From Demequina sp. TMPB413 (GTDB lineage: Bacteria; Actinomycetota; Actinomycetes; Actinomycetales; Demequinaceae), in the NCBI RefSeq assembly GCF_020447105.2, contig NZ_CP096184.1:620001-684000 (forward strand): 64,000 bases of DNA, in the 5' to 3' direction. Positions 1-64,000 of the stretch are shown piece after piece. Position 1 is the stretch's first letter. Every line of letters starts with the position of its first letter. The notes under the pieces are model-generated. The model was not told where the DNA came from and did not search any database. It was given only the letters and a program-made list of their open reading frames with translations. A program made the position numbers and the translations under genes.

Positions 1-921
1 GCCGGGCCCAAGGCGCTGCTGGTGCACGGCTCCAACGTGGTGGTCTCCGCGCCCAATGCCGACGAAGTGACGCGCTCGCTCCAGAGCCTCGACTTCCTGG
101 TGGTGGCCGACGTGGTTCACTCCGAGACGGCGTCCTACGCCGACGTGGTGCTGCCCGTCACCCAATGGGCTGAAGAGGAGGGCACCATGACCAACCTTGA
201 GGGTCGAGTCCTTCGCCGCCGCAAGGCGGTCGACGCCCCCGGTCAGGCCAAGAGCGAGCTGTGGGTGCTGGCGGAACTTGCGCGACGCCTGGGATGCGCC
301 GCGGCGTTTCCCACGGAGGCGTCGGACGTGTTCGACGAACTCGCGAAGGCGTCGGCCGGGGGCGTGGCCGACTACTCCGGCATCACCTACTCCCGGCTCG
401 ACGCCGGCGAGCAGCTCCACTGGCCGTGCCCGGCGTCGGACGGAGCCGACCACCCTGGCACCGAGCGGGTGTTCCTCGACCGCTTCGCCAAGCCAGACGG
501 CCTGGCCCACATGGTGGCCGTGCGCTACCAGGGACCGCGCGACGACGTCCGCGCCTCCGCGACGCTCTACCTGGTCACCGGCAGGGTCTTGGCGCACTAC
601 CAATCAGGAGCGCAGACGAGGAGGGTCGCGGAGCTGGCCGCCGCCGAGCCGGAGGCGTACGTGCAGATTCACCTCGCAGCCGCCGCAGACCTCGGCGTCG
701 AGGAGGGGGATTTGGTGACCGTGACGTCGACGCGAGGGAGCGTCGTGGTGCCCGCCAGATTGTCCGCGGACGTGCGTCCAGACACCGTGTTCATGCCCTT
801 CCACTGGGCCGGCAGTGCCAACGTGCTCACGAATGACGCCGTGGACCCGGTGTCAGGAATGCCCGAGTTCAAGGTGTGCGCCGTCTCGGTCGAGCGCTTT
901 GCCCAGGAGGCCGCGGCATGA
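1..921 (+). CDS. nasC: Assimilatory nitrate reductase catalytic subunit, C-terminal part (runs off left edge)
   Basis: This is the C-terminal ~306 residues of a molybdopterin oxidoreductase; the frame is open from base 1, so the true start lies outside the window. The visible part has the SETASYADVVLP segment of the molybdopterin-binding fold. It ends in the molydop-binding beta-barrel, with an MPFHWAG...LTNDAVDPVSGMPEFK signature typical of cytoplasmic NasC/NarB nitrate reductases. It would reduce nitrate to nitrite using a bis-MGD cofactor. Its stop overlaps the start of the flavoprotein downstream by 4 bp, so the two are probably translationally coupled. A formate dehydrogenase-like role is less likely given the NasB, NirB and NirD neighbours. 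Confidence 0.85.
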   Translation, partial: AGPKALLVHGSNVVVSAPNADEVTRSLQSLDFLVVADVVHSETASYADVVLPVTQWAEEEGTMTNLEGRVLRRRKAVDAPGQAKSELWVLAELARRLGCAAAFPTEASDVFDELAKASAGGVADYSGITYSRLDAGEQLHWPCPASDGADHPGTERVFLDRFAKPDGLAHMVAVRYQGPRDDVRASATLYLVTGRVLAHYQSGAQTRRVAELAAAEPEAYVQIHLAAAADLGVEEGDLVTVTSTRGSVVVPARLSADVRPDTVFMPFHWAGSANVLTNDAVDPVSGMPEFKVCAVSVERFAQEAAA

Positions 922-2384
922 GGCGCATCGTGGTGATCGGTCACGGCATGGTGGGCAGCCGCTTTGTCGAGGACCTGGTGGCGGCCGACGAAGACGTGCA
1001 CGTCACGATCCTGGGCAAGGAGGACGTGCCCGCCTACAACAGGGTGCTGCTGTCCTCCGTGGTCGCCGGTTCCAAGAATCCCGAGGTGCTCGACATTGCC
1101 GCGCCAGCGCACTCGCGCGTGTGGGTGCTGACGGGAGTGCACGCCGCGAGCATCGATCGCGAGCTGATGATCGTGACCGACTCGACGGGCCGCAAGCACC
1201 CGTACTCGAGCCTGGTGATCGCGGCGGGTTCCGTTGCGCGCGTCCCACCCATTCACGGCGTGGCAGATCAAGACGGACTGATACCAGGGGTGTTCGTGCT
1301 CAAGGACATGGCGGACGCGCAGGGGATCGTGGCAGCGGCTGCGACGGCCCGACGCGCGGTCGTGTTGGGCGCAGGAGTGTTGGGCCTCGAGGTCGCCACG
1401 GGGCTGGCATCGCGCGGGCTCTCCGTGCGACTGGTGCACATCGCCGACCGCCTGATGGAGCGCCACTTGGGCTGGGAGGCGTCGGCGGTCGCTCAATCTA
1501 GCCTTCTGAAGCTCGGCATCGAGTCCCACACCGGCGCCTCACTGTCCCGCGTGGTGACAGCCAAGGGGCGGGTCACCGCCGTGCGGCTCGAGGACGGCTC
1601 CGAGGTGGCGACCGACATGGTCGTGATGTGTGCCGGCACCATCCCCGAGACCTCGCTGGCACGCGCAGCCGGGCTCGAGTGCGACAGGGGAGTCGTGGTC
1701 GACGCGGACCTCCGCACGAGTGACCCCCACATCTTCGCGATCGGCGACTGCGCTCAGCCGCCAGGCGGCGGGCGTGGCTTGGTGGCGCAAGGGTGGGAGC
1801 AGGCGCGCACGCTCGTGGGCGTGCTGACCGGCCAGGCGAGCGTCACGGCGCAGGCCGAGACGACGAGCGACATCGTGCGCGTCAAGGCCGCTGGCATGGC
1901 GATGGTCACCATGGGCATCTGCGGCGACTTCGACCGCTCCGACCCCCGCTACCGGGTGCTCAGCCTGAAGGACCCCGAGGGAGGGCGCTACGTGGAGGTC
2001 GTCGTCTCCGGCGGCCACCTCGTGGGTGCGACGTGCATCGGCGATGCGGACGTGGCCGCGACCCTCAGCGCGCTCTACACGCGCCAACTGCCCGTGCCTT
2101 CCGACCCCGCGCAACTCATGATTCGCGCGCTGGCCGGGGGAGGCGTCGGCGCCGCGACGCGCGATCCTGGGGACGTGCAAGACGCGGACCAGGTCTGCAA
2201 CTGCAACACCGTGACCGCCGGCCAGATCCGCCACGCCATCGGCGACGGCTGCGACAGCGTCGGCGCCATTGCCAAGGCAACCCGCGCCACCACCGGCTGC
2301 GGAGACTGCACCTCGCTAGTGGCAGGGATTCTCGCCTGCCACCCATCGACCAACGAGCCCGCCGCGGCCGTCAAAGGAGCATGA
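918..2384 (+). CDS. nasB: Nitrate reductase electron-transfer flavoprotein (NasB-like) with BFD-type iron-sulfur domain
   Basis: A 488-residue FAD/NAD(P)-dependent oxidoreductase. The N-terminus has a dinucleotide-binding GHGMVGS loop and a second Rossmann fold follows mid-protein (VLGAGVLGLEVA). Near residues 427-470 lies a bacterioferritin-associated-ferredoxin-like [2Fe-2S] domain with C-x-C...C-x2-C spacing (VCNCNT...GCGDC). This resembles the N-terminal half of NirB without the sirohaem part. In Bacillus-type nas operons such a protein passes NAD(P)H electrons to NasC, and the 4-bp overlap with nasC supports that. The ATG at 918 was chosen because the fold begins there; a longer frame from 876 would lie inside nasC. 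Confidence 0.85.
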   Translation: MRRIVVIGHGMVGSRFVEDLVAADEDVHVTILGKEDVPAYNRVLLSSVVAGSKNPEVLDIAAPAHSRVWVLTGVHAASIDRELMIVTDSTGRKHPYSSLVIAAGSVARVPPIHGVADQDGLIPGVFVLKDMADAQGIVAAAATARRAVVLGAGVLGLEVATGLASRGLSVRLVHIADRLMERHLGWEASAVAQSSLLKLGIESHTGASLSRVVTAKGRVTAVRLEDGSEVATDMVVMCAGTIPETSLARAAGLECDRGVVVDADLRTSDPHIFAIGDCAQPPGGGRGLVAQGWEQARTLVGVLTGQASVTAQAETTSDIVRVKAAGMAMVTMGICGDFDRSDPRYRVLSLKDPEGGRYVEVVVSGGHLVGATCIGDADVAATLSALYTRQLPVPSDPAQLMIRALAGGGVGAATRDPGDVQDADQVCNCNTVTAGQIRHAIGDGCDSVGAIAKATRATTGCGDCTSLVAGILACHPSTNEPAAAVKGA

Positions 2385-2385
2385 C

Positions 2386-4956
2386 ATGAGCAAGCACGTA
2401 GTCGTCGTTGGCGGCGGAATGGTCGCCCACCGTTTTGTGGAGGCGCTGCGAGCGCGCGACACCGAGGGCGAGTACCGCGTCACCGTGTGCGCGGAGGAGC
2501 CTCGCCGTCCCTACGACCGCGTGGCCTTGACGTCGTACTTCACCGGCCGCGATCCAGAGGACCTGGAGTTGGGCGACCGCGGCTTGTGGGACGACGATCT
2601 GGTCACCCTCAAGCGCGATCACCGCGTTACGGAGATCGACCGCGAGGCAGCGACGGTCACCGCCGCCGACGGTTCGGTCGAGCACTACGACCACCTGGTC
2701 ATGGCGACGGGCACCTACGCGTGGGTGCCGCCCATCAAGGGCGCGGACCTGCCAGGGGTGTTCGTGTATCGCACCATCGACGACGTGGCGGCGATCCGCG
2801 GTTACGTGGAGAACCTGCGCGCCGAGCGCGGCGGTGTGCTGCGCGGCGCGGTCATCGGCGGCGGCCTGCTGGGGCTTGAGGCCGCCGGCGCGTTGCAGGA
2901 ATTGGGCCTCACCTCGACCGTCATCCAGTCCGGCCCTCGCCTCATGGATGTGCAAGTGGACGTCGCGGGTGGCCAGGTGCTGCGACGCCTGGTCGAGGCA
3001 CTCGGGGTGTCGGTCAAGGTGGGCGCGCAGACGTCGCGCATGGTGGCGGGCTCCACGGGCAGGGTCGGCTCCTTGACCTTCGCCGACGGCGGGCAGATGG
3101 CCACCGACGTGGTGATCGTGGCCACGGGAGTGCGTCCGCGCGACGAGTTGGGCGCGGCGGCCGGCCTCGCGCTGGGCGAGCGCGGCGGCATCGTGGTCGA
3201 TGACTCGTGCCTCACCGAGGACCCTCACATCAGCGCGATCGGCGAGGTCGCGTGCATTCAGGGCGCGTGGATCGGGCTCATCGCGCCGGGAAACCTCATG
3301 GCGGAGATCGCCGTCGACCGGCTGCTGGGCGGGGCCTCGACTTACCCCGGCACCGACACGTCGGCGAAGCTCAAGCTGCTGGGAGTCGACGTCGCGAGCT
3401 TTGGCGACGCGTTTGCCCGCACCCCGGGCGCGTTGGAGTTGGTGTTCTCGGACCCGGTGGGCGGCGTCTACAAGAAGCTCGTGATGACGGACGACGCGCG
3501 CACCTTGCTGGGCGGGATTCTGGTGGGCGACGCGTCGGCGTATTCGAGCCTGCGCCCCATGGTGGGTGCGGAGCTGCCTGGAGATCCGGGCGCCTGGCTG
3601 CTGCCGGAGGGCGGGGGCGAGAAGCCGCAATTCGAGCTGCCAGACGCGGCCGCCGTGTGTTCGTGCAACAACGTCACCGCCGGGACGGTGCGCGCCGCCG
3701 TGAGCGAGCACGATTGCCACGACCTCAGCGCGGTCAAGGCCTGCACCAAGGCCGGCACCTCGTGCGGGTCCTGCGTGCCGCTCGTGAAGAAGCTCATGGG
3801 CGCGGAGATGGCCAAGCACGGCCTGACCGTGTCCAACGCGATGTGCGAGCACTTCGCGATGAGTCGCGCGGAACTCTTCCAGGCGGTTCAGGTGGCTGGA
3901 CTCGAGACGTTCACCGAGATCATCGAGCGCTTTGGGGTGGGGCGCGGCTGTGACATCTGCAAGCCCGCGTGCGCCTCGATCCTGGCCAGCCTGTACAACA
4001 AACACGTGCTCGCGGAGGGTCGCGCGGCGCTGCAGGACACCAACGACCGCGTCATGGCGAACATGCAAAAGGACGGCACGTACTCCGTGGTGCCGCGCGT
4101 GCCTGGCGGCGAGATCACTCCCGAGAAGCTCATCGTGATCGGCGAGGTGGCCAAGGATTTCGGGCTGTACACCAAGATCACCGGCGGTCAGCGGATCGAC
4201 CTGTTCGGGGCGCGGCTGGAGCAGTTGCCGGCCATCTGGGAGCGGTTGGTCAGCGCAGGCTTCGAGTCTGGCCACGCGTACGGCAAGAGCCTGCGCACCG
4301 TGAAGTCTTGCGTGGGCTCGACGTGGTGCCGTTTCGGAGTCCAGGACTCGGTGGGTATGGCCGTCGCGCTCGAGGAGCGCTATCGCGGCCTGCGCAGCCC
4401 CCACAAGATCAAGCTGGGCGTCTCCGGTTGCGCCCGCGAGTGCGCGGAGGCCCGCGGCAAGGACGTGGGCGTGATCGCGACGGAAAAGGGCTGGAACGTC
4501 TACGTGGGCGGAAACGGCGGCTTCGAGCCCCGCCACGCCCAACTCTTCGCGGAAGACCTGAGCGACGAGGACCTGATCAGAGTGATCGACCGCTACCTGA
4601 TGTTCTACATCCGCACCGCCGACCGCCTCCAAAGGACTGCCCCGTGGCAGGAGGACTTCGAGGGAGGGCTGGACCGCCTCAAGGAGATCATCCTGGAGGA
4701 CGCGCTCGGCATCTGCGAGGAACTCGACGCCCACATGGCCAGGCACGTGGGCACCTACGAGGACGAGTGGGCCGCGGTGCTGAAGGATCCAGAGCGACTC
4801 AAGCAGTTCTCGAGTTTTGTCAACGCGCCCGACACCGCCGACCCCTCCCTCGCCTACGTCGAGGTGCGTGGCCAGCGTCGGCCGGCGACGGAGGCAGAAA
4901 AGTCGGAGGGCGGGCCCATTCTCATCGCCCCCATGGCATTGGAGGTGCGGTCATGA
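2386..4956 (+). CDS. nirB: Nitrite reductase [NAD(P)H] large subunit
   Basis: At 856 residues this has the usual NirB length. The order is FAD/NAD(P) oxidoreductase (about 1-400), BFD-type [2Fe-2S] domain (VCSCNN from about residue 425, GTSCGSC), a second cysteine group (GRGCDICKPAC), then the ferredoxin-like and sirohaem/[4Fe-4S] domains. Cysteines near 642, 648, 682 and 686 (C-x5-C ... C-x3-C) are the expected [4Fe-4S]-sirohaem ligands. It catalyses six-electron reduction of nitrite to ammonium in the cytoplasm. It starts one base after nasB ends and overlaps nirD by 4 bp. The downstream sirohaem genes supply its prosthetic group. Confidence 0.96.
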   Translation: MSKHVVVVGGGMVAHRFVEALRARDTEGEYRVTVCAEEPRRPYDRVALTSYFTGRDPEDLELGDRGLWDDDLVTLKRDHRVTEIDREAATVTAADGSVEHYDHLVMATGTYAWVPPIKGADLPGVFVYRTIDDVAAIRGYVENLRAERGGVLRGAVIGGGLLGLEAAGALQELGLTSTVIQSGPRLMDVQVDVAGGQVLRRLVEALGVSVKVGAQTSRMVAGSTGRVGSLTFADGGQMATDVVIVATGVRPRDELGAAAGLALGERGGIVVDDSCLTEDPHISAIGEVACIQGAWIGLIAPGNLMAEIAVDRLLGGASTYPGTDTSAKLKLLGVDVASFGDAFARTPGALELVFSDPVGGVYKKLVMTDDARTLLGGILVGDASAYSSLRPMVGAELPGDPGAWLLPEGGGEKPQFELPDAAAVCSCNNVTAGTVRAAVSEHDCHDLSAVKACTKAGTSCGSCVPLVKKLMGAEMAKHGLTVSNAMCEHFAMSRAELFQAVQVAGLETFTEIIERFGVGRGCDICKPACASILASLYNKHVLAEGRAALQDTNDRVMANMQKDGTYSVVPRVPGGEITPEKLIVIGEVAKDFGLYTKITGGQRIDLFGARLEQLPAIWERLVSAGFESGHAYGKSLRTVKSCVGSTWCRFGVQDSVGMAVALEERYRGLRSPHKIKLGVSGCARECAEARGKDVGVIATEKGWNVYVGGNGGFEPRHAQLFAEDLSDEDLIRVIDRYLMFYIRTADRLQRTAPWQEDFEGGLDRLKEIILEDALGICEELDAHMARHVGTYEDEWAAVLKDPERLKQFSSFVNAPDTADPSLAYVEVRGQRRPATEAEKSEGGPILIAPMALEVRS

Positions 4957-5330
4957 ACGCGATCACGCCCGCTGGCACGCTCGTCGCCGTGTGCGCTTAC
5001 GACGACTTGGTCCCCGACTTGGGCGTCGCCGCGCTGGTGGATGGACGGCAGGTGGCGATCTTCCGGCTCGCGGACGGCTCGGTGCACGCCGTGCAGAACC
5101 TGTGCCCCTTCTCCGGCGCCCACGTGATGAGCCGCGGCATCACCGGCTCGCGCGGCGAGGTTCCCACGATCGCGAGCCCCGTCTACAAGCAGGTCTTCTC
5201 GCTGATCACGGGCGAATGCCTGGCCACGATGGACAAGCAGCCAGCGCCGGGCCTCGACCCCAACTTGGCGACCTACCCCGTCACCCTCGACAATGGCCAG
5301 GTGAATATCTGCCTCCCGGATGCCGCGTGA
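4953..5330 (+). CDS. nirD: Nitrite reductase small subunit
   Basis: A 125-residue Rieske-fold protein, the partner of NirB. The classical Rieske ligands are incomplete: the first box reads CPFSGAH and the second has SPVYKQ in place of C-P-x-H-G. This is normal for NirD, which keeps the fold but binds no cluster, so it is not a sign of decay. The ATG at 4953 overlaps the nirB stop, and the nirD stop overlaps the GTG start of cysG. Confidence 0.93.
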   Translation: MNAITPAGTLVAVCAYDDLVPDLGVAALVDGRQVAIFRLADGSVHAVQNLCPFSGAHVMSRGITGSRGEVPTIASPVYKQVFSLITGECLATMDKQPAPGLDPNLATYPVTLDNGQVNICLPDAA

Positions 5331-6541
5331 ATCCGCTCGTCTCCCTCGACGTCACGGGGCGGCGCGTGGTGGTGGCCGGCGCAGGTAGCGTCGGCACCAG
5401 GCGTGCGCGTGCCCTCGTGGCCGCCGGGGCCGACGTCGTGGTGGTCTCTCCCCAGGCGACGGACGATATTGCGCAGCTCGCCAGGCACGGCGACCTCACG
5501 TGGCATGCGCGCACCGTTGCGGCGACCGACGCCGAGGGCGCCTGGCTGGTGATCGCGGCCACCGACAACCCCACCGCGAACGCCGATCTGTGCCGCTGGT
5601 GCGAAGAGCACAAGGTGTGGTGCATCAACGCGTCGGACGCCACCAGGAGCCCCGCCAGGATGGCCGCTCAGGTCGCGCACGGAGACCTCGCGCTCGGCGT
5701 CGTCTCGCTCGGCAACGCCGACCCTCGCAGGGCCGTGCGCGTGCGCGACGTGCTCTCGGCCACGATCGAGGCGGGCGAGGTGGACCTGCGCCACGTGCGC
5801 TCCCGTGCGGGGCGCGTGGTGCTCGTGGGCTCCGGGCCTGGCGCCGACGACCTCATCACCGTGCGCGGTCTGCGCTTCCTGTCCGAGGCCGACGTGGTGG
5901 TGGTCGACCGCCTGGGCGCCACCGGTCTGCTGGACCGGCTGCCGGAAGACGTCGAGGTCATCAACGTGGGCAAGTCACCGGACAACCACCCCGTGCCGCA
6001 GGCCGAGATCAACGCGCTGCTGGTGGCGCGTGCGCTCGAGGGCAAGACCGTGGTGCGCCTCAAGGGCGGCGACCCTTACGTGTTCGGCAGGGGAGGCGAG
6101 GAGGTTCACGCGTGCCTCGCCGCCGGCATCGACGTCGAGGTGGTGCCTGGCGTGACCTCCGCGCTCGCGGTGCCCGCCGCCGCGGGTATCCCGGTCACGC
6201 AGCGCGGCATCACCGCCTCCGTGCTGATCACGTCGGGTCACGCAGGCCCAGACGCTGCCGCATGCGCCGCGATGAGCGCCGGCGCCACCGTCGTCGTCCT
6301 CATGGGCGTGACGGCGCTCGGCCAGTTTGTGACGGCCGCACTCGACGGCGGCGTGGCGGGCGACACCTCCGTGGCGATCATCGAGAAAGGCACCACGTCT
6401 CACGAGCGCATCACCCGCGCGACGGTATCCACGATTGTTCGTATCGCTGAGGAAACAGGGGTGAAACCTCCGGCGATTATCGTCATAGGACAAGTCGCCC
6501 ATCCCGACTTGTTGGCCTCGGAAATCGCCGCGACACGCTAA
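5327..6541 (+). CDS. cysG: Sirohaem synthase: precorrin-2 dehydrogenase / uroporphyrinogen-III C-methyltransferase
   Basis: A 404-residue bifunctional protein. Residues 1 to about 150 form the NAD-dependent precorrin-2 dehydrogenase (VVAGAGSVGTRRARAL). From about 160 the SUMT methyltransferase follows (LVGSGPGADDLIT, RLKGGDPYVFGRGGEE). It turns uroporphyrinogen III into sirohydrochlorin; the final iron insertion may be done by the CbiX-type chelatase two genes downstream. The GTG start at 5327 overlaps the nirD stop by 4 bp; an upstream continuation of this frame would run through nirD and is rejected. Confidence 0.94.
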   Translation: MNPLVSLDVTGRRVVVAGAGSVGTRRARALVAAGADVVVVSPQATDDIAQLARHGDLTWHARTVAATDAEGAWLVIAATDNPTANADLCRWCEEHKVWCINASDATRSPARMAAQVAHGDLALGVVSLGNADPRRAVRVRDVLSATIEAGEVDLRHVRSRAGRVVLVGSGPGADDLITVRGLRFLSEADVVVVDRLGATGLLDRLPEDVEVINVGKSPDNHPVPQAEINALLVARALEGKTVVRLKGGDPYVFGRGGEEVHACLAAGIDVEVVPGVTSALAVPAAAGIPVTQRGITASVLITSGHAGPDAAACAAMSAGATVVVLMGVTALGQFVTAALDGGVAGDTSVAIIEKGTTSHERITRATVSTIVRIAEETGVKPPAIIVIGQVAHPDLLASEIAATR

Positions 6542-6555
6542 GACGGGGGGATGCC

Positions 6556-7671
6556 ATGAGTTCCATCCCAGAGCCGCTTGCCGGTTGCGTGGTGGTCATC
6601 ACCGCTGATCGCCGCAAGCGCGAGCTCGGCACCGCGCTCGAGCGTCGCGGCGCCACGGTCCGGCACGCGCCCGCGCTGTCCACCGTGCCGCACCTGGATG
6701 ACGCCACGCTGGTGGCGGACACTCGCGCGCTCATCGCCAACCCGCCGGACGTGGTGGTCGCCACCACCGGGATTGGGTTTCGCGGTTGGATCGAGTCCGC
6801 GGACACCGCTGGCATCGCCGACGAGTTGGTCGAGGTGCTCTCGTCCGCGCGCCTGGTGGCGCGCGGCCCCAAGGCGCGGGGGGCGATCCAGGCGGCGGGT
6901 TTGCAGGCGGACTGGGTCGCGGAAACCGAGACGGCCGCCGAGCTGAGGGACTACCTGCTGGCGGAGGGCGTCGAGGGTCAACGCATCGCCGTCCAGCATC
7001 ACGGCAACGGCTCCGACGGTCTTGACGAGGCCTTTGAAGCGGCCGGCGCCGACGTCCAGAGTCTGCTCGTCTACGGCTGGGGGCCTCCCGCCGACAGCGC
7101 GCCGCACTTGCACTGGATTGACGAGGCGGCGGCGGGCCGCGCCGACGCTGTGGTCTTCACCTCCGCTCCCGCCGCCCAGGCGTGGCTCGCGACCGCTACG
7201 GAGTTGGGTGTGTTGCCGGCTCTGCGGGCCCTCGCGTCGTCGGGAAAGTTGCTGATTTCCGCCATCGGCCCCGTGACGGCGGCTCCGCTCATCGAGGCGG
7301 GGCTCGAGACGTCCTTCCCGTCGCGGTGGCGGCTCGGCGCTCTAGTGCGGGAGTTGGTCAAGCACTTCAGCGAGTCGGTGGTGGGCGTGCCCACGCCGGA
7401 CGGCCCACTGGTGCTGCGCGCGACCACCGCGGTGCTCAATGGCCGCGTGCTCGCGCTCACGCCCACCGGGCTGGAGATTCTGCGCTGCCTCGCGGCGGCC
7501 GGCGGAAACGTGGTGTCGCGCGAGCAGCTCGCGGAACTGTTGCCCAGCGAGCAGGGCAGCAGCCACGCCGTGGACGCGGCGATCAACAGGCTCAGAGAAA
7601 ACTCAGGAACGCGCACACTGGTGCGCACCGTGGTGAAGCGCGGCTACGCATTGGCGGTGAGTGTGGCATGA
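6556..7671 (+). CDS. hemD: Uroporphyrinogen-III synthase fused to C-terminal winged-helix DNA-binding domain
   Basis: A 371-residue two-domain protein. Residues 1 to about 265 match the HemD fold, which cyclises hydroxymethylbilane to uroporphyrinogen III. Residues from about 280 form an OmpR/PhoB-type winged helix (ALTPTGLEILRCLAAAGGN ... SREQLAELL ... RTLVRTVVKRGYAL). Such fusions are known in actinobacteria beside nitrite-reductase genes and are annotated as enzyme, regulator or both. There is no receiver domain. Placed between cysG and cbiX, it may supply precursor to sirohaem, regulate this operon, or do both. It begins 14 bp after cysG and overlaps cbiX by 4 bp. Confidence 0.88.
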   Translation: MSSIPEPLAGCVVVITADRRKRELGTALERRGATVRHAPALSTVPHLDDATLVADTRALIANPPDVVVATTGIGFRGWIESADTAGIADELVEVLSSARLVARGPKARGAIQAAGLQADWVAETETAAELRDYLLAEGVEGQRIAVQHHGNGSDGLDEAFEAAGADVQSLLVYGWGPPADSAPHLHWIDEAAAGRADAVVFTSAPAAQAWLATATELGVLPALRALASSGKLLISAIGPVTAAPLIEAGLETSFPSRWRLGALVRELVKHFSESVVGVPTPDGPLVLRATTAVLNGRVLALTPTGLEILRCLAAAGGNVVSREQLAELLPSEQGSSHAVDAAINRLRENSGTRTLVRTVVKRGYALAVSVA

Positions 7672-8369
7672 CCCAGACCCCGATCCTCATAGGTTGCGCC
7701 CATGGGACCGCGTCACCGGAGGGACAGGCGGTGGTGCGGCAGATCCTCGAGGACGTGCGCGTGGCCATGCCAGACGTAGAGGTGCGCGAGGCCTACGTGG
7801 ACGTCCACGGGCCGTTCCTTGACGACGTGATCGCCGAGATCCCCGTGGGCGAGGGCCTGACCGCCGTGGTGGTGCCCCTGCTGCTGGCGAGCGGCTATCA
7901 CGTCTATCACGACATCGCGAACGCCGTGGCGGAGCGCCCCGACATCATGAGCGCCGCGGCGCTCGGGCCAGACGCACGCCTGGTGGACATCGTGCGTGAC
8001 CGGTTGCGCGAGGCCCACGTCCCTTCCGATGCGACCCTGGTGCTCGCAGCGGCGGGCTCCTCCGATCCGCGGTCCCAGGCGGACACCGAGGCCGCCGCCG
8101 AGAACCTGCGCGGCGCGTGGGGCGGGCCCGTGCGGGTGGGTTTTGCCGCTGGCCACGAGCCGTCCGTCGCCGACGCCGTCGCACAGGCCCACGAGTACGG
8201 CGAGGACGGCGTCGTCGCCGTCGCGTCGTTCTTGCTCGCGCCCGGAGTGTTCCAGAAGCGACTGGGCGAGGCGGGCGCCAACTACGTCACCGGGCCCCTC
8301 GCGCCGCACCCCGACTTGGTGAGCATCATCGCTGACCGTTACGGTGCCATCACCCATGGACATCTCTGA
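7668..8369 (+). CDS. cbiX: Sirohydrochlorin chelatase, CbiX/SirB family
   Basis: A 233-residue protein with two related halves. The GCAHGT motif near residue 12 carries the expected metal-binding histidine, and a second histidine region (GHEPSVADAV) lies in the C-terminal half. The family inserts Fe2+ or Co2+ into sirohydrochlorin. Directly behind cysG-hemD in a nitrite-reductase operon, the likely product is sirohaem rather than cobalamin. The ATG overlaps the hemD stop by 4 bp. Confidence 0.88.
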   Translation: MTQTPILIGCAHGTASPEGQAVVRQILEDVRVAMPDVEVREAYVDVHGPFLDDVIAEIPVGEGLTAVVVPLLLASGYHVYHDIANAVAERPDIMSAAALGPDARLVDIVRDRLREAHVPSDATLVLAAAGSSDPRSQADTEAAAENLRGAWGGPVRVGFAAGHEPSVADAVAQAHEYGEDGVVAVASFLLAPGVFQKRLGEAGANYVTGPLAPHPDLVSIIADRYGAITHGHL

Positions 8370-9075
8370 CCCCTACCTCAGACAGCGCGTTCTTCCCGGC
8401 TTTGGCGACGCGGGACAGCGTGCACTCGCGGACGCGCGCGTCGCGATTGTGGGCGTGGGTGGGCTTGGTTGCCCCGTCGCGCTGTACTTGGCGGCCGCCG
8501 GCGTGGGGCACCTGACGCTCATCGACTCCGACACCGTGGCGGATTCCAATCTGCACCGCCAGATCCTCTTCAGCCCGGCCGACGTGGGGCGCGCCAAGGT
8601 CGACGCAGCCGCCTCCGCGCTGGGTCGGCTCGCGCCAGGGGTACAGGTTGCCGCCGTGCAGTCGCGGCTCACCCCTGAGAACGCCGAGGAGGCCCTCGCT
8701 AGGCACGACGTGATCGTGGACTCCACGGACACCTTCACCTCCCGCCTGACCGTCGCCGACGCTGCCGCCGCCCTTGGCATTTCCGTCGCGTGGGGTGCGG
8801 TGCAGGGCTGGTTCGGGCAGGTCACCGTGTTCGACGGCGCCGTGGGGTTGCGCGACATTTTTCCCGAGGAGCCCGCGCCCGACTTTGGGGTCTGCGACGC
8901 TGGGGGAGTGCTCGGAACTCTGTGCGGTCAGGTGGGCACCGCGATGGCTACCGAGGCCGTCAAACTCATCACCGGCATCGGCGCGCCCTTGAGCGGCGTG
9001 CTGGCAGTCATTGACGCCCGCGAGGGGCGCTGGCGCGACCTGGACGTGCGCCGCGCCGACGGGGCCGAAGGCTAG
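8356..9075 (+). CDS. moeB: Molybdopterin-synthase adenylyltransferase (ThiF/MoeB/HesA family)
   Basis: A 239-residue E1-like enzyme that adenylates the C-terminal GG of MoaD. Visible motifs are the nucleotide loop VGVGGLGCPVALYLAAAGVG, the IDSDTV acidic segment and SNLHRQILF. The rhodanese-like tail of some actinobacterial MoeBR/MoeZ proteins is absent, so the sulfur donor is not visible here. ATG 8356 lies 14 bp inside the end of cbiX; GTG 8344 would add four residues. A ThiF role cannot be excluded by motif alone, but all following genes make molybdenum cofactor. Confidence 0.87.
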   Translation: MDISDPYLRQRVLPGFGDAGQRALADARVAIVGVGGLGCPVALYLAAAGVGHLTLIDSDTVADSNLHRQILFSPADVGRAKVDAAASALGRLAPGVQVAAVQSRLTPENAEEALARHDVIVDSTDTFTSRLTVADAAAALGISVAWGAVQGWFGQVTVFDGAVGLRDIFPEEPAPDFGVCDAGGVLGTLCGQVGTAMATEAVKLITGIGAPLSGVLAVIDAREGRWRDLDVRRADGAEG

Positions 9076-9077
9076 CC

Positions 9078-10268
9078 GTGCGCACCGCCCACGAACACGC
9101 ACTGGCGGCGCTCGCGCTCGCACCCGCGCCCGTTCCCGTCGAGGCGGGCTTGAGGGACGCGCACGGCCACGTGACGGCGGCTCCAGTCACGGCGAGCGTC
9201 GACTCTCCGCCCTTCGACAACTCAGCGATGGACGGCTTCGCGGTGCAGTGGGCCGACGTTCGCTCTGCCAACCCCGACGCTCCGGTGACGCTGCCGCTCG
9301 TGGGGGAGTCGCGCGCCGGCGTCCCGTTCTCCGCGGTGCTCGCGCCTGGCAGCGCGATCCGCATCATGACGGGCGCGCCGATGCCCGCTGGCGCCGACAC
9401 CGTGGTGCCGCTCGAGGTGACCTCTTCGGACGTGCATGCCGTGACCATCCAGGAGGTGCGAGACGAGGGCGCGCACGTGCGCAGGCGCGGGGAAGACGCG
9501 CGCACCGGGGACGAGGTGATCGGCAGCGGCGTCGAACTCTCCGCCCGCCACCTCGCGGCCGCAGCCGCGGTGGGCGCCGCGCGCCTGCAGGTGTTCCGTA
9601 GTCCGCGCGTCGGCATCCTGTCGACAGGAGACGAACTCGCGCCGCTGGGCGCCCCGCTCGGGCCCGGCCAGATCCACGAGTCCAACTCGGTCCTGCTCGA
9701 CGGTGCGGTGCGGGCCGCAGGTGGCGTGCCAGTGCTGCTCGGCCCCGTGGGCGACACGGAGGCCGAGGTGGTGGCCGCCATTCGCCGGGACGATGTCGAC
9801 CTGATCGTCACGACCGGCGGCGTCAGCGTCGGCGCTTATGACGTGATCAAGGCCGCGCTCGCGGGCCTTGGCGTGGACTTCATGACGGTCGCGATGCAGC
9901 CGGGCAAGCCGCAGGGCCTTGGCAGCGTGGACGGCATGCCGCTGTTGTGCCTGCCGGGCAACCCCGTGTCGGTGGCCGTGTCCTTCGAGCTGTTTGTGTT
10001 GCCCGTCATCCGCGCGATGCGAGGGCTTCCAGGGCAACTTGCGTGGGCGTCGGCGACGGTGTCAGAGGGCTGGTCGAGCCCTGCAGGCCGCGAGCAGTTC
10101 ATGCCGGTGCGTTGGGAGGCAGGCTCTGTGGCTCGCGCGACGGGCCGCGGCGCGGGCTCTCACCTGATGGCGCGGCTGGCCCTCGCCGACGGTCTCGCGA
10201 GGGTGCCTGCCAGCGTCACGGAGGTGCGCGCAGGCGATAGCCTCGAGTTCAGGAGGTTTTCCGGATGA
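9078..10268 (+). CDS. moeA: Molybdopterin molybdotransferase MoeA
   Basis: A 396-residue protein of normal MoeA length. It inserts molybdate into adenylylated molybdopterin. Seen are the N-terminal FDNSAMDGFAV motif, the central MogA-like domain (GILSTGDEL, TTGGVSVGAYDVIKAAL, KPQGLG) and a C-terminal beta-barrel. The GTG start at 9078 is two bases after moeB. Its stop overlaps moaC by 4 bp. The partner MogA is encoded 22 kb away at 32.5 kb. Confidence 0.95.
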   Translation: MRTAHEHALAALALAPAPVPVEAGLRDAHGHVTAAPVTASVDSPPFDNSAMDGFAVQWADVRSANPDAPVTLPLVGESRAGVPFSAVLAPGSAIRIMTGAPMPAGADTVVPLEVTSSDVHAVTIQEVRDEGAHVRRRGEDARTGDEVIGSGVELSARHLAAAAAVGAARLQVFRSPRVGILSTGDELAPLGAPLGPGQIHESNSVLLDGAVRAAGGVPVLLGPVGDTEAEVVAAIRRDDVDLIVTTGGVSVGAYDVIKAALAGLGVDFMTVAMQPGKPQGLGSVDGMPLLCLPGNPVSVAVSFELFVLPVIRAMRGLPGQLAWASATVSEGWSSPAGREQFMPVRWEAGSVARATGRGAGSHLMARLALADGLARVPASVTEVRAGDSLEFRRFSG

Positions 10269-10750
10269 GCGCATTCACTCACCTTGATGCCGCAGGCCAT
10301 GCGCGCATGGTGGACGTCACGCAGAAGCAGCCGACGGTGCGCAGCGCCATTGCCGAGGGCTTTGTCGAGTGCGCGCCGCATGTGGTCGCCGCGCTGAGGG
10401 ACGGCTCGGTGCCCAAGGGCGACGTGCTCGCCGTGGCGCGCATCGCGGGGATCGCGGGCGCCAAGCGCACGCCTGAACTACTGCCGCTCGCCCACGTGAT
10501 TGGAGTGCACGGCGTGACGGTTGATCTGGAGATCGCCGACGCTGGGGTCGCCATTCGCGCCACCGTCAGCACGGCGGATCGCACGGGAGTGGAGATGGAG
10601 GCGCTCACCGCGGTGAGCGTGGCCGCGCTCAATGTGATCGACATGGTGAAGGGGCTGGACAAGTCGACGAGCCTGCGTGACGTTCGCCTGATCGCGAAGG
10701 ACGGCGGCAAGTCTGGACCTTGGCGCAGGGACGATGGCGCCGGGTCGTGA
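10265..10750 (+). CDS. moaC: Cyclic pyranopterin monophosphate synthase
   Basis: A 161-residue MoaC, which makes cPMP from the product of the radical-SAM enzyme MoaA. Characteristic stretches are MVDVTQKQPTVR near the N-terminus, ELLPLAHVIGVHGV, and the EMEALTAVSVAALNVIDMVKG core. It overlaps moeA and mobA by 4 bp each. MoaA itself lies at 31.1 kb on the other strand. Confidence 0.96.
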   Translation: MSAFTHLDAAGHARMVDVTQKQPTVRSAIAEGFVECAPHVVAALRDGSVPKGDVLAVARIAGIAGAKRTPELLPLAHVIGVHGVTVDLEIADAGVAIRATVSTADRTGVEMEALTAVSVAALNVIDMVKGLDKSTSLRDVRLIAKDGGKSGPWRRDDGAGS

Positions 10751-11397
10751 GCCCTGAGCCTGTCTCCTTCGCCGCCGTCATCGTGGCTGGCGGGGCAGGT
10801 ACGCGCCTGTCTGGAGTGTCCAAGCCGGAGTTGAAGATCGCCGGGCGGACCCTCTTGGAGCGCACGCTGGACGCGTGCGAGGGCGCCTCCAACGTCGTGA
10901 TCGTGGGCGGCGAGCACCTCAAGCGCGAGGGGGCGCTGTGGGCGTGTGAGGACCCTCCCGGCTCTGGGCCGGCCGCCGGTCTTGCAGCCGGGCTGAACGT
11001 GCTGGACGCCGAGGGCGACCCGTCGCCGCTGGTGCTGGTGCTCGGGACGGACACGCCGCGTGCGAGCGCTGTAGCAGGAGTATTGCTTGAGCGCATGGCC
11101 GATGACGTGGCGGAAGTATTGCTGGAGCGGATGACCGATGAGGGCGCCGACTCGGAACGCGCGGGGGTGATGGATGGAGCGTGGCTGGTGGACGCGTCGG
11201 GAAACCCGCAGCCGCTCGTGGCCGTCTACCGCAGGGACGCGATTGCCAACCGTTGCGCGTCGCACGCGGCGCCGGGCGCCTCGCTGCGGCGGGTCACGGA
11301 GGGCCTGTCGATGATCGCTGTGCCCGACGTTCACGACGCTTCCAGGGACGTGGATACTTGGGAGGACGTGGAGTACTGGGAAGGGAAGCTGTCATGA
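10747..11397 (+). CDS. mobA: Molybdenum cofactor guanylyltransferase
   Basis: A 216-residue nucleotidyltransferase with the MobA signature IVAGGAGTRLSGVSKPEL at the N-terminus and GTDTPR in place of the usual GCD(T/M)P motif. It attaches GMP to Mo-molybdopterin to form MGD, which NarG and NasC need. The GTG start at 10747 overlaps the moaC stop. An in-frame 12-codon tandem duplication (11080-11151) lengthens the middle of the protein, giving two copies of a VLLERM(A/T)D(D/E) motif. Confidence 0.87.
   Translation: MSPEPVSFAAVIVAGGAGTRLSGVSKPELKIAGRTLLERTLDACEGASNVVIVGGEHLKREGALWACEDPPGSGPAAGLAAGLNVLDAEGDPSPLVLVLGTDTPRASAVAGVLLERMADDVAEVLLERMTDEGADSERAGVMDGAWLVDASGNPQPLVAVYRRDAIANRCASHAAPGASLRRVTEGLSMIAVPDVHDASRDVDTWEDVEYWEGKLS
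11080..11151 (+). repeat. 36-bp in-frame tandem duplication inside mobA
   Basis: Two adjacent 36-bp units, 11080-11115 and 11116-11151, share most bases. They encode VLLERMADDVAE followed by VLLERMTDEGAD. The unit is exactly 12 codons, so the frame is kept. The third-position differences suggest the duplication is not recent. Confidence 0.75.
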
Positions 11398-11651
11398 AGC
11401 AGGATCAACTCGAGACGTGGGTGACGGCGCTGAGCCAGGAACTCGACATCGACGTGACAGGACTCGACACGCAGGCCTTGCTGGACGTGGCGCGCGACGC
11501 CGCGCACTCCGTGATGCGCCCGGCGGCACCCCTTGCGACCTTCTTGGTCGGGTACGCCGCGGGAGTTGCCGGCACCGGCCTGGCGGGCGTGGAAGAGGCC
11601 TCTGCCAAGGCGTCGGCGCTTGCGCTCGATTGGCCACAGGGCGACGAATGA
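11394..11651 (+). CDS. Small DUF6457-type protein in molybdenum-cofactor operon
   Basis: An 85-residue protein resembling the DUF6457 family, small actinobacterial proteins usually found next to mobA or moaD. It is predicted largely helical with a hydrophobic alanine/glycine-rich middle (FLVGYAAGVAGTGLAG). No catalytic motif is visible. It overlaps mobA at its start and moaD at its end by 4 bp each, which implies tight co-expression and perhaps a helper role in MGD handling. That role is inference. Confidence 0.75.
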   Translation: MKQDQLETWVTALSQELDIDVTGLDTQALLDVARDAAHSVMRPAAPLATFLVGYAAGVAGTGLAGVEEASAKASALALDWPQGDE

Positions 11652-11884
11652 GCGTCACTGCCAGGCTGTTTGCTGCCGCGGCCGAGGCCGTGGGGGCTCA
11701 CGAGACCGCGGTCGACGTGAGCGACGTGGCCGGACTGCGTGCGGTCCTGGGCGCCGCGAGCGAGTCTGCGGCCTCGGTGATTCCGCAGTGCGCGGTGCTG
11801 GAGGGCGGGGTGCGCAGGGACGACGACCACGTGCTGGCCGACGGTGCCAAGGTGGACGTCATGCCGCCGTTTGCAGGGGGATGA
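11648..11884 (+). CDS. moaD: Molybdopterin synthase sulfur carrier subunit
   Basis: A 78-residue ubiquitin-like protein ending in the diagnostic PPFAGG. The final glycine is adenylated by MoeB and then thiocarboxylated. It carries sulfur to MoaE, whose gene is at 32.1 kb rather than next door. It overlaps the genes on both sides by 4 bp. Confidence 0.92.
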   Translation: MSVTARLFAAAAEAVGAHETAVDVSDVAGLRAVLGAASESAASVIPQCAVLEGGVRRDDDHVLADGAKVDVMPPFAGG

Positions 11885-12132
11885 TCTTTGCCGGCGGGTG
11901 CGTTGACGTGGTCATGACGAACAGCCAAATGGAACAGCGCACTGAACGCGCGGCGGTCCCGTTGGACTATGACCCGCGCGAGGACATCGAGGTAGGCGTG
12001 CTCATGGCCAACGGCCGCCTCGCGGGACGGCAGTTCGCGTCGCGCGCGGAGGCTGAGGCGTGGGCTCGTCCCGATGAGGGCGATCAGGTGGTCGAGTTCA
12101 ACATCCTGTGTGAGTGCTCCTTCACGTCATGA
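11881..12132 (+). CDS. Hypothetical protein at end of nas/moa operon
   Basis: An 83-residue frame whose ATG overlaps the moaD stop in an ATGA junction, so translational coupling is plausible; a second ATG at 11914 would give 72 residues. The sequence is acidic, contains PLDYDPREDIEVGVLMANGRL, and ends with two close cysteines (LCECSF). I do not recognise a family. It is the last convincing member of the 12-kb operon. Confidence 0.55.
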   Translation: MIFAGGCVDVVMTNSQMEQRTERAAVPLDYDPREDIEVGVLMANGRLAGRQFASRAEAEAWARPDEGDQVVEFNILCECSFTS

Positions 12133-12242
12133 CGTCGAGCACGCAGATCACGACCGCTGACGGGTTTGTCATCGCTGTCCTACGTGACGTTCCGCTCAGG
12201 CCGGAAGCGAAAGTCGTGGGATCTCGACGCTCGACCGTCTAA
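12129..12242 (+). CDS. Possible 37-residue micro-ORF
   Basis: An ATG at 12129 overlaps the previous stop (ATGA) and opens a 37-codon frame ending with TAA at 12240. The peptide begins MTSSTQITTADGF and ends with a basic tail (GSRRSTV). Only the overlap arrangement supports it; it may be the remnant of a longer gene. Confidence 0.25.
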   Translation: MTSSTQITTADGFVIAVLRDVPLRPEAKVVGSRRSTV

Positions 12243-12364
12243 GGAGCGCTAAGGCGTACCGCGACCAGCGAATCGAGTAGGCCCCACCATCCGACAAGGT
12301 ACGGTGGACGCGTTCGGTCAGGTAGCGGGCGGCCCTCGCCGACTACAGTGAGGAGCTCAACGAC

Positions 12365-12943
12365 ATGCATGCACCGGGCATCCAGCGAGCACCTGTCGGG
12401 GCTGTTGGATACCTGCGCGCGGCGGGGTTTGCTGTCGCAACTGTGATGCTCGTGCTGCTGCTGAGTGGTTGCTACGTGGAGAACTCGCAAGAGAGGGCGT
12501 GGGACCGAGCGGTAGGCGATGCTGCGGGCTCGTACGCCGAGGTGCTGTCGTGCATTCAGGAATCCGCAGGAGGCGTAGGCGACGCGGAACAGCAACTTGA
12601 GCCGCTGCTGGCATGCTTCGGTGGCGAGGGGTGGCATGTCGAGCCGGGGGACAAGTCCGGCCCGTTCGGACGTGGGTCCTTTCTTCTTGAGTCAGCAGAA
12701 GGAGGCGACTCTCTTGTCCTCGAGATCCTCAGTGTGGGTATCGCGACTGCGTCGTCAGCTGGAGGCAGTGCGTCTGAGAGTGCTGCCGCCTGCTGGACCA
12801 TCAGGATCGACTTGCTCAGCGGCGAGTTGGGTGAGCCCGAGCCGGTCGAGTGCGAGTCCGAAGTGCTTGAACAGGCGTCGGGCAGCGCACCCGACGTGGG
12901 ACTGAAGGCGCTTCAGTCCCGGGCGCCTGAGCGCGACTCCTGA
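12365..12943 (+). CDS. Putative lipoprotein
   Basis: A 192-residue protein with a basic N-terminus, a hydrophobic helix (VATVMLVLLLSGC) and a lipobox LLSGC around residue 36, so export and lipid anchoring are predicted. The mature part is acidic, contains several cysteines (CIQES, LLACFGG, ACWTI, VECES) and matches no family I know. It lies on its own just after the nas/moa operon, at the start of the accessory region. Confidence 0.65.
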   Translation: MHAPGIQRAPVGAVGYLRAAGFAVATVMLVLLLSGCYVENSQERAWDRAVGDAAGSYAEVLSCIQESAGGVGDAEQQLEPLLACFGGEGWHVEPGDKSGPFGRGSFLLESAEGGDSLVLEILSVGIATASSAGGSASESAAACWTIRIDLLSGELGEPEPVECESEVLEQASGSAPDVGLKALQSRAPERDS

Positions 12944-13303
12944 CCGGCCGGTGGCCGTCGCTGAAGGCCCGAAAGCGGCCCCCGCGAGGACCTTCGAGTC
13001 GCCCCTTCGAAGCTCTCCCGAAAGTAACGTCGCGATGGCCGGATCTCACTGCGTCGACCCCGCCCGCGGGGCAAGGCAATCTGTGTTCAGCTGCATCTCC
13101 CGCCATGGTGCGCGACTTCCGAAACCGCGACCGCCGCGCTCTGTCTCCCTGCAGAGCACGGGGGTCTTCGTCTTTCAGGAATGGCACCGCTTGGGATGGC
13201 TACCAGGCCGAAGGCATTGGGCAACTGGCGCAGTTCTCTCGAAAGCCCATGTCCTCGGTTACTAGCCAGTTTCGTCCAGGAGTGCCGGTGGGGGCGGCGC
13301 TCG
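12944..13303. other. Intergenic stretch with no supportable gene
   Basis: About 360 bases separate the lipoprotein gene from the convergent HEPN-like gene. Short frames exist on both strands, but they lack ribosome-binding sites and recognisable residue patterns. No hairpin terminator, tRNA or repeat was evident. Confidence 0.5.
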
Positions 13304-13696
13304 TCACACGGCGCGTGCCGACTCGACGAGGAACTCCATCGCGCGCGTAGCGCGTCGAACGCGATCGGCACTGATCGTGGTCGTTCCATACCCAGCGACT
13401 GTCTTGAGCTTGAGCAAGGCCTCGAGATGTTTCGCAGCCACCTTGTCTACCTTGCCCAGATGGTCGACGGCCTCCACGTGGTTCTCGCCCCGCGCATACT
13501 CGCCGAGCGCCGCGGCGCAGCGAACGTCAGCAGCCGCGATGCCTGCGTGAACGCACAGCGTGACATACGCATTTGTCACGTCCTCGGCGTCGTCAGCGAG
13601 TTCCCGCACTAACTCCGCGGCTTCGTAGAACTGCAAGGCGACCGCCATCCGACCGGCCTTCGCAGCGGCGTTGGCTCGGACTTTTCGCGGTGTCAT
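13304..13696 (-). CDS. HEPN-like protein, probable partner of the adjacent MNT protein
   Basis: A 130-residue, almost entirely helical protein. It is translated from an ATG that overlaps the stop of the nucleotidyltransferase gene by 4 bp. Short helical proteins in this position are usually HEPN-domain partners of minimal nucleotidyltransferases. The segment AYVTLCVHAGIAAADV followed by ARGENH is the most conserved-looking part, but a clear R-x4-6-H ribonuclease motif is not obvious. Toxin function is therefore inferred from context, not from residues. Confidence 0.6.
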   Translation of the reverse strand: MTPRKVRANAAAKAGRMAVALQFYEAAELVRELADDAEDVTNAYVTLCVHAGIAAADVRCAAALGEYARGENHVEAVDHLGKVDKVAAKHLEALLKLKTVAGYGTTTISADRVRRATRAMEFLVESARAV

Positions 13697-14316
13697 CGCC
13701 GAGCACTCCTCGCAGTGCGGCGCAGCCAATCTGTCGGCCCTGACACCACCAGCGCGTCGGCCAGCAGCGACTCGATGATCGGGTCTCGCTTGGCGGCGCC
13801 AAGCCGCACCTCTGGTTCTGTGAGACTCAGAATGCGCAGGTCGTTCCCTGTCCACGCTGACACGTCGGCTGCGAACGCGCTGGTCAGTGTCTCCCACAGT
13901 TCGGCATCGACGCCGGGATCGACCAGAAATAGGTCGATGTCTGAATCCACGCGCATCTCGCCCCGAGCGGCCGAACCGAATAGTGCAGTCCAACGCGGCG
14001 GTGTTGGCCAAGCCTCGAGGTTCTCTTGCATGCGTTCCACCAGCGCGTCGCGCAGGCGCGCGATCGCGATCACCTGCGGCGCCGCAAGATGGCGTCGATT
14101 TAGCCGGTGACCGATGACAGAGCTCACCCGTTCGGAGTCCACGATGCCCTGCGCGCTCAGTCGACGCAGTGCCTTCCTGATCCCCTCATCCGAGCGATCA
14201 GGAAGCAGCGATTGAATTTGCCCGACGGTGAGGCTCGACTCGATTCGAGCGAGGACCGCCAAGATCTCACCGTCCAGGGTCGGCGTCAGCACCGCGAACG
14301 GACTCTGTAACTGCAT
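13693..14316 (-). CDS. Winged-helix plus minimal nucleotidyltransferase (MNT) protein
   Basis: A 207-residue two-domain protein. Residues 1 to about 80 look like a winged helix (LTVGQIQSLLP ... GIRKALRRLSAQGIV). From about 95 it carries the DNA polymerase beta-like nucleotidyltransferase motif FGSAARGEMRVDSDIDLFLV, with the GS and D-x-D residues intact. ATG 14316 was chosen over a start 13 codons upstream because AGGAGG lies 6 bases in front of it. MNT antitoxins of MNT-HEPN systems can AMPylate their HEPN partner. The added DNA-binding domain suggests autoregulation through the inverted repeat just upstream. Confidence 0.72.
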   Translation of the reverse strand: MQLQSPFAVLTPTLDGEILAVLARIESSLTVGQIQSLLPDRSDEGIRKALRRLSAQGIVDSERVSSVIGHRLNRRHLAAPQVIAIARLRDALVERMQENLEAWPTPPRWTALFGSAARGEMRVDSDIDLFLVDPGVDAELWETLTSAFAADVSAWTGNDLRILSLTEPEVRLGAAKRDPIIESLLADALVVSGPTDWLRRTARSARR

Positions 14317-14331
14317 GGGCCACCTCCTGTT

Positions 14332-14365
14332 CCCACTATAGTGTGCGGTCGCCAACTATTGTGGG
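14332..14365. promoter_or_regulatory. Inverted repeat, probable operator of the MNT-HEPN pair
   Basis: CCCACTATAGT at 14332-14342 and ACTATTGTGGG at 14355-14365 are inverted copies matching at 10 of 11 positions, with 12 bases between. The left arm contains the perfect palindrome CACTATAGTG. The site lies 16 bases upstream of the MNT start codon, as expected for an autorepressor's operator. Confidence 0.6.
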
Positions 14366-14444
14366 TTGCGCCTCGAGTGGCAAGGTCCATGCCGTGGCCG
14401 TCGCTGTGCTCCTGCTCGTCGCGGTGCCGCCATGGGAACGTACG

Positions 14445-14580
14445 CGCGCGGCGAGCAACTGGTAGGTCTGTCATGGACATAGCGTCCACCGCGGGTGTGA
14501 CAGGACGGGGACGCCTCCAGGGTTGCGAGGCGGGCGGCACGTCGGGCACGCGCTTTGCGCCCTTTTCCGTCAGGCTCATC
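14445..14580. repeat. Direct repeat copy 1 with fossil nirK 3' end
   Basis: Bases 14445-14507 match 20256-20318 at roughly 54 of 63 positions. Bases 14541-14580 match 20371-20410 at 33 of 40 positions. Both blocks keep the same order and orientation, with a 19-bp length difference between them. The second block is the end of the nirK coding region: read on the minus strand it gives MSLTEKGAKRV against MSLAEKGAKGV in NirK. The 14317-14666 gap holds nothing else apart from the MNT operator. Confidence 0.75.
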
Positions 14581-14582
14581 TG
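14541..14582 (-). pseudogene. Remnant of a nirK-like 3' terminus
   Basis: The minus strand encodes MSLTEKGAKRVPDV, closely matching the last residues of the intact NirK at 20.35 kb (MSLAEKGAKGVLEV). No further multicopper-oxidase sequence follows upstream, so only about 14 codons of a former gene or duplication survive. Confidence 0.6.
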
Positions 14583-14666
14583 GCCGCGCACCGGACTGGC
14601 GCGCGCTCCTGGCGCAGCGCGCGAAGCGCCGCATTGACTTCGCTATCTGTGCAATAGCCTTGCAAA

Positions 14667-15173
14667 GTGTCGACGCCCTCCGAGGAACTCCTTTCACGGT
14701 GCGTGCGGCCGTACTACCTGGCGATGATGGGTTCGAACGCCGCTTCGCATGAGGTGCCATACGACGCACTAGGAGAGCTCGCCGCTCTGACCGCGGACGA
14801 GGACGTCGAAGTCCTCCTCGGCTCACATTGGCGGGCTCGCGTGATGGGGGCATGGCTCAGCGCTGGCAGGACGAGCGCTTCCATTAACGGCGCGCTCCTT
14901 CGAAGTCTCGAGACCTCGCAGGGATTGCTGACGTCTACGCCGCTAGCCGCAGTTGCGGTGGTGAACTCCGGTGAAGCTGCAGTCCCCGCCCTAGAGGCCT
15001 ATCTGGATGCTCACGTGCAGCACAACTGGGGTAGGCCCGGCGTCATTGTGGCCGCGCTTGAATACGTCGGTGGAGCTGTCGATGGATTGTCGGCCGGCGG
15101 GGATGAGCGTGCCACCCTGGCTGCCATGGTTGCAGTCGCAGAGCGAGTGGGAGCCTTGAACGCGAACGGGTGA
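14667..15173 (+). CDS. DUF6000-like protein
   Basis: A 168-residue protein starting at GTG 14667. It contains EVLLGSHWRARVMGAWLSAGR and later PALEAYLDAHV, which resemble the DUF6000 family of actinobacterial proteins of unknown role (pattern: LL-x2-x-WR-x-R-x2-AAWL ... LR-x-YLD). It is soluble and helical. It stands alone just after repeat copy 1. The family assignment is from remembered pattern only. Confidence 0.6.
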   Translation: MSTPSEELLSRCVRPYYLAMMGSNAASHEVPYDALGELAALTADEDVEVLLGSHWRARVMGAWLSAGRTSASINGALLRSLETSQGLLTSTPLAAVAVVNSGEAAVPALEAYLDAHVQHNWGRPGVIVAALEYVGGAVDGLSAGGDERATLAAMVAVAERVGALNANG

Positions 15174-15252
15174 CGCAGGCGACTGAATCGGACCACGATC
15201 ATCGGGTGTGCCTCAACCGTGCAGCGCAGACTTGATCGCGATGGGAGGAACC

Positions 15253-16119
15253 ATGATCGCCGAACTCAATCGCATGGTCGATGCTATCGAGGACCGCCTC
15301 GAAGAAGACATCGATGTGCCCTCGATCGCAAGCAGTTTGGGGACCACGGAGTACCACCTGCGCCGCATGTTCTCGTCGCTGGCGGGCATGCCGTTGTCGG
15401 AGTATGTCAGGAGACGACGGATGACAGTGGCGGCGGCAGGCATCACCGCGGGCGACCACATGCTCGGAATCGCTGTCCGGTTCGGATATGGCTCTGAAGA
15501 GGCGTTCGGAAGGGCATTCCGCGCTGTGCACGGCGTCAGGCCCGCTGACGCGCGACGCAACGGTGGCCCCCTCCTGTCACAACCGAAGATCAGGTTTCGC
15601 CTGACAGTTGAAGGGAGCAACACCATGGAAACGCGCATCGTCGAACACCCTGCATTCCGCCTTGTCGGCCACGCGGCACGTGTGCCACTCGTCCACAGGG
15701 GCGTGAACCCACACATCCAGGCGCACGTCGCGGCGTTGCCTGCAGCGGAGCACCAGCGCCTTAAGGCGCTGGGGGATACCGAGCCGGTTGGCTTGCTTCA
15801 GGTCAGTGCCGACGTCGATCCCGACTACACCGAGGGCAGTGAACTCACGTACCTGCACGGCGTGGCCCTCGACGCGGATACCGCCGTTCCCGAGGACCTC
15901 GACGCGATCGAAGTACCGGAAGGTTCCTGGGCAGTGTTTCGCACCTCGGGCCCCTATCCGGACGCGTTGCAGGAGACGTGGGCCGCCACTGCCAGCGACT
16001 GGTTCCCCTCGAATCCGTGGCGGCTGCGACCCGGCCCGTCAATCGTGTCGGTCCTGGAACGCGCCGATGACTTCAGCACGGCAACCACAGAACTGTGGAT
16101 GCCCGTCGAACGTCAGTAG
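15253..16119 (+). CDS. AraC-type regulator with GyrI-like effector domain
   Basis: A 288-residue protein. The N-terminal ~110 residues are an AraC/XylS double helix-turn-helix (DVPSIASSLGTTEYHLRRMFSSLAGMPLSEYVRRRRM ... GYGSEEAFGRAFRAVHGVRPADAR). The C-terminal part is a GyrI/SOUL-like small-molecule-binding domain (FRLVGHAARVPL ... EVPEGSWAVFRTSGPYPDALQETW). Proteins of this build often sense toxic hydrophobic compounds. GGAGG sits five bases before ATG 15253, so this start is preferred to GTG 15208. Confidence 0.85.
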   Translation: MIAELNRMVDAIEDRLEEDIDVPSIASSLGTTEYHLRRMFSSLAGMPLSEYVRRRRMTVAAAGITAGDHMLGIAVRFGYGSEEAFGRAFRAVHGVRPADARRNGGPLLSQPKIRFRLTVEGSNTMETRIVEHPAFRLVGHAARVPLVHRGVNPHIQAHVAALPAAEHQRLKALGDTEPVGLLQVSADVDPDYTEGSELTYLHGVALDADTAVPEDLDAIEVPEGSWAVFRTSGPYPDALQETWAATASDWFPSNPWRLRPGPSIVSVLERADDFSTATTELWMPVERQ

Positions 16120-16133
16120 ACGCTGCGCACCGC

Positions 16134-16775
16134 CTAGGCCGTCTGTTCCGACAACGCCGCGGCGATCAGGTTCGCGACGGCGACGGTCTTGTCGAGACCC
16201 TCGCGGTCGCTTGATGCCCTCGACGCCAGCAGCACGAACGATCGTTCGGTCTGGAATCTGACGTCGATGCCAGGGAACGCAAGGTAGCCGCGGGCGTCGG
16301 TGGCACCGTCGACGACAATGGGCTGCTCCTCGGGTGGGCGTCGATTCTCCTGGTCGTCCTGGGCCCCGCCGACCGCCATCGTCCGGTGGTCGGCGAGCGG
16401 GAGGATGTAGATCTCAAGCACAGTGCCGACATCTGTTTGGTAGGCGCACAGGTGCTCGTCTTGGTTGCCAAAGTCAGACTCGTAGTGCTGCGTGACATCG
16501 AGGCCGAGCGCTGCCCCGACAGCGTCGTCGCTTATCAGGCAGGGCGAGAAGCGCGCGACCGTGGCGGAACCCCTGGTTGCTTGCGGGGCCGCCGTCGATG
16601 AGGCCGTGGGTTCCGATGCGGTCGGTGCGTCCGGGGCTGGAGACGTTGGCGGGTCGGGTGTGGGTGCACTGGAGCATGCGGCTGCCGACAGTGCAACGAT
16701 CACCGCCGTGGCTGCGCTTCGGACGCCCCGCCGCACAGTCCGTGGAGTGGCTCGCGCCGGCTTCGATGTGTCCAC
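16134..16775 (-). CDS. Putative lipoprotein, DUF3558-like
   Basis: A 213-residue protein from a GTG start at 16775. A basic segment and hydrophobic helix end in the lipobox SAAAC. A proline/serine/threonine-rich linker follows, then a globular domain with two spaced cysteines (SPCLISDDAVGAALGL ... HLCAYQT), as in DUF3558 cell-envelope lipoproteins. The function is unknown. It faces the AraC-type gene with only 14 bases between the stops. A longer frame to 16943 exists but would bury the signal peptide. Confidence 0.65.
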   Translation of the reverse strand: MDTSKPARATPRTVRRGVRSAATAVIVALSAAACSSAPTPDPPTSPAPDAPTASEPTASSTAAPQATRGSATVARFSPCLISDDAVGAALGLDVTQHYESDFGNQDEHLCAYQTDVGTVLEIYILPLADHRTMAVGGAQDDQENRRPPEEQPIVVDGATDARGYLAFPGIDVRFQTERSFVLLASRASSDREGLDKTVAVANLIAAALSEQTA

Positions 16776-16897
16776 TACGTGGCACGCGCCCGGTCGTAGA
16801 TCATGGCAGTCGGCCCCCCCCGTTCGGCTATCACCGACGTTACACCGCTCGGTGGTTCCCGGACGCTGCGACTGAGCACTCCTCAGTGTTCCCGCTG

Positions 16898-17455
16898 TCA
16901 GTTGCGCGCTGCGTCCTTCACCAGGTCGACCACGTCCTCCCACGTGCCCGTGCCGCGAGTGACGACCTCGGTCGCGACGGGATCGAGCACTGCTTGCACA
17001 TTGTCGTTGATGGTGGTGACCACCGACAGGTCGGAGAATGTCGCGTAGTAGTCCTCGACGCCAGAGTGCACCACGAACACGAGGACTTCCTCGCTGGGCA
17101 TCGTCGACTTCATGGACGCCACGGACACAGTTGGTTCGCGAGGCATGATGACCTTGATGGTGTCGCCCGGGAAGCTGCCCTCGACCACCTCGGCGATCGT
17201 GATCTCGAGTGCGACGATGGGGAAGTCGTCGCCGGCATAGGCGGGGTTGTCAATCGGCCCTTCCTCGATGTCGGTGACAACTCCCCGGACGACCACCTCG
17301 GAGCGGTCAACCAGTTCGGCCACGGAGGTCGGCTGATTGGCCTCGAGCCCGTCGATCGACGTCGCGCCCCAGAAGTCCGGGGACCCTGGCGAAGAGCACG
17401 CGGCCAAGAGGAGGGCGATGCTCACAGCGATGGCGCCATGCTTGACACGAGACAT
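16898..17455 (-). CDS. Putative lipoprotein
   Basis: A 185-residue protein: MSRVKHG, a hydrophobic helix, then the lipobox LLAAC. The mature domain is acidic and beta-rich (SEVVVRGVVTDIEEG ... GDTIKVIMPREP), recalling small OB-like lipoproteins, but I do not recognise the family. ATG 17455 has AAGGGA eight bases upstream. It is in tandem with the lipoprotein gene at 16134-16775, 122 bases away. The 17456-17726 gap on its upstream side has no supportable gene. Confidence 0.65.
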   Translation of the reverse strand: MSRVKHGAIAVSIALLLAACSSPGSPDFWGATSIDGLEANQPTSVAELVDRSEVVVRGVVTDIEEGPIDNPAYAGDDFPIVALEITIAEVVEGSFPGDTIKVIMPREPTVSVASMKSTMPSEEVLVFVVHSGVEDYYATFSDLSVVTTINDNVQAVLDPVATEVVTRGTGTWEDVVDLVKDAARN

Positions 17456-17726
17456 ACGGACATCCCTTCCCCTCATGATGCTTAGTACCACCCGTTGATC
17501 GGGACGTCCACACGAGGTCTTGGCCCGGCGGCCATCAGAACCAGATCGACTCAGGCAAGCAAGCCGGACTGCCGCCATTTCAACTCTTCGCTTGTGCGTG
17601 CTGGAGGGCGCCTTGGTCCAAGCCCTAGGGTCACTGCCGGGCCGAAACCGATGGCGCCACGCAACGGTTGGTGATCGGCTCGCGTTGGGAATGGCCGCCT
17701 CGCAGCGGGAGTGGAGGATGGAGCGA

Positions 17727-18317
17727 CTAGCGGTTCAAACGCGCGCGAATGCGACGCATCGCCGATCGGAACCGACTCTCTGTGGCGGCTCTCGCCGAGA
17801 AACCATTGACCAATTCGGGCCAGAGTCGGTCCGGCAGGGGGTCGCCAGCAAGCAGACTCATTGCCATCTCGTGAGCCGCGTCGTCCAAAACTTGCACGTC
17901 GGCGCCGGCGTACTCCTCGATGTCGTATGCGTCATCGAGTTCGACAAGTGGTTGGAGTCGCGCTGCTCCGTCATGGCCGATAGTTGAGTGTGCCCAGGCG
18001 CACAAGTCGCGGGCCGAGAGTTCGCCGTCGAGCAGGCGCTTGCCCATGACGCGTGTTGCAGCGATCTGCATCTCATCGCGATCGGGCCCAGGATAGGGGA
18101 TGTTGAGTTCCTCGAACGTGGCCTCCACCACCGGGCGTATCGTCCAGTAAGACTCCTTGCCCGTGAATCCGGCGACCTCGAAAAGTGACGGCGAGTCAAC
18201 TCCTGCCACAACAGCGTTCACGGCCGCAGAAATGACCGCAGCGGCCCCGCTAGATTCCCTGACCTCCCACAGCGCCACTGCGTCGAACAGTGCTGAGGTT
18301 TCAGTGCTTTCGGTCAC
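17727..18317 (-). CDS. Hypothetical protein
   Basis: A 196-residue acidic, mainly helical protein, probably from GTG 18317; an upstream start at 18398 would add 27 residues of low-complexity sequence. Notable stretches are SLFEVAGFTGKESYWTIRPVVEATFEELNIPYPG and the basic C-terminus RFRSAMRRIRARLNR. No membrane segment, signal peptide or catalytic motif is seen, and I do not recognise it. It lies among orphan genes between the two direct repeats. Confidence 0.55.
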   Translation of the reverse strand: MTESTETSALFDAVALWEVRESSGAAAVISAAVNAVVAGVDSPSLFEVAGFTGKESYWTIRPVVEATFEELNIPYPGPDRDEMQIAATRVMGKRLLDGELSARDLCAWAHSTIGHDGAARLQPLVELDDAYDIEEYAGADVQVLDDAAHEMAMSLLAGDPLPDRLWPELVNGFSARAATESRFRSAMRRIRARLNR

Positions 18318-18465
18318 GGCGCATCCCCGTCCGTGGTGAGTTGACGTGCGTCTCCAAGCCGAGATCAGCGAGGCGCTTCGTGGTGGCCATGTGGCCAACG
18401 CTAGCTCTTCGCCTGGCGCCGTCCGTTGGCGACGCGGGTACAGATGCGAATGGAGCCCGTGGCTG

Positions 18466-18882
18466 TCAGAGGATTTCCATGGCGGGCAGGTTCACCGACG
18501 GGTCGAAGGGGAATGCAGCCCAGTCCGCATCCGTCGCGACTGATACGCGATTGTCTGACCGCACGTGCTCGATGAAGTATTGGTTCTCCGGCAGCCTTGG
18601 ACGGCCATAGTAGAACCAAGTCCATCGCACTTCGCTCGCGGAAGCAATCGAGAACTCGGTCTCAGATACGGACGCCGACGTTGGGTTCCGTATCTCGAGT
18701 GTCTCCCCTCCGTCGAAAACCAAGACCAGGGTGGCCCGATCGGGGGAGGTGTGCGCTGAACAAACCCGGTGAATGTTGTCGTACGGTCGACCGAAGAAGT
18801 CCCCATATACCCGTAGAGACCCCGTCTTGATGTGTGGAATGGCCCTATTGATCTTGGCGGCGATTCGCGACGCGGCGGTCAT
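18466..18882 (-). CDS. Hypothetical protein
   Basis: A 138-residue protein with a mixed beta-rich pattern (SLRVYGDFFGRPYDNIH ... ATLVLVFDGGETLEIRNP ... WFYYGRPRLPENQYFIEH). It resembles small proteins that cap toxin immunity or orphan cassettes, but no family is recognised. It is in tandem with the gene at 17727 and divergent from the DUF4288 gene. The 230-base gap between those two divergent genes shows no clear promoter. Confidence 0.55.
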   Translation of the reverse strand: MTAASRIAAKINRAIPHIKTGSLRVYGDFFGRPYDNIHRVCSAHTSPDRATLVLVFDGGETLEIRNPTSASVSETEFSIASASEVRWTWFYYGRPRLPENQYFIEHVRSDNRVSVATDADWAAFPFDPSVNLPAMEIL

Positions 18883-19113
18883 TCTGTCAGCCTAGCGATC
18901 CACCAGGGCGCGCTTCCGGAGGCATTACCGACGCCGGCAACCCGGCCTGTCGCGGATCCGCCGCGAGCGGAAGCACTGGAAGGCGCCCGTGGAGAACGCG
19001 CTTGGACATCGCCCGGTGCTCAGGGAGCGGGACAGCACCGAGTCGCGGACACGTCGGGGCGCAGGCGGTGTGGGAAGCGTGGTCTGGGGCCGTGGTCGAG
19101 CAAGATTGAAGGC

Positions 19114-19467
19114 ATGACGCAGGCCGCGGCACTCAATTGGTACTCAGTGCGGTGTGTTTTCATAGGTCGTCCGCCCGACAGACCTCATTACATCTATGAG
19201 GAACGCATCACCGTATGGCAGGCTCCTTCGCCTGAAGCTGCGATTGCGAAGGCAGAAGAAGAGGCCGAGCAGTACGTTGAAGTCTTCGAGAACGACACCT
19301 ACGTTGGCATGGCTCAGTGTTACTGGATGTACGACGAGTTGCGTGATGGCGCCGAGGTGTTCTCATTGATGCGCGACTCCACGCTCGAGCCAGATGAGTA
19401 CGTTAAGACGTTCTTTCGCACCGGCGCAGAGCATGAAGGCGACGTGTCTGAATCGCCGGAACCGTGA
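19114..19467 (+). CDS. DUF4288 domain protein
   Basis: A 117-residue protein matching the DUF4288 pattern: LNWYSVRCVFIGR at the start, then YEERITVWQAPSPEAAIAKAEEEAEQY. The family is widespread, small, soluble and of unknown function. ATG 19114 is chosen because the domain begins directly after it; the longer frame from 18832 is not credible. Confidence 0.72.
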   Translation: MTQAAALNWYSVRCVFIGRPPDRPHYIYEERITVWQAPSPEAAIAKAEEEAEQYVEVFENDTYVGMAQCYWMYDELRDGAEVFSLMRDSTLEPDEYVKTFFRTGAEHEGDVSESPEP

Positions 19468-19612
19468 GCCTCTGCCCCGCAGTCAGTTGCTTCAGAGCAT
19501 CTCAGGCCATGGGTGCCTTGGCGGGATGCTCAATGAGGTGTGATGCTGCGCATCCATGGGACATGGCGCGCTAACTGACACATCCAAGCCGACCCGTGTC
19601 GAGCCTGCGAGA

Positions 19613-19918
19613 CTATGCGGCCCCTAGGCCCAGCGGCTCGATGCGTTCCAGGTCGAGGCTCTGGCGAGCGACCCACAGGTCGTGCGCGTCCTGCATCGCC
19701 AACCAACTTTCGGCGCTGCGGCCGAGCGCCTTCGACAGGCGGAGCGCCATCTCTGGGCTCACTCGGTTGCTGCCGTTGAGGACGCGGCTCAGCGTCGACG
19801 GCGCGACGCCGAGGTGCTTTGCGAGCGCCCGTCCGGTAACACCAAAGGGCTCGAGGTAGACACCGGTGATGAACTCGCCCGGGTGCGGGGGATTGTGCAT
19901 CGGAGTCAGCGCATCCAT
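19613..19918 (-). CDS. higA: HigA-family antitoxin (XRE helix-turn-helix)
   Basis: A 101-residue protein with the HigA opening HPGEFITGVYLEPFGVTGRALAKHLGVAPSTLSRVLNG and the MALRLSKALGRSAESWLAMQ helix. It binds and neutralises the HigB-type toxin encoded just before it and would repress the pair. Its ATG overlaps the higB stop, the usual toxin-first order of this family. Confidence 0.92.
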   Translation of the reverse strand: MDALTPMHNPPHPGEFITGVYLEPFGVTGRALAKHLGVAPSTLSRVLNGSNRVSPEMALRLSKALGRSAESWLAMQDAHDLWVARQSLDLERIEPLGLGAA

Positions 19919-20196
19919 CAGTGGTAGTCCTCGTAGTCCAGGACGTACGCGTTCCCATCGCGGAACTCGAACGTCAGTCTCCAGTTCCCGCTGACCATTA
20001 CTGACCAGCGGTTAGCCATCGCGCCCTTCAGGGGGTGGAGTCCAAAGCCGGGGATGTCCATATCCTCCACAGCTTGCGCGGTGTCGAGCGCCGCGAGCTG
20101 CAGACGTAGTCGCTTCGCATGGTGAGGTTGGACGCCGGCGTGGCTCCCTTTCTCGAAGAGCATGCGCAAGCCCTTGTGTTGGAAGGACTTGATCAC
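19918..20196 (-). CDS. higB: HigB-family toxin (RelE/ParE superfamily)
   Basis: A 92-residue RelE/ParE-fold protein with the HigB pattern: MIKSFQHKGLRMLFEKG at the start, PGFGLHPLKGAMANRWSVMVSGNWRLTFEF in the core and DYEDYH at the end. The family cleaves mRNA on the ribosome. It is the first gene of the toxin-antitoxin pair, with a palindromic site 15 bases upstream of its start. Confidence 0.92.
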   Translation of the reverse strand: MIKSFQHKGLRMLFEKGSHAGVQPHHAKRLRLQLAALDTAQAVEDMDIPGFGLHPLKGAMANRWSVMVSGNWRLTFEFRDGNAYVLDYEDYH

Positions 20197-20211
20197 GAAG
20201 CAAGTGTAGCG

Positions 20212-20230
20212 TGTTGCGCAATACGCAACA
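20212..20230. promoter_or_regulatory. Palindromic operator upstream of higBA
   Basis: TGTTGCG (20212-20218) and CGCAACA (20224-20230) are perfect inverted arms around five bases. The site is 16-34 bases upstream of the higB start, where HigA is expected to bind. On the minus strand a TACACT hexamer follows and could serve as a -10 element. Confidence 0.65.
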
Positions 20231-20255
20231 TTACAGAGGGGTGCATCGGCACGCT

Positions 20256-20410
20256 CGCGCGGCGAATAGTTGGTAGGTCGGTCATGGACCTATCGTCCAC
20301 CGCGGGTATGACAAGACAACAAAACGTCCGGGCAGCTGCCACGCCCCCAGAGTCACGGCGCCGCCGTGACCTCAAGCACGCCCTTAGCGCCCTTCTCCGC
20401 CAGGCTCATC
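20256..20410. repeat. Direct repeat copy 2, downstream of and into nirK
   Basis: This is the partner of the copy at 14445-14580. The non-coding part can fold: GTCAT/ATGAC and GGAC/GTCC arms (20281-20289 with 20295-20298 and 20308-20312). In copy 1 the outer pair changes from T-A to T-G yet still pairs. The copy is continuous with the intact nirK 3' end, so it marks the original location and copy 1 is the displaced fragment. Confidence 0.7.
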
Positions 20411-21852
20411 TTGTGGTTCACGATCGCGTAGTGCCCGGCCTCCGGCGGCACGAACTCCACGAAGCCGCCCTGCGCCGCGAGCAGCGGCAGCACCTGGGCG
20501 CCGGTCACGCCCTGCGTGATCCCGTCGGTCGAGGCGCCGCGATAGACGGAGTAGGAGCCCTCGTTCCACACCGTGTCGAACTGGGTGCCCACCACGTGGA
20601 ATGAGAGGTCCGCGTTGGGGCCCGCATCGAGCACCCACATGCGCACCCGCTCGCCGGCGACGGCCGTCAGCGGGTGAGCCGCGTACTGGAACGCCCGCCC
20701 GTTGAACGCGACCACGTCGGGCTGCACCGCGGCGGCCTTGGTGGGGGACGTGGTGCCGCCCTCGCTTCCCAGGTACATCTCCGACTGGATCAGCACGTAT
20801 TGGCGGTCCACCGGCTCCAGGCCGTCGGGCTCGATCACCACGGCGCCGAACATGCCGTTCGCGATGTGCTGCGTCATCGGCATGGTGCCGCAGTGATACA
20901 TCCAGATGCCCGCGCGCCCGGCCGTGAACTCATACACGAGCGATTCGCCAGGTTCGATGGTGCGCATCGGGCCGTCCGGAGCCAACTCGCCCGCGTGGAA
21001 GTCGATCGAGTGGCCCATCGTGCCCGCGTTCACCAAGGTGATGCGGAAGGTGTCGCCGACGCGTCCGTGCAGGGTGGGGCCCGGCGACGTGCCGTTGTAG
21101 GTCCAGATCGCGCGCGTCACACCGTCCGCGACCGTCTCCGTGGACTCGGTGACGGTGAAGGTGTACTCGCGGAGGGTCTCGTCGGTGAGGGGCTGGAGTT
21201 CGGCTGGCATGGGCTCGGCGTCCTTGGCGGCGGCCAGCAGGTCCACCATCGACGGTGCAGCGACTTCAGGCCCCGTCGAGCCATCACCGGACATCATGCC
21301 TGGCATATCGCGCGGCGCGGCCGCGGCGTCGTCCGTTGTCCCAGCGTCGTCCGAAGCGCCAGCGGCACCCAAAGCGACGACGTCAAGCTCCATGCCCATG
21401 GCGCGATGCCCGGCGAGCGAGCACCAGCCCTCCATGCTGGAGCCGATCACGCCGGCATCAAGCACGGCCGTGTCGCCCGGCGCGATGGAGCCGGTCTCGG
21501 TGCCGTTCGCGAGCACCAGGTCGTGGCGCTGGTCGCCGGTGTTGTCGAAGGTGATGAGCAGGCGGTCGCCCGCGGGCACCTCGATGGTGTCGGGGGTGAA
21601 GGACATGCCGTCGACGCCAACGGTGACCTCGGTGGTGTTGCCGGTGGGCTCGACGGCGGCAGCCAGCCCAGGCGCGGTGGCGGCCTCCGTGCGGGCGGGG
21701 TCGGCCAGCACCATGGCGCCGAACGTGATGACGCCCACGGCGAGCACCGCGATGAGTGCCTGCGCCCGCCTGGGGATGACGGGCGCAGGCACGATGGGGG
21801 CGCCGACGGTGGCGTCGGCTGGTGGGGGAGACGCGGGTGGCGTGAGGGTCAC
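20353..21852 (-). CDS. nirK: Copper-containing nitrite reductase (NO-forming) with N-terminal membrane anchor and extra cupredoxin domain
   Basis: A 499-residue protein from GTG 21852, with AGGAG just upstream. The order is proline-rich cytoplasmic head, one hydrophobic anchor (about 29-52), a single cupredoxin domain (about 75-165, with its own H, C, H, M ligand set including GWCSLAGHRAMGM), a Met/Asp-rich linker, then the two-domain NirK core. Type-1 copper ligands are H281, C321, H329 and M334; type-2 ligands are H286, H320 and H419. All are present, so nitrite-to-NO activity is expected outside the membrane. The fused blue-copper domain probably feeds electrons to the core. The start overlaps the membrane-protein gene stop by 4 bp. 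Confidence 0.92.
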   Translation of the reverse strand: MTLTPPASPPPADATVGAPIVPAPVIPRRAQALIAVLAVGVITFGAMVLADPARTEAATAPGLAAAVEPTGNTTEVTVGVDGMSFTPDTIEVPAGDRLLITFDNTGDQRHDLVLANGTETGSIAPGDTAVLDAGVIGSSMEGWCSLAGHRAMGMELDVVALGAAGASDDAGTTDDAAAAPRDMPGMMSGDGSTGPEVAAPSMVDLLAAAKDAEPMPAELQPLTDETLREYTFTVTESTETVADGVTRAIWTYNGTSPGPTLHGRVGDTFRITLVNAGTMGHSIDFHAGELAPDGPMRTIEPGESLVYEFTAGRAGIWMYHCGTMPMTQHIANGMFGAVVIEPDGLEPVDRQYVLIQSEMYLGSEGGTTSPTKAAAVQPDVVAFNGRAFQYAAHPLTAVAGERVRMWVLDAGPNADLSFHVVGTQFDTVWNEGSYSVYRGASTDGITQGVTGAQVLPLLAAQGGFVEFVPPEAGHYAIVNHKMSLAEKGAKGVLEVTAAP

Positions 21853-23258
21853 AGGAGGCTCCTGGGGTTGGTCTCGGGGCTTTGCGGAGCGCTGCCGCCT
21901 GGGGCGACGACGATGGGTGCAGCGAGCGGGACGGCGCCACCTGCCGCGCGCCTGGCCTTGGCTTGGCGGGCACCGGCGACGGCCATGAGGACGATGTCTG
22001 CGGCAAAGGTCGCGGCGACGGCTGCCCACCAGGCCCAGCGGGCGTCGGCGCCAATCCCGGTGGTCGCGACCAGCAACGCGATGCTGACGGTCCGCACGGT
22101 GAGGCGCGCGGTGGAGGCGGTCTCGAGCGCCGCGATGCCCACGCGCACGGTTGCGGCGCCGCCGCCCACCACCACGGGCAGCAGGTAGGTCAGGGCACCC
22201 ACAAAGATCTGGGCGGGGCCGGCGACGCCGATGACGGGGATCCAGGCCATGACGGCGTCGCGGGCGGAGGTCGGGTCCTCGGCGCGGGCGATGAGGGCAG
22301 CGATGATCAGCAGCCCGGCGCCGGTCCAGGCGATGCCGCCCACGAGCGTCCAGGCGGCGTGCTCGCGCGGGCCCTTGGCGATCATGACGCGGGCCAGCGG
22401 CAGGCCGATCCACACGCCGAGCCCCACGGCGTAGGCGGCGAGCAGCGCGCCCGTGGCGGGCATCCATCCGAGCGCGGCGGTGGTGCCTGCTCCCGCGACG
22501 GCGGCCGCGAGCCAGGGCAGGCCGCGCACGGCGGTGGCCGAGGCGTCGCCTTCCATGCGCGTGCGCAGCACCGTGGGGCCGAGTGTGACGAGGGTGCCGG
22601 CGATGGTGAGGCCCAGCCAGCCGCCCACCATGGTGATGGAGTGGGCGAGCGTGAGGCCGTCGCGCGCGTCGAGTAGCCACGCGGGGGCGCTGGGGTCCAG
22701 CAGGGCGACGGTGAGGAAGCCCGCGATGGTGCAGCCGATCACGAACATCGCGGAGGCGGCCACGTAGAAGCGGAGCAGCGGGGCGTGGCGCCCGCCGAGC
22801 GCGTGCTTGGCGGCCAGCAGGATGGCAAGGCCGTGCCACGCGACCACGGCGCCCAGCGCCGCGGCGAAGGCGATGACCAGCGCGGGGGTGCCGATCCACA
22901 TGCCCGCGATGAGTGCCACCAGGCTGGCGTTGAAGGCGAGCGAGCGGATGAGGGCGTCGCGGCCCGAGCGCTGGTCGTTGGGCGGCAGGCGCAGCAGTCC
23001 GCGCGCGAAGTACCAGCTCCACTGCAGGATCGCGTTGGTGAGCACGCCCAGCGTGACCAGGTGGATGGTGGTCCACCAGGTCTGCGGCAGGGCGTCGCGG
23101 GTGGCGATCGCGGTGACGGCGGCGGCCAGGGCGAGCAGCATCCAGATGGTGGTGAGGCGGTCGGTGCGCGGGCGGCGTGAGCGAGGGCGTCCTGTCGTGG
23201 CGCGTTCCTTGGTGGGGCGTTCCTTCGTGGGGCGCTGTTCGGTGTTCTGCGCGGCCAT
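21849..23258 (-). CDS. Polytopic membrane protein coupled to nirK
   Basis: A 469-residue protein with a basic N-terminal tail containing a duplicated PTKER unit, then about 11-12 hydrophobic segments. Several histidines lie within or next to helices (TIHLVTLGVLTNAILQWSWY, VVAWHGLAILLAAKHAL, LAHSITMVGGWLGL), which would suit haem or copper ligation as in CcoN/NnrS-like proteins. It may pass quinol electrons to NirK or act in copper supply; neither is shown by the sequence. GGAGG precedes ATG 23258. It is the first gene of the two-gene operon with nirK. Confidence 0.75.
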   Translation of the reverse strand: MAAQNTEQRPTKERPTKERATTGRPRSRRPRTDRLTTIWMLLALAAAVTAIATRDALPQTWWTTIHLVTLGVLTNAILQWSWYFARGLLRLPPNDQRSGRDALIRSLAFNASLVALIAGMWIGTPALVIAFAAALGAVVAWHGLAILLAAKHALGGRHAPLLRFYVAASAMFVIGCTIAGFLTVALLDPSAPAWLLDARDGLTLAHSITMVGGWLGLTIAGTLVTLGPTVLRTRMEGDASATAVRGLPWLAAAVAGAGTTAALGWMPATGALLAAYAVGLGVWIGLPLARVMIAKGPREHAAWTLVGGIAWTGAGLLIIAALIARAEDPTSARDAVMAWIPVIGVAGPAQIFVGALTYLLPVVVGGGAATVRVGIAALETASTARLTVRTVSIALLVATTGIGADARWAWWAAVAATFAADIVLMAVAGARQAKARRAAGGAVPLAAPIVVAPGGSAPQSPETNPRSLL

Positions 23259-23306
23259 AAGCCCTCCGTCCCAGTTGATTTGAGAGGATAAGGCTACTCT
23301 TTAATC
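23259..23306. promoter_or_regulatory. Short divergent intergenic region between nirK operon and regulator
   Basis: Only 48 bases separate the two start codons, so both promoters and any operator must overlap here. The region is AT-rich for this genome. It holds a small inverted element with AGAG and CTCT arms (23283-23300) and a TTGATT/TACTCT pair with a short 14-base spacer facing the regulator. Confidence 0.45.
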
Positions 23307-23888
23307 ATGAGGATCGATGAGGACGCACGTCCCGGCGCTGGGCGGGTGCTCGCGGCGATGCGCGACGCGGGTGCTGGGGTGACGGCCGCCGAGCTTGGCT
23401 CGCGCCTCGGTCTGCACGTCACCACGGTGCGGTTTCACCTGGACCGGTTGGCGGCCGACGGTCTTGTTGCGGGCCATGCCATTCCTTCCAGGGGCCGCGG
23501 CCGGCCGCGCATGGTCTACCAGGCGGTTCGCGTGCCCGACGCTCGGGCGGGGATGCTCGCGGCGCTTGCCGACGCTGCTGCTGGGGATGGTGCGGTGGCG
23601 GAGCGCGCGCAACGCGCGGGGGAGCGGTGGGCGGAGGGTCTGGATGTTGAAGGTCTCGATCCAGTGGCCGCACTCGCGGCGGTGTTCACGGAACTGGGAT
23701 TCGCGCCCGCGTCGATTGAAGGCGGTCTCGCGCTCCAGGCGTGTCCGTTCCTCGAGGACGCGCGCCGCCACCCGGAGGTGGTGTGCGGGGTGCACAGGGG
23801 GCTGGCGGTGGGAATTGCGCGGCGAGCGGGCGCGTCAGTGGAACTCAGACCGTTCCAGGGCGATATTTGCAGACTTGCGATTGCCTAG
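23307..23888 (+). CDS. SufR-like helix-turn-helix regulator, probable nirK regulator
   Basis: A 193-residue protein. The N-terminal ~70 residues form a winged helix (VTAAELGSRLGLHVTTVRFHLDRLAADGLV). The C-terminus has a cysteine pattern CPF-x11-C-x2-H ... C (C146, C160, H163, C188), like that binding a [4Fe-4S] cluster in SufR-family repressors. It is divergent from the nirK operon. A paralogue with the same pattern heads the nar operon at 40.1 kb. Sensing of NO, redox state or iron-sulfur status is inferred. No Shine-Dalgarno sequence is evident. Confidence 0.78.
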   Translation: MRIDEDARPGAGRVLAAMRDAGAGVTAAELGSRLGLHVTTVRFHLDRLAADGLVAGHAIPSRGRGRPRMVYQAVRVPDARAGMLAALADAAAGDGAVAERAQRAGERWAEGLDVEGLDPVAALAAVFTELGFAPASIEGGLALQACPFLEDARRHPEVVCGVHRGLAVGIARRAGASVELRPFQGDICRLAIA

Positions 23889-24057
23889 TCGCGACAGGGG
23901 CGCTACTGCAGTACCCGTCGCCTGACGCGAGCCACACCGAGGCCGCACTGAACGGGTGGCGTTCATTCTTGTGGCAACATCAGATGACACGCACGACGTA
24001 CCTCGGTGCTCGCTACCCTGATCGAGTTCCGTCACAATACAACCTCTGGAGCAAGAC

Positions 24058-24837
24058 TTGAGCGACGCGATCGAGCCCGTTGAGGAGCTGCTGAAATCAA
24101 CTGATCTAGGGGCTCCGGTAACTGCCGAAGAGTCGGGTGCTCACGGAGAAACCGCGCTCCCTTCGTTGACTCTTGCACTGTTCAGGACAGCCGCGAAGGA
24201 GTTCGCTACCGAACTCACCCAAACTCCTCTTCCAAGCCTTTACGGTGCGACAGACGGCAAGGCCGTGGGCACCAAAGTCGAAGCAATGTTCAAGGAACAT
24301 CTGCAGGATCGCTACGACCTGGCCGTCGGCAACGCTGCCAACGGTCTCGATTTCCCCTCGCTGAATCTTGATCTGAAGGTGACATCCAAGAAGCAGCCTC
24401 AGTCGTCGTCTCCGTATCGCGCCGCCACGCAGAAGATCTATGGCCTTGGTTACAGCTTGTTGGTCATCGTCTACGTCAAGCGGGACGAAGCAACCGAGCA
24501 AGCGGCGTACCTCGACATTGAGAACGTCATCTATATCGACAAGACCCGCACCAGCGACTACACGTTAACTAAGACGATCCGCGAGATCATCGCCAACGGC
24601 GAGACCGACGCACGAGACGCGATCATCGACGATCTCGATGCGCTGCTACAAGACAAGAACATCCCTCTAGACGAGGTTAGCCGACGCCAGCTCGCTGAGC
24701 GATTGATCGATGACATCCCCGAGCAGGGTGTGCTGACCATCTCGAATGCGCTTCAATGGCGACTTCAGTACAGCCGGGCCATTAGCACTGCGACCGCAAA
24801 GACCATCGCTCCGGAGGTTGAGGACCTTCGTGCCTAA
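24058..24837 (+). CDS. Probable type II restriction endonuclease
   Basis: A 259-residue protein from TTG 24058, with GGAG seven bases upstream. A central PD-(D/E)xK-like core is suggested by LDFPSLNLDLKVTSKKQPQSS, where an acidic residue and D-x-K-type lysine sit on adjacent strands. A long C-terminal helical region follows. Base composition is lower in GC than the flanking metabolic genes, which suggests transfer. Its stop lies inside the start of the methyltransferase gene (8-base overlap), the strongest evidence for a restriction role. Recognition sequence is unknown. Confidence 0.72.
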   Translation: MSDAIEPVEELLKSTDLGAPVTAEESGAHGETALPSLTLALFRTAAKEFATELTQTPLPSLYGATDGKAVGTKVEAMFKEHLQDRYDLAVGNAANGLDFPSLNLDLKVTSKKQPQSSSPYRAATQKIYGLGYSLLVIVYVKRDEATEQAAYLDIENVIYIDKTRTSDYTLTKTIREIIANGETDARDAIIDDLDALLQDKNIPLDEVSRRQLAERLIDDIPEQGVLTISNALQWRLQYSRAISTATAKTIAPEVEDLRA

Positions 24838-26350
24838 CAACGAATTCGGTGACTTCCAGACGCCTCTTGGCCTGGCGACGCAGTGCCTCAAGGTTCTCGG
24901 GCTTCCCGAGAACGCTCGCGTATTCGAGCCCACTTGTGGCGTCGGGGCCTTTCTTGAAGCGGCAGCTAAGGTCGCCCCGGCGTCGGAGCGTTTCGGCGTC
25001 GAGATCAATGCAGAGTACGCTGCCGAGGCCTCCCTTTGGGGCAAGGTCACTACAGCTAACGTTTTCCAGTTCGCGCTGCCCGACGCGGCAGATTGGGAGA
25101 CCGACGGTCCATTGTTCGTCATTGGGAACCCACCCTGGGTCACTGCTGCGGAACTGAAGCGGATGGACTCTGAGAACGTTCCCGCGAAGGAGAACATTAA
25201 GAAGGTCAAGGGACTGGACGCACTGCTCGGCTCATCGAACTTTGACGTATGCGAGTACATCATCTTGAAGGCTCTTCGCGAGTTCTCAAGCCAGGCGTTT
25301 GTTCTCGGGATGCTGTGCAAGACGCACGTAGCGCGCAATGTGATCGATTATGCCGCGAGCATCGCGCTGCCAATAGCCGATGCTAAGGTCTATCGGATCG
25401 ATGCGATGCGCTGGTTCGATGCCGCGGTAGACGCGTGCTGGTTCACCATCGAAGTGAATCCTGCCGTCGAGCCGGACTACACGGTAGCGATCCACGATGA
25501 CGTCTTCACGCCTGATGCGGCGTCAATTGGTCGGTTCGGTGTCGTCGATTCACTTCTCGTTGCCGACGTGGACAAGTATATTGCCGTGCGAGAGGCCGAC
25601 GGCAAGTCGCCCTACGTTTGGAGATCGGGCTTGAAGCACGATGCCTCAAGCGTATTCGAGCTCGTCGCAACCCCGCAGCCAGCGACGAAGGCTGGCCAGC
25701 AGCTCGATCTCGAACCTGAGTACGTCTTCCCTCTGCTCAAGTGCACCGACATCTTCCGCGGTCGGCATCGTGAGCACACCAAGTGGGTGATCGTGCCTCA
25801 GATGGAGTTCGGGGCACCCACTAACCATCTCGCAGTGACCGCGCCAAATCTTTGGAACTACCTGGAGTCGAACGCAGCCGCAATTGACGGTCGCAAGTCA
25901 TCGATCTATCGAAACCGTCCCCGGTTCTCTGTCTTCGGTCACGGCCCTTACACATTTGCCCCGTACAAGATCGCAATCTCCGGGCTTCATAAGCAGCCAA
26001 CTTTCAGGCTGGTTACCCCGCTCAATGACCAACCGGTGGTCCTGGACGACACGTGCTACCTCTTGCCGTTCGAGGACCCAACGGAGGCAGTCGTTGTGGC
26101 ATCGGTCCTGAATAGCCCCCAATGTATCGCTCTGATTGAGTCGCTGGTCTTCTGGGATTCCAAGCGCCCCATCACCAAGAAGCTCCTCTCCAGGTTAGAC
26201 ATCAACCGGCTTCCCGTGGACGCGGAGTCGGTCGTTACGCATGCGGCGGCGCTGGCGGATGAGTATCGCCTTCCCTTTGATGCGGTCAGGGCATCCTCGT
26301 TGATCGGACGCTTTGGTGAGCCTGCTGAGACCGAGTTCGCACTCTTCTGA
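24830..26350 (+). CDS. Type II N6-adenine DNA methyltransferase
   Basis: A 506-residue methyltransferase from GTG 24830, with CCGGAGG upstream. Motif I is FEPTCGVGAFL (SAM binding) and motif IV is VIGNPPWVT, the catalytic NPPW of gamma-class m6A enzymes. The long C-terminal part would be the target-recognition domain. It protects host DNA against the partner endonuclease. The overlap implies coupled expression in R-then-M order. A separate controller protein is not present nearby. Confidence 0.88.
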   Translation: MPNNEFGDFQTPLGLATQCLKVLGLPENARVFEPTCGVGAFLEAAAKVAPASERFGVEINAEYAAEASLWGKVTTANVFQFALPDAADWETDGPLFVIGNPPWVTAAELKRMDSENVPAKENIKKVKGLDALLGSSNFDVCEYIILKALREFSSQAFVLGMLCKTHVARNVIDYAASIALPIADAKVYRIDAMRWFDAAVDACWFTIEVNPAVEPDYTVAIHDDVFTPDAASIGRFGVVDSLLVADVDKYIAVREADGKSPYVWRSGLKHDASSVFELVATPQPATKAGQQLDLEPEYVFPLLKCTDIFRGRHREHTKWVIVPQMEFGAPTNHLAVTAPNLWNYLESNAAAIDGRKSSIYRNRPRFSVFGHGPYTFAPYKIAISGLHKQPTFRLVTPLNDQPVVLDDTCYLLPFEDPTEAVVVASVLNSPQCIALIESLVFWDSKRPITKKLLSRLDINRLPVDAESVVTHAAALADEYRLPFDAVRASSLIGRFGEPAETEFALF

Positions 26351-26446
26351 CATGGGTTGGATGGAACTTCACCCTGAACTCCACGGACGAGAAGAGGCCC
26401 GGGGGTCTGATGCAAGAGTTGGTGACGACTTGACCTGACCGACGGG

Positions 26447-26496
26447 CCGCGCTGCGCAGCGCGGTTGGAGGGCAGCCGCAGCGGGAGGTATCCCGC
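26447..26496. terminator. Two successive hairpins after the restriction-modification genes
   Basis: A perfect palindrome (CCGCGCTG and CAGCGCGG arms, 26447-26464) is followed by GCGGGA-GGTA-TCCCGC (26481-26496). They lie between convergent genes. Neither has a clear T-tract, so a factor-assisted or bidirectional terminator is the best guess. Confidence 0.5.
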
Positions 26497-26526
26497 CTTC
26501 ACAATCATGAGGACGGGACTACCGAG

Positions 26527-28416
26527 CTACTCGGACCCGGGCTTCCGGTCGACTCCATAGTCGGCGAAGATCTCCGCGACCATTTCTGCGTCCGCATTCA
26601 GTTCCTGCTCGTAGAGAAAGTCGATGATCTCTGCGCCACACATTCGATTCGCGACCATGACAACGTCACGGTAGAGAGTCGCGTCGCCGAGCGGTGCTAT
26701 GAGAATGACCCGCTGCCAGAGTCCCGGCAGCGTGGGGTAGGCCAACGCGGCGCACACCGCCACGTGGTACTCGAACCCCCGAAGCGCGTCGATCACACCT
26801 TCCGGCTCGGAGTCGCTTTCAGGTTGGGGTTCGCCGTCGAAGAGCTCGGGTGACAGGAGTTGGTCCGCGAGCCAGCTCAGGGCTGGCGCGAAGAGCATGT
26901 CGTGACGCAGCGCTTTCACGCAGGTCGTCCAAGAGTGCTCTCCCGGAGCCCACGTCATCTCAGCTTCGAAAGAGTCGCGGGCTTGCTCGGCGATTTCCAG
27001 GGCACCGCGCAGAGGTTCGAAGCAACGGGCCTTGGCGCGATACTCGCCTTCGAGGCTGTTGTCCGCTTTCCATATTTCGGCGGCCTCGAGATATCTTCCC
27101 GACCAGAGCAACGCGTCGCCCAAGAGCGCCGAGGCGCTGAGATCTCCAGCCTCGACGGCAATTTCATAGCGTGCCGCCGCATCGCTGTACCGACTAGAGA
27201 GGAAAGCGTGGCCTGCAATCTGGCGTTGCCAATGGGGGTCGTCCGCCAGGGTGGAGTCAAGATCCTCTGCATACAGAGCCAACTCGTATGCACGATCATG
27301 GTCTTCCGAGGCAACGAGTTGGCGGGCGCGGTCGAGCGCGATTCGTACCACTTCCGGTGAGGCATCGCGATGCCGACGCATTACCCACTGCCGGATCTCT
27401 TCGGCCAGGCGATCCCGCCACGCGAACGCTCCGGGCATCAAACTTAGCGCCACGAGACTCACGGGCCCGACGGCGTCGGGGCTGTCGTCCACGTCTTTCG
27501 CCAGACTGATCGCGTCATCTATGGACCCGTACGCGGCTAGTGTCCGCACAGCGAAGCCGTGGAGTCCCTGATACGCCATGGTGCTCTGTCGCCAATGACC
27601 AAGGACAAGCGGAGTTGAGGCGTCGTGATAGCCAAGTGCGTCGAGTTCGTGCGCGATCGCGAGGCATATGTCGGACACCAATCGATCGGGGGCAATGCTC
27701 GCGCCGCCGCGACCAGTACCGTAGTGAAGCACGCCTCCTGCACGCCCTGGCGGCTGAAAGTGGATCTCGTCCCGAGCGATCCGCACGTCGACATGCGGCA
27801 CTTCAGTGGCGTCAGCGTCGACGAGGGCATCGAATACCCGCAGCGCCCGAAGCGCCTTCACCTTGATCTGCCCAGCTGAGTTCCCACCTACGCTCCCTTG
27901 CGCGCGCAACCTCACGCGCAAGGGGAACTGTGCGTACCCGCGCTTCAGTTCCCGTGCGGCGGCGACTTCGGCTTCAAGTTGGCTCCACGCGGCGGCCGAG
28001 AGTTGGTCGTCAGCGGTGAATGTGACCGTCATAGTCTTCTGCCCGGGCTTGTTCCTATACGGGTCGATGCGATGGGCCCAGCGGCACCAGAACGTGTCCG
28101 AGCTCGCATCCCAGAGCACTAGCAGCACAAGCTGATCCAACGCTCGCCAGTAGTTGAGAGTCTCGACCCGAATGCGGACTTGAGGTCCGGACTTAACTTC
28201 ACTCGTGGCTTTGAGTTGAACCGCGAATCCCAAACCAGTCAACTGGCCGTTTGAAGTGATTTCGACGTCAACGTCGATGCCGTAATCGTGCTCGCGACGA
28301 TCAGTCGCCATGGCTCCCGTCTCGTGCACCAGGCTGCGGAACCTGTCACGACTCGCGTCTTCAAGTACGTGTGATCGAGAGCGCTTTGGGAATGCCGGAA
28401 CATCGGCCGCGCGCAA
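26527..28416 (-). CDS. DUF4365 nuclease-like protein with TPR-like C-terminus, 5' end split off by IS21
   Basis: The residual frame is 629 residues from a TTG at 28416. Residues about 15-150 match DUF4365: PKRSRSHVLEDASRDRFRSLV, then EHDYGIDVDVEI and GFAVQLKATS. The D-x-D...Q-L-K-x-T layout is a PD-(D/E)xK nuclease core. The remainder is helical with TPR-like repeats. The insertion sequence begins 16 bases upstream of this TTG. Removing the element and one CTGT restores an in-frame ATG at 30808 preceded by GGAG, adding nine residues beginning MRLGTDNYA. The native gene therefore started on the far side of the IS. Next to a restriction-modification pair, a defence role is a reasonable guess. 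Confidence 0.72.
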   Translation of the reverse strand: MRAADVPAFPKRSRSHVLEDASRDRFRSLVHETGAMATDRREHDYGIDVDVEITSNGQLTGLGFAVQLKATSEVKSGPQVRIRVETLNYWRALDQLVLLVLWDASSDTFWCRWAHRIDPYRNKPGQKTMTVTFTADDQLSAAAWSQLEAEVAAARELKRGYAQFPLRVRLRAQGSVGGNSAGQIKVKALRALRVFDALVDADATEVPHVDVRIARDEIHFQPPGRAGGVLHYGTGRGGASIAPDRLVSDICLAIAHELDALGYHDASTPLVLGHWRQSTMAYQGLHGFAVRTLAAYGSIDDAISLAKDVDDSPDAVGPVSLVALSLMPGAFAWRDRLAEEIRQWVMRRHRDASPEVVRIALDRARQLVASEDHDRAYELALYAEDLDSTLADDPHWQRQIAGHAFLSSRYSDAAARYEIAVEAGDLSASALLGDALLWSGRYLEAAEIWKADNSLEGEYRAKARCFEPLRGALEIAEQARDSFEAEMTWAPGEHSWTTCVKALRHDMLFAPALSWLADQLLSPELFDGEPQPESDSEPEGVIDALRGFEYHVAVCAALAYPTLPGLWQRVILIAPLGDATLYRDVVMVANRMCGAEIIDFLYEQELNADAEMVAEIFADYGVDRKPGSE

Positions 28417-28431
28417 GGCGTAGTTGTCTGT

Positions 28432-28453
28432 TGACGGCGCTCAGCGAAATTCC
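28432..28453 (+). repeat. IS21 left terminal inverted repeat
   Basis: Begins TGACGGCGCTCAGCGAAATT. It differs from the right end at two positions. The target copy CTGT lies immediately to its left. Confidence 0.85.
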
Positions 28454-28494
28454 CCAGTCTTGCTCGGCGAAGTTCCCCAGGTCGCGGGGTCAGG

Positions 28495-29334
28495 TTAGCG
28501 GAAGTTTGTGCCGGTTGTGACGCGGCGTAGTTCGTCGGCTGCGGCGGCGTGGTTGCGGAGCCGGTAGGAGCCTCCGTCGAGGGTGACGACGACGGATCGG
28601 TGTAGGAGTCGGTCGAGCATCGCGGCGGCGACGGTGGTGTCGCCGAGGATCTCGCCCCAGGCGCCGACGGGCCGGTTCGTGGTGATCACGATCGACGTTT
28701 TCAGGTAACGCTGGTTGATGACCTGGAACAGTGCTGACGCGGCCTCGGCGGGCAACGGCAGGTAGCCCAGCTCGTCGATCACGAGCAGTGTGGGTCCGGC
28801 GAAGAACCGCATCATGGTGCCCCATTTGCCCTCGATCGCGGCGCGGTGGCAGCGGGCGGCGAGGTCGGCGGCGGAGGTGAAGTAGGTGCGATAACCGGCC
28901 GTCACAGCCGCATGGCCGAGGCCGGTCGCGATGTGGGTTTTCCCGACTCCGGGAGGGCCGATCAGGAGCACGTTGGTTGCGGTGTCGAGGTAGCGGCAGG
29001 TGCCAAGCTCGGTCAGGAGGTTGCTGTCGATGCCGGAGGCGGCGTCGAGGTCGAAGTCGGCAAGGGTCGCACCGGTGGGTAGGTTCGCGAAGCGGAACCG
29101 GCCGGCCAGGCGTCTGGCGTCGGTCGCGGTGACCTCGATGGCGAGCAGGCGCTCGAGGGTGTGAGTCAGCGACCAGCCCTCGGCTTGGGCTTGGTCCAGG
29201 ACGCGGGGCAGGGCGTCGGCGGCGTCGTCGAGTTTCAGTTCGGTGAGGTGGCCGCGTAGTTGCTGAAACACGCTCGCCGGCGTCGCGGCCGTCGTCGCCG
29301 TCAGGGTGGAAGCGGTGGTGAGTGGTGTGTTCAT
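28495..29334 (-). CDS. istB: IS21-family ATP-binding helper protein IstB
   Basis: A 279-residue AAA+ ATPase of normal IstB length. The Walker A motif is GPPGVGKTHIATGLG and Walker B is LLVIDELGYLP. The N-terminal helical region (LRGHLTELKLDDAADALP) is typical. It selects target DNA and activates IstA. Its ATG overlaps the istA stop by 4 bp. Confidence 0.96.
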   Translation of the reverse strand: MNTPLTTASTLTATTAATPASVFQQLRGHLTELKLDDAADALPRVLDQAQAEGWSLTHTLERLLAIEVTATDARRLAGRFRFANLPTGATLADFDLDAASGIDSNLLTELGTCRYLDTATNVLLIGPPGVGKTHIATGLGHAAVTAGYRTYFTSAADLAARCHRAAIEGKWGTMMRFFAGPTLLVIDELGYLPLPAEAASALFQVINQRYLKTSIVITTNRPVGAWGEILGDTTVAAAMLDRLLHRSVVVTLDGGSYRLRNHAAAADELRRVTTGTNFR

Positions 29335-30656
29335 TGGAGGGTGTTCCTGTTCTTCGCGGCCGTCTCGTAGGCGGCCAGGCTGATCACGGTGGTGGGTTCG
29401 GTGGCGCTAGTGAGCGCCATGGCGGCGCGGCGGGCCGCGGTGCCCGGTGGGATGCGTTCCTTCTTCCGGTGCGGGCGGCCTGGAGGCGCAGCGGCCAGGG
29501 CGATGGTCTCCAGGGCGGTGACGTGTCTGCTGTCGCGGATCGTGACCCCCAGCCCCGGCTCGGCAACCTGGTGCCGTGCCAGCACCACGCCGGAGATGGT
29601 CCCGATATCGATGGTGGCCGCACCGAGGCGTTGATGGACGATGACGCGGGCCGCAGCCAGTTCCGGCGGGACCGAGTACCGGTTCCCGCGCCAATCGATC
29701 AGCGCCTGCCGTGTCGCGGTGCGCTCCTCGGTCACCACCACCGGGAACAGCATCGGTGGCAACGGGCTCAGCCGTTCCGCAGCGAACATGACTGCGGCCG
29801 TCGTGGACCCGTCGCGTCCCTCACGGCGTCGACCGTCCTGCCCTTGGGCGAACGCGGTCAGGCGTTGCTGCGCTTGCTCAAGGGTGACATCGTCCGCAAG
29901 GTTGCGCCACCAACGCTGGGCGGCGGTGTGGTTGTTCTTCTCGACCACGCCCTTGCGGTTGCCCGACCGGGGCCGGCAAGCGACGACGCTGACCGCGTGG
30001 TGCTTGGAGAACGCGGCGAACATTGGTGTCAGATCACTCGTCCCCGCCTTCAGCACGGTGCTCATCCGGTCGAACCGCCACGTCTTCGTCACGCCGCCCA
30101 GCAGGCCCAGCAGCACCGTCATCGCGGCCAGCAGGTGGGGCAGGTCCATCGACGGGGAGATCACCGCCCGCCAAACCCCCGAGTGCGCGAGCGAACCCAC
30201 GAGGACGTAGGCGCGTTTGGTTGGGAACGCCCAGTCGGCCGGGGCGTCGGGCAACTCGACCCAGTCGAACTGCGTCTCCTCACCCGGCGGGTGGACGATG
30301 ATCGCGTTGGGCCGCTTGGTCACATGCGCGCAGGCCGTGCAGGCCGGCCGCAAACTCCGGTCCCGGATCTGGCGAGTCAAGGTCTGATACGACCCTTCGA
30401 AGCCCAGTGGCACGAGCTCGTCCAGCAGCGTCACCGCCCACAGATGCGGGTCCTCGCTCAGACGGGCGGTGACGTAGGCGATGAACGCGTCGAACAGATC
30501 CGGGGCGGCACGGTGACGCACTCCTGGGGTGCGTTGGCCAGCCAGATAGGCGCGGATTGTCTTGCGGTCGTGATCGGTGCGCCGGGCGATCTCACTGATC
30601 GTCATCCCCTGGCGTTTGAGCGCGTGGATGTCCACGTCGTCCTCCTCTGAAAGCAT
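29331..30656 (-). CDS. istA: IS21-family transposase IstA
   Basis: A 441-residue DDE transposase. The N-terminal helix-turn-helix is MTISEIARRTDHDRKTIRAYL. The rve catalytic core starts near EETQFDWVELPD, with a later GVVEKNNHTAAQRW segment bearing the glutamate. It is the upstream gene of the istA-istB pair and starts about 115 bases inside the right end of the element. Confidence 0.96.
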   Translation of the reverse strand: MLSEEDDVDIHALKRQGMTISEIARRTDHDRKTIRAYLAGQRTPGVRHRAAPDLFDAFIAYVTARLSEDPHLWAVTLLDELVPLGFEGSYQTLTRQIRDRSLRPACTACAHVTKRPNAIIVHPPGEETQFDWVELPDAPADWAFPTKRAYVLVGSLAHSGVWRAVISPSMDLPHLLAAMTVLLGLLGGVTKTWRFDRMSTVLKAGTSDLTPMFAAFSKHHAVSVVACRPRSGNRKGVVEKNNHTAAQRWWRNLADDVTLEQAQQRLTAFAQGQDGRRREGRDGSTTAAVMFAAERLSPLPPMLFPVVVTEERTATRQALIDWRGNRYSVPPELAAARVIVHQRLGAATIDIGTISGVVLARHQVAEPGLGVTIRDSRHVTALETIALAAAPPGRPHRKKERIPPGTAARRAAMALTSATEPTTVISLAAYETAAKNRNTLQ

Positions 30657-30770
30657 AGGAGCAGGGCCTTTCTCGAGCTGGTGTGTGGTCGAAGACCATC
30701 AGCATCGAGGAAGGCCCGCTTCTATGTGCGGAAGCGACCCGGAGTGGGGAATTTCAGTGAGCAGAACTGA

Positions 30771-30792
30771 GGAATTTCAGTGAGCGCCGTCA
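30771..30792 (-). repeat. IS21 right terminal inverted repeat
   Basis: Ends ...GTGAGCGCCGTCA on the plus strand, the inverse of the left end. CTGT, the second target copy, follows directly. Confidence 0.85.
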
Positions 30793-31099
30793 CTGTGCCC
30801 AGCCGCATGTATCGCCTACTCCAGAACCCGTCGTCAAGAACCATTGCCGTCACCGCCATGCTATGGCACGTCTCTGACGGCGGGCTCAGATCAGGTGTCG
30901 CCTAACTCCGCACCGCGCCCATTTTCTTGACGAGATTGTCGGCGACCTCGTTGAACTGTTTGGGTACAGAGGTGACTGCGCGCGTTCGAGTACTTGAACT
31001 GCATGGATGCAATCGAGGTGTAGGTGAGTCACGTCCTTGGGTAAAGACGTCGAAAGGCCGGGCGGCGAGTGCACACCGGTGCGCCAACACCCCCTGCGA
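30793..31099. other. Flank of IS21 holding the detached start of the DUF4365 gene
   Basis: On the minus strand 30808 is an ATG preceded by GGAG (ten-base spacing). Its first four codons, with the ACAG target copy at the insertion boundary, continue in frame into the gene on the other side of the IS. Beyond 30830 no supportable gene, repeat or hairpin is seen up to the end of moaA. Confidence 0.6.
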
Positions 31100-32095
31100 C
31101 TAACCCCCGATAGCGCTCATCGGCCGGCTCGGCTGCACAAAGCTCGGGTCGTCGATCCCATGCCCAGGGAGCTTGCGCGCCACGCATGCGATCATCGCCT
31201 CCGCCAGCCGGTCATCATCCGCGCCGTCGCGCATCAGGGTGCGCAGGTCCGACTCCTCGTGGGAGAACAGGCAGTTGCGGAACTGGCCATCGGCGGTCAA
31301 CCGCACGCGGTCGCAGCGGTCGCAGAACTTGCGCGTCACCGAGGCGATCACGCCGACGGTGGCGTCCGTCCCCTTGATGCGGAACTTCTCCGCAGGCGCG
31401 GAGCCGTCGTGACCCAGCGGCTCCAGCGTGAACCGCGTCGCAACAGCGGCAAGGATCTCCTCCGCCGTCACCATCTCCTCGCGCCGCCACGTGTGCCCGC
31501 CGTCCAGCGGCATGTGCTCGATGAACCGCATCTCAAGCCCGCGTTCCACAGCAAAGGAGACCAGGTCAGCGACCTCGTCGTCATTGACTCCGCGCATGAT
31601 GAGCGCGTTGAGCTTGATGGGGGAGAAGCCCACCACCCTGGCCGCCTCGATGCCCGCCAGCGTGTCCGCGAGTCGGTCGCGGCGCGTCAGGTCGATGAAC
31701 CGCGCCCGCTGCAGCGTGTCGATCGAGATGTTGACGCGGTCCAGCCCCGCATCACGCAGCGGCGCCGCCAACGCCGGAAGGCGCAGCGCGTTCGTGGTGA
31801 GCGACAGGTCCAGCGGCCCATCAGGGGTCTCGATGGCGGCCAGCGCACGCACCACGTCCACCACGTCGGGCCGCAGCAGCGGCTCGCCGCCCGTGAGCCG
31901 CACCTCGCGCACGCCCAGCCCCACGGCCACGCTGGCCAGGCGGACCAGCTCCTCCGTACTCAGCAGCGTGGGCCCCTTGAGCCACGGCACGCCCTCCGCC
32001 GGCATGCAGTACGTACAGCGCAGCGAGCAGCGGTCCGTCAGCGAGATCCGCAGATCCCGGTGCACGCGCCCGTAGCGGTCAACAAGTTCAGTCAT
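31100..32095 (-). CDS. moaA: GTP 3',8-cyclase MoaA (radical SAM)
   Basis: A 331-residue radical-SAM enzyme. The N-terminal CSLRCTYC binds the SAM [4Fe-4S] cluster; the C-terminal CDRCDRVRLTADGQFRNC holds the second cluster; the protein ends in SAIGG as expected. It converts GTP to 3',8-cH2GTP, the first Moco step, followed by MoaC. ATG 32095 overlaps the moaE stop by 4 bp. It is the last gene of the long minus-strand nar/moa run. Confidence 0.96.
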   Translation of the reverse strand: MTELVDRYGRVHRDLRISLTDRCSLRCTYCMPAEGVPWLKGPTLLSTEELVRLASVAVGLGVREVRLTGGEPLLRPDVVDVVRALAAIETPDGPLDLSLTTNALRLPALAAPLRDAGLDRVNISIDTLQRARFIDLTRRDRLADTLAGIEAARVVGFSPIKLNALIMRGVNDDEVADLVSFAVERGLEMRFIEHMPLDGGHTWRREEMVTAEEILAAVATRFTLEPLGHDGSAPAEKFRIKGTDATVGVIASVTRKFCDRCDRVRLTADGQFRNCLFSHEESDLRTLMRDGADDDRLAEAMIACVARKLPGHGIDDPSFVQPSRPMSAIGG

Positions 32096-32511
32096 GTGAT
32101 CCCCACCCAGGTGTGCGAACCGTCGGACAGGATTTCGCGCTTCCACACCGGAAGCTCCGCCTTGACGCGCTCCACCGCGTCCCGGCAGGCGGCAAACGCC
32201 TCCGCCCGATGCGCCGACGCCGCGGCAGCCACAATCGCGGGTTCGCCCACGCCCAGCAGCCCCACGCGATGCGTGAGCGCCAACACGGCATCATGGCGTG
32301 CCTCCACCTCGGCCACCACACGCTCAAGAGTGGCGGCGGCGTCAGGGTGAGCCGAGTACTCGAGGTGCGTCACCTCGCCCTCAACGCTCGGATCGTGATC
32401 GCGCACCAGCCCCACAAACGTCGCCACCGCGCCGTGGGTGGGGTCGGCCACGGCCGCCACGTGAGCGTCGAGAGACAAGGGCAAAGAAGACAGCGCGGCG
32501 ATGGCGGGCAT
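32092..32511 (-). CDS. moaE: Molybdopterin synthase catalytic subunit
   Basis: A 139-residue MoaE that adds dithiolene sulfurs to cPMP using MoaD thiocarboxylate. Seen are GAVATFVGLVRDHDP, LEYSAHPDAA, HRVGLLGVGEPAIVAA and VPVWKRE-type ending (LPVWKREILSDG). It overlaps mogA by one base and moaA by four. MoaD is encoded separately at 11.6 kb. Confidence 0.95.
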   Translation of the reverse strand: MPAIAALSSLPLSLDAHVAAVADPTHGAVATFVGLVRDHDPSVEGEVTHLEYSAHPDAAATLERVVAEVEARHDAVLALTHRVGLLGVGEPAIVAAAASAHRAEAFAACRDAVERVKAELPVWKREILSDGSHTWVGIT

Positions 32512-33008
32512 CAGTGATCCTCCCCGTCCAGTTGCGCGAGGGCGTGCGGCAACACGGCAGCCAGCACACCAGCGGCAGAGCGCGCCGCGCCCGTTGACCC
32601 GGCCACGTTCACCACGATCGCCGGACGGTCCCTACCGGTGAGCCCCGCAAGGCCGCGCGATAAGACCGCGCCAGGCACAGCGTCGGCGTCCACCGCCCGC
32701 AAGCGCTCCGCAAGACCGGGCAACAGCCGTGCAAGAACGCGCGCCGTTCCCTCTGGCGTGAGGTCGCGCGGGCCGATGCCCGTGCCGCCCGTGGTCACCA
32801 CCACGCGGGCGCCCTCGGCGACGGCCGCGAGAATCACCCGTTCCACCTCGTCGGCGCCGTCGGGGACCACGGACGTGACCACCGACGCCCCCAACTCACG
32901 CAAGGCGTCGGCGAGCACGGGGCCCGACGCGTCGGCGCGCTCGCCGCGTGACGAACGGTCAGAGACCGTCACCACGGCAACAACGACGCCAGCGAGAGTG
33001 GGGGACAT
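32511..33008 (-). CDS. mogA: Molybdopterin adenylyltransferase MogA/MoaB type
   Basis: A 165-residue protein with the MPT-binding fold: VVVAVVTVSDRSSRGERAD at the start and VVVTTGGTGIGPRDLTPEGT in the middle. It adenylates molybdopterin before MoeA inserts molybdenum. It lies 24 bases after the DUF2249 gene and one base overlaps moaE. Confidence 0.92.
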   Translation of the reverse strand: MSPTLAGVVVAVVTVSDRSSRGERADASGPVLADALRELGASVVTSVVPDGADEVERVILAAVAEGARVVVTTGGTGIGPRDLTPEGTARVLARLLPGLAERLRAVDADAVPGAVLSRGLAGLTGRDRPAIVVNVAGSTGAARSAAGVLAAVLPHALAQLDGEDH

Positions 33009-33032
33009 GGTGTCAGTGTAAGAAGACGCGTG

Positions 33033-33341
33033 TTACGCGCCGATTGCGGCCTCAGCGCGACGCTTGATCAGCAGCCTCCAGGCGGTGTCACGCTCGGCGT
33101 ATTCCACCTCGTAGATGCCGGGCCAGCGGTCCTCGATCTGCGCGAGCAGCGGCAACGGATCGTGCGGCGCGACCAGTTCGATTCCCTGCGCGGAACCCTC
33201 CAGCGCGCCAAAGATGGCGGCGTGGCGGATCTCGTGAGGGATCTCAGAGGCGACCAGCACCGGCAGGGTCGCGGAGTTGTTCTCCCCGCAGGTGCAGGTG
33301 TGAGGGTGGTTGTTGCCGGGCATTCCAAGGTCGGAAGTCAT
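33033..33341 (-). CDS. DUF2249 domain protein
   Basis: A 102-residue protein. It has a cysteine/histidine-rich head (HPHTCTCGE) and a DUF2249 body (EIPHEIRHAAIFGAL ... FVAPHDPLPLL-like segment ... WRLLIKRR). The family is common near nitrate, nitrite and NO genes and may bind metal or haem. ATG 33341 has AGGAG six bases upstream. It sits between narI and mogA with short gaps, so it belongs to the same transcript. Confidence 0.82.
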   Translation of the reverse strand: MTSDLGMPGNNHPHTCTCGENNSATLPVLVASEIPHEIRHAAIFGALEGSAQGIELVAPHDPLPLLAQIEDRWPGIYEVEYAERDTAWRLLIKRRAEAAIGA

Positions 33342-33380
33342 GATTCTCCTAGATGTGGGGTGGGTAGGGGATGGGGACAA

Positions 33381-34160
33381 TTAGTCGCGACGGCTCGGCT
33401 CCCAGCCGCGGCGTGTAGCCCGGCTGCCGGTGGAGTGCGGCGTCTTGGTGCGGTAGACCACGTACGGCCTGACCACGTACTGCAGCGGCGCGCTCAGCAC
33501 GTGCACCAGTCGCGTGAAGGGCCACACGCTGAACAGCAGCAGGCCCGCCACCACGTGCAGCTGGAAGATGAGCGGCGCGGACGCCATGTGCTCCGGTTGC
33601 GGCTGGAACATGAGGATGGAGCGCGCCCACACGGACACGTCCTCGCGGTAGTTGTGGCCCTCGCCAAACAGCCCTGACGCGAACCACGAGGCGCTCACGC
33701 CCAGCACGATCGCGCTCGCCAGGAACACATACATGACCTTGTCGTTCGCGGTGGTGCGCTGGAACACCCGCGCGTTGCTGCGGCGCCGGTAGATCAGCAG
33801 GGCCATGCCGACGATGGTGGCGGTGCCGGCGACCAGGCTGAGGGGCATCGTCAACGAGTGATAGACGTCCTCCTTGACGCCCCACGCATCGGTCCACGAC
33901 TGGGGAATCAGCAGCCCCAAGAAGTGGCCGCCGATCACGGCGAGGGCGCCAAAGTGGAACAGCGGGCTCGCGATGCGCATGATGCGCGTCTCGTACAGCT
34001 GGCTCGAGCGCGTGGTCCAGCCAAACTTGTCGTAGCGGTAGCGCCAGATGAGACCCACCACCAGGGTCGCGGCGGTCACGTAGGGCAGGACGACCCAGAG
34101 GAGCAGGTTGGCGCTCGAGGGCGCGGATTCCTCGATGACGGTCATCGTGAGCGTGTTCAT
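33381..34160 (-). CDS. narI: Respiratory nitrate reductase gamma subunit
   Basis: A 259-residue membrane cytochrome b with five hydrophobic segments. Haem-ligand histidines are seen at about residues 69 and 79 (PLFHFGALAVIGGHFLG) and in the last helix pair (FQLHVVAGLLLF ... RLVH). It oxidises quinol and passes electrons to NarH. It overlaps narJ by 4 bp. Confidence 0.96.
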   Translation of the reverse strand: MNTLTMTVIEESAPSSANLLLWVVLPYVTAATLVVGLIWRYRYDKFGWTTRSSQLYETRIMRIASPLFHFGALAVIGGHFLGLLIPQSWTDAWGVKEDVYHSLTMPLSLVAGTATIVGMALLIYRRRSNARVFQRTTANDKVMYVFLASAIVLGVSASWFASGLFGEGHNYREDVSVWARSILMFQPQPEHMASAPLIFQLHVVAGLLLFSVWPFTRLVHVLSAPLQYVVRPYVVYRTKTPHSTGSRATRRGWEPSRRD

Positions 34161-34786
34161 CTGCGTCCTCCGATGTCGACCGACGCGGGGGCCGTGGGGA
34201 AGGGATCAAGCCCGACGGTCTCCACAGGTGGGCCGCTCTTGGCCAGGGCTGCCATGCGCTCCGCGATCTCGGGGGTCATGGCTGGCAGGGTGGCGAGCAC
34301 GGCGTCCAGCACGTGCACGTAGGGAGAGCCGAGCGCATTGAGTGCCTCGCGCAGCAGCCCAATGGCCACCCTGTGCTCCACCAGCAGCGCCTCACCCGTG
34401 AGGGTGTTGCCGATCGCGGCGAACTCGAGCACCACGGCCAGGTGGTCGGGCAGTTCCGCATCGCCCACGTCAAAGCCGCTCGCCAGGTACGCCTGCTTGA
34501 ACCGCACAATCGAGAAACCGCGGTTGCGCGTATCCCCGTCCGTCCAGAACGTCAGGTACGGGCACGCCTTGCGCTTCATGTCGAACGTGGCGACGTAGTC
34601 CTTCTGCGCGTCCAGCAGCGGCACCTCTTCGAGGTACGCCAAGAACTGGCGCAGCGCGGTGCGCACCTTGGAAGGCGACTCCTCGACCACCTGGGTGATC
34701 TCTGGCAACCGCTGGATCAAAGCGTCGTCCGGGTACCACAGCAGCCAGGAGGCGGCCAGGCGTGCGGCGGCGGTCGACTCACTCAT
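34157..34786 (-). CDS. narJ: Nitrate reductase molybdenum cofactor assembly chaperone
   Basis: A 209-residue all-helical TorD/NarJ-family chaperone (AASWLLWYPDDALIQRLPEI ... KRKACPYLTFWTDGDTRNRG). It holds apo-NarG during cofactor insertion and is not part of the final enzyme. It overlaps narH by 8 bp and narI by 4 bp. Confidence 0.95.
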   Translation of the reverse strand: MSESTAAARLAASWLLWYPDDALIQRLPEITQVVEESPSKVRTALRQFLAYLEEVPLLDAQKDYVATFDMKRKACPYLTFWTDGDTRNRGFSIVRFKQAYLASGFDVGDAELPDHLAVVLEFAAIGNTLTGEALLVEHRVAIGLLREALNALGSPYVHVLDAVLATLPAMTPEIAERMAALAKSGPPVETVGLDPFPTAPASVDIGGRR

Positions 34787-36440
34787 CGCGGGCCCTCACC
34801 TTCGGGATTCCGAGGGGCACTCCCGTGCCGTTCCAGTGGGGCAGGTTGAGATCGGGCGACAAGGGCGCCGAGGGATCGGAACGCAAATGGTCCTTGCCCT
34901 TGAGGGCGTGGAAGCTCTCTGCCGCGACCGGTTGAGGGCGCGGGCTGTTTGCCGTGGGGGCGCCGCCGGGGAACTGGCCCACGCCGCCCACTCCGTCGAG
35001 CGAGCACGCCAGATCCTCCAGTTCCTTGCCCACCTCGGCGTGCGCGGCGGGGATCACGTAGCGGTCCTCGTACTTGGCGATCGCGAGCAGCCGGTAGAGC
35101 TCGAGGATCGACTCCTCCGACAGCCCCACTCGCGCCGGCAGTTCCGGTCGCAACGCATTGCCCACGTTCTTGTCGCGCATGTACGAACGCATCACCGACA
35201 GCGTGTCGAGTGAGCGCAGTACGGGCTTGGGATCGCCTGCCGTGAACAGCTCAGCCAGGTACTCGACGGGAATGCGCAGCGAGCGCAAGGCGCCGAACAG
35301 GTTGTCGGCGTCCTCGGCGTCGTGCCCCGTCTCGCGCAGCGCGTCCACGATGGGCGAGAGCGGCGGGATGTACCAGACCATCGGCATCGTCCGGTATTCG
35401 GGGTGAAGCGGAAGCGCCACCCTGAACTCCTTCGCAAGCCGGTAGACGGGGGAGCGGCGTGCCGCCTCCATCCAGTCGTCGGGGATGCCGTCGCGCTTGG
35501 CGGCCGCCTGCACCTCGGGGTCGTGGGGGTCAAGGATGAGGTCCAGTTGCGCCTCGTAGAGGTCCTGCTCATTGGGCGTGGCCGCGGCCTCGGTGACCTT
35601 GTCGGCGTCGTACAGGAACAGGCCCAAGTACCGCAGCCGCCCTACGCACGTCTCGGAACACACCGTCGGCTGGCCTGCCTCGATGCGCGGGTAGCACATC
35701 GTGCATTTCTCGGCCTTGCCGGTCGCGTGGTTGAAGAACACCTTCTTGTAGGGGCAGCCGGTGACGCACATGCGCCAGCCCCTGCACTGGTCTTGGTCAA
35801 CCAGCACGATGCCGTCCTCTGCCCGCTTGTACATCGCGCCTGACGGGCAGGCGGCAACGCACGACGGGTTGAGGCAGTGTTCGCAAATGCGCGGCAGGTA
35901 GAACATGAACGCCTGCTCGAACTCAAAGCTGACGCGGTCCGTCACATCGGACTTGATCTTCTTGACGATCGGGTCCATGTGGCCGTGCTCAGGTGCGCCG
36001 CCAAGGTCGTCGTCCCAGTTGGCCGACCATTCGATCTTCATGGGCTTGCCCGTGATGGTCGAGCGCGGCTGGGCGACGGGGCTGTGCTCCTGCAACGGCG
36101 CGGACAGGAGGTTGTCGTAGTCGTACGTCCACGGCTCGTAGTAGTCGCTCACGTCCGGCAGGTTGGGGTTGCTGAAGATGCTCGCGAGGCGCTTGAGCCG
36201 CCCACCCGAGCGCAACTTGAGCTTGCCGCGCTTGTTGAGCACCCAGCCGCCCTTCCAGCGTTCTTGGTCCTGGTAGGTGCGCGGATAGCCCTGGCCAGGC
36301 CTGGTCTCCACGTTGTTGAACCACGCGTACTCCATGCCGTCGCGGTTGGTCCACGCCTGCTTGCACGTCACCGAGCACGTGTGGCAGCCGATGCATTTGT
36401 CGAGGTTCATCACCATGCCGACTTGGGCCATGACCTTCAT
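34779..36440 (-). CDS. narH: Respiratory nitrate reductase beta subunit
   Basis: A 553-residue iron-sulfur protein from ATG 36440. The four cysteine groups are CIGCHTCSVTC, CEHCLNPSCVAACP, CRGWRMCVTGCP and CTMCYPRIEAG...CSETC. Tryptophan replaces one cysteine in the third group, the normal [3Fe-4S] arrangement. It transfers electrons from NarI haems to NarG. The start overlaps the narG stop by 4 bp. Confidence 0.97.
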   Translation of the reverse strand: MKVMAQVGMVMNLDKCIGCHTCSVTCKQAWTNRDGMEYAWFNNVETRPGQGYPRTYQDQERWKGGWVLNKRGKLKLRSGGRLKRLASIFSNPNLPDVSDYYEPWTYDYDNLLSAPLQEHSPVAQPRSTITGKPMKIEWSANWDDDLGGAPEHGHMDPIVKKIKSDVTDRVSFEFEQAFMFYLPRICEHCLNPSCVAACPSGAMYKRAEDGIVLVDQDQCRGWRMCVTGCPYKKVFFNHATGKAEKCTMCYPRIEAGQPTVCSETCVGRLRYLGLFLYDADKVTEAAATPNEQDLYEAQLDLILDPHDPEVQAAAKRDGIPDDWMEAARRSPVYRLAKEFRVALPLHPEYRTMPMVWYIPPLSPIVDALRETGHDAEDADNLFGALRSLRIPVEYLAELFTAGDPKPVLRSLDTLSVMRSYMRDKNVGNALRPELPARVGLSEESILELYRLLAIAKYEDRYVIPAAHAEVGKELEDLACSLDGVGGVGQFPGGAPTANSPRPQPVAAESFHALKGKDHLRSDPSAPLSPDLNLPHWNGTGVPLGIPKVRARDE

Positions 36441-39400
36441 GAGTACCTCACCTCCTGCGAGCGCCTGCGTATCACGGTGACCTCGTCTCGCTGGTTGCCC
36501 GTGGGGCCCAGGTAGTTGAAGGCGAAGGAGAGCTGGCCGTAGCCGCCCACCAAGTGCGTCGGCTTGATCATGAGGCGGGTGAGCGAGTTGTGAATGCCCC
36601 CTCGCTTGCCCGACTCCTCCGCGATGGGGACATCCACCAGGCGGTCCTTGGCGTGGTACATGTACACCGTTCCTGCGGGCATGCGGTGCGACACGATCGC
36701 GCGCGCCACCACCACCCCGTTGCGGTTGTACGCCTCGATCCACTCGTTGTCCTTGACGCCAATCGTCTCGGCGTCCTCCACGCTCATCCAGATGTCGGGC
36801 CCGCCGCGCGACAGCGACAGCATGTACTGGTTGTCCTGGTAATTCGAGTGGATCGACCACTTGGAGTGGGGGGTCAGGTAGCGCACGGTCACTTCCCGGC
36901 CGACGCCGGTTTGCTGATCGCCGAAGATGCGGTGCATGTTGAGCGGCGGGCGGTACGTGGGCAGGTTCTCGCCTAGTTCCGTCATCCAGTCGTGGTCGAG
37001 GAAGAAGTGCTGACGTCCCGTGAGGGTGTGCCACGGCTTGAGCCGCTCCACGTTGATCGCAAACGCGGTGTAGCGGCGCCCGCCGTGCTCGCTGCCGGAC
37101 CACTCTGGGCTGGTGATGACGGGCACCGGCCGCGCTTGCGTGTCAGCAAACGTGATGCGGCTGCCCTCGTGATCCTCCGCGAGGTCCGCGAGCCGCTGGC
37201 CGGTGCGCTTCTCGAGGTCCCTGAAGCCCTCGACGGATACGCGCCCGTTGGTGGTGCCCGACAGCGCGAGGATGGTCTCGCACGCATGCACCGCTGTGAC
37301 CAGGGACGGACGCCCGGCCGCCGGGCCATTGGGGATGACGCCGTTCACACTCGCGAGCAGCTCCACCTCCTTGGCGGGGTTGACCGCCACGCCTTTGGTG
37401 TTGGTGCCCAGCTTCTCGACCAGCGGGCCGAGCGCCGACATCTTGTCAGCGAACTGCGAGTAGTCCCGCTCGACCAGCACAAACTTGGGCGCGGTCTTGC
37501 CGGGGATCAGGTCTGTCTCGCCCGTCTTCCAATCGCCGACGATGCCGCTGGGTAGCGCCATAGCGTCGGCCGTGTCGTGGAGCAAGGGCACGGCCACCAG
37601 GTCGGTGCGCTTGCCCAGGTGACCGATCGACAGGTCCGTGACCGAGCGCGCGAGTTCCTGGAACGTGTCGTAGTCGCTCTTGGTCTCCCACGGCGGGTTG
37701 ATGGCAGGGGTGAAGGCGTGCACGAACGGGTGCATGTCCGTGCTCGACAGGTCGTGCTTCTCATACCAGGTGGCTGCCGGGAAGACGATGTCTGAGTACA
37801 GGCCGGTGGACGTCATGCGGTAGTCCATGCTGACCAGCAGGTCGAGCTTGCCGTGGCCGGCCTCGCGCCACGTCACGTCGCGCGGGCGAGAGCCCTCTGG
37901 CGACTCCTCTGCCCTGACGGAGCTGTCCGCACCCAGCAGGTGCTTCAAGAAGAACTCGTTGCCCTTGGAAGACGAGCCGATGAGGTTGGCGCGCCACACG
38001 GTGAGCACGCGCGGCCAGTTCTGCTCCGCCTCCGGGTCCTCGACGGCGAAGTTGACGTCGCCCGACAGCAGGCGTTCCTTCATGTACTCGCCGGGGCTCT
38101 TTCCCGAGGCCACGATCGCGTCGCCCAGGTCGAGGCTGCTGCGGTCGAAGGTGGGGTAGGACGGCATCCAGCCGGAACGCGCCGACTGCGCGATCGCGTC
38201 GATCGACTTGAGCCCCTTGAACGTGCCCTCGCCGAGCGGGGACGCGAGGGCCTCCGGACCCATGCCGTCGTAGCGCCACTGGCCGGTGTTGACGTACCAG
38301 AACGCGGTGCCGATCATCTGGCGCGGTGGCCGCATCCAGTCGAGCCCGAACGCAAGGGTTGCCCAGCCGGTGACGGGTCGGCACTTTTCTTGACCCACGT
38401 AGTGCGCCCAGCCGCCGCCGTTGACGCCTTGGCAACCGGTCAGCGTGATGAGGGCGAGGAACGTGCGGTAGGTCTCGTCCGAGTGGAACCAGTGGTTGGT
38501 GCCGGCGCCCAGGATGATCATCGAGCGGCCGCCAGAGTCCTCGGCGTTTTGCGCGAACTCGCGGCCGATGCGCTCGGCCATGGCCGCTGGCACCCCGGTG
38601 ATCTCTTCTTGCCACGCGGGCGTGTACGGCGTCGGGTCGTCGTAGCCAGTGGGCCAGTCGCCCGGCAGGCCTTCGCGGCCCACTCCGTACTGGGCGAGCA
38701 TGAGGTCGAACACCGTGGTGACCAGGCGCTCGCCGTGGACGGTGTTGAGCCGCCCTGCCGGGACGCCGCGCGTGTGCACGCCGCCGCCCTCGTTGTCCTC
38801 TTGACCGAGATCGAACCGGGGCAGCAGCAGCTCTGCGACCTCGGTGTCGCTCGCCTCGAACAGCGACAGCGCAGGCTCGACGCCCTCGAGGTCGAGGTTC
38901 CACTTGCCGACGCCCTCCTCGCCAAAGCGGTGGCCGAGCGAGCCGTTCGGCACGTGGGGAGCGCCGGTGGCCGAGTCGATCAGCACGGTCTTGAACTGCG
39001 CGTTCTCGCTGGTATCTCCCAGGTCGGAGGCCGTGACGAACTTGTCAGGGACCCACGCGCCTTCCTTCTCCTTGAGGCTCACCAGGAACGGCAGGTCGCT
39101 GTACTTCTTGACGTACTCGACAAAGCGCGGCACCTGGCGCTCGATGAAGAACTCCTTGAGCACCACGTGGCCCATGGCCATGGCGAGCGCGCCGTCGGTG
39201 CCGGGGTGAGGGCTCATCCACTCGTCGGCAAACTTGGTGTTGTCCGCGTAGTCGGGCGAGACGGTGACGACCTTTTGGCCGCGGTAGCGCGCCTCCGCCA
39301 TGAAGTGCGCGTCCGGCGTGCGGGTGACCGGCACGTTGGCGCCCCACATGATGAGGTAGGAGGCGTTCCACCAGTCGGCCGATTCGGGCACGTCTGTCTG

Positions 39401-40135
39401 GTCGCCGAACACCTGTGGCGAGGCGACGGGAAGGTCCGCGTACCAGTCGTAGAAGCTGAGCATCGAGCCGCCGAGCATGCTGATGAAGCGGCCGCCAGCC
39501 GCGTGGGAGGCCATCGACATCGCGGGGATGGGGGAGAAGCCAAACACGCGGTCCGGCCCATGCTCCTTGATGGTGTGCACATGGGCCGCCGCCACGATCT
39601 CCTTGGCCTCGTCCCACGAGGCGCGCACCAGTCCGCCCTTGCCGCGGGCACGGTGGTAGCGCTGGCGCGTCTCGGGGTCGCTCACCACTGCCTTCCACGC
39701 GTCCACGGGGTCGGGGTGTTCACGCTTGGCGGCGCGGTAGGCCTCGAGCAGCACGCCGCGGATGTAGGGGTAGCGCACGCGCGTGGGGGAGTAGGTGTAC
39801 CAGGAGAAGGCCGCGCCGCGGGGGCAGCCGCGCGGTTCGTACTCGGGGCTGTCGGCACCCACGGAGGGGTAGTCCGTCTGCTGGGTCTCCCACGTGATCA
39901 CGCCGTCCTTGACGTAGACCTTCCACGAGCACGAACCGGTGCAGTTCACGCCGTGAGTGCTGCGCACGATCTTGTCGTGGCTCCAGCGGTCGCGATAGAA
40001 CGCGTCGGCATCGCGCCCGCCTTCGCGGGTCACTGTGCGGAGGTCGTCGGAGACCTTGCCTGGCGTGAAGAAGCGGCCCGCGTTGACCAGGAAGCTCCCG
40101 GCAATGCCGCTGGTGCGGTCTGACGTCGTTGTCAT
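36437..40135 (-). CDS. narG: Respiratory nitrate reductase alpha subunit
   Basis: A 1232-residue molybdoenzyme of normal NarG length. The N-terminal HGVNCTGSCSWKVYVKDG, followed by RGCPRGAAFSWY, supplies the His/Cys ligands of the FS0 cluster. The rest is the bis-MGD-binding fold. No twin-arginine signal is present, so the active site faces the cytoplasm and nitrate import is needed; two NarK genes lie divergently. It begins 7 bases after the SufR-like regulator gene, so the regulator is transcribed with it. Confidence 0.98.
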   Translation of the reverse strand: MTTTSDRTSGIAGSFLVNAGRFFTPGKVSDDLRTVTREGGRDADAFYRDRWSHDKIVRSTHGVNCTGSCSWKVYVKDGVITWETQQTDYPSVGADSPEYEPRGCPRGAAFSWYTYSPTRVRYPYIRGVLLEAYRAAKREHPDPVDAWKAVVSDPETRQRYHRARGKGGLVRASWDEAKEIVAAAHVHTIKEHGPDRVFGFSPIPAMSMASHAAGGRFISMLGGSMLSFYDWYADLPVASPQVFGDQTDVPESADWWNASYLIMWGANVPVTRTPDAHFMAEARYRGQKVVTVSPDYADNTKFADEWMSPHPGTDGALAMAMGHVVLKEFFIERQVPRFVEYVKKYSDLPFLVSLKEKEGAWVPDKFVTASDLGDTSENAQFKTVLIDSATGAPHVPNGSLGHRFGEEGVGKWNLDLEGVEPALSLFEASDTEVAELLLPRFDLGQEDNEGGGVHTRGVPAGRLNTVHGERLVTTVFDLMLAQYGVGREGLPGDWPTGYDDPTPYTPAWQEEITGVPAAMAERIGREFAQNAEDSGGRSMIILGAGTNHWFHSDETYRTFLALITLTGCQGVNGGGWAHYVGQEKCRPVTGWATLAFGLDWMRPPRQMIGTAFWYVNTGQWRYDGMGPEALASPLGEGTFKGLKSIDAIAQSARSGWMPSYPTFDRSSLDLGDAIVASGKSPGEYMKERLLSGDVNFAVEDPEAEQNWPRVLTVWRANLIGSSSKGNEFFLKHLLGADSSVRAEESPEGSRPRDVTWREAGHGKLDLLVSMDYRMTSTGLYSDIVFPAATWYEKHDLSSTDMHPFVHAFTPAINPPWETKSDYDTFQELARSVTDLSIGHLGKRTDLVAVPLLHDTADAMALPSGIVGDWKTGETDLIPGKTAPKFVLVERDYSQFADKMSALGPLVEKLGTNTKGVAVNPAKEVELLASVNGVIPNGPAAGRPSLVTAVHACETILALSGTTNGRVSVEGFRDLEKRTGQRLADLAEDHEGSRITFADTQARPVPVITSPEWSGSEHGGRRYTAFAINVERLKPWHTLTGRQHFFLDHDWMTELGENLPTYRPPLNMHRIFGDQQTGVGREVTVRYLTPHSKWSIHSNYQDNQYMLSLSRGGPDIWMSVEDAETIGVKDNEWIEAYNRNGVVVARAIVSHRMPAGTVYMYHAKDRLVDVPIAEESGKRGGIHNSLTRLMIKPTHLVGGYGQLSFAFNYLGPTGNQRDEVTVIRRRSQEVRYS

Positions 40136-40142
40136 GGGGTTC

Positions 40143-40958
40143 CTATTCGGTGGGGGACGCAGCCGGTTCGGAAGCTACGGGGGCAGAGGCCGCCACGAGG
40201 CGCGGGGTGTGGGGACTGAGATATTCGCCGTACGCCTTGGGGTCGATGGTACGTGCGGGAGTCTGATCCGGCCTGGTGAGTCGAGCCCGGCACAGGGTAG
40301 GGCGCACCCACACATCCATCGCCTCAACCTCGACCTCTTGACCGGAGGCACTGAGCACGGTCGAGAGCAGTTCGGTGTGGATCGCACAGATGATCGGGTG
40401 CTCGTCCACCAACTCGGCGAAGGGGCAGGCGCCGATGGTGATGGAATCCTTGAGCGGCGAGGCCTCGGCGGTAAAGCCCACGGCGTGGAGGGACTCGACC
40501 GCGTGATCGACGGCCTCGTCTGCGCTGCTCGCGACAGGCTGGGGCTCCAGTGACTGCGCCCACCTCTCGGCCGTGCGGCGCGCAAGGGACGGCGCATTGG
40601 CAACGCCAAGGGACTCGCTCAACACCCTGGATAGTTCGTCGTAAGGCGCCCGAGCGTCGGCCGTTGCCTTGAACGCGAGCGGCGGGCGGCCCCTGCCGTG
40701 CGGCTTGCCCTGGATGCGCTCGACGTGACCGGCGGCGACCAGCACGTCGAGGTGCGCGCGCACAGTATTCGCGTGGAGTCCCGACTTCGCGGCAAGTTCC
40801 TCGATGCTGAAGTCGCGCTGCTCCGTCTGGAGCATTGCGAGCAGGTGGGCGCGCGACCCGGTGGTCTTGCCGATGCCGGCAGGCGTGTGCTCGCCGTCGC
40901 CGAGCGTGCCGATGGCCTGGAGCGCTTCGCTCACCGCTTGTTCGAGGCCTGGCTTCAT
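40143..40958 (-). CDS. SufR-like helix-turn-helix regulator heading the nar operon
   Basis: A 271-residue protein with a winged helix at about residues 45-100 (FSIEELAAKSGLHANTVRAHLDVLVAAGHVERIQG, then GRGRPPLAF). The C-terminal cysteine set is C178-P-F ... C191-x2-H194 ... C223, the same pattern as the regulator at 23.3 kb. In SufR such cysteines hold an oxygen- or NO-sensitive [4Fe-4S] cluster. It lies only 7 bases ahead of narG and divergent from narK, so control of both directions from the shared intergenic region is likely. Confidence 0.8.
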   Translation of the reverse strand: MKPGLEQAVSEALQAIGTLGDGEHTPAGIGKTTGSRAHLLAMLQTEQRDFSIEELAAKSGLHANTVRAHLDVLVAAGHVERIQGKPHGRGRPPLAFKATADARAPYDELSRVLSESLGVANAPSLARRTAERWAQSLEPQPVASSADEAVDHAVESLHAVGFTAEASPLKDSITIGACPFAELVDEHPIICAIHTELLSTVLSASGQEVEVEAMDVWVRPTLCRARLTRPDQTPARTIDPKAYGEYLSPHTPRLVAASAPVASEPAASPTE

Positions 40959-41082
40959 GAGCCTTTTCTACCACAGTCAGCACCTGTGAGGTAATAAACA
41001 CGGAAGATATTGCGCATTGTTAAAAAATGAGTACTGTGTGGACCAAGAGAGCAACGACGCTGGCAATGAGGGAGGCACCACC
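40959..41082. promoter_or_regulatory. Divergent promoter region between nar operon and narK genes
   Basis: A locally AT-rich stretch (40985-41035) in a GC-rich region. A TTGCGC (41010-41015) and TACTGT (41032-41037) pair spaced by 16 bases could be the narK promoter. Transcription from there would exclude the TTG codon at 41017 as the narK start. No convincing FNR- or NarL-type consensus was found. Confidence 0.45.
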
Positions 41083-42480
41083 GTGGGTCCAGACGCTGAG
41101 GCGACCGAGCGCGGCCGAGGCGCGGTCTTGACCGTGTCCACCATCGGTTTCACGCTGATGTTCGCCGTCTGGCTGATGTTCGGGGTGCTCGGCATCAAGA
41201 TCAGGGACGAGTTCGGATTGAGCGACGTCCAGCTCTCGTGGATCACCGCCGTTGCCGTCTTGAACGGCTCGATCTGGCGGCTCCCTGCAGGAATCGCCGC
41301 CGACCGGTGGGGCGGACGCAAGGTCTTCGTCGTCATGCTGGCCTTCACCGCGATTCCCGCGTACCTGGTCTCCACGGCCACGTCCTACGGAGTGCTGCTG
41401 GTCTATGCGTTCCTCGTGGGCTTCGCCGGGAACGCGTTCAGCGCCGGCATCGCGTGGGTGAGCGCGTGGTGGCCCCAGAACCGAAAGGGCATGGCGCTCG
41501 GAGTCTTCGGTGCTGGCAACGTCGGCGCCTCTGTCACCAAGTTCATTGGCCCCGCCATGATCGCTGCCGTGCCGGCTGGGGGCCTGCTGTTCGGCATCAT
41601 CCCTGGTGGTTGGCGCTCAGTTCCGGTGGTGTACGCGATCCTGCTGGTCCTCATGGCCATCGTCACGTGGATCGGCACCCCGCGCCACGACCACACTCCA
41701 GGCAAGGGACGCTCCATCAAGGAGCTGCTCGCGCCGCTCAAGCACGCCCGCGCCTGGCGCTTCAGCCTGTACTACGCCGTCGTCTTTGGCGCCTACGTGG
41801 CGCTCGCGGCCTGGCTGCCCAAGTACTACGTGGACGTCTACAACGTGCCGCTGGGCAAGGCCGCGCTGCTGACCGCACTGTTCATCTTCCCCGCCTCGCT
41901 GTTGCGGCCCGTGGGCGGATGGCTGTCCGACACCCTCGGAGCGCGCCGAGTCATGTACGCGACGTTCGGCACGATGCTTCTGGCCACAGGGGTGCTGATG
42001 ATGCCGTACGGCCACATCGTGGTGCTCGACGGCGAAGGCGCCGCCAACGAGGTGCTCCCGTGGCACGTCGGCGTCGTGCTGTTCACGGTGTTGGTCTTTG
42101 TCATCGGCTGCGCGATGGGCATCGGCAAAGCCGCCGTGTACAAGCACATCCCCGAATACTTCCCGCACGACGTTGGCGCGGTGGGCGGCCTCGTCGGTTC
42201 CCTCGGCGCGCTGGGCGGGTTTTTCCTGCCGCCCCTGTTCGCCTACACGACCAGTTGGACGGGGCTTCCTCAGTCCACCTTCTTCGTGTTGTTTGCCCTG
42301 ACCCTTGTCGCGGCCATCTGGATGCACGTCACGGTGGTCAACCTTCTTCACACGGCAAGCCCAGCCCTCACCCACAAGTTTGAGCACGATCAGCGCACCA
42401 CCACCACAGACGGCGAGGAGGCTGTGCCCGATGTCCCCCGGGCACCAGCCTCCCTGCAACAGGCGGGAGCCACACCATGA
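41083..42480 (+). CDS. narK: NarK-type nitrate/nitrite MFS transporter
   Basis: A 465-residue, 12-helix major facilitator protein. GTG 41083 is preferred because GGGAGG lies seven bases upstream; in-frame starts at 41017 or 41038 would add a charged tail. Seen are IKIRDEFGLSDVQLSWITAVAVLNGSIWRLPAGIAADRWGG and the glycine-rich GFAGNAFSAGIAWVSAWW signature of the NNP family. It supplies nitrate to cytoplasmic NarG and NasC. It overlaps the second NarK gene by 4 bp. Confidence 0.93.
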   Translation: MGPDAEATERGRGAVLTVSTIGFTLMFAVWLMFGVLGIKIRDEFGLSDVQLSWITAVAVLNGSIWRLPAGIAADRWGGRKVFVVMLAFTAIPAYLVSTATSYGVLLVYAFLVGFAGNAFSAGIAWVSAWWPQNRKGMALGVFGAGNVGASVTKFIGPAMIAAVPAGGLLFGIIPGGWRSVPVVYAILLVLMAIVTWIGTPRHDHTPGKGRSIKELLAPLKHARAWRFSLYYAVVFGAYVALAAWLPKYYVDVYNVPLGKAALLTALFIFPASLLRPVGGWLSDTLGARRVMYATFGTMLLATGVLMMPYGHIVVLDGEGAANEVLPWHVGVVLFTVLVFVIGCAMGIGKAAVYKHIPEYFPHDVGAVGGLVGSLGALGGFFLPPLFAYTTSWTGLPQSTFFVLFALTLVAAIWMHVTVVNLLHTASPALTHKFEHDQRTTTTDGEEAVPDVPRAPASLQQAGATP

Positions 42481-43844
42481 GCACCACGGCAGACGCAGCA
42501 GCAAGCCGCGCCCACAAGGGCGGCGACTGGCTCGAAGAGTGGGACCCAGAGTCTCCCGATTGGGATCGCAAGCTCGCGTGGAAGACGCTGTGGGTCACCA
42601 CGTTCAGCCTCACCCTCGCGTTCATCGCGTGGTTCCTCGTCTCGGCGCTCGCGCCGGTGCTCAACGACATCGGCTTTGACCTCTCCAAGAGCCAGCTCTA
42701 TTGGCTGACGGCCATGCCGGGCCTCGCGGGCGGCCTGCTGCGCCTCGTGTGGACCTTCCTGCCGCCCGTGATCGGCACGCGCAAGCTCGTCACCCTGACC
42801 ACCTTGCTGCTGCTGATTCCGCTCGTGGGCTGGGCGCTCGCGGTCCAGAACCCCGACACCCCCTACGCCGTGCTGCTGATGCTCGGCATCTTCGCCGGCA
42901 TCGGCGGCGGCGCCTTCTCGGGCTTCATGCCCAGCACCTCCTACTTCTTCCCGCGCTCCAAGCAGGGCGTGGCGCTCGGGGTCCAGGCGGGCGTGGGCAA
43001 CTTTGGTGTCAGCATTGTTCAGCTTGCGACCCCATGGATCATCGGCTTCATGCTGCTGGGTGGCGCCTTCGCCACGGCGATCGGGGCACCACAGCGCGTG
43101 GTCGACGACTCCACCGGCGCCGTGACCGAGGCCTACTACCAAAACGCCGGCTACGCGTGGGTGCCCATGGTGCTCATCGGCGCGATCGCCTCCTGGATGC
43201 TGCTGCGCTCCGTGCCCGTCAGGGTCACGCGAGTGCGTGACCAGTTCGACATCTTGAAGAACAAGCACACCTGGCTCATGACCCTGCTGTACGTCATCAC
43301 CTTCGGATCCTTCTCGGGCTTCGCGGCCATCTTTGGCCTGCTGATCAAGAACCAGTTCGGTTCCGACGTGTTCGGGGTAGACGGGATCAACCCCCTCAAG
43401 TACGCGTTCCTGGGTGCCTTGGTGGGCTCTGCGGCGCGCGTCATCGCTGGCCCGATTGCCGACAAGTTCGGCGGGGCGCGCGTGACGCTCATCTCGTCGG
43501 CCGGAATCGCTGCCTCGGCGATCTTCACGGCGCTGCAGCTCAACCCCAGTTCCGTGGACCAGTTCCCCGCTTTCCTTGGGGGGATGCTCGCGCTGTTCTT
43601 CTTTGCAGGCGTGGGAAACGCGAGCACGTTCAAGCAAATGCCGGTGATCTTCGAGCGCAGGCAGGCCGGGGGAGTGATCGGCTTCACGTCGGCCATCGCC
43701 GCGTTCGGGCCCTTCTACTTTGGCATCGCGCTCGCGAGCTTTCCGCCTGTCCCGCTGTTCTTTGCCTGGTCGCTACTCGCCATCGTGGGCGTTGCGGTCA
43801 CGTGGTGGTACTACGCGAGGGCCGGGGCAGAGAAGCCCTCGTGA
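42477..43844 (+). CDS. narK2: Second NarK-type nitrate/nitrite MFS transporter
   Basis: A 455-residue, 12-helix transporter with a longer charged N-terminus (EEWDPESPDWDRKLAWKTLW) and a GIGGGAFSGFMPSTSYFFP signature. Paired and fused NarK1-NarK2 proteins are common; usually one is a nitrate/proton symporter and the other a nitrate/nitrite exchanger. This longer-headed type is generally the exchanger, but the sequence alone does not prove it. The short gap to modC (convergent) has no strong hairpin. Confidence 0.93.
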   Translation: MSTTADAAASRAHKGGDWLEEWDPESPDWDRKLAWKTLWVTTFSLTLAFIAWFLVSALAPVLNDIGFDLSKSQLYWLTAMPGLAGGLLRLVWTFLPPVIGTRKLVTLTTLLLLIPLVGWALAVQNPDTPYAVLLMLGIFAGIGGGAFSGFMPSTSYFFPRSKQGVALGVQAGVGNFGVSIVQLATPWIIGFMLLGGAFATAIGAPQRVVDDSTGAVTEAYYQNAGYAWVPMVLIGAIASWMLLRSVPVRVTRVRDQFDILKNKHTWLMTLLYVITFGSFSGFAAIFGLLIKNQFGSDVFGVDGINPLKYAFLGALVGSAARVIAGPIADKFGGARVTLISSAGIAASAIFTALQLNPSSVDQFPAFLGGMLALFFFAGVGNASTFKQMPVIFERRQAGGVIGFTSAIAAFGPFYFGIALASFPPVPLFFAWSLLAIVGVAVTWWYYARAGAEKPS

Positions 43845-43889
43845 CCCGCAGTCGCTGACACCCCGTCGGCGGCGTTGGGGGCCGCTCGG

Positions 43890-44609
43890 TCAGGTCACCA
43901 GTCCGAGCAGCCTTGGCAGCGCCTCGGGAGCGACGCCGACGACGTCGTGGCTTGCCGTCGACATGCCGGGTTCGTAGAGCACCACCGTGTCCGCGAGGTG
44001 CGCGATGTCGTCGAGGTCATGAGTGACAATCAGCGCGGTCAGTTCGTGGGCGTCAACCAGGTCGCGTACTAGTTGGCGCAAAGACTTGCGCGTGGGCAGG
44101 TCGAGCGCGCTGAAGGGCTCGTCGAGCAGCAGTACCTGCGGGCCGCCAGCGAGCGCCCGCGCGAGCGCAACGCGCTGCTGTTCGCCCCCTGACAGCGTGG
44201 CCGTCGGAGCGTCGGCAAGATGATCGGCCTGCACCTTGGCCAACCACTCGCGGGCGGCTTCGCGGCGCGCGCTGCGTGTTTCCCCGTGAATCGCGACGCC
44301 GACGTTGTCGAGCGGGGTGCGATGAGGGAGCAGCGCCGCGCTCTGGAAGACCATTCCGAGCCGGCGCGCCTGGGTGGGTACGTGGATCCCGGCCGCGGCG
44401 TCGGCCACCACCGTGCCGCCGATCTCGATGGAGCCCTGCTGCGGGCGAAGCAAGCCGGCGATCGACGCGAGGGTCACGCTCTTGCCCGAGCCCGAGGGGC
44501 CGAACAGGGCGGTGATGCCCTTGTGCGCCGCGAAGGCCGCCGAGACGGTGAAGCCGCCGACGGTGGTGGTGCAGTCCACCGCGACGCTTCGGGGCGTGGG
44601 CGCCGTCAT
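43890..44609 (-). CDS. modC: Molybdate ABC transporter ATP-binding protein
   Basis: A 239-residue ABC ATPase. Walker A is GPSGSGKS, the signature is LSGGEQQRVALARAL, Walker B is VLLLDEPFSALD and the switch histidine is in VTHDLDD. The C-terminal TOBE/Mop domain of classical ModC is missing; the TOBE protein at 46.1 kb supplies one separately. ATG 44609 overlaps the modB stop by 4 bp. Confidence 0.9.
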   Translation of the reverse strand: MTAPTPRSVAVDCTTTVGGFTVSAAFAAHKGITALFGPSGSGKSVTLASIAGLLRPQQGSIEIGGTVVADAAAGIHVPTQARRLGMVFQSAALLPHRTPLDNVGVAIHGETRSARREAAREWLAKVQADHLADAPTATLSGGEQQRVALARALAGGPQVLLLDEPFSALDLPTRKSLRQLVRDLVDAHELTALIVTHDLDDIAHLADTVVLYEPGMSTASHDVVGVAPEALPRLLGLVT

Positions 44610-45265
44610 ATCCGCCGCGCCGAGAGGGTCGTGACGGCCAAGAGGACCACGACGGCGATGCCGGCAAGAATCAGCGCGCCCGTGCGAGCGGCCGAGCCGT
44701 CTCCCGCCTGCACAGAGTCGTAGACCGCGATGGGCAGCGTCTGGGTGTGGCCAGGGATGTTGCCGGCGACCATGACCGTGGCCCCAAAGTCTCCGAGAGC
44801 GCGCGCGAACCCGAGCGCGACCCCCGCGAGCAGGCCTCGCCTCGCCACGGGCAGGGTCACGAGCGTCGCGACCCTCCATTCGCGGTGCCCCGCGACGCGG
44901 GCGGCGGCCTCCAGACGGGGGTCCACCTCCTCGATGGCGGCGCGTCCCGTGCGCACCACAAACGGCAGCGCAGAGATCGAGGCGGCGATGACGGCGGCGG
45001 TGGGGGTGAACACGAGCGGCGCGCCGAACCACCGCTCCCAGGTCTGGCCGATCGGACTATTCACGCCGAGCACGGTGAGCAGGTAGTAGCCGAGCACCGT
45101 GGGCGGCAGCACGATGGGCAACGTCGCGAGGGCCTCGAGTAGCCCGCGCCCACGGAAGCGACCCTTGGCCAGCACGTACGCGAGGCCGATGCCTGCAACG
45201 GCGGCAAGGAGCGTCGCCGAGGTGGCGACCCACAACGACAGCCACAGCGGCGACCAGTTATCCAC
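44606..45265 (-). CDS. modB: Molybdate ABC transporter permease
   Basis: A 219-residue integral membrane protein with about five helices and the EAA-type loop EEVDPRLEAAARVAGHREW. PIVLPPTVLGYYLL is characteristic of ModB. It forms the membrane channel with ModC, four bases after modA. Confidence 0.93.
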   Translation of the reverse strand: MDNWSPLWLSLWVATSATLLAAVAGIGLAYVLAKGRFRGRGLLEALATLPIVLPPTVLGYYLLTVLGVNSPIGQTWERWFGAPLVFTPTAAVIAASISALPFVVRTGRAAIEEVDPRLEAAARVAGHREWRVATLVTLPVARRGLLAGVALGFARALGDFGATVMVAGNIPGHTQTLPIAVYDSVQAGDGSAARTGALILAGIAVVVLLAVTTLSARRI

Positions 45266-45269
45266 GGTC

Positions 45270-46058
45270 TCAGCCCTCCGGGCCTGGCGACTCGCCGGGC
45301 AGCGCGAATCCGTACCTGGCCATCACCTCGCGGCCCTCCGGCGAGCCGATCAACTCGGCGAAAGCCGTAGCGGCGTCTCCCTGAGGGCCGGTCGAGGTGA
45401 CCACGAGCGCCTGCTGGATCGGCTCATGAAGATCCGTTGGGATGAGTGTGTAGTCGCTTCCGTCAGCAAGGGCCAGCGACAGCGCCACGATGCCAACTTC
45501 GGCGTTGCCCGATTGCGCGATGCGGAACGTGTCAGTGATGTTCTCGCCGTACACGAGCTGGGACTGGACCCGCTCGTAGATACCCGCCGACTCCAAAGCC
45601 TGCTGCGCGGCAAGGCCGTAAGGCGCGTGCTGGGGGTTCGCGATGGCGACCCGCCGGTACTGCTCATCTGTGAGGTCTTCGATCGCGTGGGGGAGCGCGA
45701 CCCCCTCCGACGCCCACAACACGATGCGGCCCATCGCGTAGTCGGCCTTGGTCGCGGCGACGCCTCGGCCGCTGGCGATCACGTCGTCGACGTACGCGAC
45801 GTCTGCGGAGGCGAACAGGTCGAAGGGGGCGCCGTTCAGGATCTGCTCGCGAAGCTGTCCCGAGGACCCGAAGGAGAAGGTGACCTTGGTGCCCGTGCTG
45901 GCCTCGAATACCTCGCCGAGCTCCTCGAACGCTGGCCGCAGGTCACTCGCCGCGGCCACCGTGATCTCCTCTACAGCAGGGGCGCCGGGTTCCGATGTCC
46001 CGCCGCAAGCGGTGAGCAGCGCCGCCGCGCAGACAGCGGCGATCGCGCGCAGGCTCAT
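45270..46058 (-). CDS. modA: Molybdate-binding lipoprotein
   Basis: A 262-residue periplasmic-type binding protein. The lipobox is LLTACGG. The mature part shows VAAASDLRPAFEELGEVFEASTGTKVTFSFGSSGQL and ANPQHAPYGLAAQQAL, both typical of ModA. It delivers molybdate to ModBC for the Moco genes in this window. ATG 46058 overlaps the upstream TOBE gene by 4 bp. Confidence 0.94.
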   Translation of the reverse strand: MSLRAIAAVCAAALLTACGGTSEPGAPAVEEITVAAASDLRPAFEELGEVFEASTGTKVTFSFGSSGQLREQILNGAPFDLFASADVAYVDDVIASGRGVAATKADYAMGRIVLWASEGVALPHAIEDLTDEQYRRVAIANPQHAPYGLAAQQALESAGIYERVQSQLVYGENITDTFRIAQSGNAEVGIVALSLALADGSDYTLIPTDLHEPIQQALVVTSTGPQGDAATAFAELIGSPEGREVMARYGFALPGESPGPEG

Positions 46059-46459
46059 CGCCTTCCAGGGGGATTCGTCTCGACGATGACGGTGGTGGCC
46101 TTGACCACGGCGGTGGCGACGGAGCCCACCTCGAGGCCCAGCTCCTCGACCGCCTCGGAGCTCATGAGCGAGACCACACGAAACGGCCCGCACTGGATGT
46201 CCACTTGAGCCATCACGGTGTCCGCCTTGATGGCGGTCACCAGCCCCACAAAGCGGTTGCGCGCCGAACGCAGCACGCCGGACTCGTCGTGTGGCGGCTC
46301 TGCCCGGCCGGCGTATTCCGCGAGGTCCACGCCGGAGACTGTGGCGCGACCAGCGTCGTCCGTAGTGGTGGCAATGCCCTCCGACTTGATCCATCGGCGC
46401 AGGGTGTCGTCGCTGACGCCCACGAGCGCCGCCGCCTCAGAGATCCGTAATTGCGTCAT
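46055..46459 (-). CDS. Helix-turn-helix plus TOBE molybdate-responsive protein
   Basis: A 134-residue protein. Residues 1 to about 50 are a MerR/excisionase-like helix-turn-helix (LRISEAAALVGVSDDTLRRWIKSEGIATTTDDAG). Residues 65-130 are a TOBE/Mop domain (SARNRFVGLVTAIKADTVMAQVDIQ ... LEVGSVATAVVKATTVIVE) that binds molybdate. It is probably a ModE-like regulator or molybdate store and heads the modABC operon. A TATAGT hexamer (46467-46472) lies seven bases before the ATG, suggesting a leaderless transcript; the GTG at 46468 overlaps it and is rejected. Confidence 0.85.
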   Translation of the reverse strand: MTQLRISEAAALVGVSDDTLRRWIKSEGIATTTDDAGRATVSGVDLAEYAGRAEPPHDESGVLRSARNRFVGLVTAIKADTVMAQVDIQCGPFRVVSLMSSEAVEELGLEVGSVATAVVKATTVIVETNPPGRR

Positions 46460-46528
46460 GAAGCTCACTATAGAGGCGCAGGTGCGCCACTAGCGTGCTC
46501 CGCGGCGTAGGGGTCCGGACGTGGGGCG

Positions 46529-47266
46529 CTAACTCCCGGCGGGCGGTTCAAACATCGCGACCACCTCGATGGCGTCGGGGTTCGCTTCGCCGTCGCTCAC
46601 GCTGACAAGACGTCCGTCCAGCATGAAGTAGCGCACGCCCCACTCGGTGGTGGACGACACCTGGCCGACTATTTCCCACATGATGAGGCCGGACCCCGGA
46701 GTCGTCCCTCCTATGAGGTCTCCTTGATTGGACACCATGGAGAATGCGTTGACTCTGCTGTGAATCGCGTCCGGGCTCTCAAGGTCGTAGCCCGCGACAT
46801 CGCCGGGCACTGACACGATGAACGCGTCGGCGGACACGTCGTCAATCCCAGGGTAGTAAATGCCGCTGGCAGGGAAGGGAACCATCTCCGCTCCTCCGAG
46901 GGTGGCGTAGTAGACATACATCCGACTCGTCTCGTCAGGTGCGTAGACCGACTCATCGATCGGAACCTCCACGAGCGTGGTCGTGACCTTGGACACGTCA
47001 CTCGTAGCCGCAGACTCGACGGTGGTTGCGGACGGCACGCCCGCAGGATTGGACGCGCCGCCAGACCACGCTTGGAACCCGTACACAGTGCCGAGGGTCG
47101 CGACGGCCGCCACCGTGCCGGTACCCGCATAGGTCGCCACCCTGCGGGTCTGGATGGCGCGCCGGACGGTGGCGCCGTGTTGGCGAGCGAACGCGTGGCC
47201 CTCGCCAAGGGCGAGCTCGCGGTTCGCCACCGCCGACGTCAAGAGTTCGTGCATCGTGGTGCTCAT
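46529..47266 (-). CDS. Membrane-anchored protein coupled to an ECF sigma factor
   Basis: A 245-residue protein: cytoplasmic head of about 40 residues (HELLTSAVANRELALGEG), one transmembrane helix (about 43-65), a Thr/Ser-rich linker and an extracytoplasmic acidic domain. The ATG overlaps the sigma-factor stop by 4 bp. The topology suits an anti-sigma factor, but no zinc-binding HxxxCxxC motif is present, so it may be a different kind of partner or a target. Confidence 0.68.
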   Translation of the reverse strand: MSTTMHELLTSAVANRELALGEGHAFARQHGATVRRAIQTRRVATYAGTGTVAAVATLGTVYGFQAWSGGASNPAGVPSATTVESAATSDVSKVTTTLVEVPIDESVYAPDETSRMYVYYATLGGAEMVPFPASGIYYPGIDDVSADAFIVSVPGDVAGYDLESPDAIHSRVNAFSMVSNQGDLIGGTTPGSGLIMWEIVGQVSSTTEWGVRYFMLDGRLVSVSDGEANPDAIEVVAMFEPPAGS

Positions 47267-47802
47267 GGTCGTTCTCCTTGGGATGTCACCGAGACCGTGT
47301 CGGGCAACTCGGACCAGTTTTCGTTGAGGCGCAACACCGGTGCGAGCTTCTCGTAGGCGTTGCTGAGGTAGCGCTTGACCGTGCCGTCTGCCAGGCCCAA
47401 CTGAGAGGCGATCGCCGCCGTGGTCATGTCGTCGTAGAAGCGCATCATCACGCACACACGTTCGCGTGGCGACAGCGTCGCCAGCGCCTCCTCGACGTCG
47501 AGCGGGGTGTCCAGATCGTGACTGCGGCCCTCCGCTGGGGGAGGATCGCGGACCAGGGCCCGTTGAAAGGCGGCCCGCGACCGATGCCGATCGATGGCGA
47601 GCGTCTGCATGGTGCGGCGCACGTACTGTTCGGCCGCGTTGACGTGCGGGAAGCGTCGGCCGCGCCCAAAGGTCTTGACGATGGCGTCGTGAAGCAGGTC
47701 TTCCGCGTCGGGAACCGAACCCACCAGCACCGTCGCGTAACTCAGCAGGCGTGGCGAACGCTCGCTCACGAGTTCTTCCACCATCGTCTTCCACGAACCC
47801 AT
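47263..47802 (-). CDS. ECF-type RNA polymerase sigma factor (SigE family)
   Basis: A 179-residue sigma factor. Region 2 is SYATVLVGSVPDAEDLLHDAIVKTFGRGRRF and region 4 is LATLSPRERVCVMMRFYDDMTTAAIASQLGLADGTVKRYLSNAYEKL. It is typical of actinobacterial SigE-like ECF factors of about 170-180 residues. It is co-transcribed with the membrane protein that follows; the regulon is unknown. Confidence 0.92.
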   Translation of the reverse strand: MGSWKTMVEELVSERSPRLLSYATVLVGSVPDAEDLLHDAIVKTFGRGRRFPHVNAAEQYVRRTMQTLAIDRHRSRAAFQRALVRDPPPAEGRSHDLDTPLDVEEALATLSPRERVCVMMRFYDDMTTAAIASQLGLADGTVKRYLSNAYEKLAPVLRLNENWSELPDTVSVTSQGERP

Positions 47803-47897
47803 GAACTACACCCCGCCCTTGTGACCTACGCGTATGCCACGCATTACACAGACAACGGGCGTGCGGTCCTGTTTGGTTGTAGCAGGTGGCGGGTCAG

Positions 47898-49487
47898 TTA
47901 ACGCTTGAGGACGCCGAACACCGACCGCAGGATCTGGCGGCCCACCTCGCGGCCCGCCTGACGAGCGAAAGTCTTGACGGGCTGCGAGGTCACCACCTTC
48001 TCCACCACGGACTTCTCCCGCCGCGTCGAGCGGGCCTTGGGGGCGTCGGCCTTCTTCTCGGCTTGCTCGGCGGCCTCCTGCTCGGCGGCCTCCTGAGCCG
48101 CCTCCGACCGCGCCGCAGCCTTCTCGGCGAGCTTCTCGTAGGCGCTCTCGCGATCGAGCACCTCGCCGTACGCCGCGGCCTGGGGGCTGGCCCTAACGAT
48201 CCCATCGATCACGCCCTCGGGCGCCGGGTCCATGGAGCCGCGCGGCGCGCACAGCCTGGTCCACGCGACCGGGGTGGGGGCGCCCTTGTCACTCAGCACC
48301 GTCACCGCGGCCTCGCCGATGCCCATCGTGGTGAGCACCTCTTCCAGGTCGTACGGCGAATGCGGGAAGGTGCGGGCCGTGGCCTTCATGGCCGTAGCGT
48401 CGTCCGGTGTGAAGGCGCGCAACGCGTGCTGGACGCGCGAACCCAACTGGCCCAGCACGTCGGCCGGGACGTCCTTGGGTGTTTGGGTCACAAAGAATAC
48501 GCCGACGCCCTTGGAGCGGATCAGGCGCACGGTCTGGGTGACCTGCGTGAGGAAGTCCTTGGAGGCGTCGGTGAAGAGCAGGTGGGCCTCGTCAAAGAAG
48601 AACACGAGGCGAGGCTTGTCCGGGTCTCCCACCTCTGGGAGGTCTGCGAACAGGTCGGCCAGCAGCCACATGATGAACGTGGAGAACAGGTGCGGGCGGT
48701 CCTGGAGGTCCGGCAGTTCGAGGCACGAGATGATTCCGCGGCCGTCGGGGGCGGTCTTGAGCAAGTCCATCGTGTCGAAGGCGGGCTCGCCGAAGAAGTC
48801 GTCGGCGCCTTGCGCCTGGAGGTTGGAGATCTCGCGTAGCAGCACGCCCGCCGTGGCGGACGAGACGCCGCCGATGTCCTTGAGCTCGGGCTTGCCCTCG
48901 TCGGAGTTGAGGAACTGGATGACGGCGCGCAGGTCCTTGAGGTCGAGCAGCGCGAGGCCGTTGGTGTCCGCCCAGTGGAAGATCAGCCCCATCGCCGATT
49001 CCTGGACGTCCGTGAGGCCCAGCACCTTGGACATCAAGAGCGGGCCGAAGTCGGTCACGGTGGTGCGCAGTGGCACGCCCTTGCCGATGCCGCCCAAGGC
49101 GTAGAACTCGAGCGGGTAGGCCTTGGCCGCCCACTCCTGGCCGATGTCGGCCGCGCGCTCGTCGATGAAGTCCTTGGGCTCGCCCTCGACGGCCATGCCG
49201 GACAGGTCACCCTTGATGTCCGTCACAAACACGGGAACCCCTGCGTCGGAAAGCGACTCGGCCAGGCCCTGAAGCGTGCGCGTCTTGCCCGTGCCGGTCG
49301 CTCCTGCGATCAGGCCGTGGCGGTTCATCATCTTCAGCGGGAGGCGGACCTGGGCCGATTCGGTCGCGCCTTCGCCCTGCACCAAGGCGCCGACGGTGAT
49401 CGACTCGCCCTTGAACGTGTAGCCCTCCGCCACCGCCGCGGCGTACTCGGGGGAGTTGGGGCCGGTGGTGTCGTCTGCGCTCGCCAT
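47898..49487 (-). CDS. HerA-like ATPase (DUF853 family)
   Basis: A 529-residue P-loop ATPase. Walker A is GATGTGKTRTLQGL and Walker B is LVFFFDEAHLLF. The C-terminal region is an alanine/glutamate-rich coiled coil (about 440-490). DUF853 proteins are widespread in actinobacteria and proteobacteria, related to HerA/FtsK translocases, and have no firmly known role. It stands alone between conserved genes. Confidence 0.88.
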   Translation of the reverse strand: MASADDTTGPNSPEYAAAVAEGYTFKGESITVGALVQGEGATESAQVRLPLKMMNRHGLIAGATGTGKTRTLQGLAESLSDAGVPVFVTDIKGDLSGMAVEGEPKDFIDERAADIGQEWAAKAYPLEFYALGGIGKGVPLRTTVTDFGPLLMSKVLGLTDVQESAMGLIFHWADTNGLALLDLKDLRAVIQFLNSDEGKPELKDIGGVSSATAGVLLREISNLQAQGADDFFGEPAFDTMDLLKTAPDGRGIISCLELPDLQDRPHLFSTFIMWLLADLFADLPEVGDPDKPRLVFFFDEAHLLFTDASKDFLTQVTQTVRLIRSKGVGVFFVTQTPKDVPADVLGQLGSRVQHALRAFTPDDATAMKATARTFPHSPYDLEEVLTTMGIGEAAVTVLSDKGAPTPVAWTRLCAPRGSMDPAPEGVIDGIVRASPQAAAYGEVLDRESAYEKLAEKAAARSEAAQEAAEQEAAEQAEKKADAPKARSTRREKSVVEKVVTSQPVKTFARQAGREVGRQILRSVFGVLKR

Positions 49488-49521
49488 GTTCGTACCTTAG
49501 CGACGCGCGTCGTCGGGAACG

Positions 49522-50046
49522 CTAGCGGCGGGCGCGGTCGTCGTCGCCGTCGAGCGAGTCGTTGAGCTCGTCGTAGAGCATGGCGTGAACCTCTTCGACC
49601 CGCGGGATGTCGTCGAACTCGAGCGGCTCGTCCGACGCGGACTCCACAATCAGAGTGCCCGTGCGGAAGAAGCGGTCGATCAGTTCGTGGCGGAACTGCA
49701 CCGAGTTGATGCGCGCAATCGGGATGTCGATGCCCGTCTTGGTAAACACGCCCGTGCGGAAGATCAGCCGGCGGTTCGTGATCGCGAAGTGAGTGGTCGC
49801 CCACCGAACCATCGGTGCAATCGTCCACCACGAGAACGCCACGAGCCAGACCACTCCCAGCGCGATGCCGAGGATCAACGTCCACAAGGAGCTGATGTCG
49901 GCCCCACGCAGCAAGACCAGGAGCGTTGCGGCGACGCCCGTGCTGACGAGGCCCAACAGGATGGGACCGATGATGGTCTTCCAGTGCTTGCGCCGGTGCA
50001 GCAAGAGCTCCTCTTCAGGAGCGAGCCCATCCTCGATGATTCCCAT
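49522..50046 (-). CDS. Bacterial PH-domain membrane protein
   Basis: A 174-residue protein: a short charged head, two transmembrane helices (about 25-45 and 55-75), then a bacterial PH-like domain (THFAITNRRLIFRTGVFTKTGIDIPIARINSVQFRHELIDRFFRTGTLIVES). The family is common and uncharacterised, thought to be membrane-associated scaffolding. Confidence 0.87.
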   Translation of the reverse strand: MGIIEDGLAPEEELLLHRRKHWKTIIGPILLGLVSTGVAATLLVLLRGADISSLWTLILGIALGVVWLVAFSWWTIAPMVRWATTHFAITNRRLIFRTGVFTKTGIDIPIARINSVQFRHELIDRFFRTGTLIVESASDEPLEFDDIPRVEEVHAMLYDELNDSLDGDDDRARR

Positions 50047-50148
50047 GATGCTGAAACTAGCAGGGCGAAGGCAGCGGCGGAAGACACGCCTCGGGCCTCG
50101 CCGCGCGAGCGAAACGCGGCGGATACATCCGGTCGTTACGCTGACGTC

Positions 50149-51732
50149 ATGGCCGCCGACGCTTCCACTCCATGGACTGGGTACTCACCCGCCGCCGCGT
50201 GGGACGAGGCCGTCGACGTCGCCGGCAAGGTGAGGGAGCCTTACGCCAAGGTCTACTCGGAGATCGACAAGATGTCGGGCGAGGATCTGCAGGCGCGGGC
50301 GGAGTCGCTCGCGAACACCTACCTGGCCCAAGGCGTCACTTTCGACCACGCTGGCGAGGAGCGGCCGTTCCCGCTCGACATCGTCCCCCGCGTAGTAGGC
50401 GCCGACGAATGGGAGATCATCTCGCCAGGCGTCGCCCAGCGCGTGCGTGCCTTGGAAGCCTTCCTTGCCGACGTCTACGGCTCGCAGCGTTGCGTCACCG
50501 ACGGCATCATCCCTCGCAGGCTCATCACCACCTCGCAGTACTTCCACCGCGTGGTGGGTGCCGTCGATCCCGCCAACGGCGTGCGCGTGCACGTCTCGGG
50601 AATTGACCTGGTGCGCGACAGCAAGGGCATCTGGCGAGTGCTCGAAGACAACGTGCGGGTGCCCTCGGGCGTGAGCTACGTGCTGTCGAACCGTCGCGCC
50701 ATGAGCCAGATGTTCCCCGACCTCTTTGGCGCCATGGGAGTGCGACCGGTGCTGGAGTACAGCCAGCGGTTGCGCTCTGCGCTGGCCAAGGCCGCGCCGG
50801 AGGGCGTCGAAGATCCCTCGATCGTGGTCCTGTCGCCCGGCGTCTTCAACTCGGCGTACTACGAGCACTCACTCCTGGCCCGGACCATGGGCGTCGAGCT
50901 GGTCGAAGGCCGAGACCTGGAAACTCACGCCGGTCGCGTCTACATGCGGACGACGCAGGGGCGGCGGCGCGTCGACGTCATCTACCGACGGGTTGACGAC
51001 GAATACCTCGACCCGGTGGTGTTCCGCTCCGACTCGGCGCTTGGCGCCCCTGGAATCATCCACGCTGCGAGGTTGGGCAACGTGACGATCGCCAACGCGA
51101 TCGGCAACGGCGTCGCCGACGACAAACTGATCTACACCTACCTGCCAGAGCTCACCCGCTACTACCTGGGCGAAGAGCCGATCCTGCCCAACGTCGACAC
51201 GTGGCGGCTCGAGGAGCCGGAGGCGCTCGCGGAAGTGATGGACCGCCTGAATGAACTGGTGGTCAAGCCGGTGGACGGCGCAGGCGGCAAGGGTGTGCTG
51301 ATTGGTCCAGCTGCGTCCAACAGCGAGTTGGACGCCGCGCGCGCCCAGATCCTTGAGGACCCGCGCGGGTGGATTGCCCAGCCCGTCATTCAGTTGTCGA
51401 CCGTGCCCACACTCACTGCCGAGGGACTCGAGCCGCGTCACGTCGACCTCAGGCCGTTTGCCATCAACGACGGCGACGACGTCTGGGTGCTCCCCGGCGG
51501 CCTGACAAGGGTCGCGCTCCAGAAGGGCCAGTTGATCGTCAACTCCTCCCAAGGCGGCGGCTCCAAGGACACGTGGGTGCTGGGCGGCGTGCGCCACAGG
51601 GGCTCCGTGCCCACGCCTGAATCGCGCGTGGAGTTCGGAGGCATGGTGCCCGTGCCGCAATCTGCGCACCCAGAGGACTACGTGCACGGTCAACAGCAAA
51701 TGCAGCAGCAACAGCAGGAGCCGCCATGCTGA
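50149..51732 (+). CDS. Circularly permuted type-2 ATP-grasp protein
   Basis: A 527-residue ATP-grasp enzyme (DUF404/DUF407 class). It includes RVHVSGIDLVRDSKGIWRVLEDNVRVPSGVSYVL, DVIYRRVDDEYLDP and VVKPVDGAGGKGVLIG. It begins a three-gene set with an alpha-E protein and a transglutaminase-like protein, a combination predicted to make or modify a small peptide. The last ~14 residues are glutamine-rich, from a CAR-triplet run. It overlaps the next gene by 7 bases. Confidence 0.92.
   Translation: MAADASTPWTGYSPAAAWDEAVDVAGKVREPYAKVYSEIDKMSGEDLQARAESLANTYLAQGVTFDHAGEERPFPLDIVPRVVGADEWEIISPGVAQRVRALEAFLADVYGSQRCVTDGIIPRRLITTSQYFHRVVGAVDPANGVRVHVSGIDLVRDSKGIWRVLEDNVRVPSGVSYVLSNRRAMSQMFPDLFGAMGVRPVLEYSQRLRSALAKAAPEGVEDPSIVVLSPGVFNSAYYEHSLLARTMGVELVEGRDLETHAGRVYMRTTQGRRRVDVIYRRVDDEYLDPVVFRSDSALGAPGIIHAARLGNVTIANAIGNGVADDKLIYTYLPELTRYYLGEEPILPNVDTWRLEEPEALAEVMDRLNELVVKPVDGAGGKGVLIGPAASNSELDAARAQILEDPRGWIAQPVIQLSTVPTLTAEGLEPRHVDLRPFAINDGDDVWVLPGGLTRVALQKGQLIVNSSQGGGSKDTWVLGGVRHRGSVPTPESRVEFGGMVPVPQSAHPEDYVHGQQQMQQQQQEPPC
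51691..51719 (+). repeat. CAG/CAA low-complexity tract at the ATP-grasp 3' end
   Basis: Repeated CAA/CAG codons encode a run of glutamines with one methionine (QQQMQQQQQ) just before the stop. The tract also forms the leader of the alpha-E gene and lies directly upstream of its ribosome-binding GGAG, so length changes would alter that spacing. Confidence 0.6.
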
Positions 51733-52649
51733 GCCGGATCGCGGAGTCCCTGTTCTGGATTGGCCGCTATGTGGAGCGGGCCGACAACACCGCCAGGTTG
51801 CTCGACGTGCACCTCAATGTGCTGCTCGAAGACCCATGGGTGGACGAGCCCACCACCAACGCCTCGCTGTTGGCCGTCATGCACGTCTCCTCTGACGGCA
51901 CGGCGACGCGGGAGACCGTGCTCAAAACCCTCGCGACGGATCCCAAGTTGTCCTCCTCGATCACCGGCACCCTGGGCGCCGCCCGCGACAATGCGAGGCG
52001 CGCCCGCGAAGTGATCTCGACCGAGGTGTGGGAGTCGCTCAACACGACCTACATGCAGTTGGGTCCACGCTCGCGCACGCCTCGCCCGCACGACTTCCTG
52101 ACCTGGGTGCGCGAACGCGCCGCGGTGGTGTGGGGACTGCACAGCGCGACCACGTCCCGTGACGACGCCTGGAACTTCATGGAGCTGGGCCGCTCCCTCG
52201 AGCGGGCGGACATGATCGCACGCCTGCTCATGACGAAGTCGCTTGCCGGCACCACCGGCCCCAACTGGACCACCTTGCTGCGCACGTGTTCTGCCCACGA
52301 GGCCTACTTGCGCACCGTGCGTTCCTTGGTGACCGAGGAGCGGGCTGCCGAGTTCCTCTTGATCGACAGGCTGTTCCCTCGCTCGATCGCCTACAACCTT
52401 GACAAGGCGGAGACCACGCTCGCGCTGATCGAGCCCGGCCTCACCCGCAACTCCATGACGGACCACGCGCGCCTCGCTCTCGGCAGGGCCCGCACCAATC
52501 TCGAATACCAGGCGATCGACGACATCCTGTCCGATCTACCAGCCCAAATGCGCCAAGTGCAGCAAGCCTGCGCGTCGGCGTCGGACATCATTAGGGACAG
52601 GTTCTTCTTGCCTTCTTCCTCCGTGATCTGGTCTCAGGAGGCGGTGTGA
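51726..52649 (+). CDS. Alpha-E domain protein (DUF403)
   Basis: A 307-residue helical protein with the family opening LSRIAESLFWIGRYVERADNTARLLDVHLN and repeated E-R motifs (MELGRSLERADMIARLL). It always accompanies the permuted ATP-grasp protein and presumably acts with it. It overlaps the genes on both sides. Confidence 0.93.
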   Translation: MLSRIAESLFWIGRYVERADNTARLLDVHLNVLLEDPWVDEPTTNASLLAVMHVSSDGTATRETVLKTLATDPKLSSSITGTLGAARDNARRAREVISTEVWESLNTTYMQLGPRSRTPRPHDFLTWVRERAAVVWGLHSATTSRDDAWNFMELGRSLERADMIARLLMTKSLAGTTGPNWTTLLRTCSAHEAYLRTVRSLVTEERAAEFLLIDRLFPRSIAYNLDKAETTLALIEPGLTRNSMTDHARLALGRARTNLEYQAIDDILSDLPAQMRQVQQACASASDIIRDRFFLPSSSVIWSQEAV

Positions 52650-53482
52650 GCATCCTCAAGGTGGTGCACAACACCACGTTCACGTACGTCAAGACCATCT
52701 CGAGTTCGTACAACGAGGCGCGGCTCACTCCGGCGTGGCTGCCGCGCCAACGCGTCTTGGAGTCGAAGCTCGAGATCCACCCCCTGTCCTGGAAGTCGAC
52801 GTATCGCGACTACTGGGAGACGGAAGTGGTGGCCTTCGAGGTGACCGAGCCGCACACGTCGCTGTCCGTCACCGCGACCTCGCAGGTCGAGGTGCTGCCC
52901 TCCACACACAAGACCGACAGGGTGGGGTGGGACGCCCTCGAGGGGCCGATGTTCCAAGACCTCCTGTCCGAGTACCTTGCCTCCTCCAACACGACGGAGC
53001 CGAGTGAGGATCTCATCGCCTTCGCGCAGGAACAGAAGGCAAAGGCGGGGCCCGACGCTGCGGCCAGGGCCATTTGCGACTACCTCAACAACGAGATGCG
53101 CTACGTCCCCGGCTCGACCCACGTCCACAGCCTTGCGAGGGACGCCTGGGCCGAGAAGTCGGGAGTGTGCCAAGACTTCGCCCACCTGGCCATCGGCGCG
53201 CTGCGCAGCATCGGCATCCCCGCGCGTTACGTTTCGGGCTATCTCCACCCCAAGCTCGACGCCGAGGTGGGGGAGACGGTGCGCGGCGAGAGCCACGCGT
53301 GGGTCGAGTGGTGGACCGGCGACTGGTTTGGCTTTGACCCGACCAACGACAAAGAGGCTGGCGACCACCACGTGATCGTGGCGCGTGCACGCGAGTACCG
53401 CGACGTCGCCCCGCTCACAGGGGTGTTTGGTGGTTCGACGAGCAACCTGGAAGTGTCCGTGAAGGTGACCTTGCTGGGTTGA
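52646..53482 (+). CDS. Transglutaminase-like cysteine protease family protein
   Basis: A 278-residue protein. It has an N-terminal beta domain (LKVVHNTTFTYVKTISSSYNEARLTP) and a transglutaminase core. The catalytic set is SGVCQDFAHLAIGALRSIGIPARYVSGYL (Cys), SHAWVEWW (His) and FDPTND (Asp). It is the third member of the ATP-grasp/alpha-E set and may cleave or cross-link the product. GTG 52646 overlaps the previous stop by 4 bp. Confidence 0.92.
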   Translation: MSILKVVHNTTFTYVKTISSSYNEARLTPAWLPRQRVLESKLEIHPLSWKSTYRDYWETEVVAFEVTEPHTSLSVTATSQVEVLPSTHKTDRVGWDALEGPMFQDLLSEYLASSNTTEPSEDLIAFAQEQKAKAGPDAAARAICDYLNNEMRYVPGSTHVHSLARDAWAEKSGVCQDFAHLAIGALRSIGIPARYVSGYLHPKLDAEVGETVRGESHAWVEWWTGDWFGFDPTNDKEAGDHHVIVARAREYRDVAPLTGVFGGSTSNLEVSVKVTLLG

Positions 53483-53488
53483 AGTGTG

Positions 53489-53518
53489 TTGACACTTCTA
53501 TTGCGCTAGCGCAATACT
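53489..53518 (+). promoter_or_regulatory. Promoter with embedded 18-bp perfect palindrome
   Basis: TTGACA (53489-53494) is a perfect -35 box. An AATACT hexamer (53513-53518) about 18 bases on can act as -10. Between them lies TATTGCGCT-AGCGCAATA (53499-53516), a perfect palindrome. A repressor bound there would block RNA polymerase. The next gene encodes a helix-turn-helix protein, so autorepression is likely. Confidence 0.7.
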
Positions 53519-53524
53519 TGTGTC

Positions 53525-54175
53525 ATGAGTATTTCAGTGGCGGAGGCAGCGGCACGCCACGGCGTTTCGCCGCAGCGGATTCGCGCGCTCATTGCGAGCG
53601 GGCAACTCCGGGCCGAGCGTGCCGGTCGTGACTGGAGGGTCGATCCGGTGAGTCTTGAGGTCGCCGATAGCCGGTCGTCGCGACCGTTGTCGTCTCGCAT
53701 GGCGGTTGCGCTCGTTGCCATGGCCTCGGGGGGGAGTCCTGAGGGGCTGGACTCTTCCGAGCGATCACGCGCCGGCGCTCGCCTTGCCCGGCTGAAGGAG
53801 TCACCCGAGCCTGCGCGGCTGCTCCGTTCGTGGCTGGCAAATCTTGAGCCGAGGCGTCTCTACGTCTGTAAGGATCTGGAGTTCTTGCGGGAAGAGCAGT
53901 GCCTGCGCCCCGCCGGGGTTTCACTACCGGGTTCGGAACTCAATGGGGCAGGCTTCTTCGAGGCCCGCGTGGACGCGCCCGACCTGGATGACGTCGTCGC
54001 CAGGCACATGCTCCGCGAGGGCGGGCCAGCCGAAGCGAACGTCGTGCTGCATGTGGCCCATTCAGCGCTTGATCCCGATGCGTGGTTGCTCCACGCGTTC
54101 TACCTGGCCCAGCATGGTGACCGCTCAGGTCGCGAGGACGCGGCGGTCGCCAAGGTAGTGGCCGATCATGCGTGA
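53525..54175 (+). CDS. Helix-turn-helix protein, probable antitoxin-like partner of AbiEii-like remnant
   Basis: A 216-residue protein. Residues 1-45 are an excisionase/MerR-like helix-turn-helix (ISVAEAAARHGVSPQRIRALIASGQLRAERAGRDWRVD). The rest has no recognised domain. Its stop overlaps the ATG of the nucleotidyltransferase remnant, a layout common to AbiE-like toxin-antitoxin pairs. The palindromic promoter just upstream suits autoregulation. Confidence 0.72.
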   Translation: MSISVAEAAARHGVSPQRIRALIASGQLRAERAGRDWRVDPVSLEVADSRSSRPLSSRMAVALVAMASGGSPEGLDSSERSRAGARLARLKESPEPARLLRSWLANLEPRRLYVCKDLEFLREEQCLRPAGVSLPGSELNGAGFFEARVDAPDLDDVVARHMLREGGPAEANVVLHVAHSALDPDAWLLHAFYLAQHGDRSGREDAAVAKVVADHA

Positions 54176-54792
54176 CGTTCCCATCGTGGCGCTGAGCTCG
54201 CGCAGCGGCCGCTACTCGCGAGACCCACGATGTCGACGCCATGCTCAATGTGTGGGCGCATCCGCACATCCTCATGGAGTTCACCGGCAGGCTCCGCGAG
54301 ATCGGCTTCGCAGCCGGGGGTGAGACCTTCATGGGCCATCAGCATCGGTGGACGGACGGCGAGGGCTCGGTGGATGTGCTCATCCCCAATGGGGTGGGCC
54401 AGCGGGCGGCCAAACGAAGGGGCGTAGGCGGCGGCACGACCGTCCAGTCCCCGGGAGGCATTCAGGCATTGGAGCGCTCAGAACCGGTGGATGTCCTGGT
54501 GCGGGGGAGGGAGGCGCGGCTCTGGCGTCCGAATCTGTTAGGCGCCCTCGTCGGCAAGGCAGCCGCTGTGAGCATCACGGTTGACCCGAACCCTCAACGC
54601 CACCTCGCCGACTTCGTGATTTTATTGAGTTTGGTGCGGGCGCGTGACGACTTCGATTCCCTCACCAAGCGGGACGCTCATCACCTGGGACGAGCGGTGC
54701 GGATGATCGGGACAAGCATCGACCGGTTTGGAATTGTTGACGCGGACTTGGGCTTGGCGCGGCTGGTCGCCGTGATGAGGAGACGTGCGTAG
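54168..54792 (+). pseudogene. Decayed AbiEii-like nucleotidyltransferase
   Basis: ATG 54168 begins MRDVPIVALSS, but after about ten codons similarity jumps to another frame (open from 54196: TRETHDVDAMLNVWAHPH...). That frame continues to 54792 with GHQHRWTDGEGSVDVLIPN and LLGALVGKAAAVSITVDPNPQRHLADFVILLSL, patterns of AbiEii-type nucleotidyltransferases. The part normally carrying the GG/GS nucleotide-binding motif is missing, so a deletion plus frameshift near 54195 is inferred. An ATG at 54241 could still make a truncated 183-residue product. Confidence 0.6.
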
Positions 54793-54871
54793 CGGGAGGG
54801 TAGAAACGGTGACTCTGCTCGGGTAGTGCCCCAGCGTCGGCCGTTGTCGCCTGCCTCGCTAGAATCCTTGG

Positions 54872-57382
<2,511 letters not shown>

Positions 57383-57388
57383 GCGGCG

Positions 57389-58264
57389 ATGACGTCTCGG
57401 GTGGCTGTCGCGACGGACTCGTCGTCTTGCCTGCCCGCCGAGCTTGCGCGCTCGTGGCGCGTGGGCGTGGCGCCTCTCCAGGTCATCATCGACGACGAGG
57501 CCTTTGTCGAGGGCGAAGGGGTGACGCCTGACGCCGTGGTGAGCGCCATGGTGGGGGGAAGCAGGGTCAGCACATCCCAACCGAGCCCGCAGGCGCTGCT
57601 AGATGTCGCCGAGTGGGCCAAGGCTGACGGCGCCGAGTCGCTCGTGTTCGTCTCGCTGTCGGCCAAGATCTCCGGCACGGCTGAGACGATGGAGGCCGTC
57701 GCCGAGCGCGCGCCGCTCGCGGTCACCGTGGTCGATTCTGCCACCGTCGCGCTCGCGGCGGGGCTGGCGGCGCTCTCGGCGAGCGCGGTCGCGGCGGCAG
57801 GCGGCGCGTACGACGACGTGGTGGCCGAGGCGCAGAGAGCGGCCAGGTCATCGATGTGCCTGTTCACTCCCGAGACCCTCGAGTACCTTCGGCGGGGAGG
57901 GCGGGTTGGTCCCGCCGTCGCCGCCATCGGTAAGGCCCTGGGCGTGAAGCCGGAACTCGGCATTATCGACGGTGAGGTAGCGCCGGTGTCGCGGCACCGC
58001 TCCTCGGCCAAGGCGCACGCGGCCATGCTGGACCGCATCGCCTCGCGAGCCACCACCATGCGCCACCCCGTCATCGGCATCATGACGCTGCCTGGGGACG
58101 AGGCCCTCGTGACTCGGGCCCGGCAGATCCTTTCTACCAGGGGCGATTGGCCCGTAGTGGAGGCGGGGCTGTCCGCCGCGCTGGCCGCACACTCGGGCCC
58201 AGGCACCCTTGCGGTGGCGCTCGTGGACGTCCATGCCGACGTGGCGGCGCAGCTGAGCGCGTAG
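57389..58264 (+). CDS. DegV family fatty-acid-binding protein
   Basis: A 291-residue protein with the DegV opening VAVATDSSSCLPAELARSWRVGVAPLQVIIDDEAF, the ligand segment STSQPSPQ, SLSAKISGTAETM and YLRRGGRVGPA. FakB-type proteins bind a fatty acid for phosphorylation by FakA; no fakA is in this window. It lies 6 bases after leuS. Confidence 0.92.
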   Translation: MTSRVAVATDSSSCLPAELARSWRVGVAPLQVIIDDEAFVEGEGVTPDAVVSAMVGGSRVSTSQPSPQALLDVAEWAKADGAESLVFVSLSAKISGTAETMEAVAERAPLAVTVVDSATVALAAGLAALSASAVAAAGGAYDDVVAEAQRAARSSMCLFTPETLEYLRRGGRVGPAVAAIGKALGVKPELGIIDGEVAPVSRHRSSAKAHAAMLDRIASRATTMRHPVIGIMTLPGDEALVTRARQILSTRGDWPVVEAGLSAALAAHSGPGTLAVALVDVHADVAAQLSA

Positions 58265-58414
58265 CTCTCGCGCTGGCGTCTTCGCGTGGGACATCTCATC
58301 TGGGCGTGAATCCACCAGCCGTCGCGTCGTCCACAGGCCGAGTCTGCTGAGCGGTACCCCCGTCTTCGTAATTCCTCCCGGCATTGCTCGAGCCGTGCGT
58401 CATAGCGTCGGCGT

Positions 58415-59161
58415 ATGGACTCCAGCCCCGACGTGACTGCTCGGGTCGACCATGCGCTGCGGCAGGCCGCCGCGCGCGCGTACGAGGCCGCGAACGGCGC
58501 CCTTGGCGAAGACGTGCGCGACGCCCAGCCGGCGCGGTGGCGATGGGAAGTGTCACCGAGGGTCGCCGTGACGGTCGCCATCCTCGCGGCGATCATCGGC
58601 GCGGTGGTCGTGTGGGGTCCAGGGCTCGCGGGACCTGGTCCGCGCGCCCCCGTCGGGGAGATGGAAGGTGCGGCGGGTGGGGAAGGGGGCATGCCCGCGT
58701 CCGGAGATCTGGTCGGGGGTGCGGGTGTGGGCGGACTCGGAGGCGACGGCGCAGCCGTGAACGTGCACGTCGCAGGGGCGGTCACGCAGCCAGGCGTGTA
58801 CGAGCTTCCGGCCGGCAGCCGCGTCACCGATGCGCTCGAGGCTGCTGGCGGCGCGGTCGAGGGTGCTCAACTGGACGCGATCAACCTTGCGAGGGTCGTG
58901 GCCGATGGCGAGCAAGTGAGCGTGCCCACTGTGGCCGAGGCGGATGCACAAGGCACCGGTCGTTCCGACGGCCGGATCAACATCAACTCGGCCGACGCGG
59001 GGCTGCTCGAGGACTTGCCCGGAGTGGGCCCAGTGCTCGCCGATCGCATCGTCGCCTATCGAGAGGATCACGGTCCCTTCGCTTCCGTCGAGGGGCTCGA
59101 CGCGGTCAGCGGTGTGGGTCCTGCCGTGCTTGAGGGGCTGTTGGACGCGGCCACCGTGTGA
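58415..59161 (+). CDS. comEA: Competence protein ComEA (DNA receptor)
   Basis: A 248-residue protein: one transmembrane helix (about 50-70), a glycine-rich linker, an SLBB domain (VNVHVAGAVTQPGVYELPAGSRVTDALEAAGG) and a C-terminal double helix-hairpin-helix (ININSADAGLLEDLPGVGPVLADRIVAYRE). It binds double-stranded DNA at the outer face and hands it to ComEC. It overlaps comEC by 4 bp. Confidence 0.93.
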   Translation: MDSSPDVTARVDHALRQAAARAYEAANGALGEDVRDAQPARWRWEVSPRVAVTVAILAAIIGAVVVWGPGLAGPGPRAPVGEMEGAAGGEGGMPASGDLVGGAGVGGLGGDGAAVNVHVAGAVTQPGVYELPAGSRVTDALEAAGGAVEGAQLDAINLARVVADGEQVSVPTVAEADAQGTGRSDGRININSADAGLLEDLPGVGPVLADRIVAYREDHGPFASVEGLDAVSGVGPAVLEGLLDAATV

Positions 59162-61533
59162 AGGAGCACGACGCGAGACTGCTGCCTGCGGCCGGTCTCG
59201 CCATCCTCACGTGCGCGTGGGGTTCCTCGACGGCGGGGTCGTGGCGCGCGGCAACGTTAGGGTGGTTGGTCGCGGCTGCAGTCGCGCTACTCACGCTCGC
59301 GGCACTCACGCATGCCACGCGGAGGCTCCAGGGCATCGCGCCGAGGGTGCACCTACTCCGTGCCAGAGACCTCGCAGTCCTCGCTTCCTTCACCTGCGTA
59401 CTCGTCGCGATCGTCTCGGCAACGGCGGCCGCGAGCCACCGGCAGCACGTGCCGGCCGAGGTGGTGGCAGGCGTGACTGGTGGCGCGACCATCGAGGCGA
59501 TCGGCACCGTGATCTCCGATCCACGCCCTGCTGGTCGCGACGTCTGGACGGGCGTGGAGAGGCACGCCATCAAGGTCTCTGTCTATGGCGCGTGCGCCTC
59601 GCCGTGCCACGAGTTCGAGCCCGCCAGATTCACGCTCGACGCGATCGCCGAGGGCGCCGTGAGCGCTCGACTAGGCGACGTCGTCTCCGTGTCGGGCACC
59701 GCGAGCCCCAGCCGCGACAGCCGCGTCGAGGCGAGCGTGTGGGGCGCCTCTATTGCGGTGGTGGAACCCGCGCGCGGGCCGCTGGCCACCGTGGACAAGG
59801 TTCGCAACAGTGCGAGGGAGTCCGCCGCGTCGCTTCCAAGTGAGGTGCGGGGGCTCGTGCTCGGGATGGTGATCGGCGACACCGACCAGATGCCCGCGAG
59901 CCTCGAGGCCGATATGCGGACCACGAGCCTCACTCACCTGACGGCGGTCTCAGGGTCCCACTTCGCGATTGTCGTGCTCGTCAGCGGGTGGCTGCTCACC
60001 CGTTGGGTGCGGCGGCGGTGGCTGCGCGCACTCGTGCTCGCCGTGGTCATGGCGGCACTTGCGGCGGTGGTCTTGCCGGAACCGTCTGTGCTGAGGGCGC
60101 TCACCATGGCCCTTGCCATTGCTCTCGGATGGTGGTGGGGCAGACCGGCGAGGGCGCTCCCAGCGCTCGGCGCTGGCGTCCTCGTTCTGCTGCTGGTCGA
60201 GCCGGGCCTCGGAGGCGCGATCGGCTTCCAATTGTCCGTGGTGGCCGTGGCCGCCATCGTTGTGTGGGCGCCCCACCTCGAGCGACGGCTAGGCCGGTGG
60301 ATGGCGCCGTTTCTCGCGCGCGCCGCCTCGATACCGCTCGCCGCATGGCTCGCATGCTGGCCGCTGCTCGTGTCCCTGAATCCAGGCATCGGCCTGTACG
60401 CGGTGCCGGCGAACCTGGTGGCCGCGCTCGCCGCGTTCCCCGTGACCATCATCGGCCTGGCATCCCTGGTCGCAGGCCTCGCATGGCCGGGCGCGGGAGA
60501 GGCGGGAATGCACTTCGCTGGAGCGTGTGCCTGGCCGGTGGTGTGGGCGGCCCGCGCCTTCGCGTCGGCTCCAGGAAGCTGGTGGGAGTGGCCAACCGGA
60601 TGGGTCGGCGTGATCCTTGCCGCTACGGTGACCGCGGCCGTTGCCTTCGCCTCGACTGCGCGTCGGGTGCGGGGCGTCTTCAAGCTCGCCGCCGCCCTTG
60701 TGGCGGTGGTCTGCGTGATGACCGCTCCGGCGCTGACGGTGCGTGTGGGGCCGGTGCTCGACGACTGGAGCGTTGTCGTGTGCGACGTGGGCCAAGGGGA
60801 CATGATGCTGGTGCGCGTCGACGCTCACGCCGCGGTCGTCGTCGACACCGGGCCTCCCGGCGGCGCGGGGGCGGCCTGCCTCGAACGCTACGACGTGCGG
60901 CAGGTCCCGTTGCTGGTGCTCACACACCCGCACGCGGATCACGACGGTGCCGTGACGGAGATCGCCGCCGTCGCCAGCATCGACCAGGCCTGGGTATCGC
61001 AGGTAGGGGAGTCGGGCGAGCATGGAGCGGGCGCGGCCGACGCGAGGGCAGCAGGTGCCACCGTCACCGTCCCTGCTGCGGGCCAACTGTGGCGAGCGGG
61101 CGATGCTTCGATCGTGACGCTCGGTGGGGCGCTGGCGCTTTCGCCCGCCCACGCGTCAAGCGAGATCAATGACGCGAGCATTGCCTTGTCGGTGCGGGCA
61201 GGTGAATCGACCGTGCTCGCCTTGGCGGACCTTGAGGAGCAGGGTCAGGCCGAGATTGCGTCGGCGCTGGCAGGTCCCGTCGTGGTCGACCTGGTGAAGG
61301 TCGCTCACCACGGCTCGGCCGTTCAGTCGGAAGCCCTCGCTGACAAGGTGACGGCTCGAGTGGCGGCAATCAGCGTCGGCGCCGACAACTCCTATGGTCA
61401 TCCCGACCGCGGCACGGTCGCGTTGTATGCGCTCCGCGCCGCCATCGTGCTCACCACCGCCCAGTGCGGGGACATCGCGATCGGGCCCGGCGGCACGGTG
61501 GCGTCAGCGTGTCCCACCGGCGTGGCAGGCTAG
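59158..61533 (+). CDS. comEC: Competence protein ComEC/Rec2 (DNA channel)
   Basis: A 791-residue membrane protein. After an N-terminal DUF4131-type region the Competence domain begins (EVRGLVLGMVIGDTDQMPASLEADMRTTSLTHLTAVSGSHFAIVV), followed by about ten helices. The C-terminus is a metallo-beta-lactamase-like domain with THPHADHDGAV (HxHxDH). It takes up single-stranded DNA. GTG 59158 overlaps comEA. Confidence 0.95.
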   Translation: MKEHDARLLPAAGLAILTCAWGSSTAGSWRAATLGWLVAAAVALLTLAALTHATRRLQGIAPRVHLLRARDLAVLASFTCVLVAIVSATAAASHRQHVPAEVVAGVTGGATIEAIGTVISDPRPAGRDVWTGVERHAIKVSVYGACASPCHEFEPARFTLDAIAEGAVSARLGDVVSVSGTASPSRDSRVEASVWGASIAVVEPARGPLATVDKVRNSARESAASLPSEVRGLVLGMVIGDTDQMPASLEADMRTTSLTHLTAVSGSHFAIVVLVSGWLLTRWVRRRWLRALVLAVVMAALAAVVLPEPSVLRALTMALAIALGWWWGRPARALPALGAGVLVLLLVEPGLGGAIGFQLSVVAVAAIVVWAPHLERRLGRWMAPFLARAASIPLAAWLACWPLLVSLNPGIGLYAVPANLVAALAAFPVTIIGLASLVAGLAWPGAGEAGMHFAGACAWPVVWAARAFASAPGSWWEWPTGWVGVILAATVTAAVAFASTARRVRGVFKLAAALVAVVCVMTAPALTVRVGPVLDDWSVVVCDVGQGDMMLVRVDAHAAVVVDTGPPGGAGAACLERYDVRQVPLLVLTHPHADHDGAVTEIAAVASIDQAWVSQVGESGEHGAGAADARAAGATVTVPAAGQLWRAGDASIVTLGGALALSPAHASSEINDASIALSVRAGESTVLALADLEEQGQAEIASALAGPVVVDLVKVAHHGSAVQSEALADKVTARVAAISVGADNSYGHPDRGTVALYALRAAIVLTTAQCGDIAIGPGGTVASACPTGVAG

Positions 61534-61537
61534 TGCC

Positions 61538-62548
61538 GTGCCAGCGCCCTCCTCGACTCGCCGCGCCAACCAAGGTGCACCGCCTTGGCATCGCGCCAAG
61601 CCTGCGCCCGTGGTGCTGATCTCAGGGCCAGAAGCTCTCCTCGGCAGCCGGGCCGTGAGCCTCATCATCGCCGCGGCAACGGCCAGGGACGCGGAGACCG
61701 ACGTTCACCGCGTCGAAGCCGCGACGTACACCGCAGGCCTGTTGCGCTCGGCGGCGAGCCCGTCGCTGTTCGGTGGCACCGCCCTCGTGGTCATCGATGG
61801 GGCCGAATCGATGAATGATGCCTTTCTCACGGACGCGCTCGAGTATGTCGCTGCGCCCGACCCTGAGGCGGTGGTGGTCATCAGGCACGGCGGCGGCAAC
61901 AGGGGCAAGAAGCTCCTCGACGCAGCGCGCGCTGCAGGCGTTCCCGAGTTCGGCTGTCCCGCGATCACGCGAGATGCCGATCTGGTCGACTTTGTCGCGT
62001 CCGAATTTTCGAGGGCCGGGCGCCAAGCCAGCGCCGCCGCCGTACGAGCCCTTGTCGATTCGGTGGGCTCGGATGTCTCTCAACTCGCCGCGGCCTGCTC
62101 ACAATTGACGCTCGATGTCGATGGCGGGATCGATGAGGCCGCGGTCGCCAAGTATTACGGCACTCGCGTCAACGCCACCGGATTTGCCGTGGCCGACGCC
62201 GCCGTCGTCGGCGATCGCGCCAAGGCACTCGCACTCGTGCGGCACGCCTTGGAGACGGGAACCGACCCGGTGCCGCTCGTCGCCGCCATGGCGTCAAAGC
62301 TGCGCACCCTTGCCAAGGTGGGAGCTGCGCGCGGCAGGGGAGTAGACCCCACTCGTGACCTCGGCATCGCTCCTTGGCAAGTCGATAAGGCCAGGCGCGA
62401 GCTCAGGAACTGGGATGCCGACCGCCTCGCGGACGCGATCGAGCACGTGGCAGCGGCCGACCACGCGATCAAGGGCGGTGACAGGGCGCCGGCCTTCTCG
62501 ATCGAGCGGCTGGTGCGCCACATCGCAGACCTGGCGGCCGACGCCTAG
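61538..62548 (+). CDS. holA: DNA polymerase III subunit delta
   Basis: A 336-residue clamp-loader subunit. It has an AAA+-like first domain without an active P-loop (VVLISGPEALLGSRAVSLII), and the HolA middle AVAKYYGTRVNATGFAVADAAVVGDRAKAL. The C-terminal segment APWQVDKARRELRNWDADRLADAIEHVAAADHAIKGG is typical. The GTG start is five bases after comEC. Confidence 0.93.
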   Translation: MPAPSSTRRANQGAPPWHRAKPAPVVLISGPEALLGSRAVSLIIAAATARDAETDVHRVEAATYTAGLLRSAASPSLFGGTALVVIDGAESMNDAFLTDALEYVAAPDPEAVVVIRHGGGNRGKKLLDAARAAGVPEFGCPAITRDADLVDFVASEFSRAGRQASAAAVRALVDSVGSDVSQLAAACSQLTLDVDGGIDEAAVAKYYGTRVNATGFAVADAAVVGDRAKALALVRHALETGTDPVPLVAAMASKLRTLAKVGAARGRGVDPTRDLGIAPWQVDKARRELRNWDADRLADAIEHVAAADHAIKGGDRAPAFSIERLVRHIADLAADA

Positions 62549-62645
62549 GTCGCGATCGGCGGGCCGGTTCGCGAGGGCGTCATCGGCTACGGTGCGGAAG
62601 GACGGTGTGATCGGCCCGGCAGTGCACATCGGTCGACCAACGCAA

Positions 62646-62669
62646 AAGGCCCCGCAGCTGCGGGGCCTT
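62646..62669. terminator. Bidirectional terminator between holA and rpsT
   Basis: A perfect 24-bp palindrome with arms AAGGCCCCGCAG and CTGCGGGGCCTT. On the minus strand it is followed by TTTTGCG, giving a classical intrinsic terminator for rpsT. It also lies downstream of holA on the plus strand. Confidence 0.88.
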
Positions 62670-62690
62670 CAGCGGTTCACGGGAGCGGCT

Positions 62691-62951
62691 TTAGAGCTGC
62701 CCCACCTGCTTGGCCAGTGCCGACTTGCGGTTGGCAGCCTGGTTCTCGTGGATGACGCCCTTCGAGGACGCCTTGTCGAGCTTCACGGAAGCGGTCTTGA
62801 GCGCAGCCTCTGCTGCAGCCTTGTCGCCAGAAGCGATCGCTTCGCGCACCTTGCGCACCTGCGTCTTCAGCTCCGACTTGACGGCGACGTTGCGCAGGCG
62901 CGACTTTTCGTTCGTGCCGATTCGCTTGATCTTGGACTTGATGTTTGCCAC
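62691..62951 (-). CDS. rpsT: 30S ribosomal protein S20
   Basis: An 86-residue basic helical protein beginning at GTG 62951 ([21 protein letters not shown]) and ending with [16 protein letters not shown], standard S20. It binds 16S rRNA. The GTG start is preferred because upstream codons do not resemble S20. It is convergent with holA, as often seen in actinobacteria. Confidence 0.97.
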
Positions 62952-63033
62952 GGGAATCCCTTGAGGTCTACGAAAGTTTCTCGTGCGTCGCTCTTGCGCG
63001 CACACGGCGTCCTAGCATACCAGCAAGGCTGGA

Positions 63034-63531
63034 TCAGAGCGAGCCGATGACCTTGTCAAAGGTCTTCCGGTCTAGGACGGCACCCTCCCGGCGTACATCG
63101 TCCGGATGGATCCTGATGATCCTATCGAGTCTGACCTCGCTCGGACGCCGCTGCGAGTCCCAAGCCCCGGATCCCACGTCCATCCACCGACGACCCCAGC
63201 GGGCCTCGTCGGCCGCATCCCTGTCGTGATCCTTCGATGTCAGCATCAGGCACAAGAGCCAGCCACGCGCCTGGCCGATGGCGAGCACCGGTCGGTCCTT
63301 GCCTTGAGTGTGATCGTCCTCGTAAGGGACCCAGGTCCACAGAATCTCGCCCGGGTCTGCCTTGCCATCGAGCTTCGCGGCGTACCTGGGCGTGAAGGAA
63401 CCGGTGAAGTCGCCTGGGTAGCGACGACGCCGCGTCGAGCGACGTGTCCGGGCTGGCTGCTGTGAGCGGCGCCCGGGAGAGCGCATCGCCGATGCCGCGG
63501 CCCTGAAAAGCCCGCTGAGCGTAGGACGCAT
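63034..63531 (-). CDS. PemK/MazF-like protein
   Basis: A 165-residue protein. After an arginine-rich head of about 40 residues comes a MazF-like core: GEILWTWVPYEDDHTQGKDRPVLAIGQARGWLLCLMLTSKDHD, then VRLDRIIRIHPDDVRREGAVLDRKTFDKVIGSL. No antitoxin gene is next to it, so this solitary actinobacterial type may not be a classical toxin. ATG 63531 is the likely start; upstream frames are low-complexity. Confidence 0.75.
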   Translation of the reverse strand: MRPTLSGLFRAAASAMRSPGRRSQQPARTRRSTRRRRYPGDFTGSFTPRYAAKLDGKADPGEILWTWVPYEDDHTQGKDRPVLAIGQARGWLLCLMLTSKDHDRDAADEARWGRRWMDVGSGAWDSQRRPSEVRLDRIIRIHPDDVRREGAVLDRKTFDKVIGSL

Positions 63532-63541
63532 GGTGACGACG

Positions 63542-64000
63542 CTAGTGGGGTCGGGCGTCGGCGAGCCAACCAGGCAGCGCGTCACCGTCTGCGTCGATGG
63601 TCGCCCCGTCATCCGCGCCATCCCTCGCGCTGCTGGCTGCATCGCTAGACTCCGTCGCCGCCCGTGGCAGCCCCAAGGTGATCTGCTCGGCGGGCACGGC
63701 GTGGCCAAACAGGAAGCCCTGACCAAGCTGCCAGCCGTGGCGCCTGGCAATCGAGAACTGCGCTTCCGTCTCGATCCCCTCGATCACGCCGTACAGATTG
63801 AGTGATCGCGTGAGCGCAGCCATGGCTGTGGAGATGCGGTCGCCGGTGCCCCTGTCACCGAGGCGCAGCGTGAACTCCCTGGCCAGCTTGAGTCCGGAAA
63901 CGGGGTTCTGGAGCACGGAAGACAGGGCGGAATAGCCGGTGCCAAAGTCGTCGAGGATGAGGTCAACGCCAAGATCGGTCAACGCCTTCAGGTCGGCGCG
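63542..64000 (-). CDS. EAL-domain (c-di-GMP phosphodiesterase) protein, C-terminal part (runs off right edge)
   Basis: The last ~152 residues of an EAL domain. Visible are DLILDDFGTGYSAL (metal-binding DD), VIEGIETEAQF (catalytic glutamate region) and QLGQGFLFGHAVPAE, the standard end of the domain. The active-site motifs seen are intact, so c-di-GMP hydrolysis is plausible. The start and any sensory or GGDEF domain lie outside the window. Confidence 0.9.
   Translation of the reverse strand, partial: RADLKALTDLGVDLILDDFGTGYSALSSVLQNPVSGLKLAREFTLRLGDRGTGDRISTAMAALTRSLNLYGVIEGIETEAQFSIARRHGWQLGQGFLFGHAVPAEQITLGLPRAATESSDAASSARDGADDGATIDADGDALPGWLADARPH

Follow-up and report, generated by a model that had tools for sequence, protein, structure and literature searches.

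An IS21-family insertion at the extreme 5′ end of a DUF4365 nuclease-like gene in Demequina sp. TMPB413

When IS21-family elements insert, their ends may combine with neighbouring DNA into fusion promoters; hybrid promoters created by two members, ISKpn7 and ISBf1, are described from other hosts (PMC9330008). What the same review reports for the family is hybrid promoters along with deletion of adjacent DNA, not regulated precise excision (PMC9330008). Among DUF4365 nucleases, one described example is the DUF4365-APAZ protein TmuRE, in which the predicted active-site residues Q62 and K64 were mutated (PMC10810196). Here we describe a locus of Demequina sp. TMPB413, in a 64,000-nucleotide stretch of contig NZ_CP096184.1 (the window; Table 1), at which the two subjects meet. 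As with ISKpn7 and ISBf1, an IS21-family element lies directly upstream of a gene. Unlike in those cases, no hybrid promoter was detected, and a start or ribosome-binding region was lost rather than a promoter gained.

Table 1. Features of the locus; positions are those of the window, except for the three further element copies
Feature	Position	Strand	Details
Variable island	23864..31095		Absent from closest relative; other genes at the same place in G034
Type II restriction endonuclease gene	24058..24837	+	PADLOC REase_II, E 1.3e-70
Type II DNA methyltransferase gene	24746..26350	+	PADLOC MTase_II, E 4.6e-111
DUF4365 nuclease-like gene	26527..28416	-	629 codons from TTG; Pfam DUF4365, E 2.1e-15
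TTG	28414..28416	-	Sole start codon remaining ahead of the conserved domain; lacks a Shine-Dalgarno-like sequence
Target-site duplication CTGT, copy beside DUF4365 gene	28428..28431		By sequence
IS21-family insertion sequence	28432..30792	- (istA/istB strand)	2361 bp; TGA...TCA ends, inverted repeats
istB helper ATPase gene	28495..29334	-	Pfam IstB_IS21, E 1.4e-74; NCBIfam IS21_help_AAA
istA transposase gene	29331..30656	-	Pfam Mu-transpos_C_2; NCBIfam transpos_IS21, 159.4 bits
Target-site duplication CTGT, far copy	30793..30796		By sequence
ATG in frame at empty site	30806..30808	-	GGAG 10 bases upstream
Three further ~100% copies of the element	G000:C1 275368-277728 (L003), 1502842-1505202 (L001), 1641654-1644014 (L004)		

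The insertion was found to be a complete IS21-family element with inverted ends between 4-bp CTGT duplications, and its extent and the duplicated CTGT agreed with the preliminary description of the locus. Pfam and NCBIfam models identified istA and istB as tandem, overlapping genes on one strand. IstB scored well over the IS21_help_AAA cut-off, and IstA fell marginally under the curated transpos_IS21 cut-off of 160 bits. The terminal inverted repeats are imperfect, with 32 of the first 40 bases identical. Overlapping istA/istB genes, an AAA+ helper, inverted ends and a 4-bp target duplication are all as in other members of the family, and nothing notable sets the element apart beyond the slight shortfall of the IstA score. 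The range of 4-8 bp taken as typical of IS21-family target-site duplications covers 4/4 copies in the genome.

These four copies are ~100% identical to one another, and each is flanked by its own 4-bp duplication, all of them different (CTGT, GCGT, GAGT and GGCA). The insertion beside the DUF4365 gene is therefore a recent, ordinary transposition, and the element has probably been active recently. A 92% identical copy is present in another species of the genus, and a complete relative with 80.9% nucleotide identity resides on a Corynebacterium atrinae plasmid; the element was not found in the closest relative, G034. Elsewhere in the genome, one copy interrupts a 407-residue membrane-protein-like frame and another a YD-repeat (Rhs-like) frame.

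With the element and one CTGT deleted, ATG 30808 and the 629-codon frame came to lie in one reading frame, as first described. The resulting frame of 639 codons (stop counted) begins MRLGTDNYALRAADVPAFPKR... From this geometry it had been proposed that the element splits the coding sequence and could act as a reversible switch, with precise excision restoring ATG 30808 and the frame. The joined frame and its GGAG are real, and the four near-identical copies suggest recent activity of the element. However, any insertion flanked by a target-site duplication restores the frame upon precise excision, and continuous frames also arose in silico at the three other copies once their flanks were joined. 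Frame restoration is thus generic to target duplication and carries no information on switching. Searching viral_contigs with the 32-base empty-site junction gave no match. No empty allele was seen among relatives in the genus and family either, a comparison of little reach because the DUF4365 gene itself is absent there. Moreover, the events that the review cited above describes for IS21-family elements are tandem-mediated deletions of adjacent DNA rather than precise excision (PMC9330008). Reversible on/off switching of the gene by the element is not supported, and we regard it as very improbable. Still less probable is IS-based phase variation, in which populations would carry both alleles and precise excision would return a costly defence nuclease to strong expression.

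Where the gene natively starts bears on whether any codons were split at all. By chance alone, 4.7% of the ATGs in the window have GGAG in front of them at a spacing of 4-12 bases, so that its occurrence before ATG 30808, which the preliminary description had correctly noted, is moderate evidence for that start. The joined frame also holds, ahead of ATG 30808, two more in-frame ATGs and one GTG that the preliminary description did not mention, and its exact start is consequently not fixed. In the present allele an in-frame TGA within the IS end precedes TTG 28416 by 8 codons. The dependence on this TTG, which lies 16 bases from the edge of the element, was borne out: it is the only ATG, GTG or TTG before the conserved domain, the next GTG being at residue 30 and the next ATG at residue 36.

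Comparison with relatives of the protein pointed to a short leader. A plausible start lies 1-7 residues before a P-x-R motif in 11 relatives (L052, L053, L054, L055 and L056 as annotated, plus L049, L050, L076, L077, L078 and L080), and in the five annotated ones the annotated start is preceded by an in-frame stop at a distance of no more than ~10 codons. In the window protein the motif follows TTG 28416 by 9 residues and ATG 30808 by 19. Because the relatives begin so close to P-x-R, the stretch removed by the element lies outside the conserved protein of the family, with no family-conserved residue lost. The native start may accordingly be TTG 28416 or give a similarly short leader, placing the element wholly in the 5′ leader with the coding sequence untouched. 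L076, the best full-length relative, itself offers only GTG or TTG starts near the motif, which argues for such a start. Against it, TTG 28416 has no Shine-Dalgarno sequence in either the present or the joined allele while ATG 30808 has its GGAG, and third positions are G or C in 8/9 codons between the two. On balance we consider a short native leader a serious possibility, somewhat short of even. It concerns the start codon alone and is compatible with an ordinary transposition. The normal start of the family lies near TTG 28416 and not at ATG 30808, the ATG and its GGAG favour 30808, and either may be the native start. The proposal that the element splits the first codons of the gene stands in so far as ATG 30808 is used, and is weakened by the 11 relatives. 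An intact gene with a different start in relatives had been named in advance as evidence against it, and these 11 in part provide that evidence.

Whichever start is native, the insertion removed the sole Shine-Dalgarno-like site (GGAG) of the gene. No sigma-70-like promoter was detected on either strand of 28300-31150, in a scan restricted to the sigma-70-like consensus, by which actinobacterial promoters may be missed. On its minus strand the same interval is also free of terminator-like sites, and istA and istB point toward the DUF4365 gene on the same strand. We propose that an acquired gene in a variable defence island received the element at its very start, within either the leader or the first codons; all family-conserved residues of the protein are still encoded. 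With 2.36 kb now separating the gene from any upstream promoter, the gene would be transcribed only if read-through from istA-istB, which run in the same direction, or from more distant upstream DNA reaches it, and translation would be forced onto a TTG lacking a Shine-Dalgarno sequence. The net outcome would most likely be a weakly expressed or silent gene. Because istA/istB are co-directional and no terminator-like site intervenes, weak read-through expression from the TTG appears the likeliest state. Ordinary recent transposition that has left the gene weakly expressed or unexpressed is, in our judgement, the probable account of the locus. The insertion, its duplication, the identical copies, the intact frame downstream and the loss of GGAG are shown directly; in which direction and how strongly expression has changed, and that the change is practically one-way, we infer.

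The fusion promoters formed by IS21-family ends mean that expression could also be unaffected or raised. The istB-side end faces the DUF4365 gene, and an outward or fusion promoter there could activate it in the manner of ISKpn7 and ISBf1 (PMC9330008). Nevertheless, given the outcome of the promoter scan and a TTG without a Shine-Dalgarno sequence, activation seems improbable, and the earlier suggestions of a promoter supplied by the element and of switching by it both found no support. At the opposite extreme, loss of the GGAG and of promoter proximity might have left the gene dead, an unexpressed pseudogene in the making. We consider this rather unlikely, since the 629-codon frame is wholly intact, D48, Q67 and K69 are conserved and read-through from istAB is possible. 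Under the preferred reading of a recent transposition with reduced expression, this is a textbook IS insertion, and its main value is for annotation: the DUF4365 start is uncertain and expression doubtful.

The match of the protein itself to Pfam PF14280 (DUF4365) reached 57.5 bits against a gathering cut-off of 24.3, and D48, Q67 and K69 of the PD-(D/E)XK-type site are conserved. Y45-G-x-D48, E52 and Q67-L-K69 are invariant among the seven sequences of alignment A1. Free of stops and frameshifts, the 629-codon frame looks as it would if the insertion were recent or if the gene were still being used. Of the original "DUF4365/TPR" label, the TPR part is weak: no TPR motif passed the Pfam cut-off in the window protein, for which DUF4365 was the only Pfam match. 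Its C-terminal part is helical, and sub-threshold TPR matches, which occurred in relatives only, make it weakly TPR-like. An AlphaFold model from a two-sequence alignment was too poor to use (mean pLDDT 37).

Like TmuRE and the DREN-APAZ proteins of SPARDA, the window protein has a DUF4365 domain with a conserved Q-x-K, and through this common motif Q67/K69 may be equated with Q62/K64 of TmuRE. It differs in having no APAZ match and an additional ~480 residues, which in relatives weakly resemble TPRs. The PADLOC Aga model matched only at model positions 5-143 of 429 (protein residues 12-151). A family search of the neighbourhood found the restriction-modification pair, the IS and moaA but no Argonaute gene. 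Membership of SPARDA was rejected, as there is neither a C-terminal APAZ domain nor an adjacent short Argonaute gene.

The DUF4365 gene was found in none of the 43 other genomes of the genus and, across genus and family, in this genome only. Relatives at 24-33% identity occurred in two further genomes of the order sample, one of the class sample and three of the phylum sample; none was found in phages. The gene belongs to a variable island of ~7.2 kb, bordered by a regulator gene (23307-23888) on one side and by moaA (31100-32146 by Pfam) on the other. GC3 is 0.69-0.71 in the island versus 0.88-0.93 in three genes outside it (ORF 21849, moaA and the narG-like gene), and because of this difference horizontal acquisition of the island, including the DUF4365 gene, fits. 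The island also encodes the type II restriction-modification pair, whose endonuclease scored 286.2 bits with NCBIfam typeII_restric_endo (cut-off 290).

In G034 both flanks are present at ~91% identity, with 5.5 kb of other genes between them and without the DUF4365 gene or the IS. A variable defence site lies between regulator and moaA, occupied by type II restriction-modification and DUF4365 here and by Pycsar in G034, and the locus is modestly useful as a further example of such a site beside moaA. The Pycsar cyclase and effector of G034 were located at the corresponding site (L043 1208-2445). Judging from translations, the island is flanked by a nitrite-reductase-like and NnrS-like pair (20353-23258) and by a narGHJI/transporter cluster (34157-43844).
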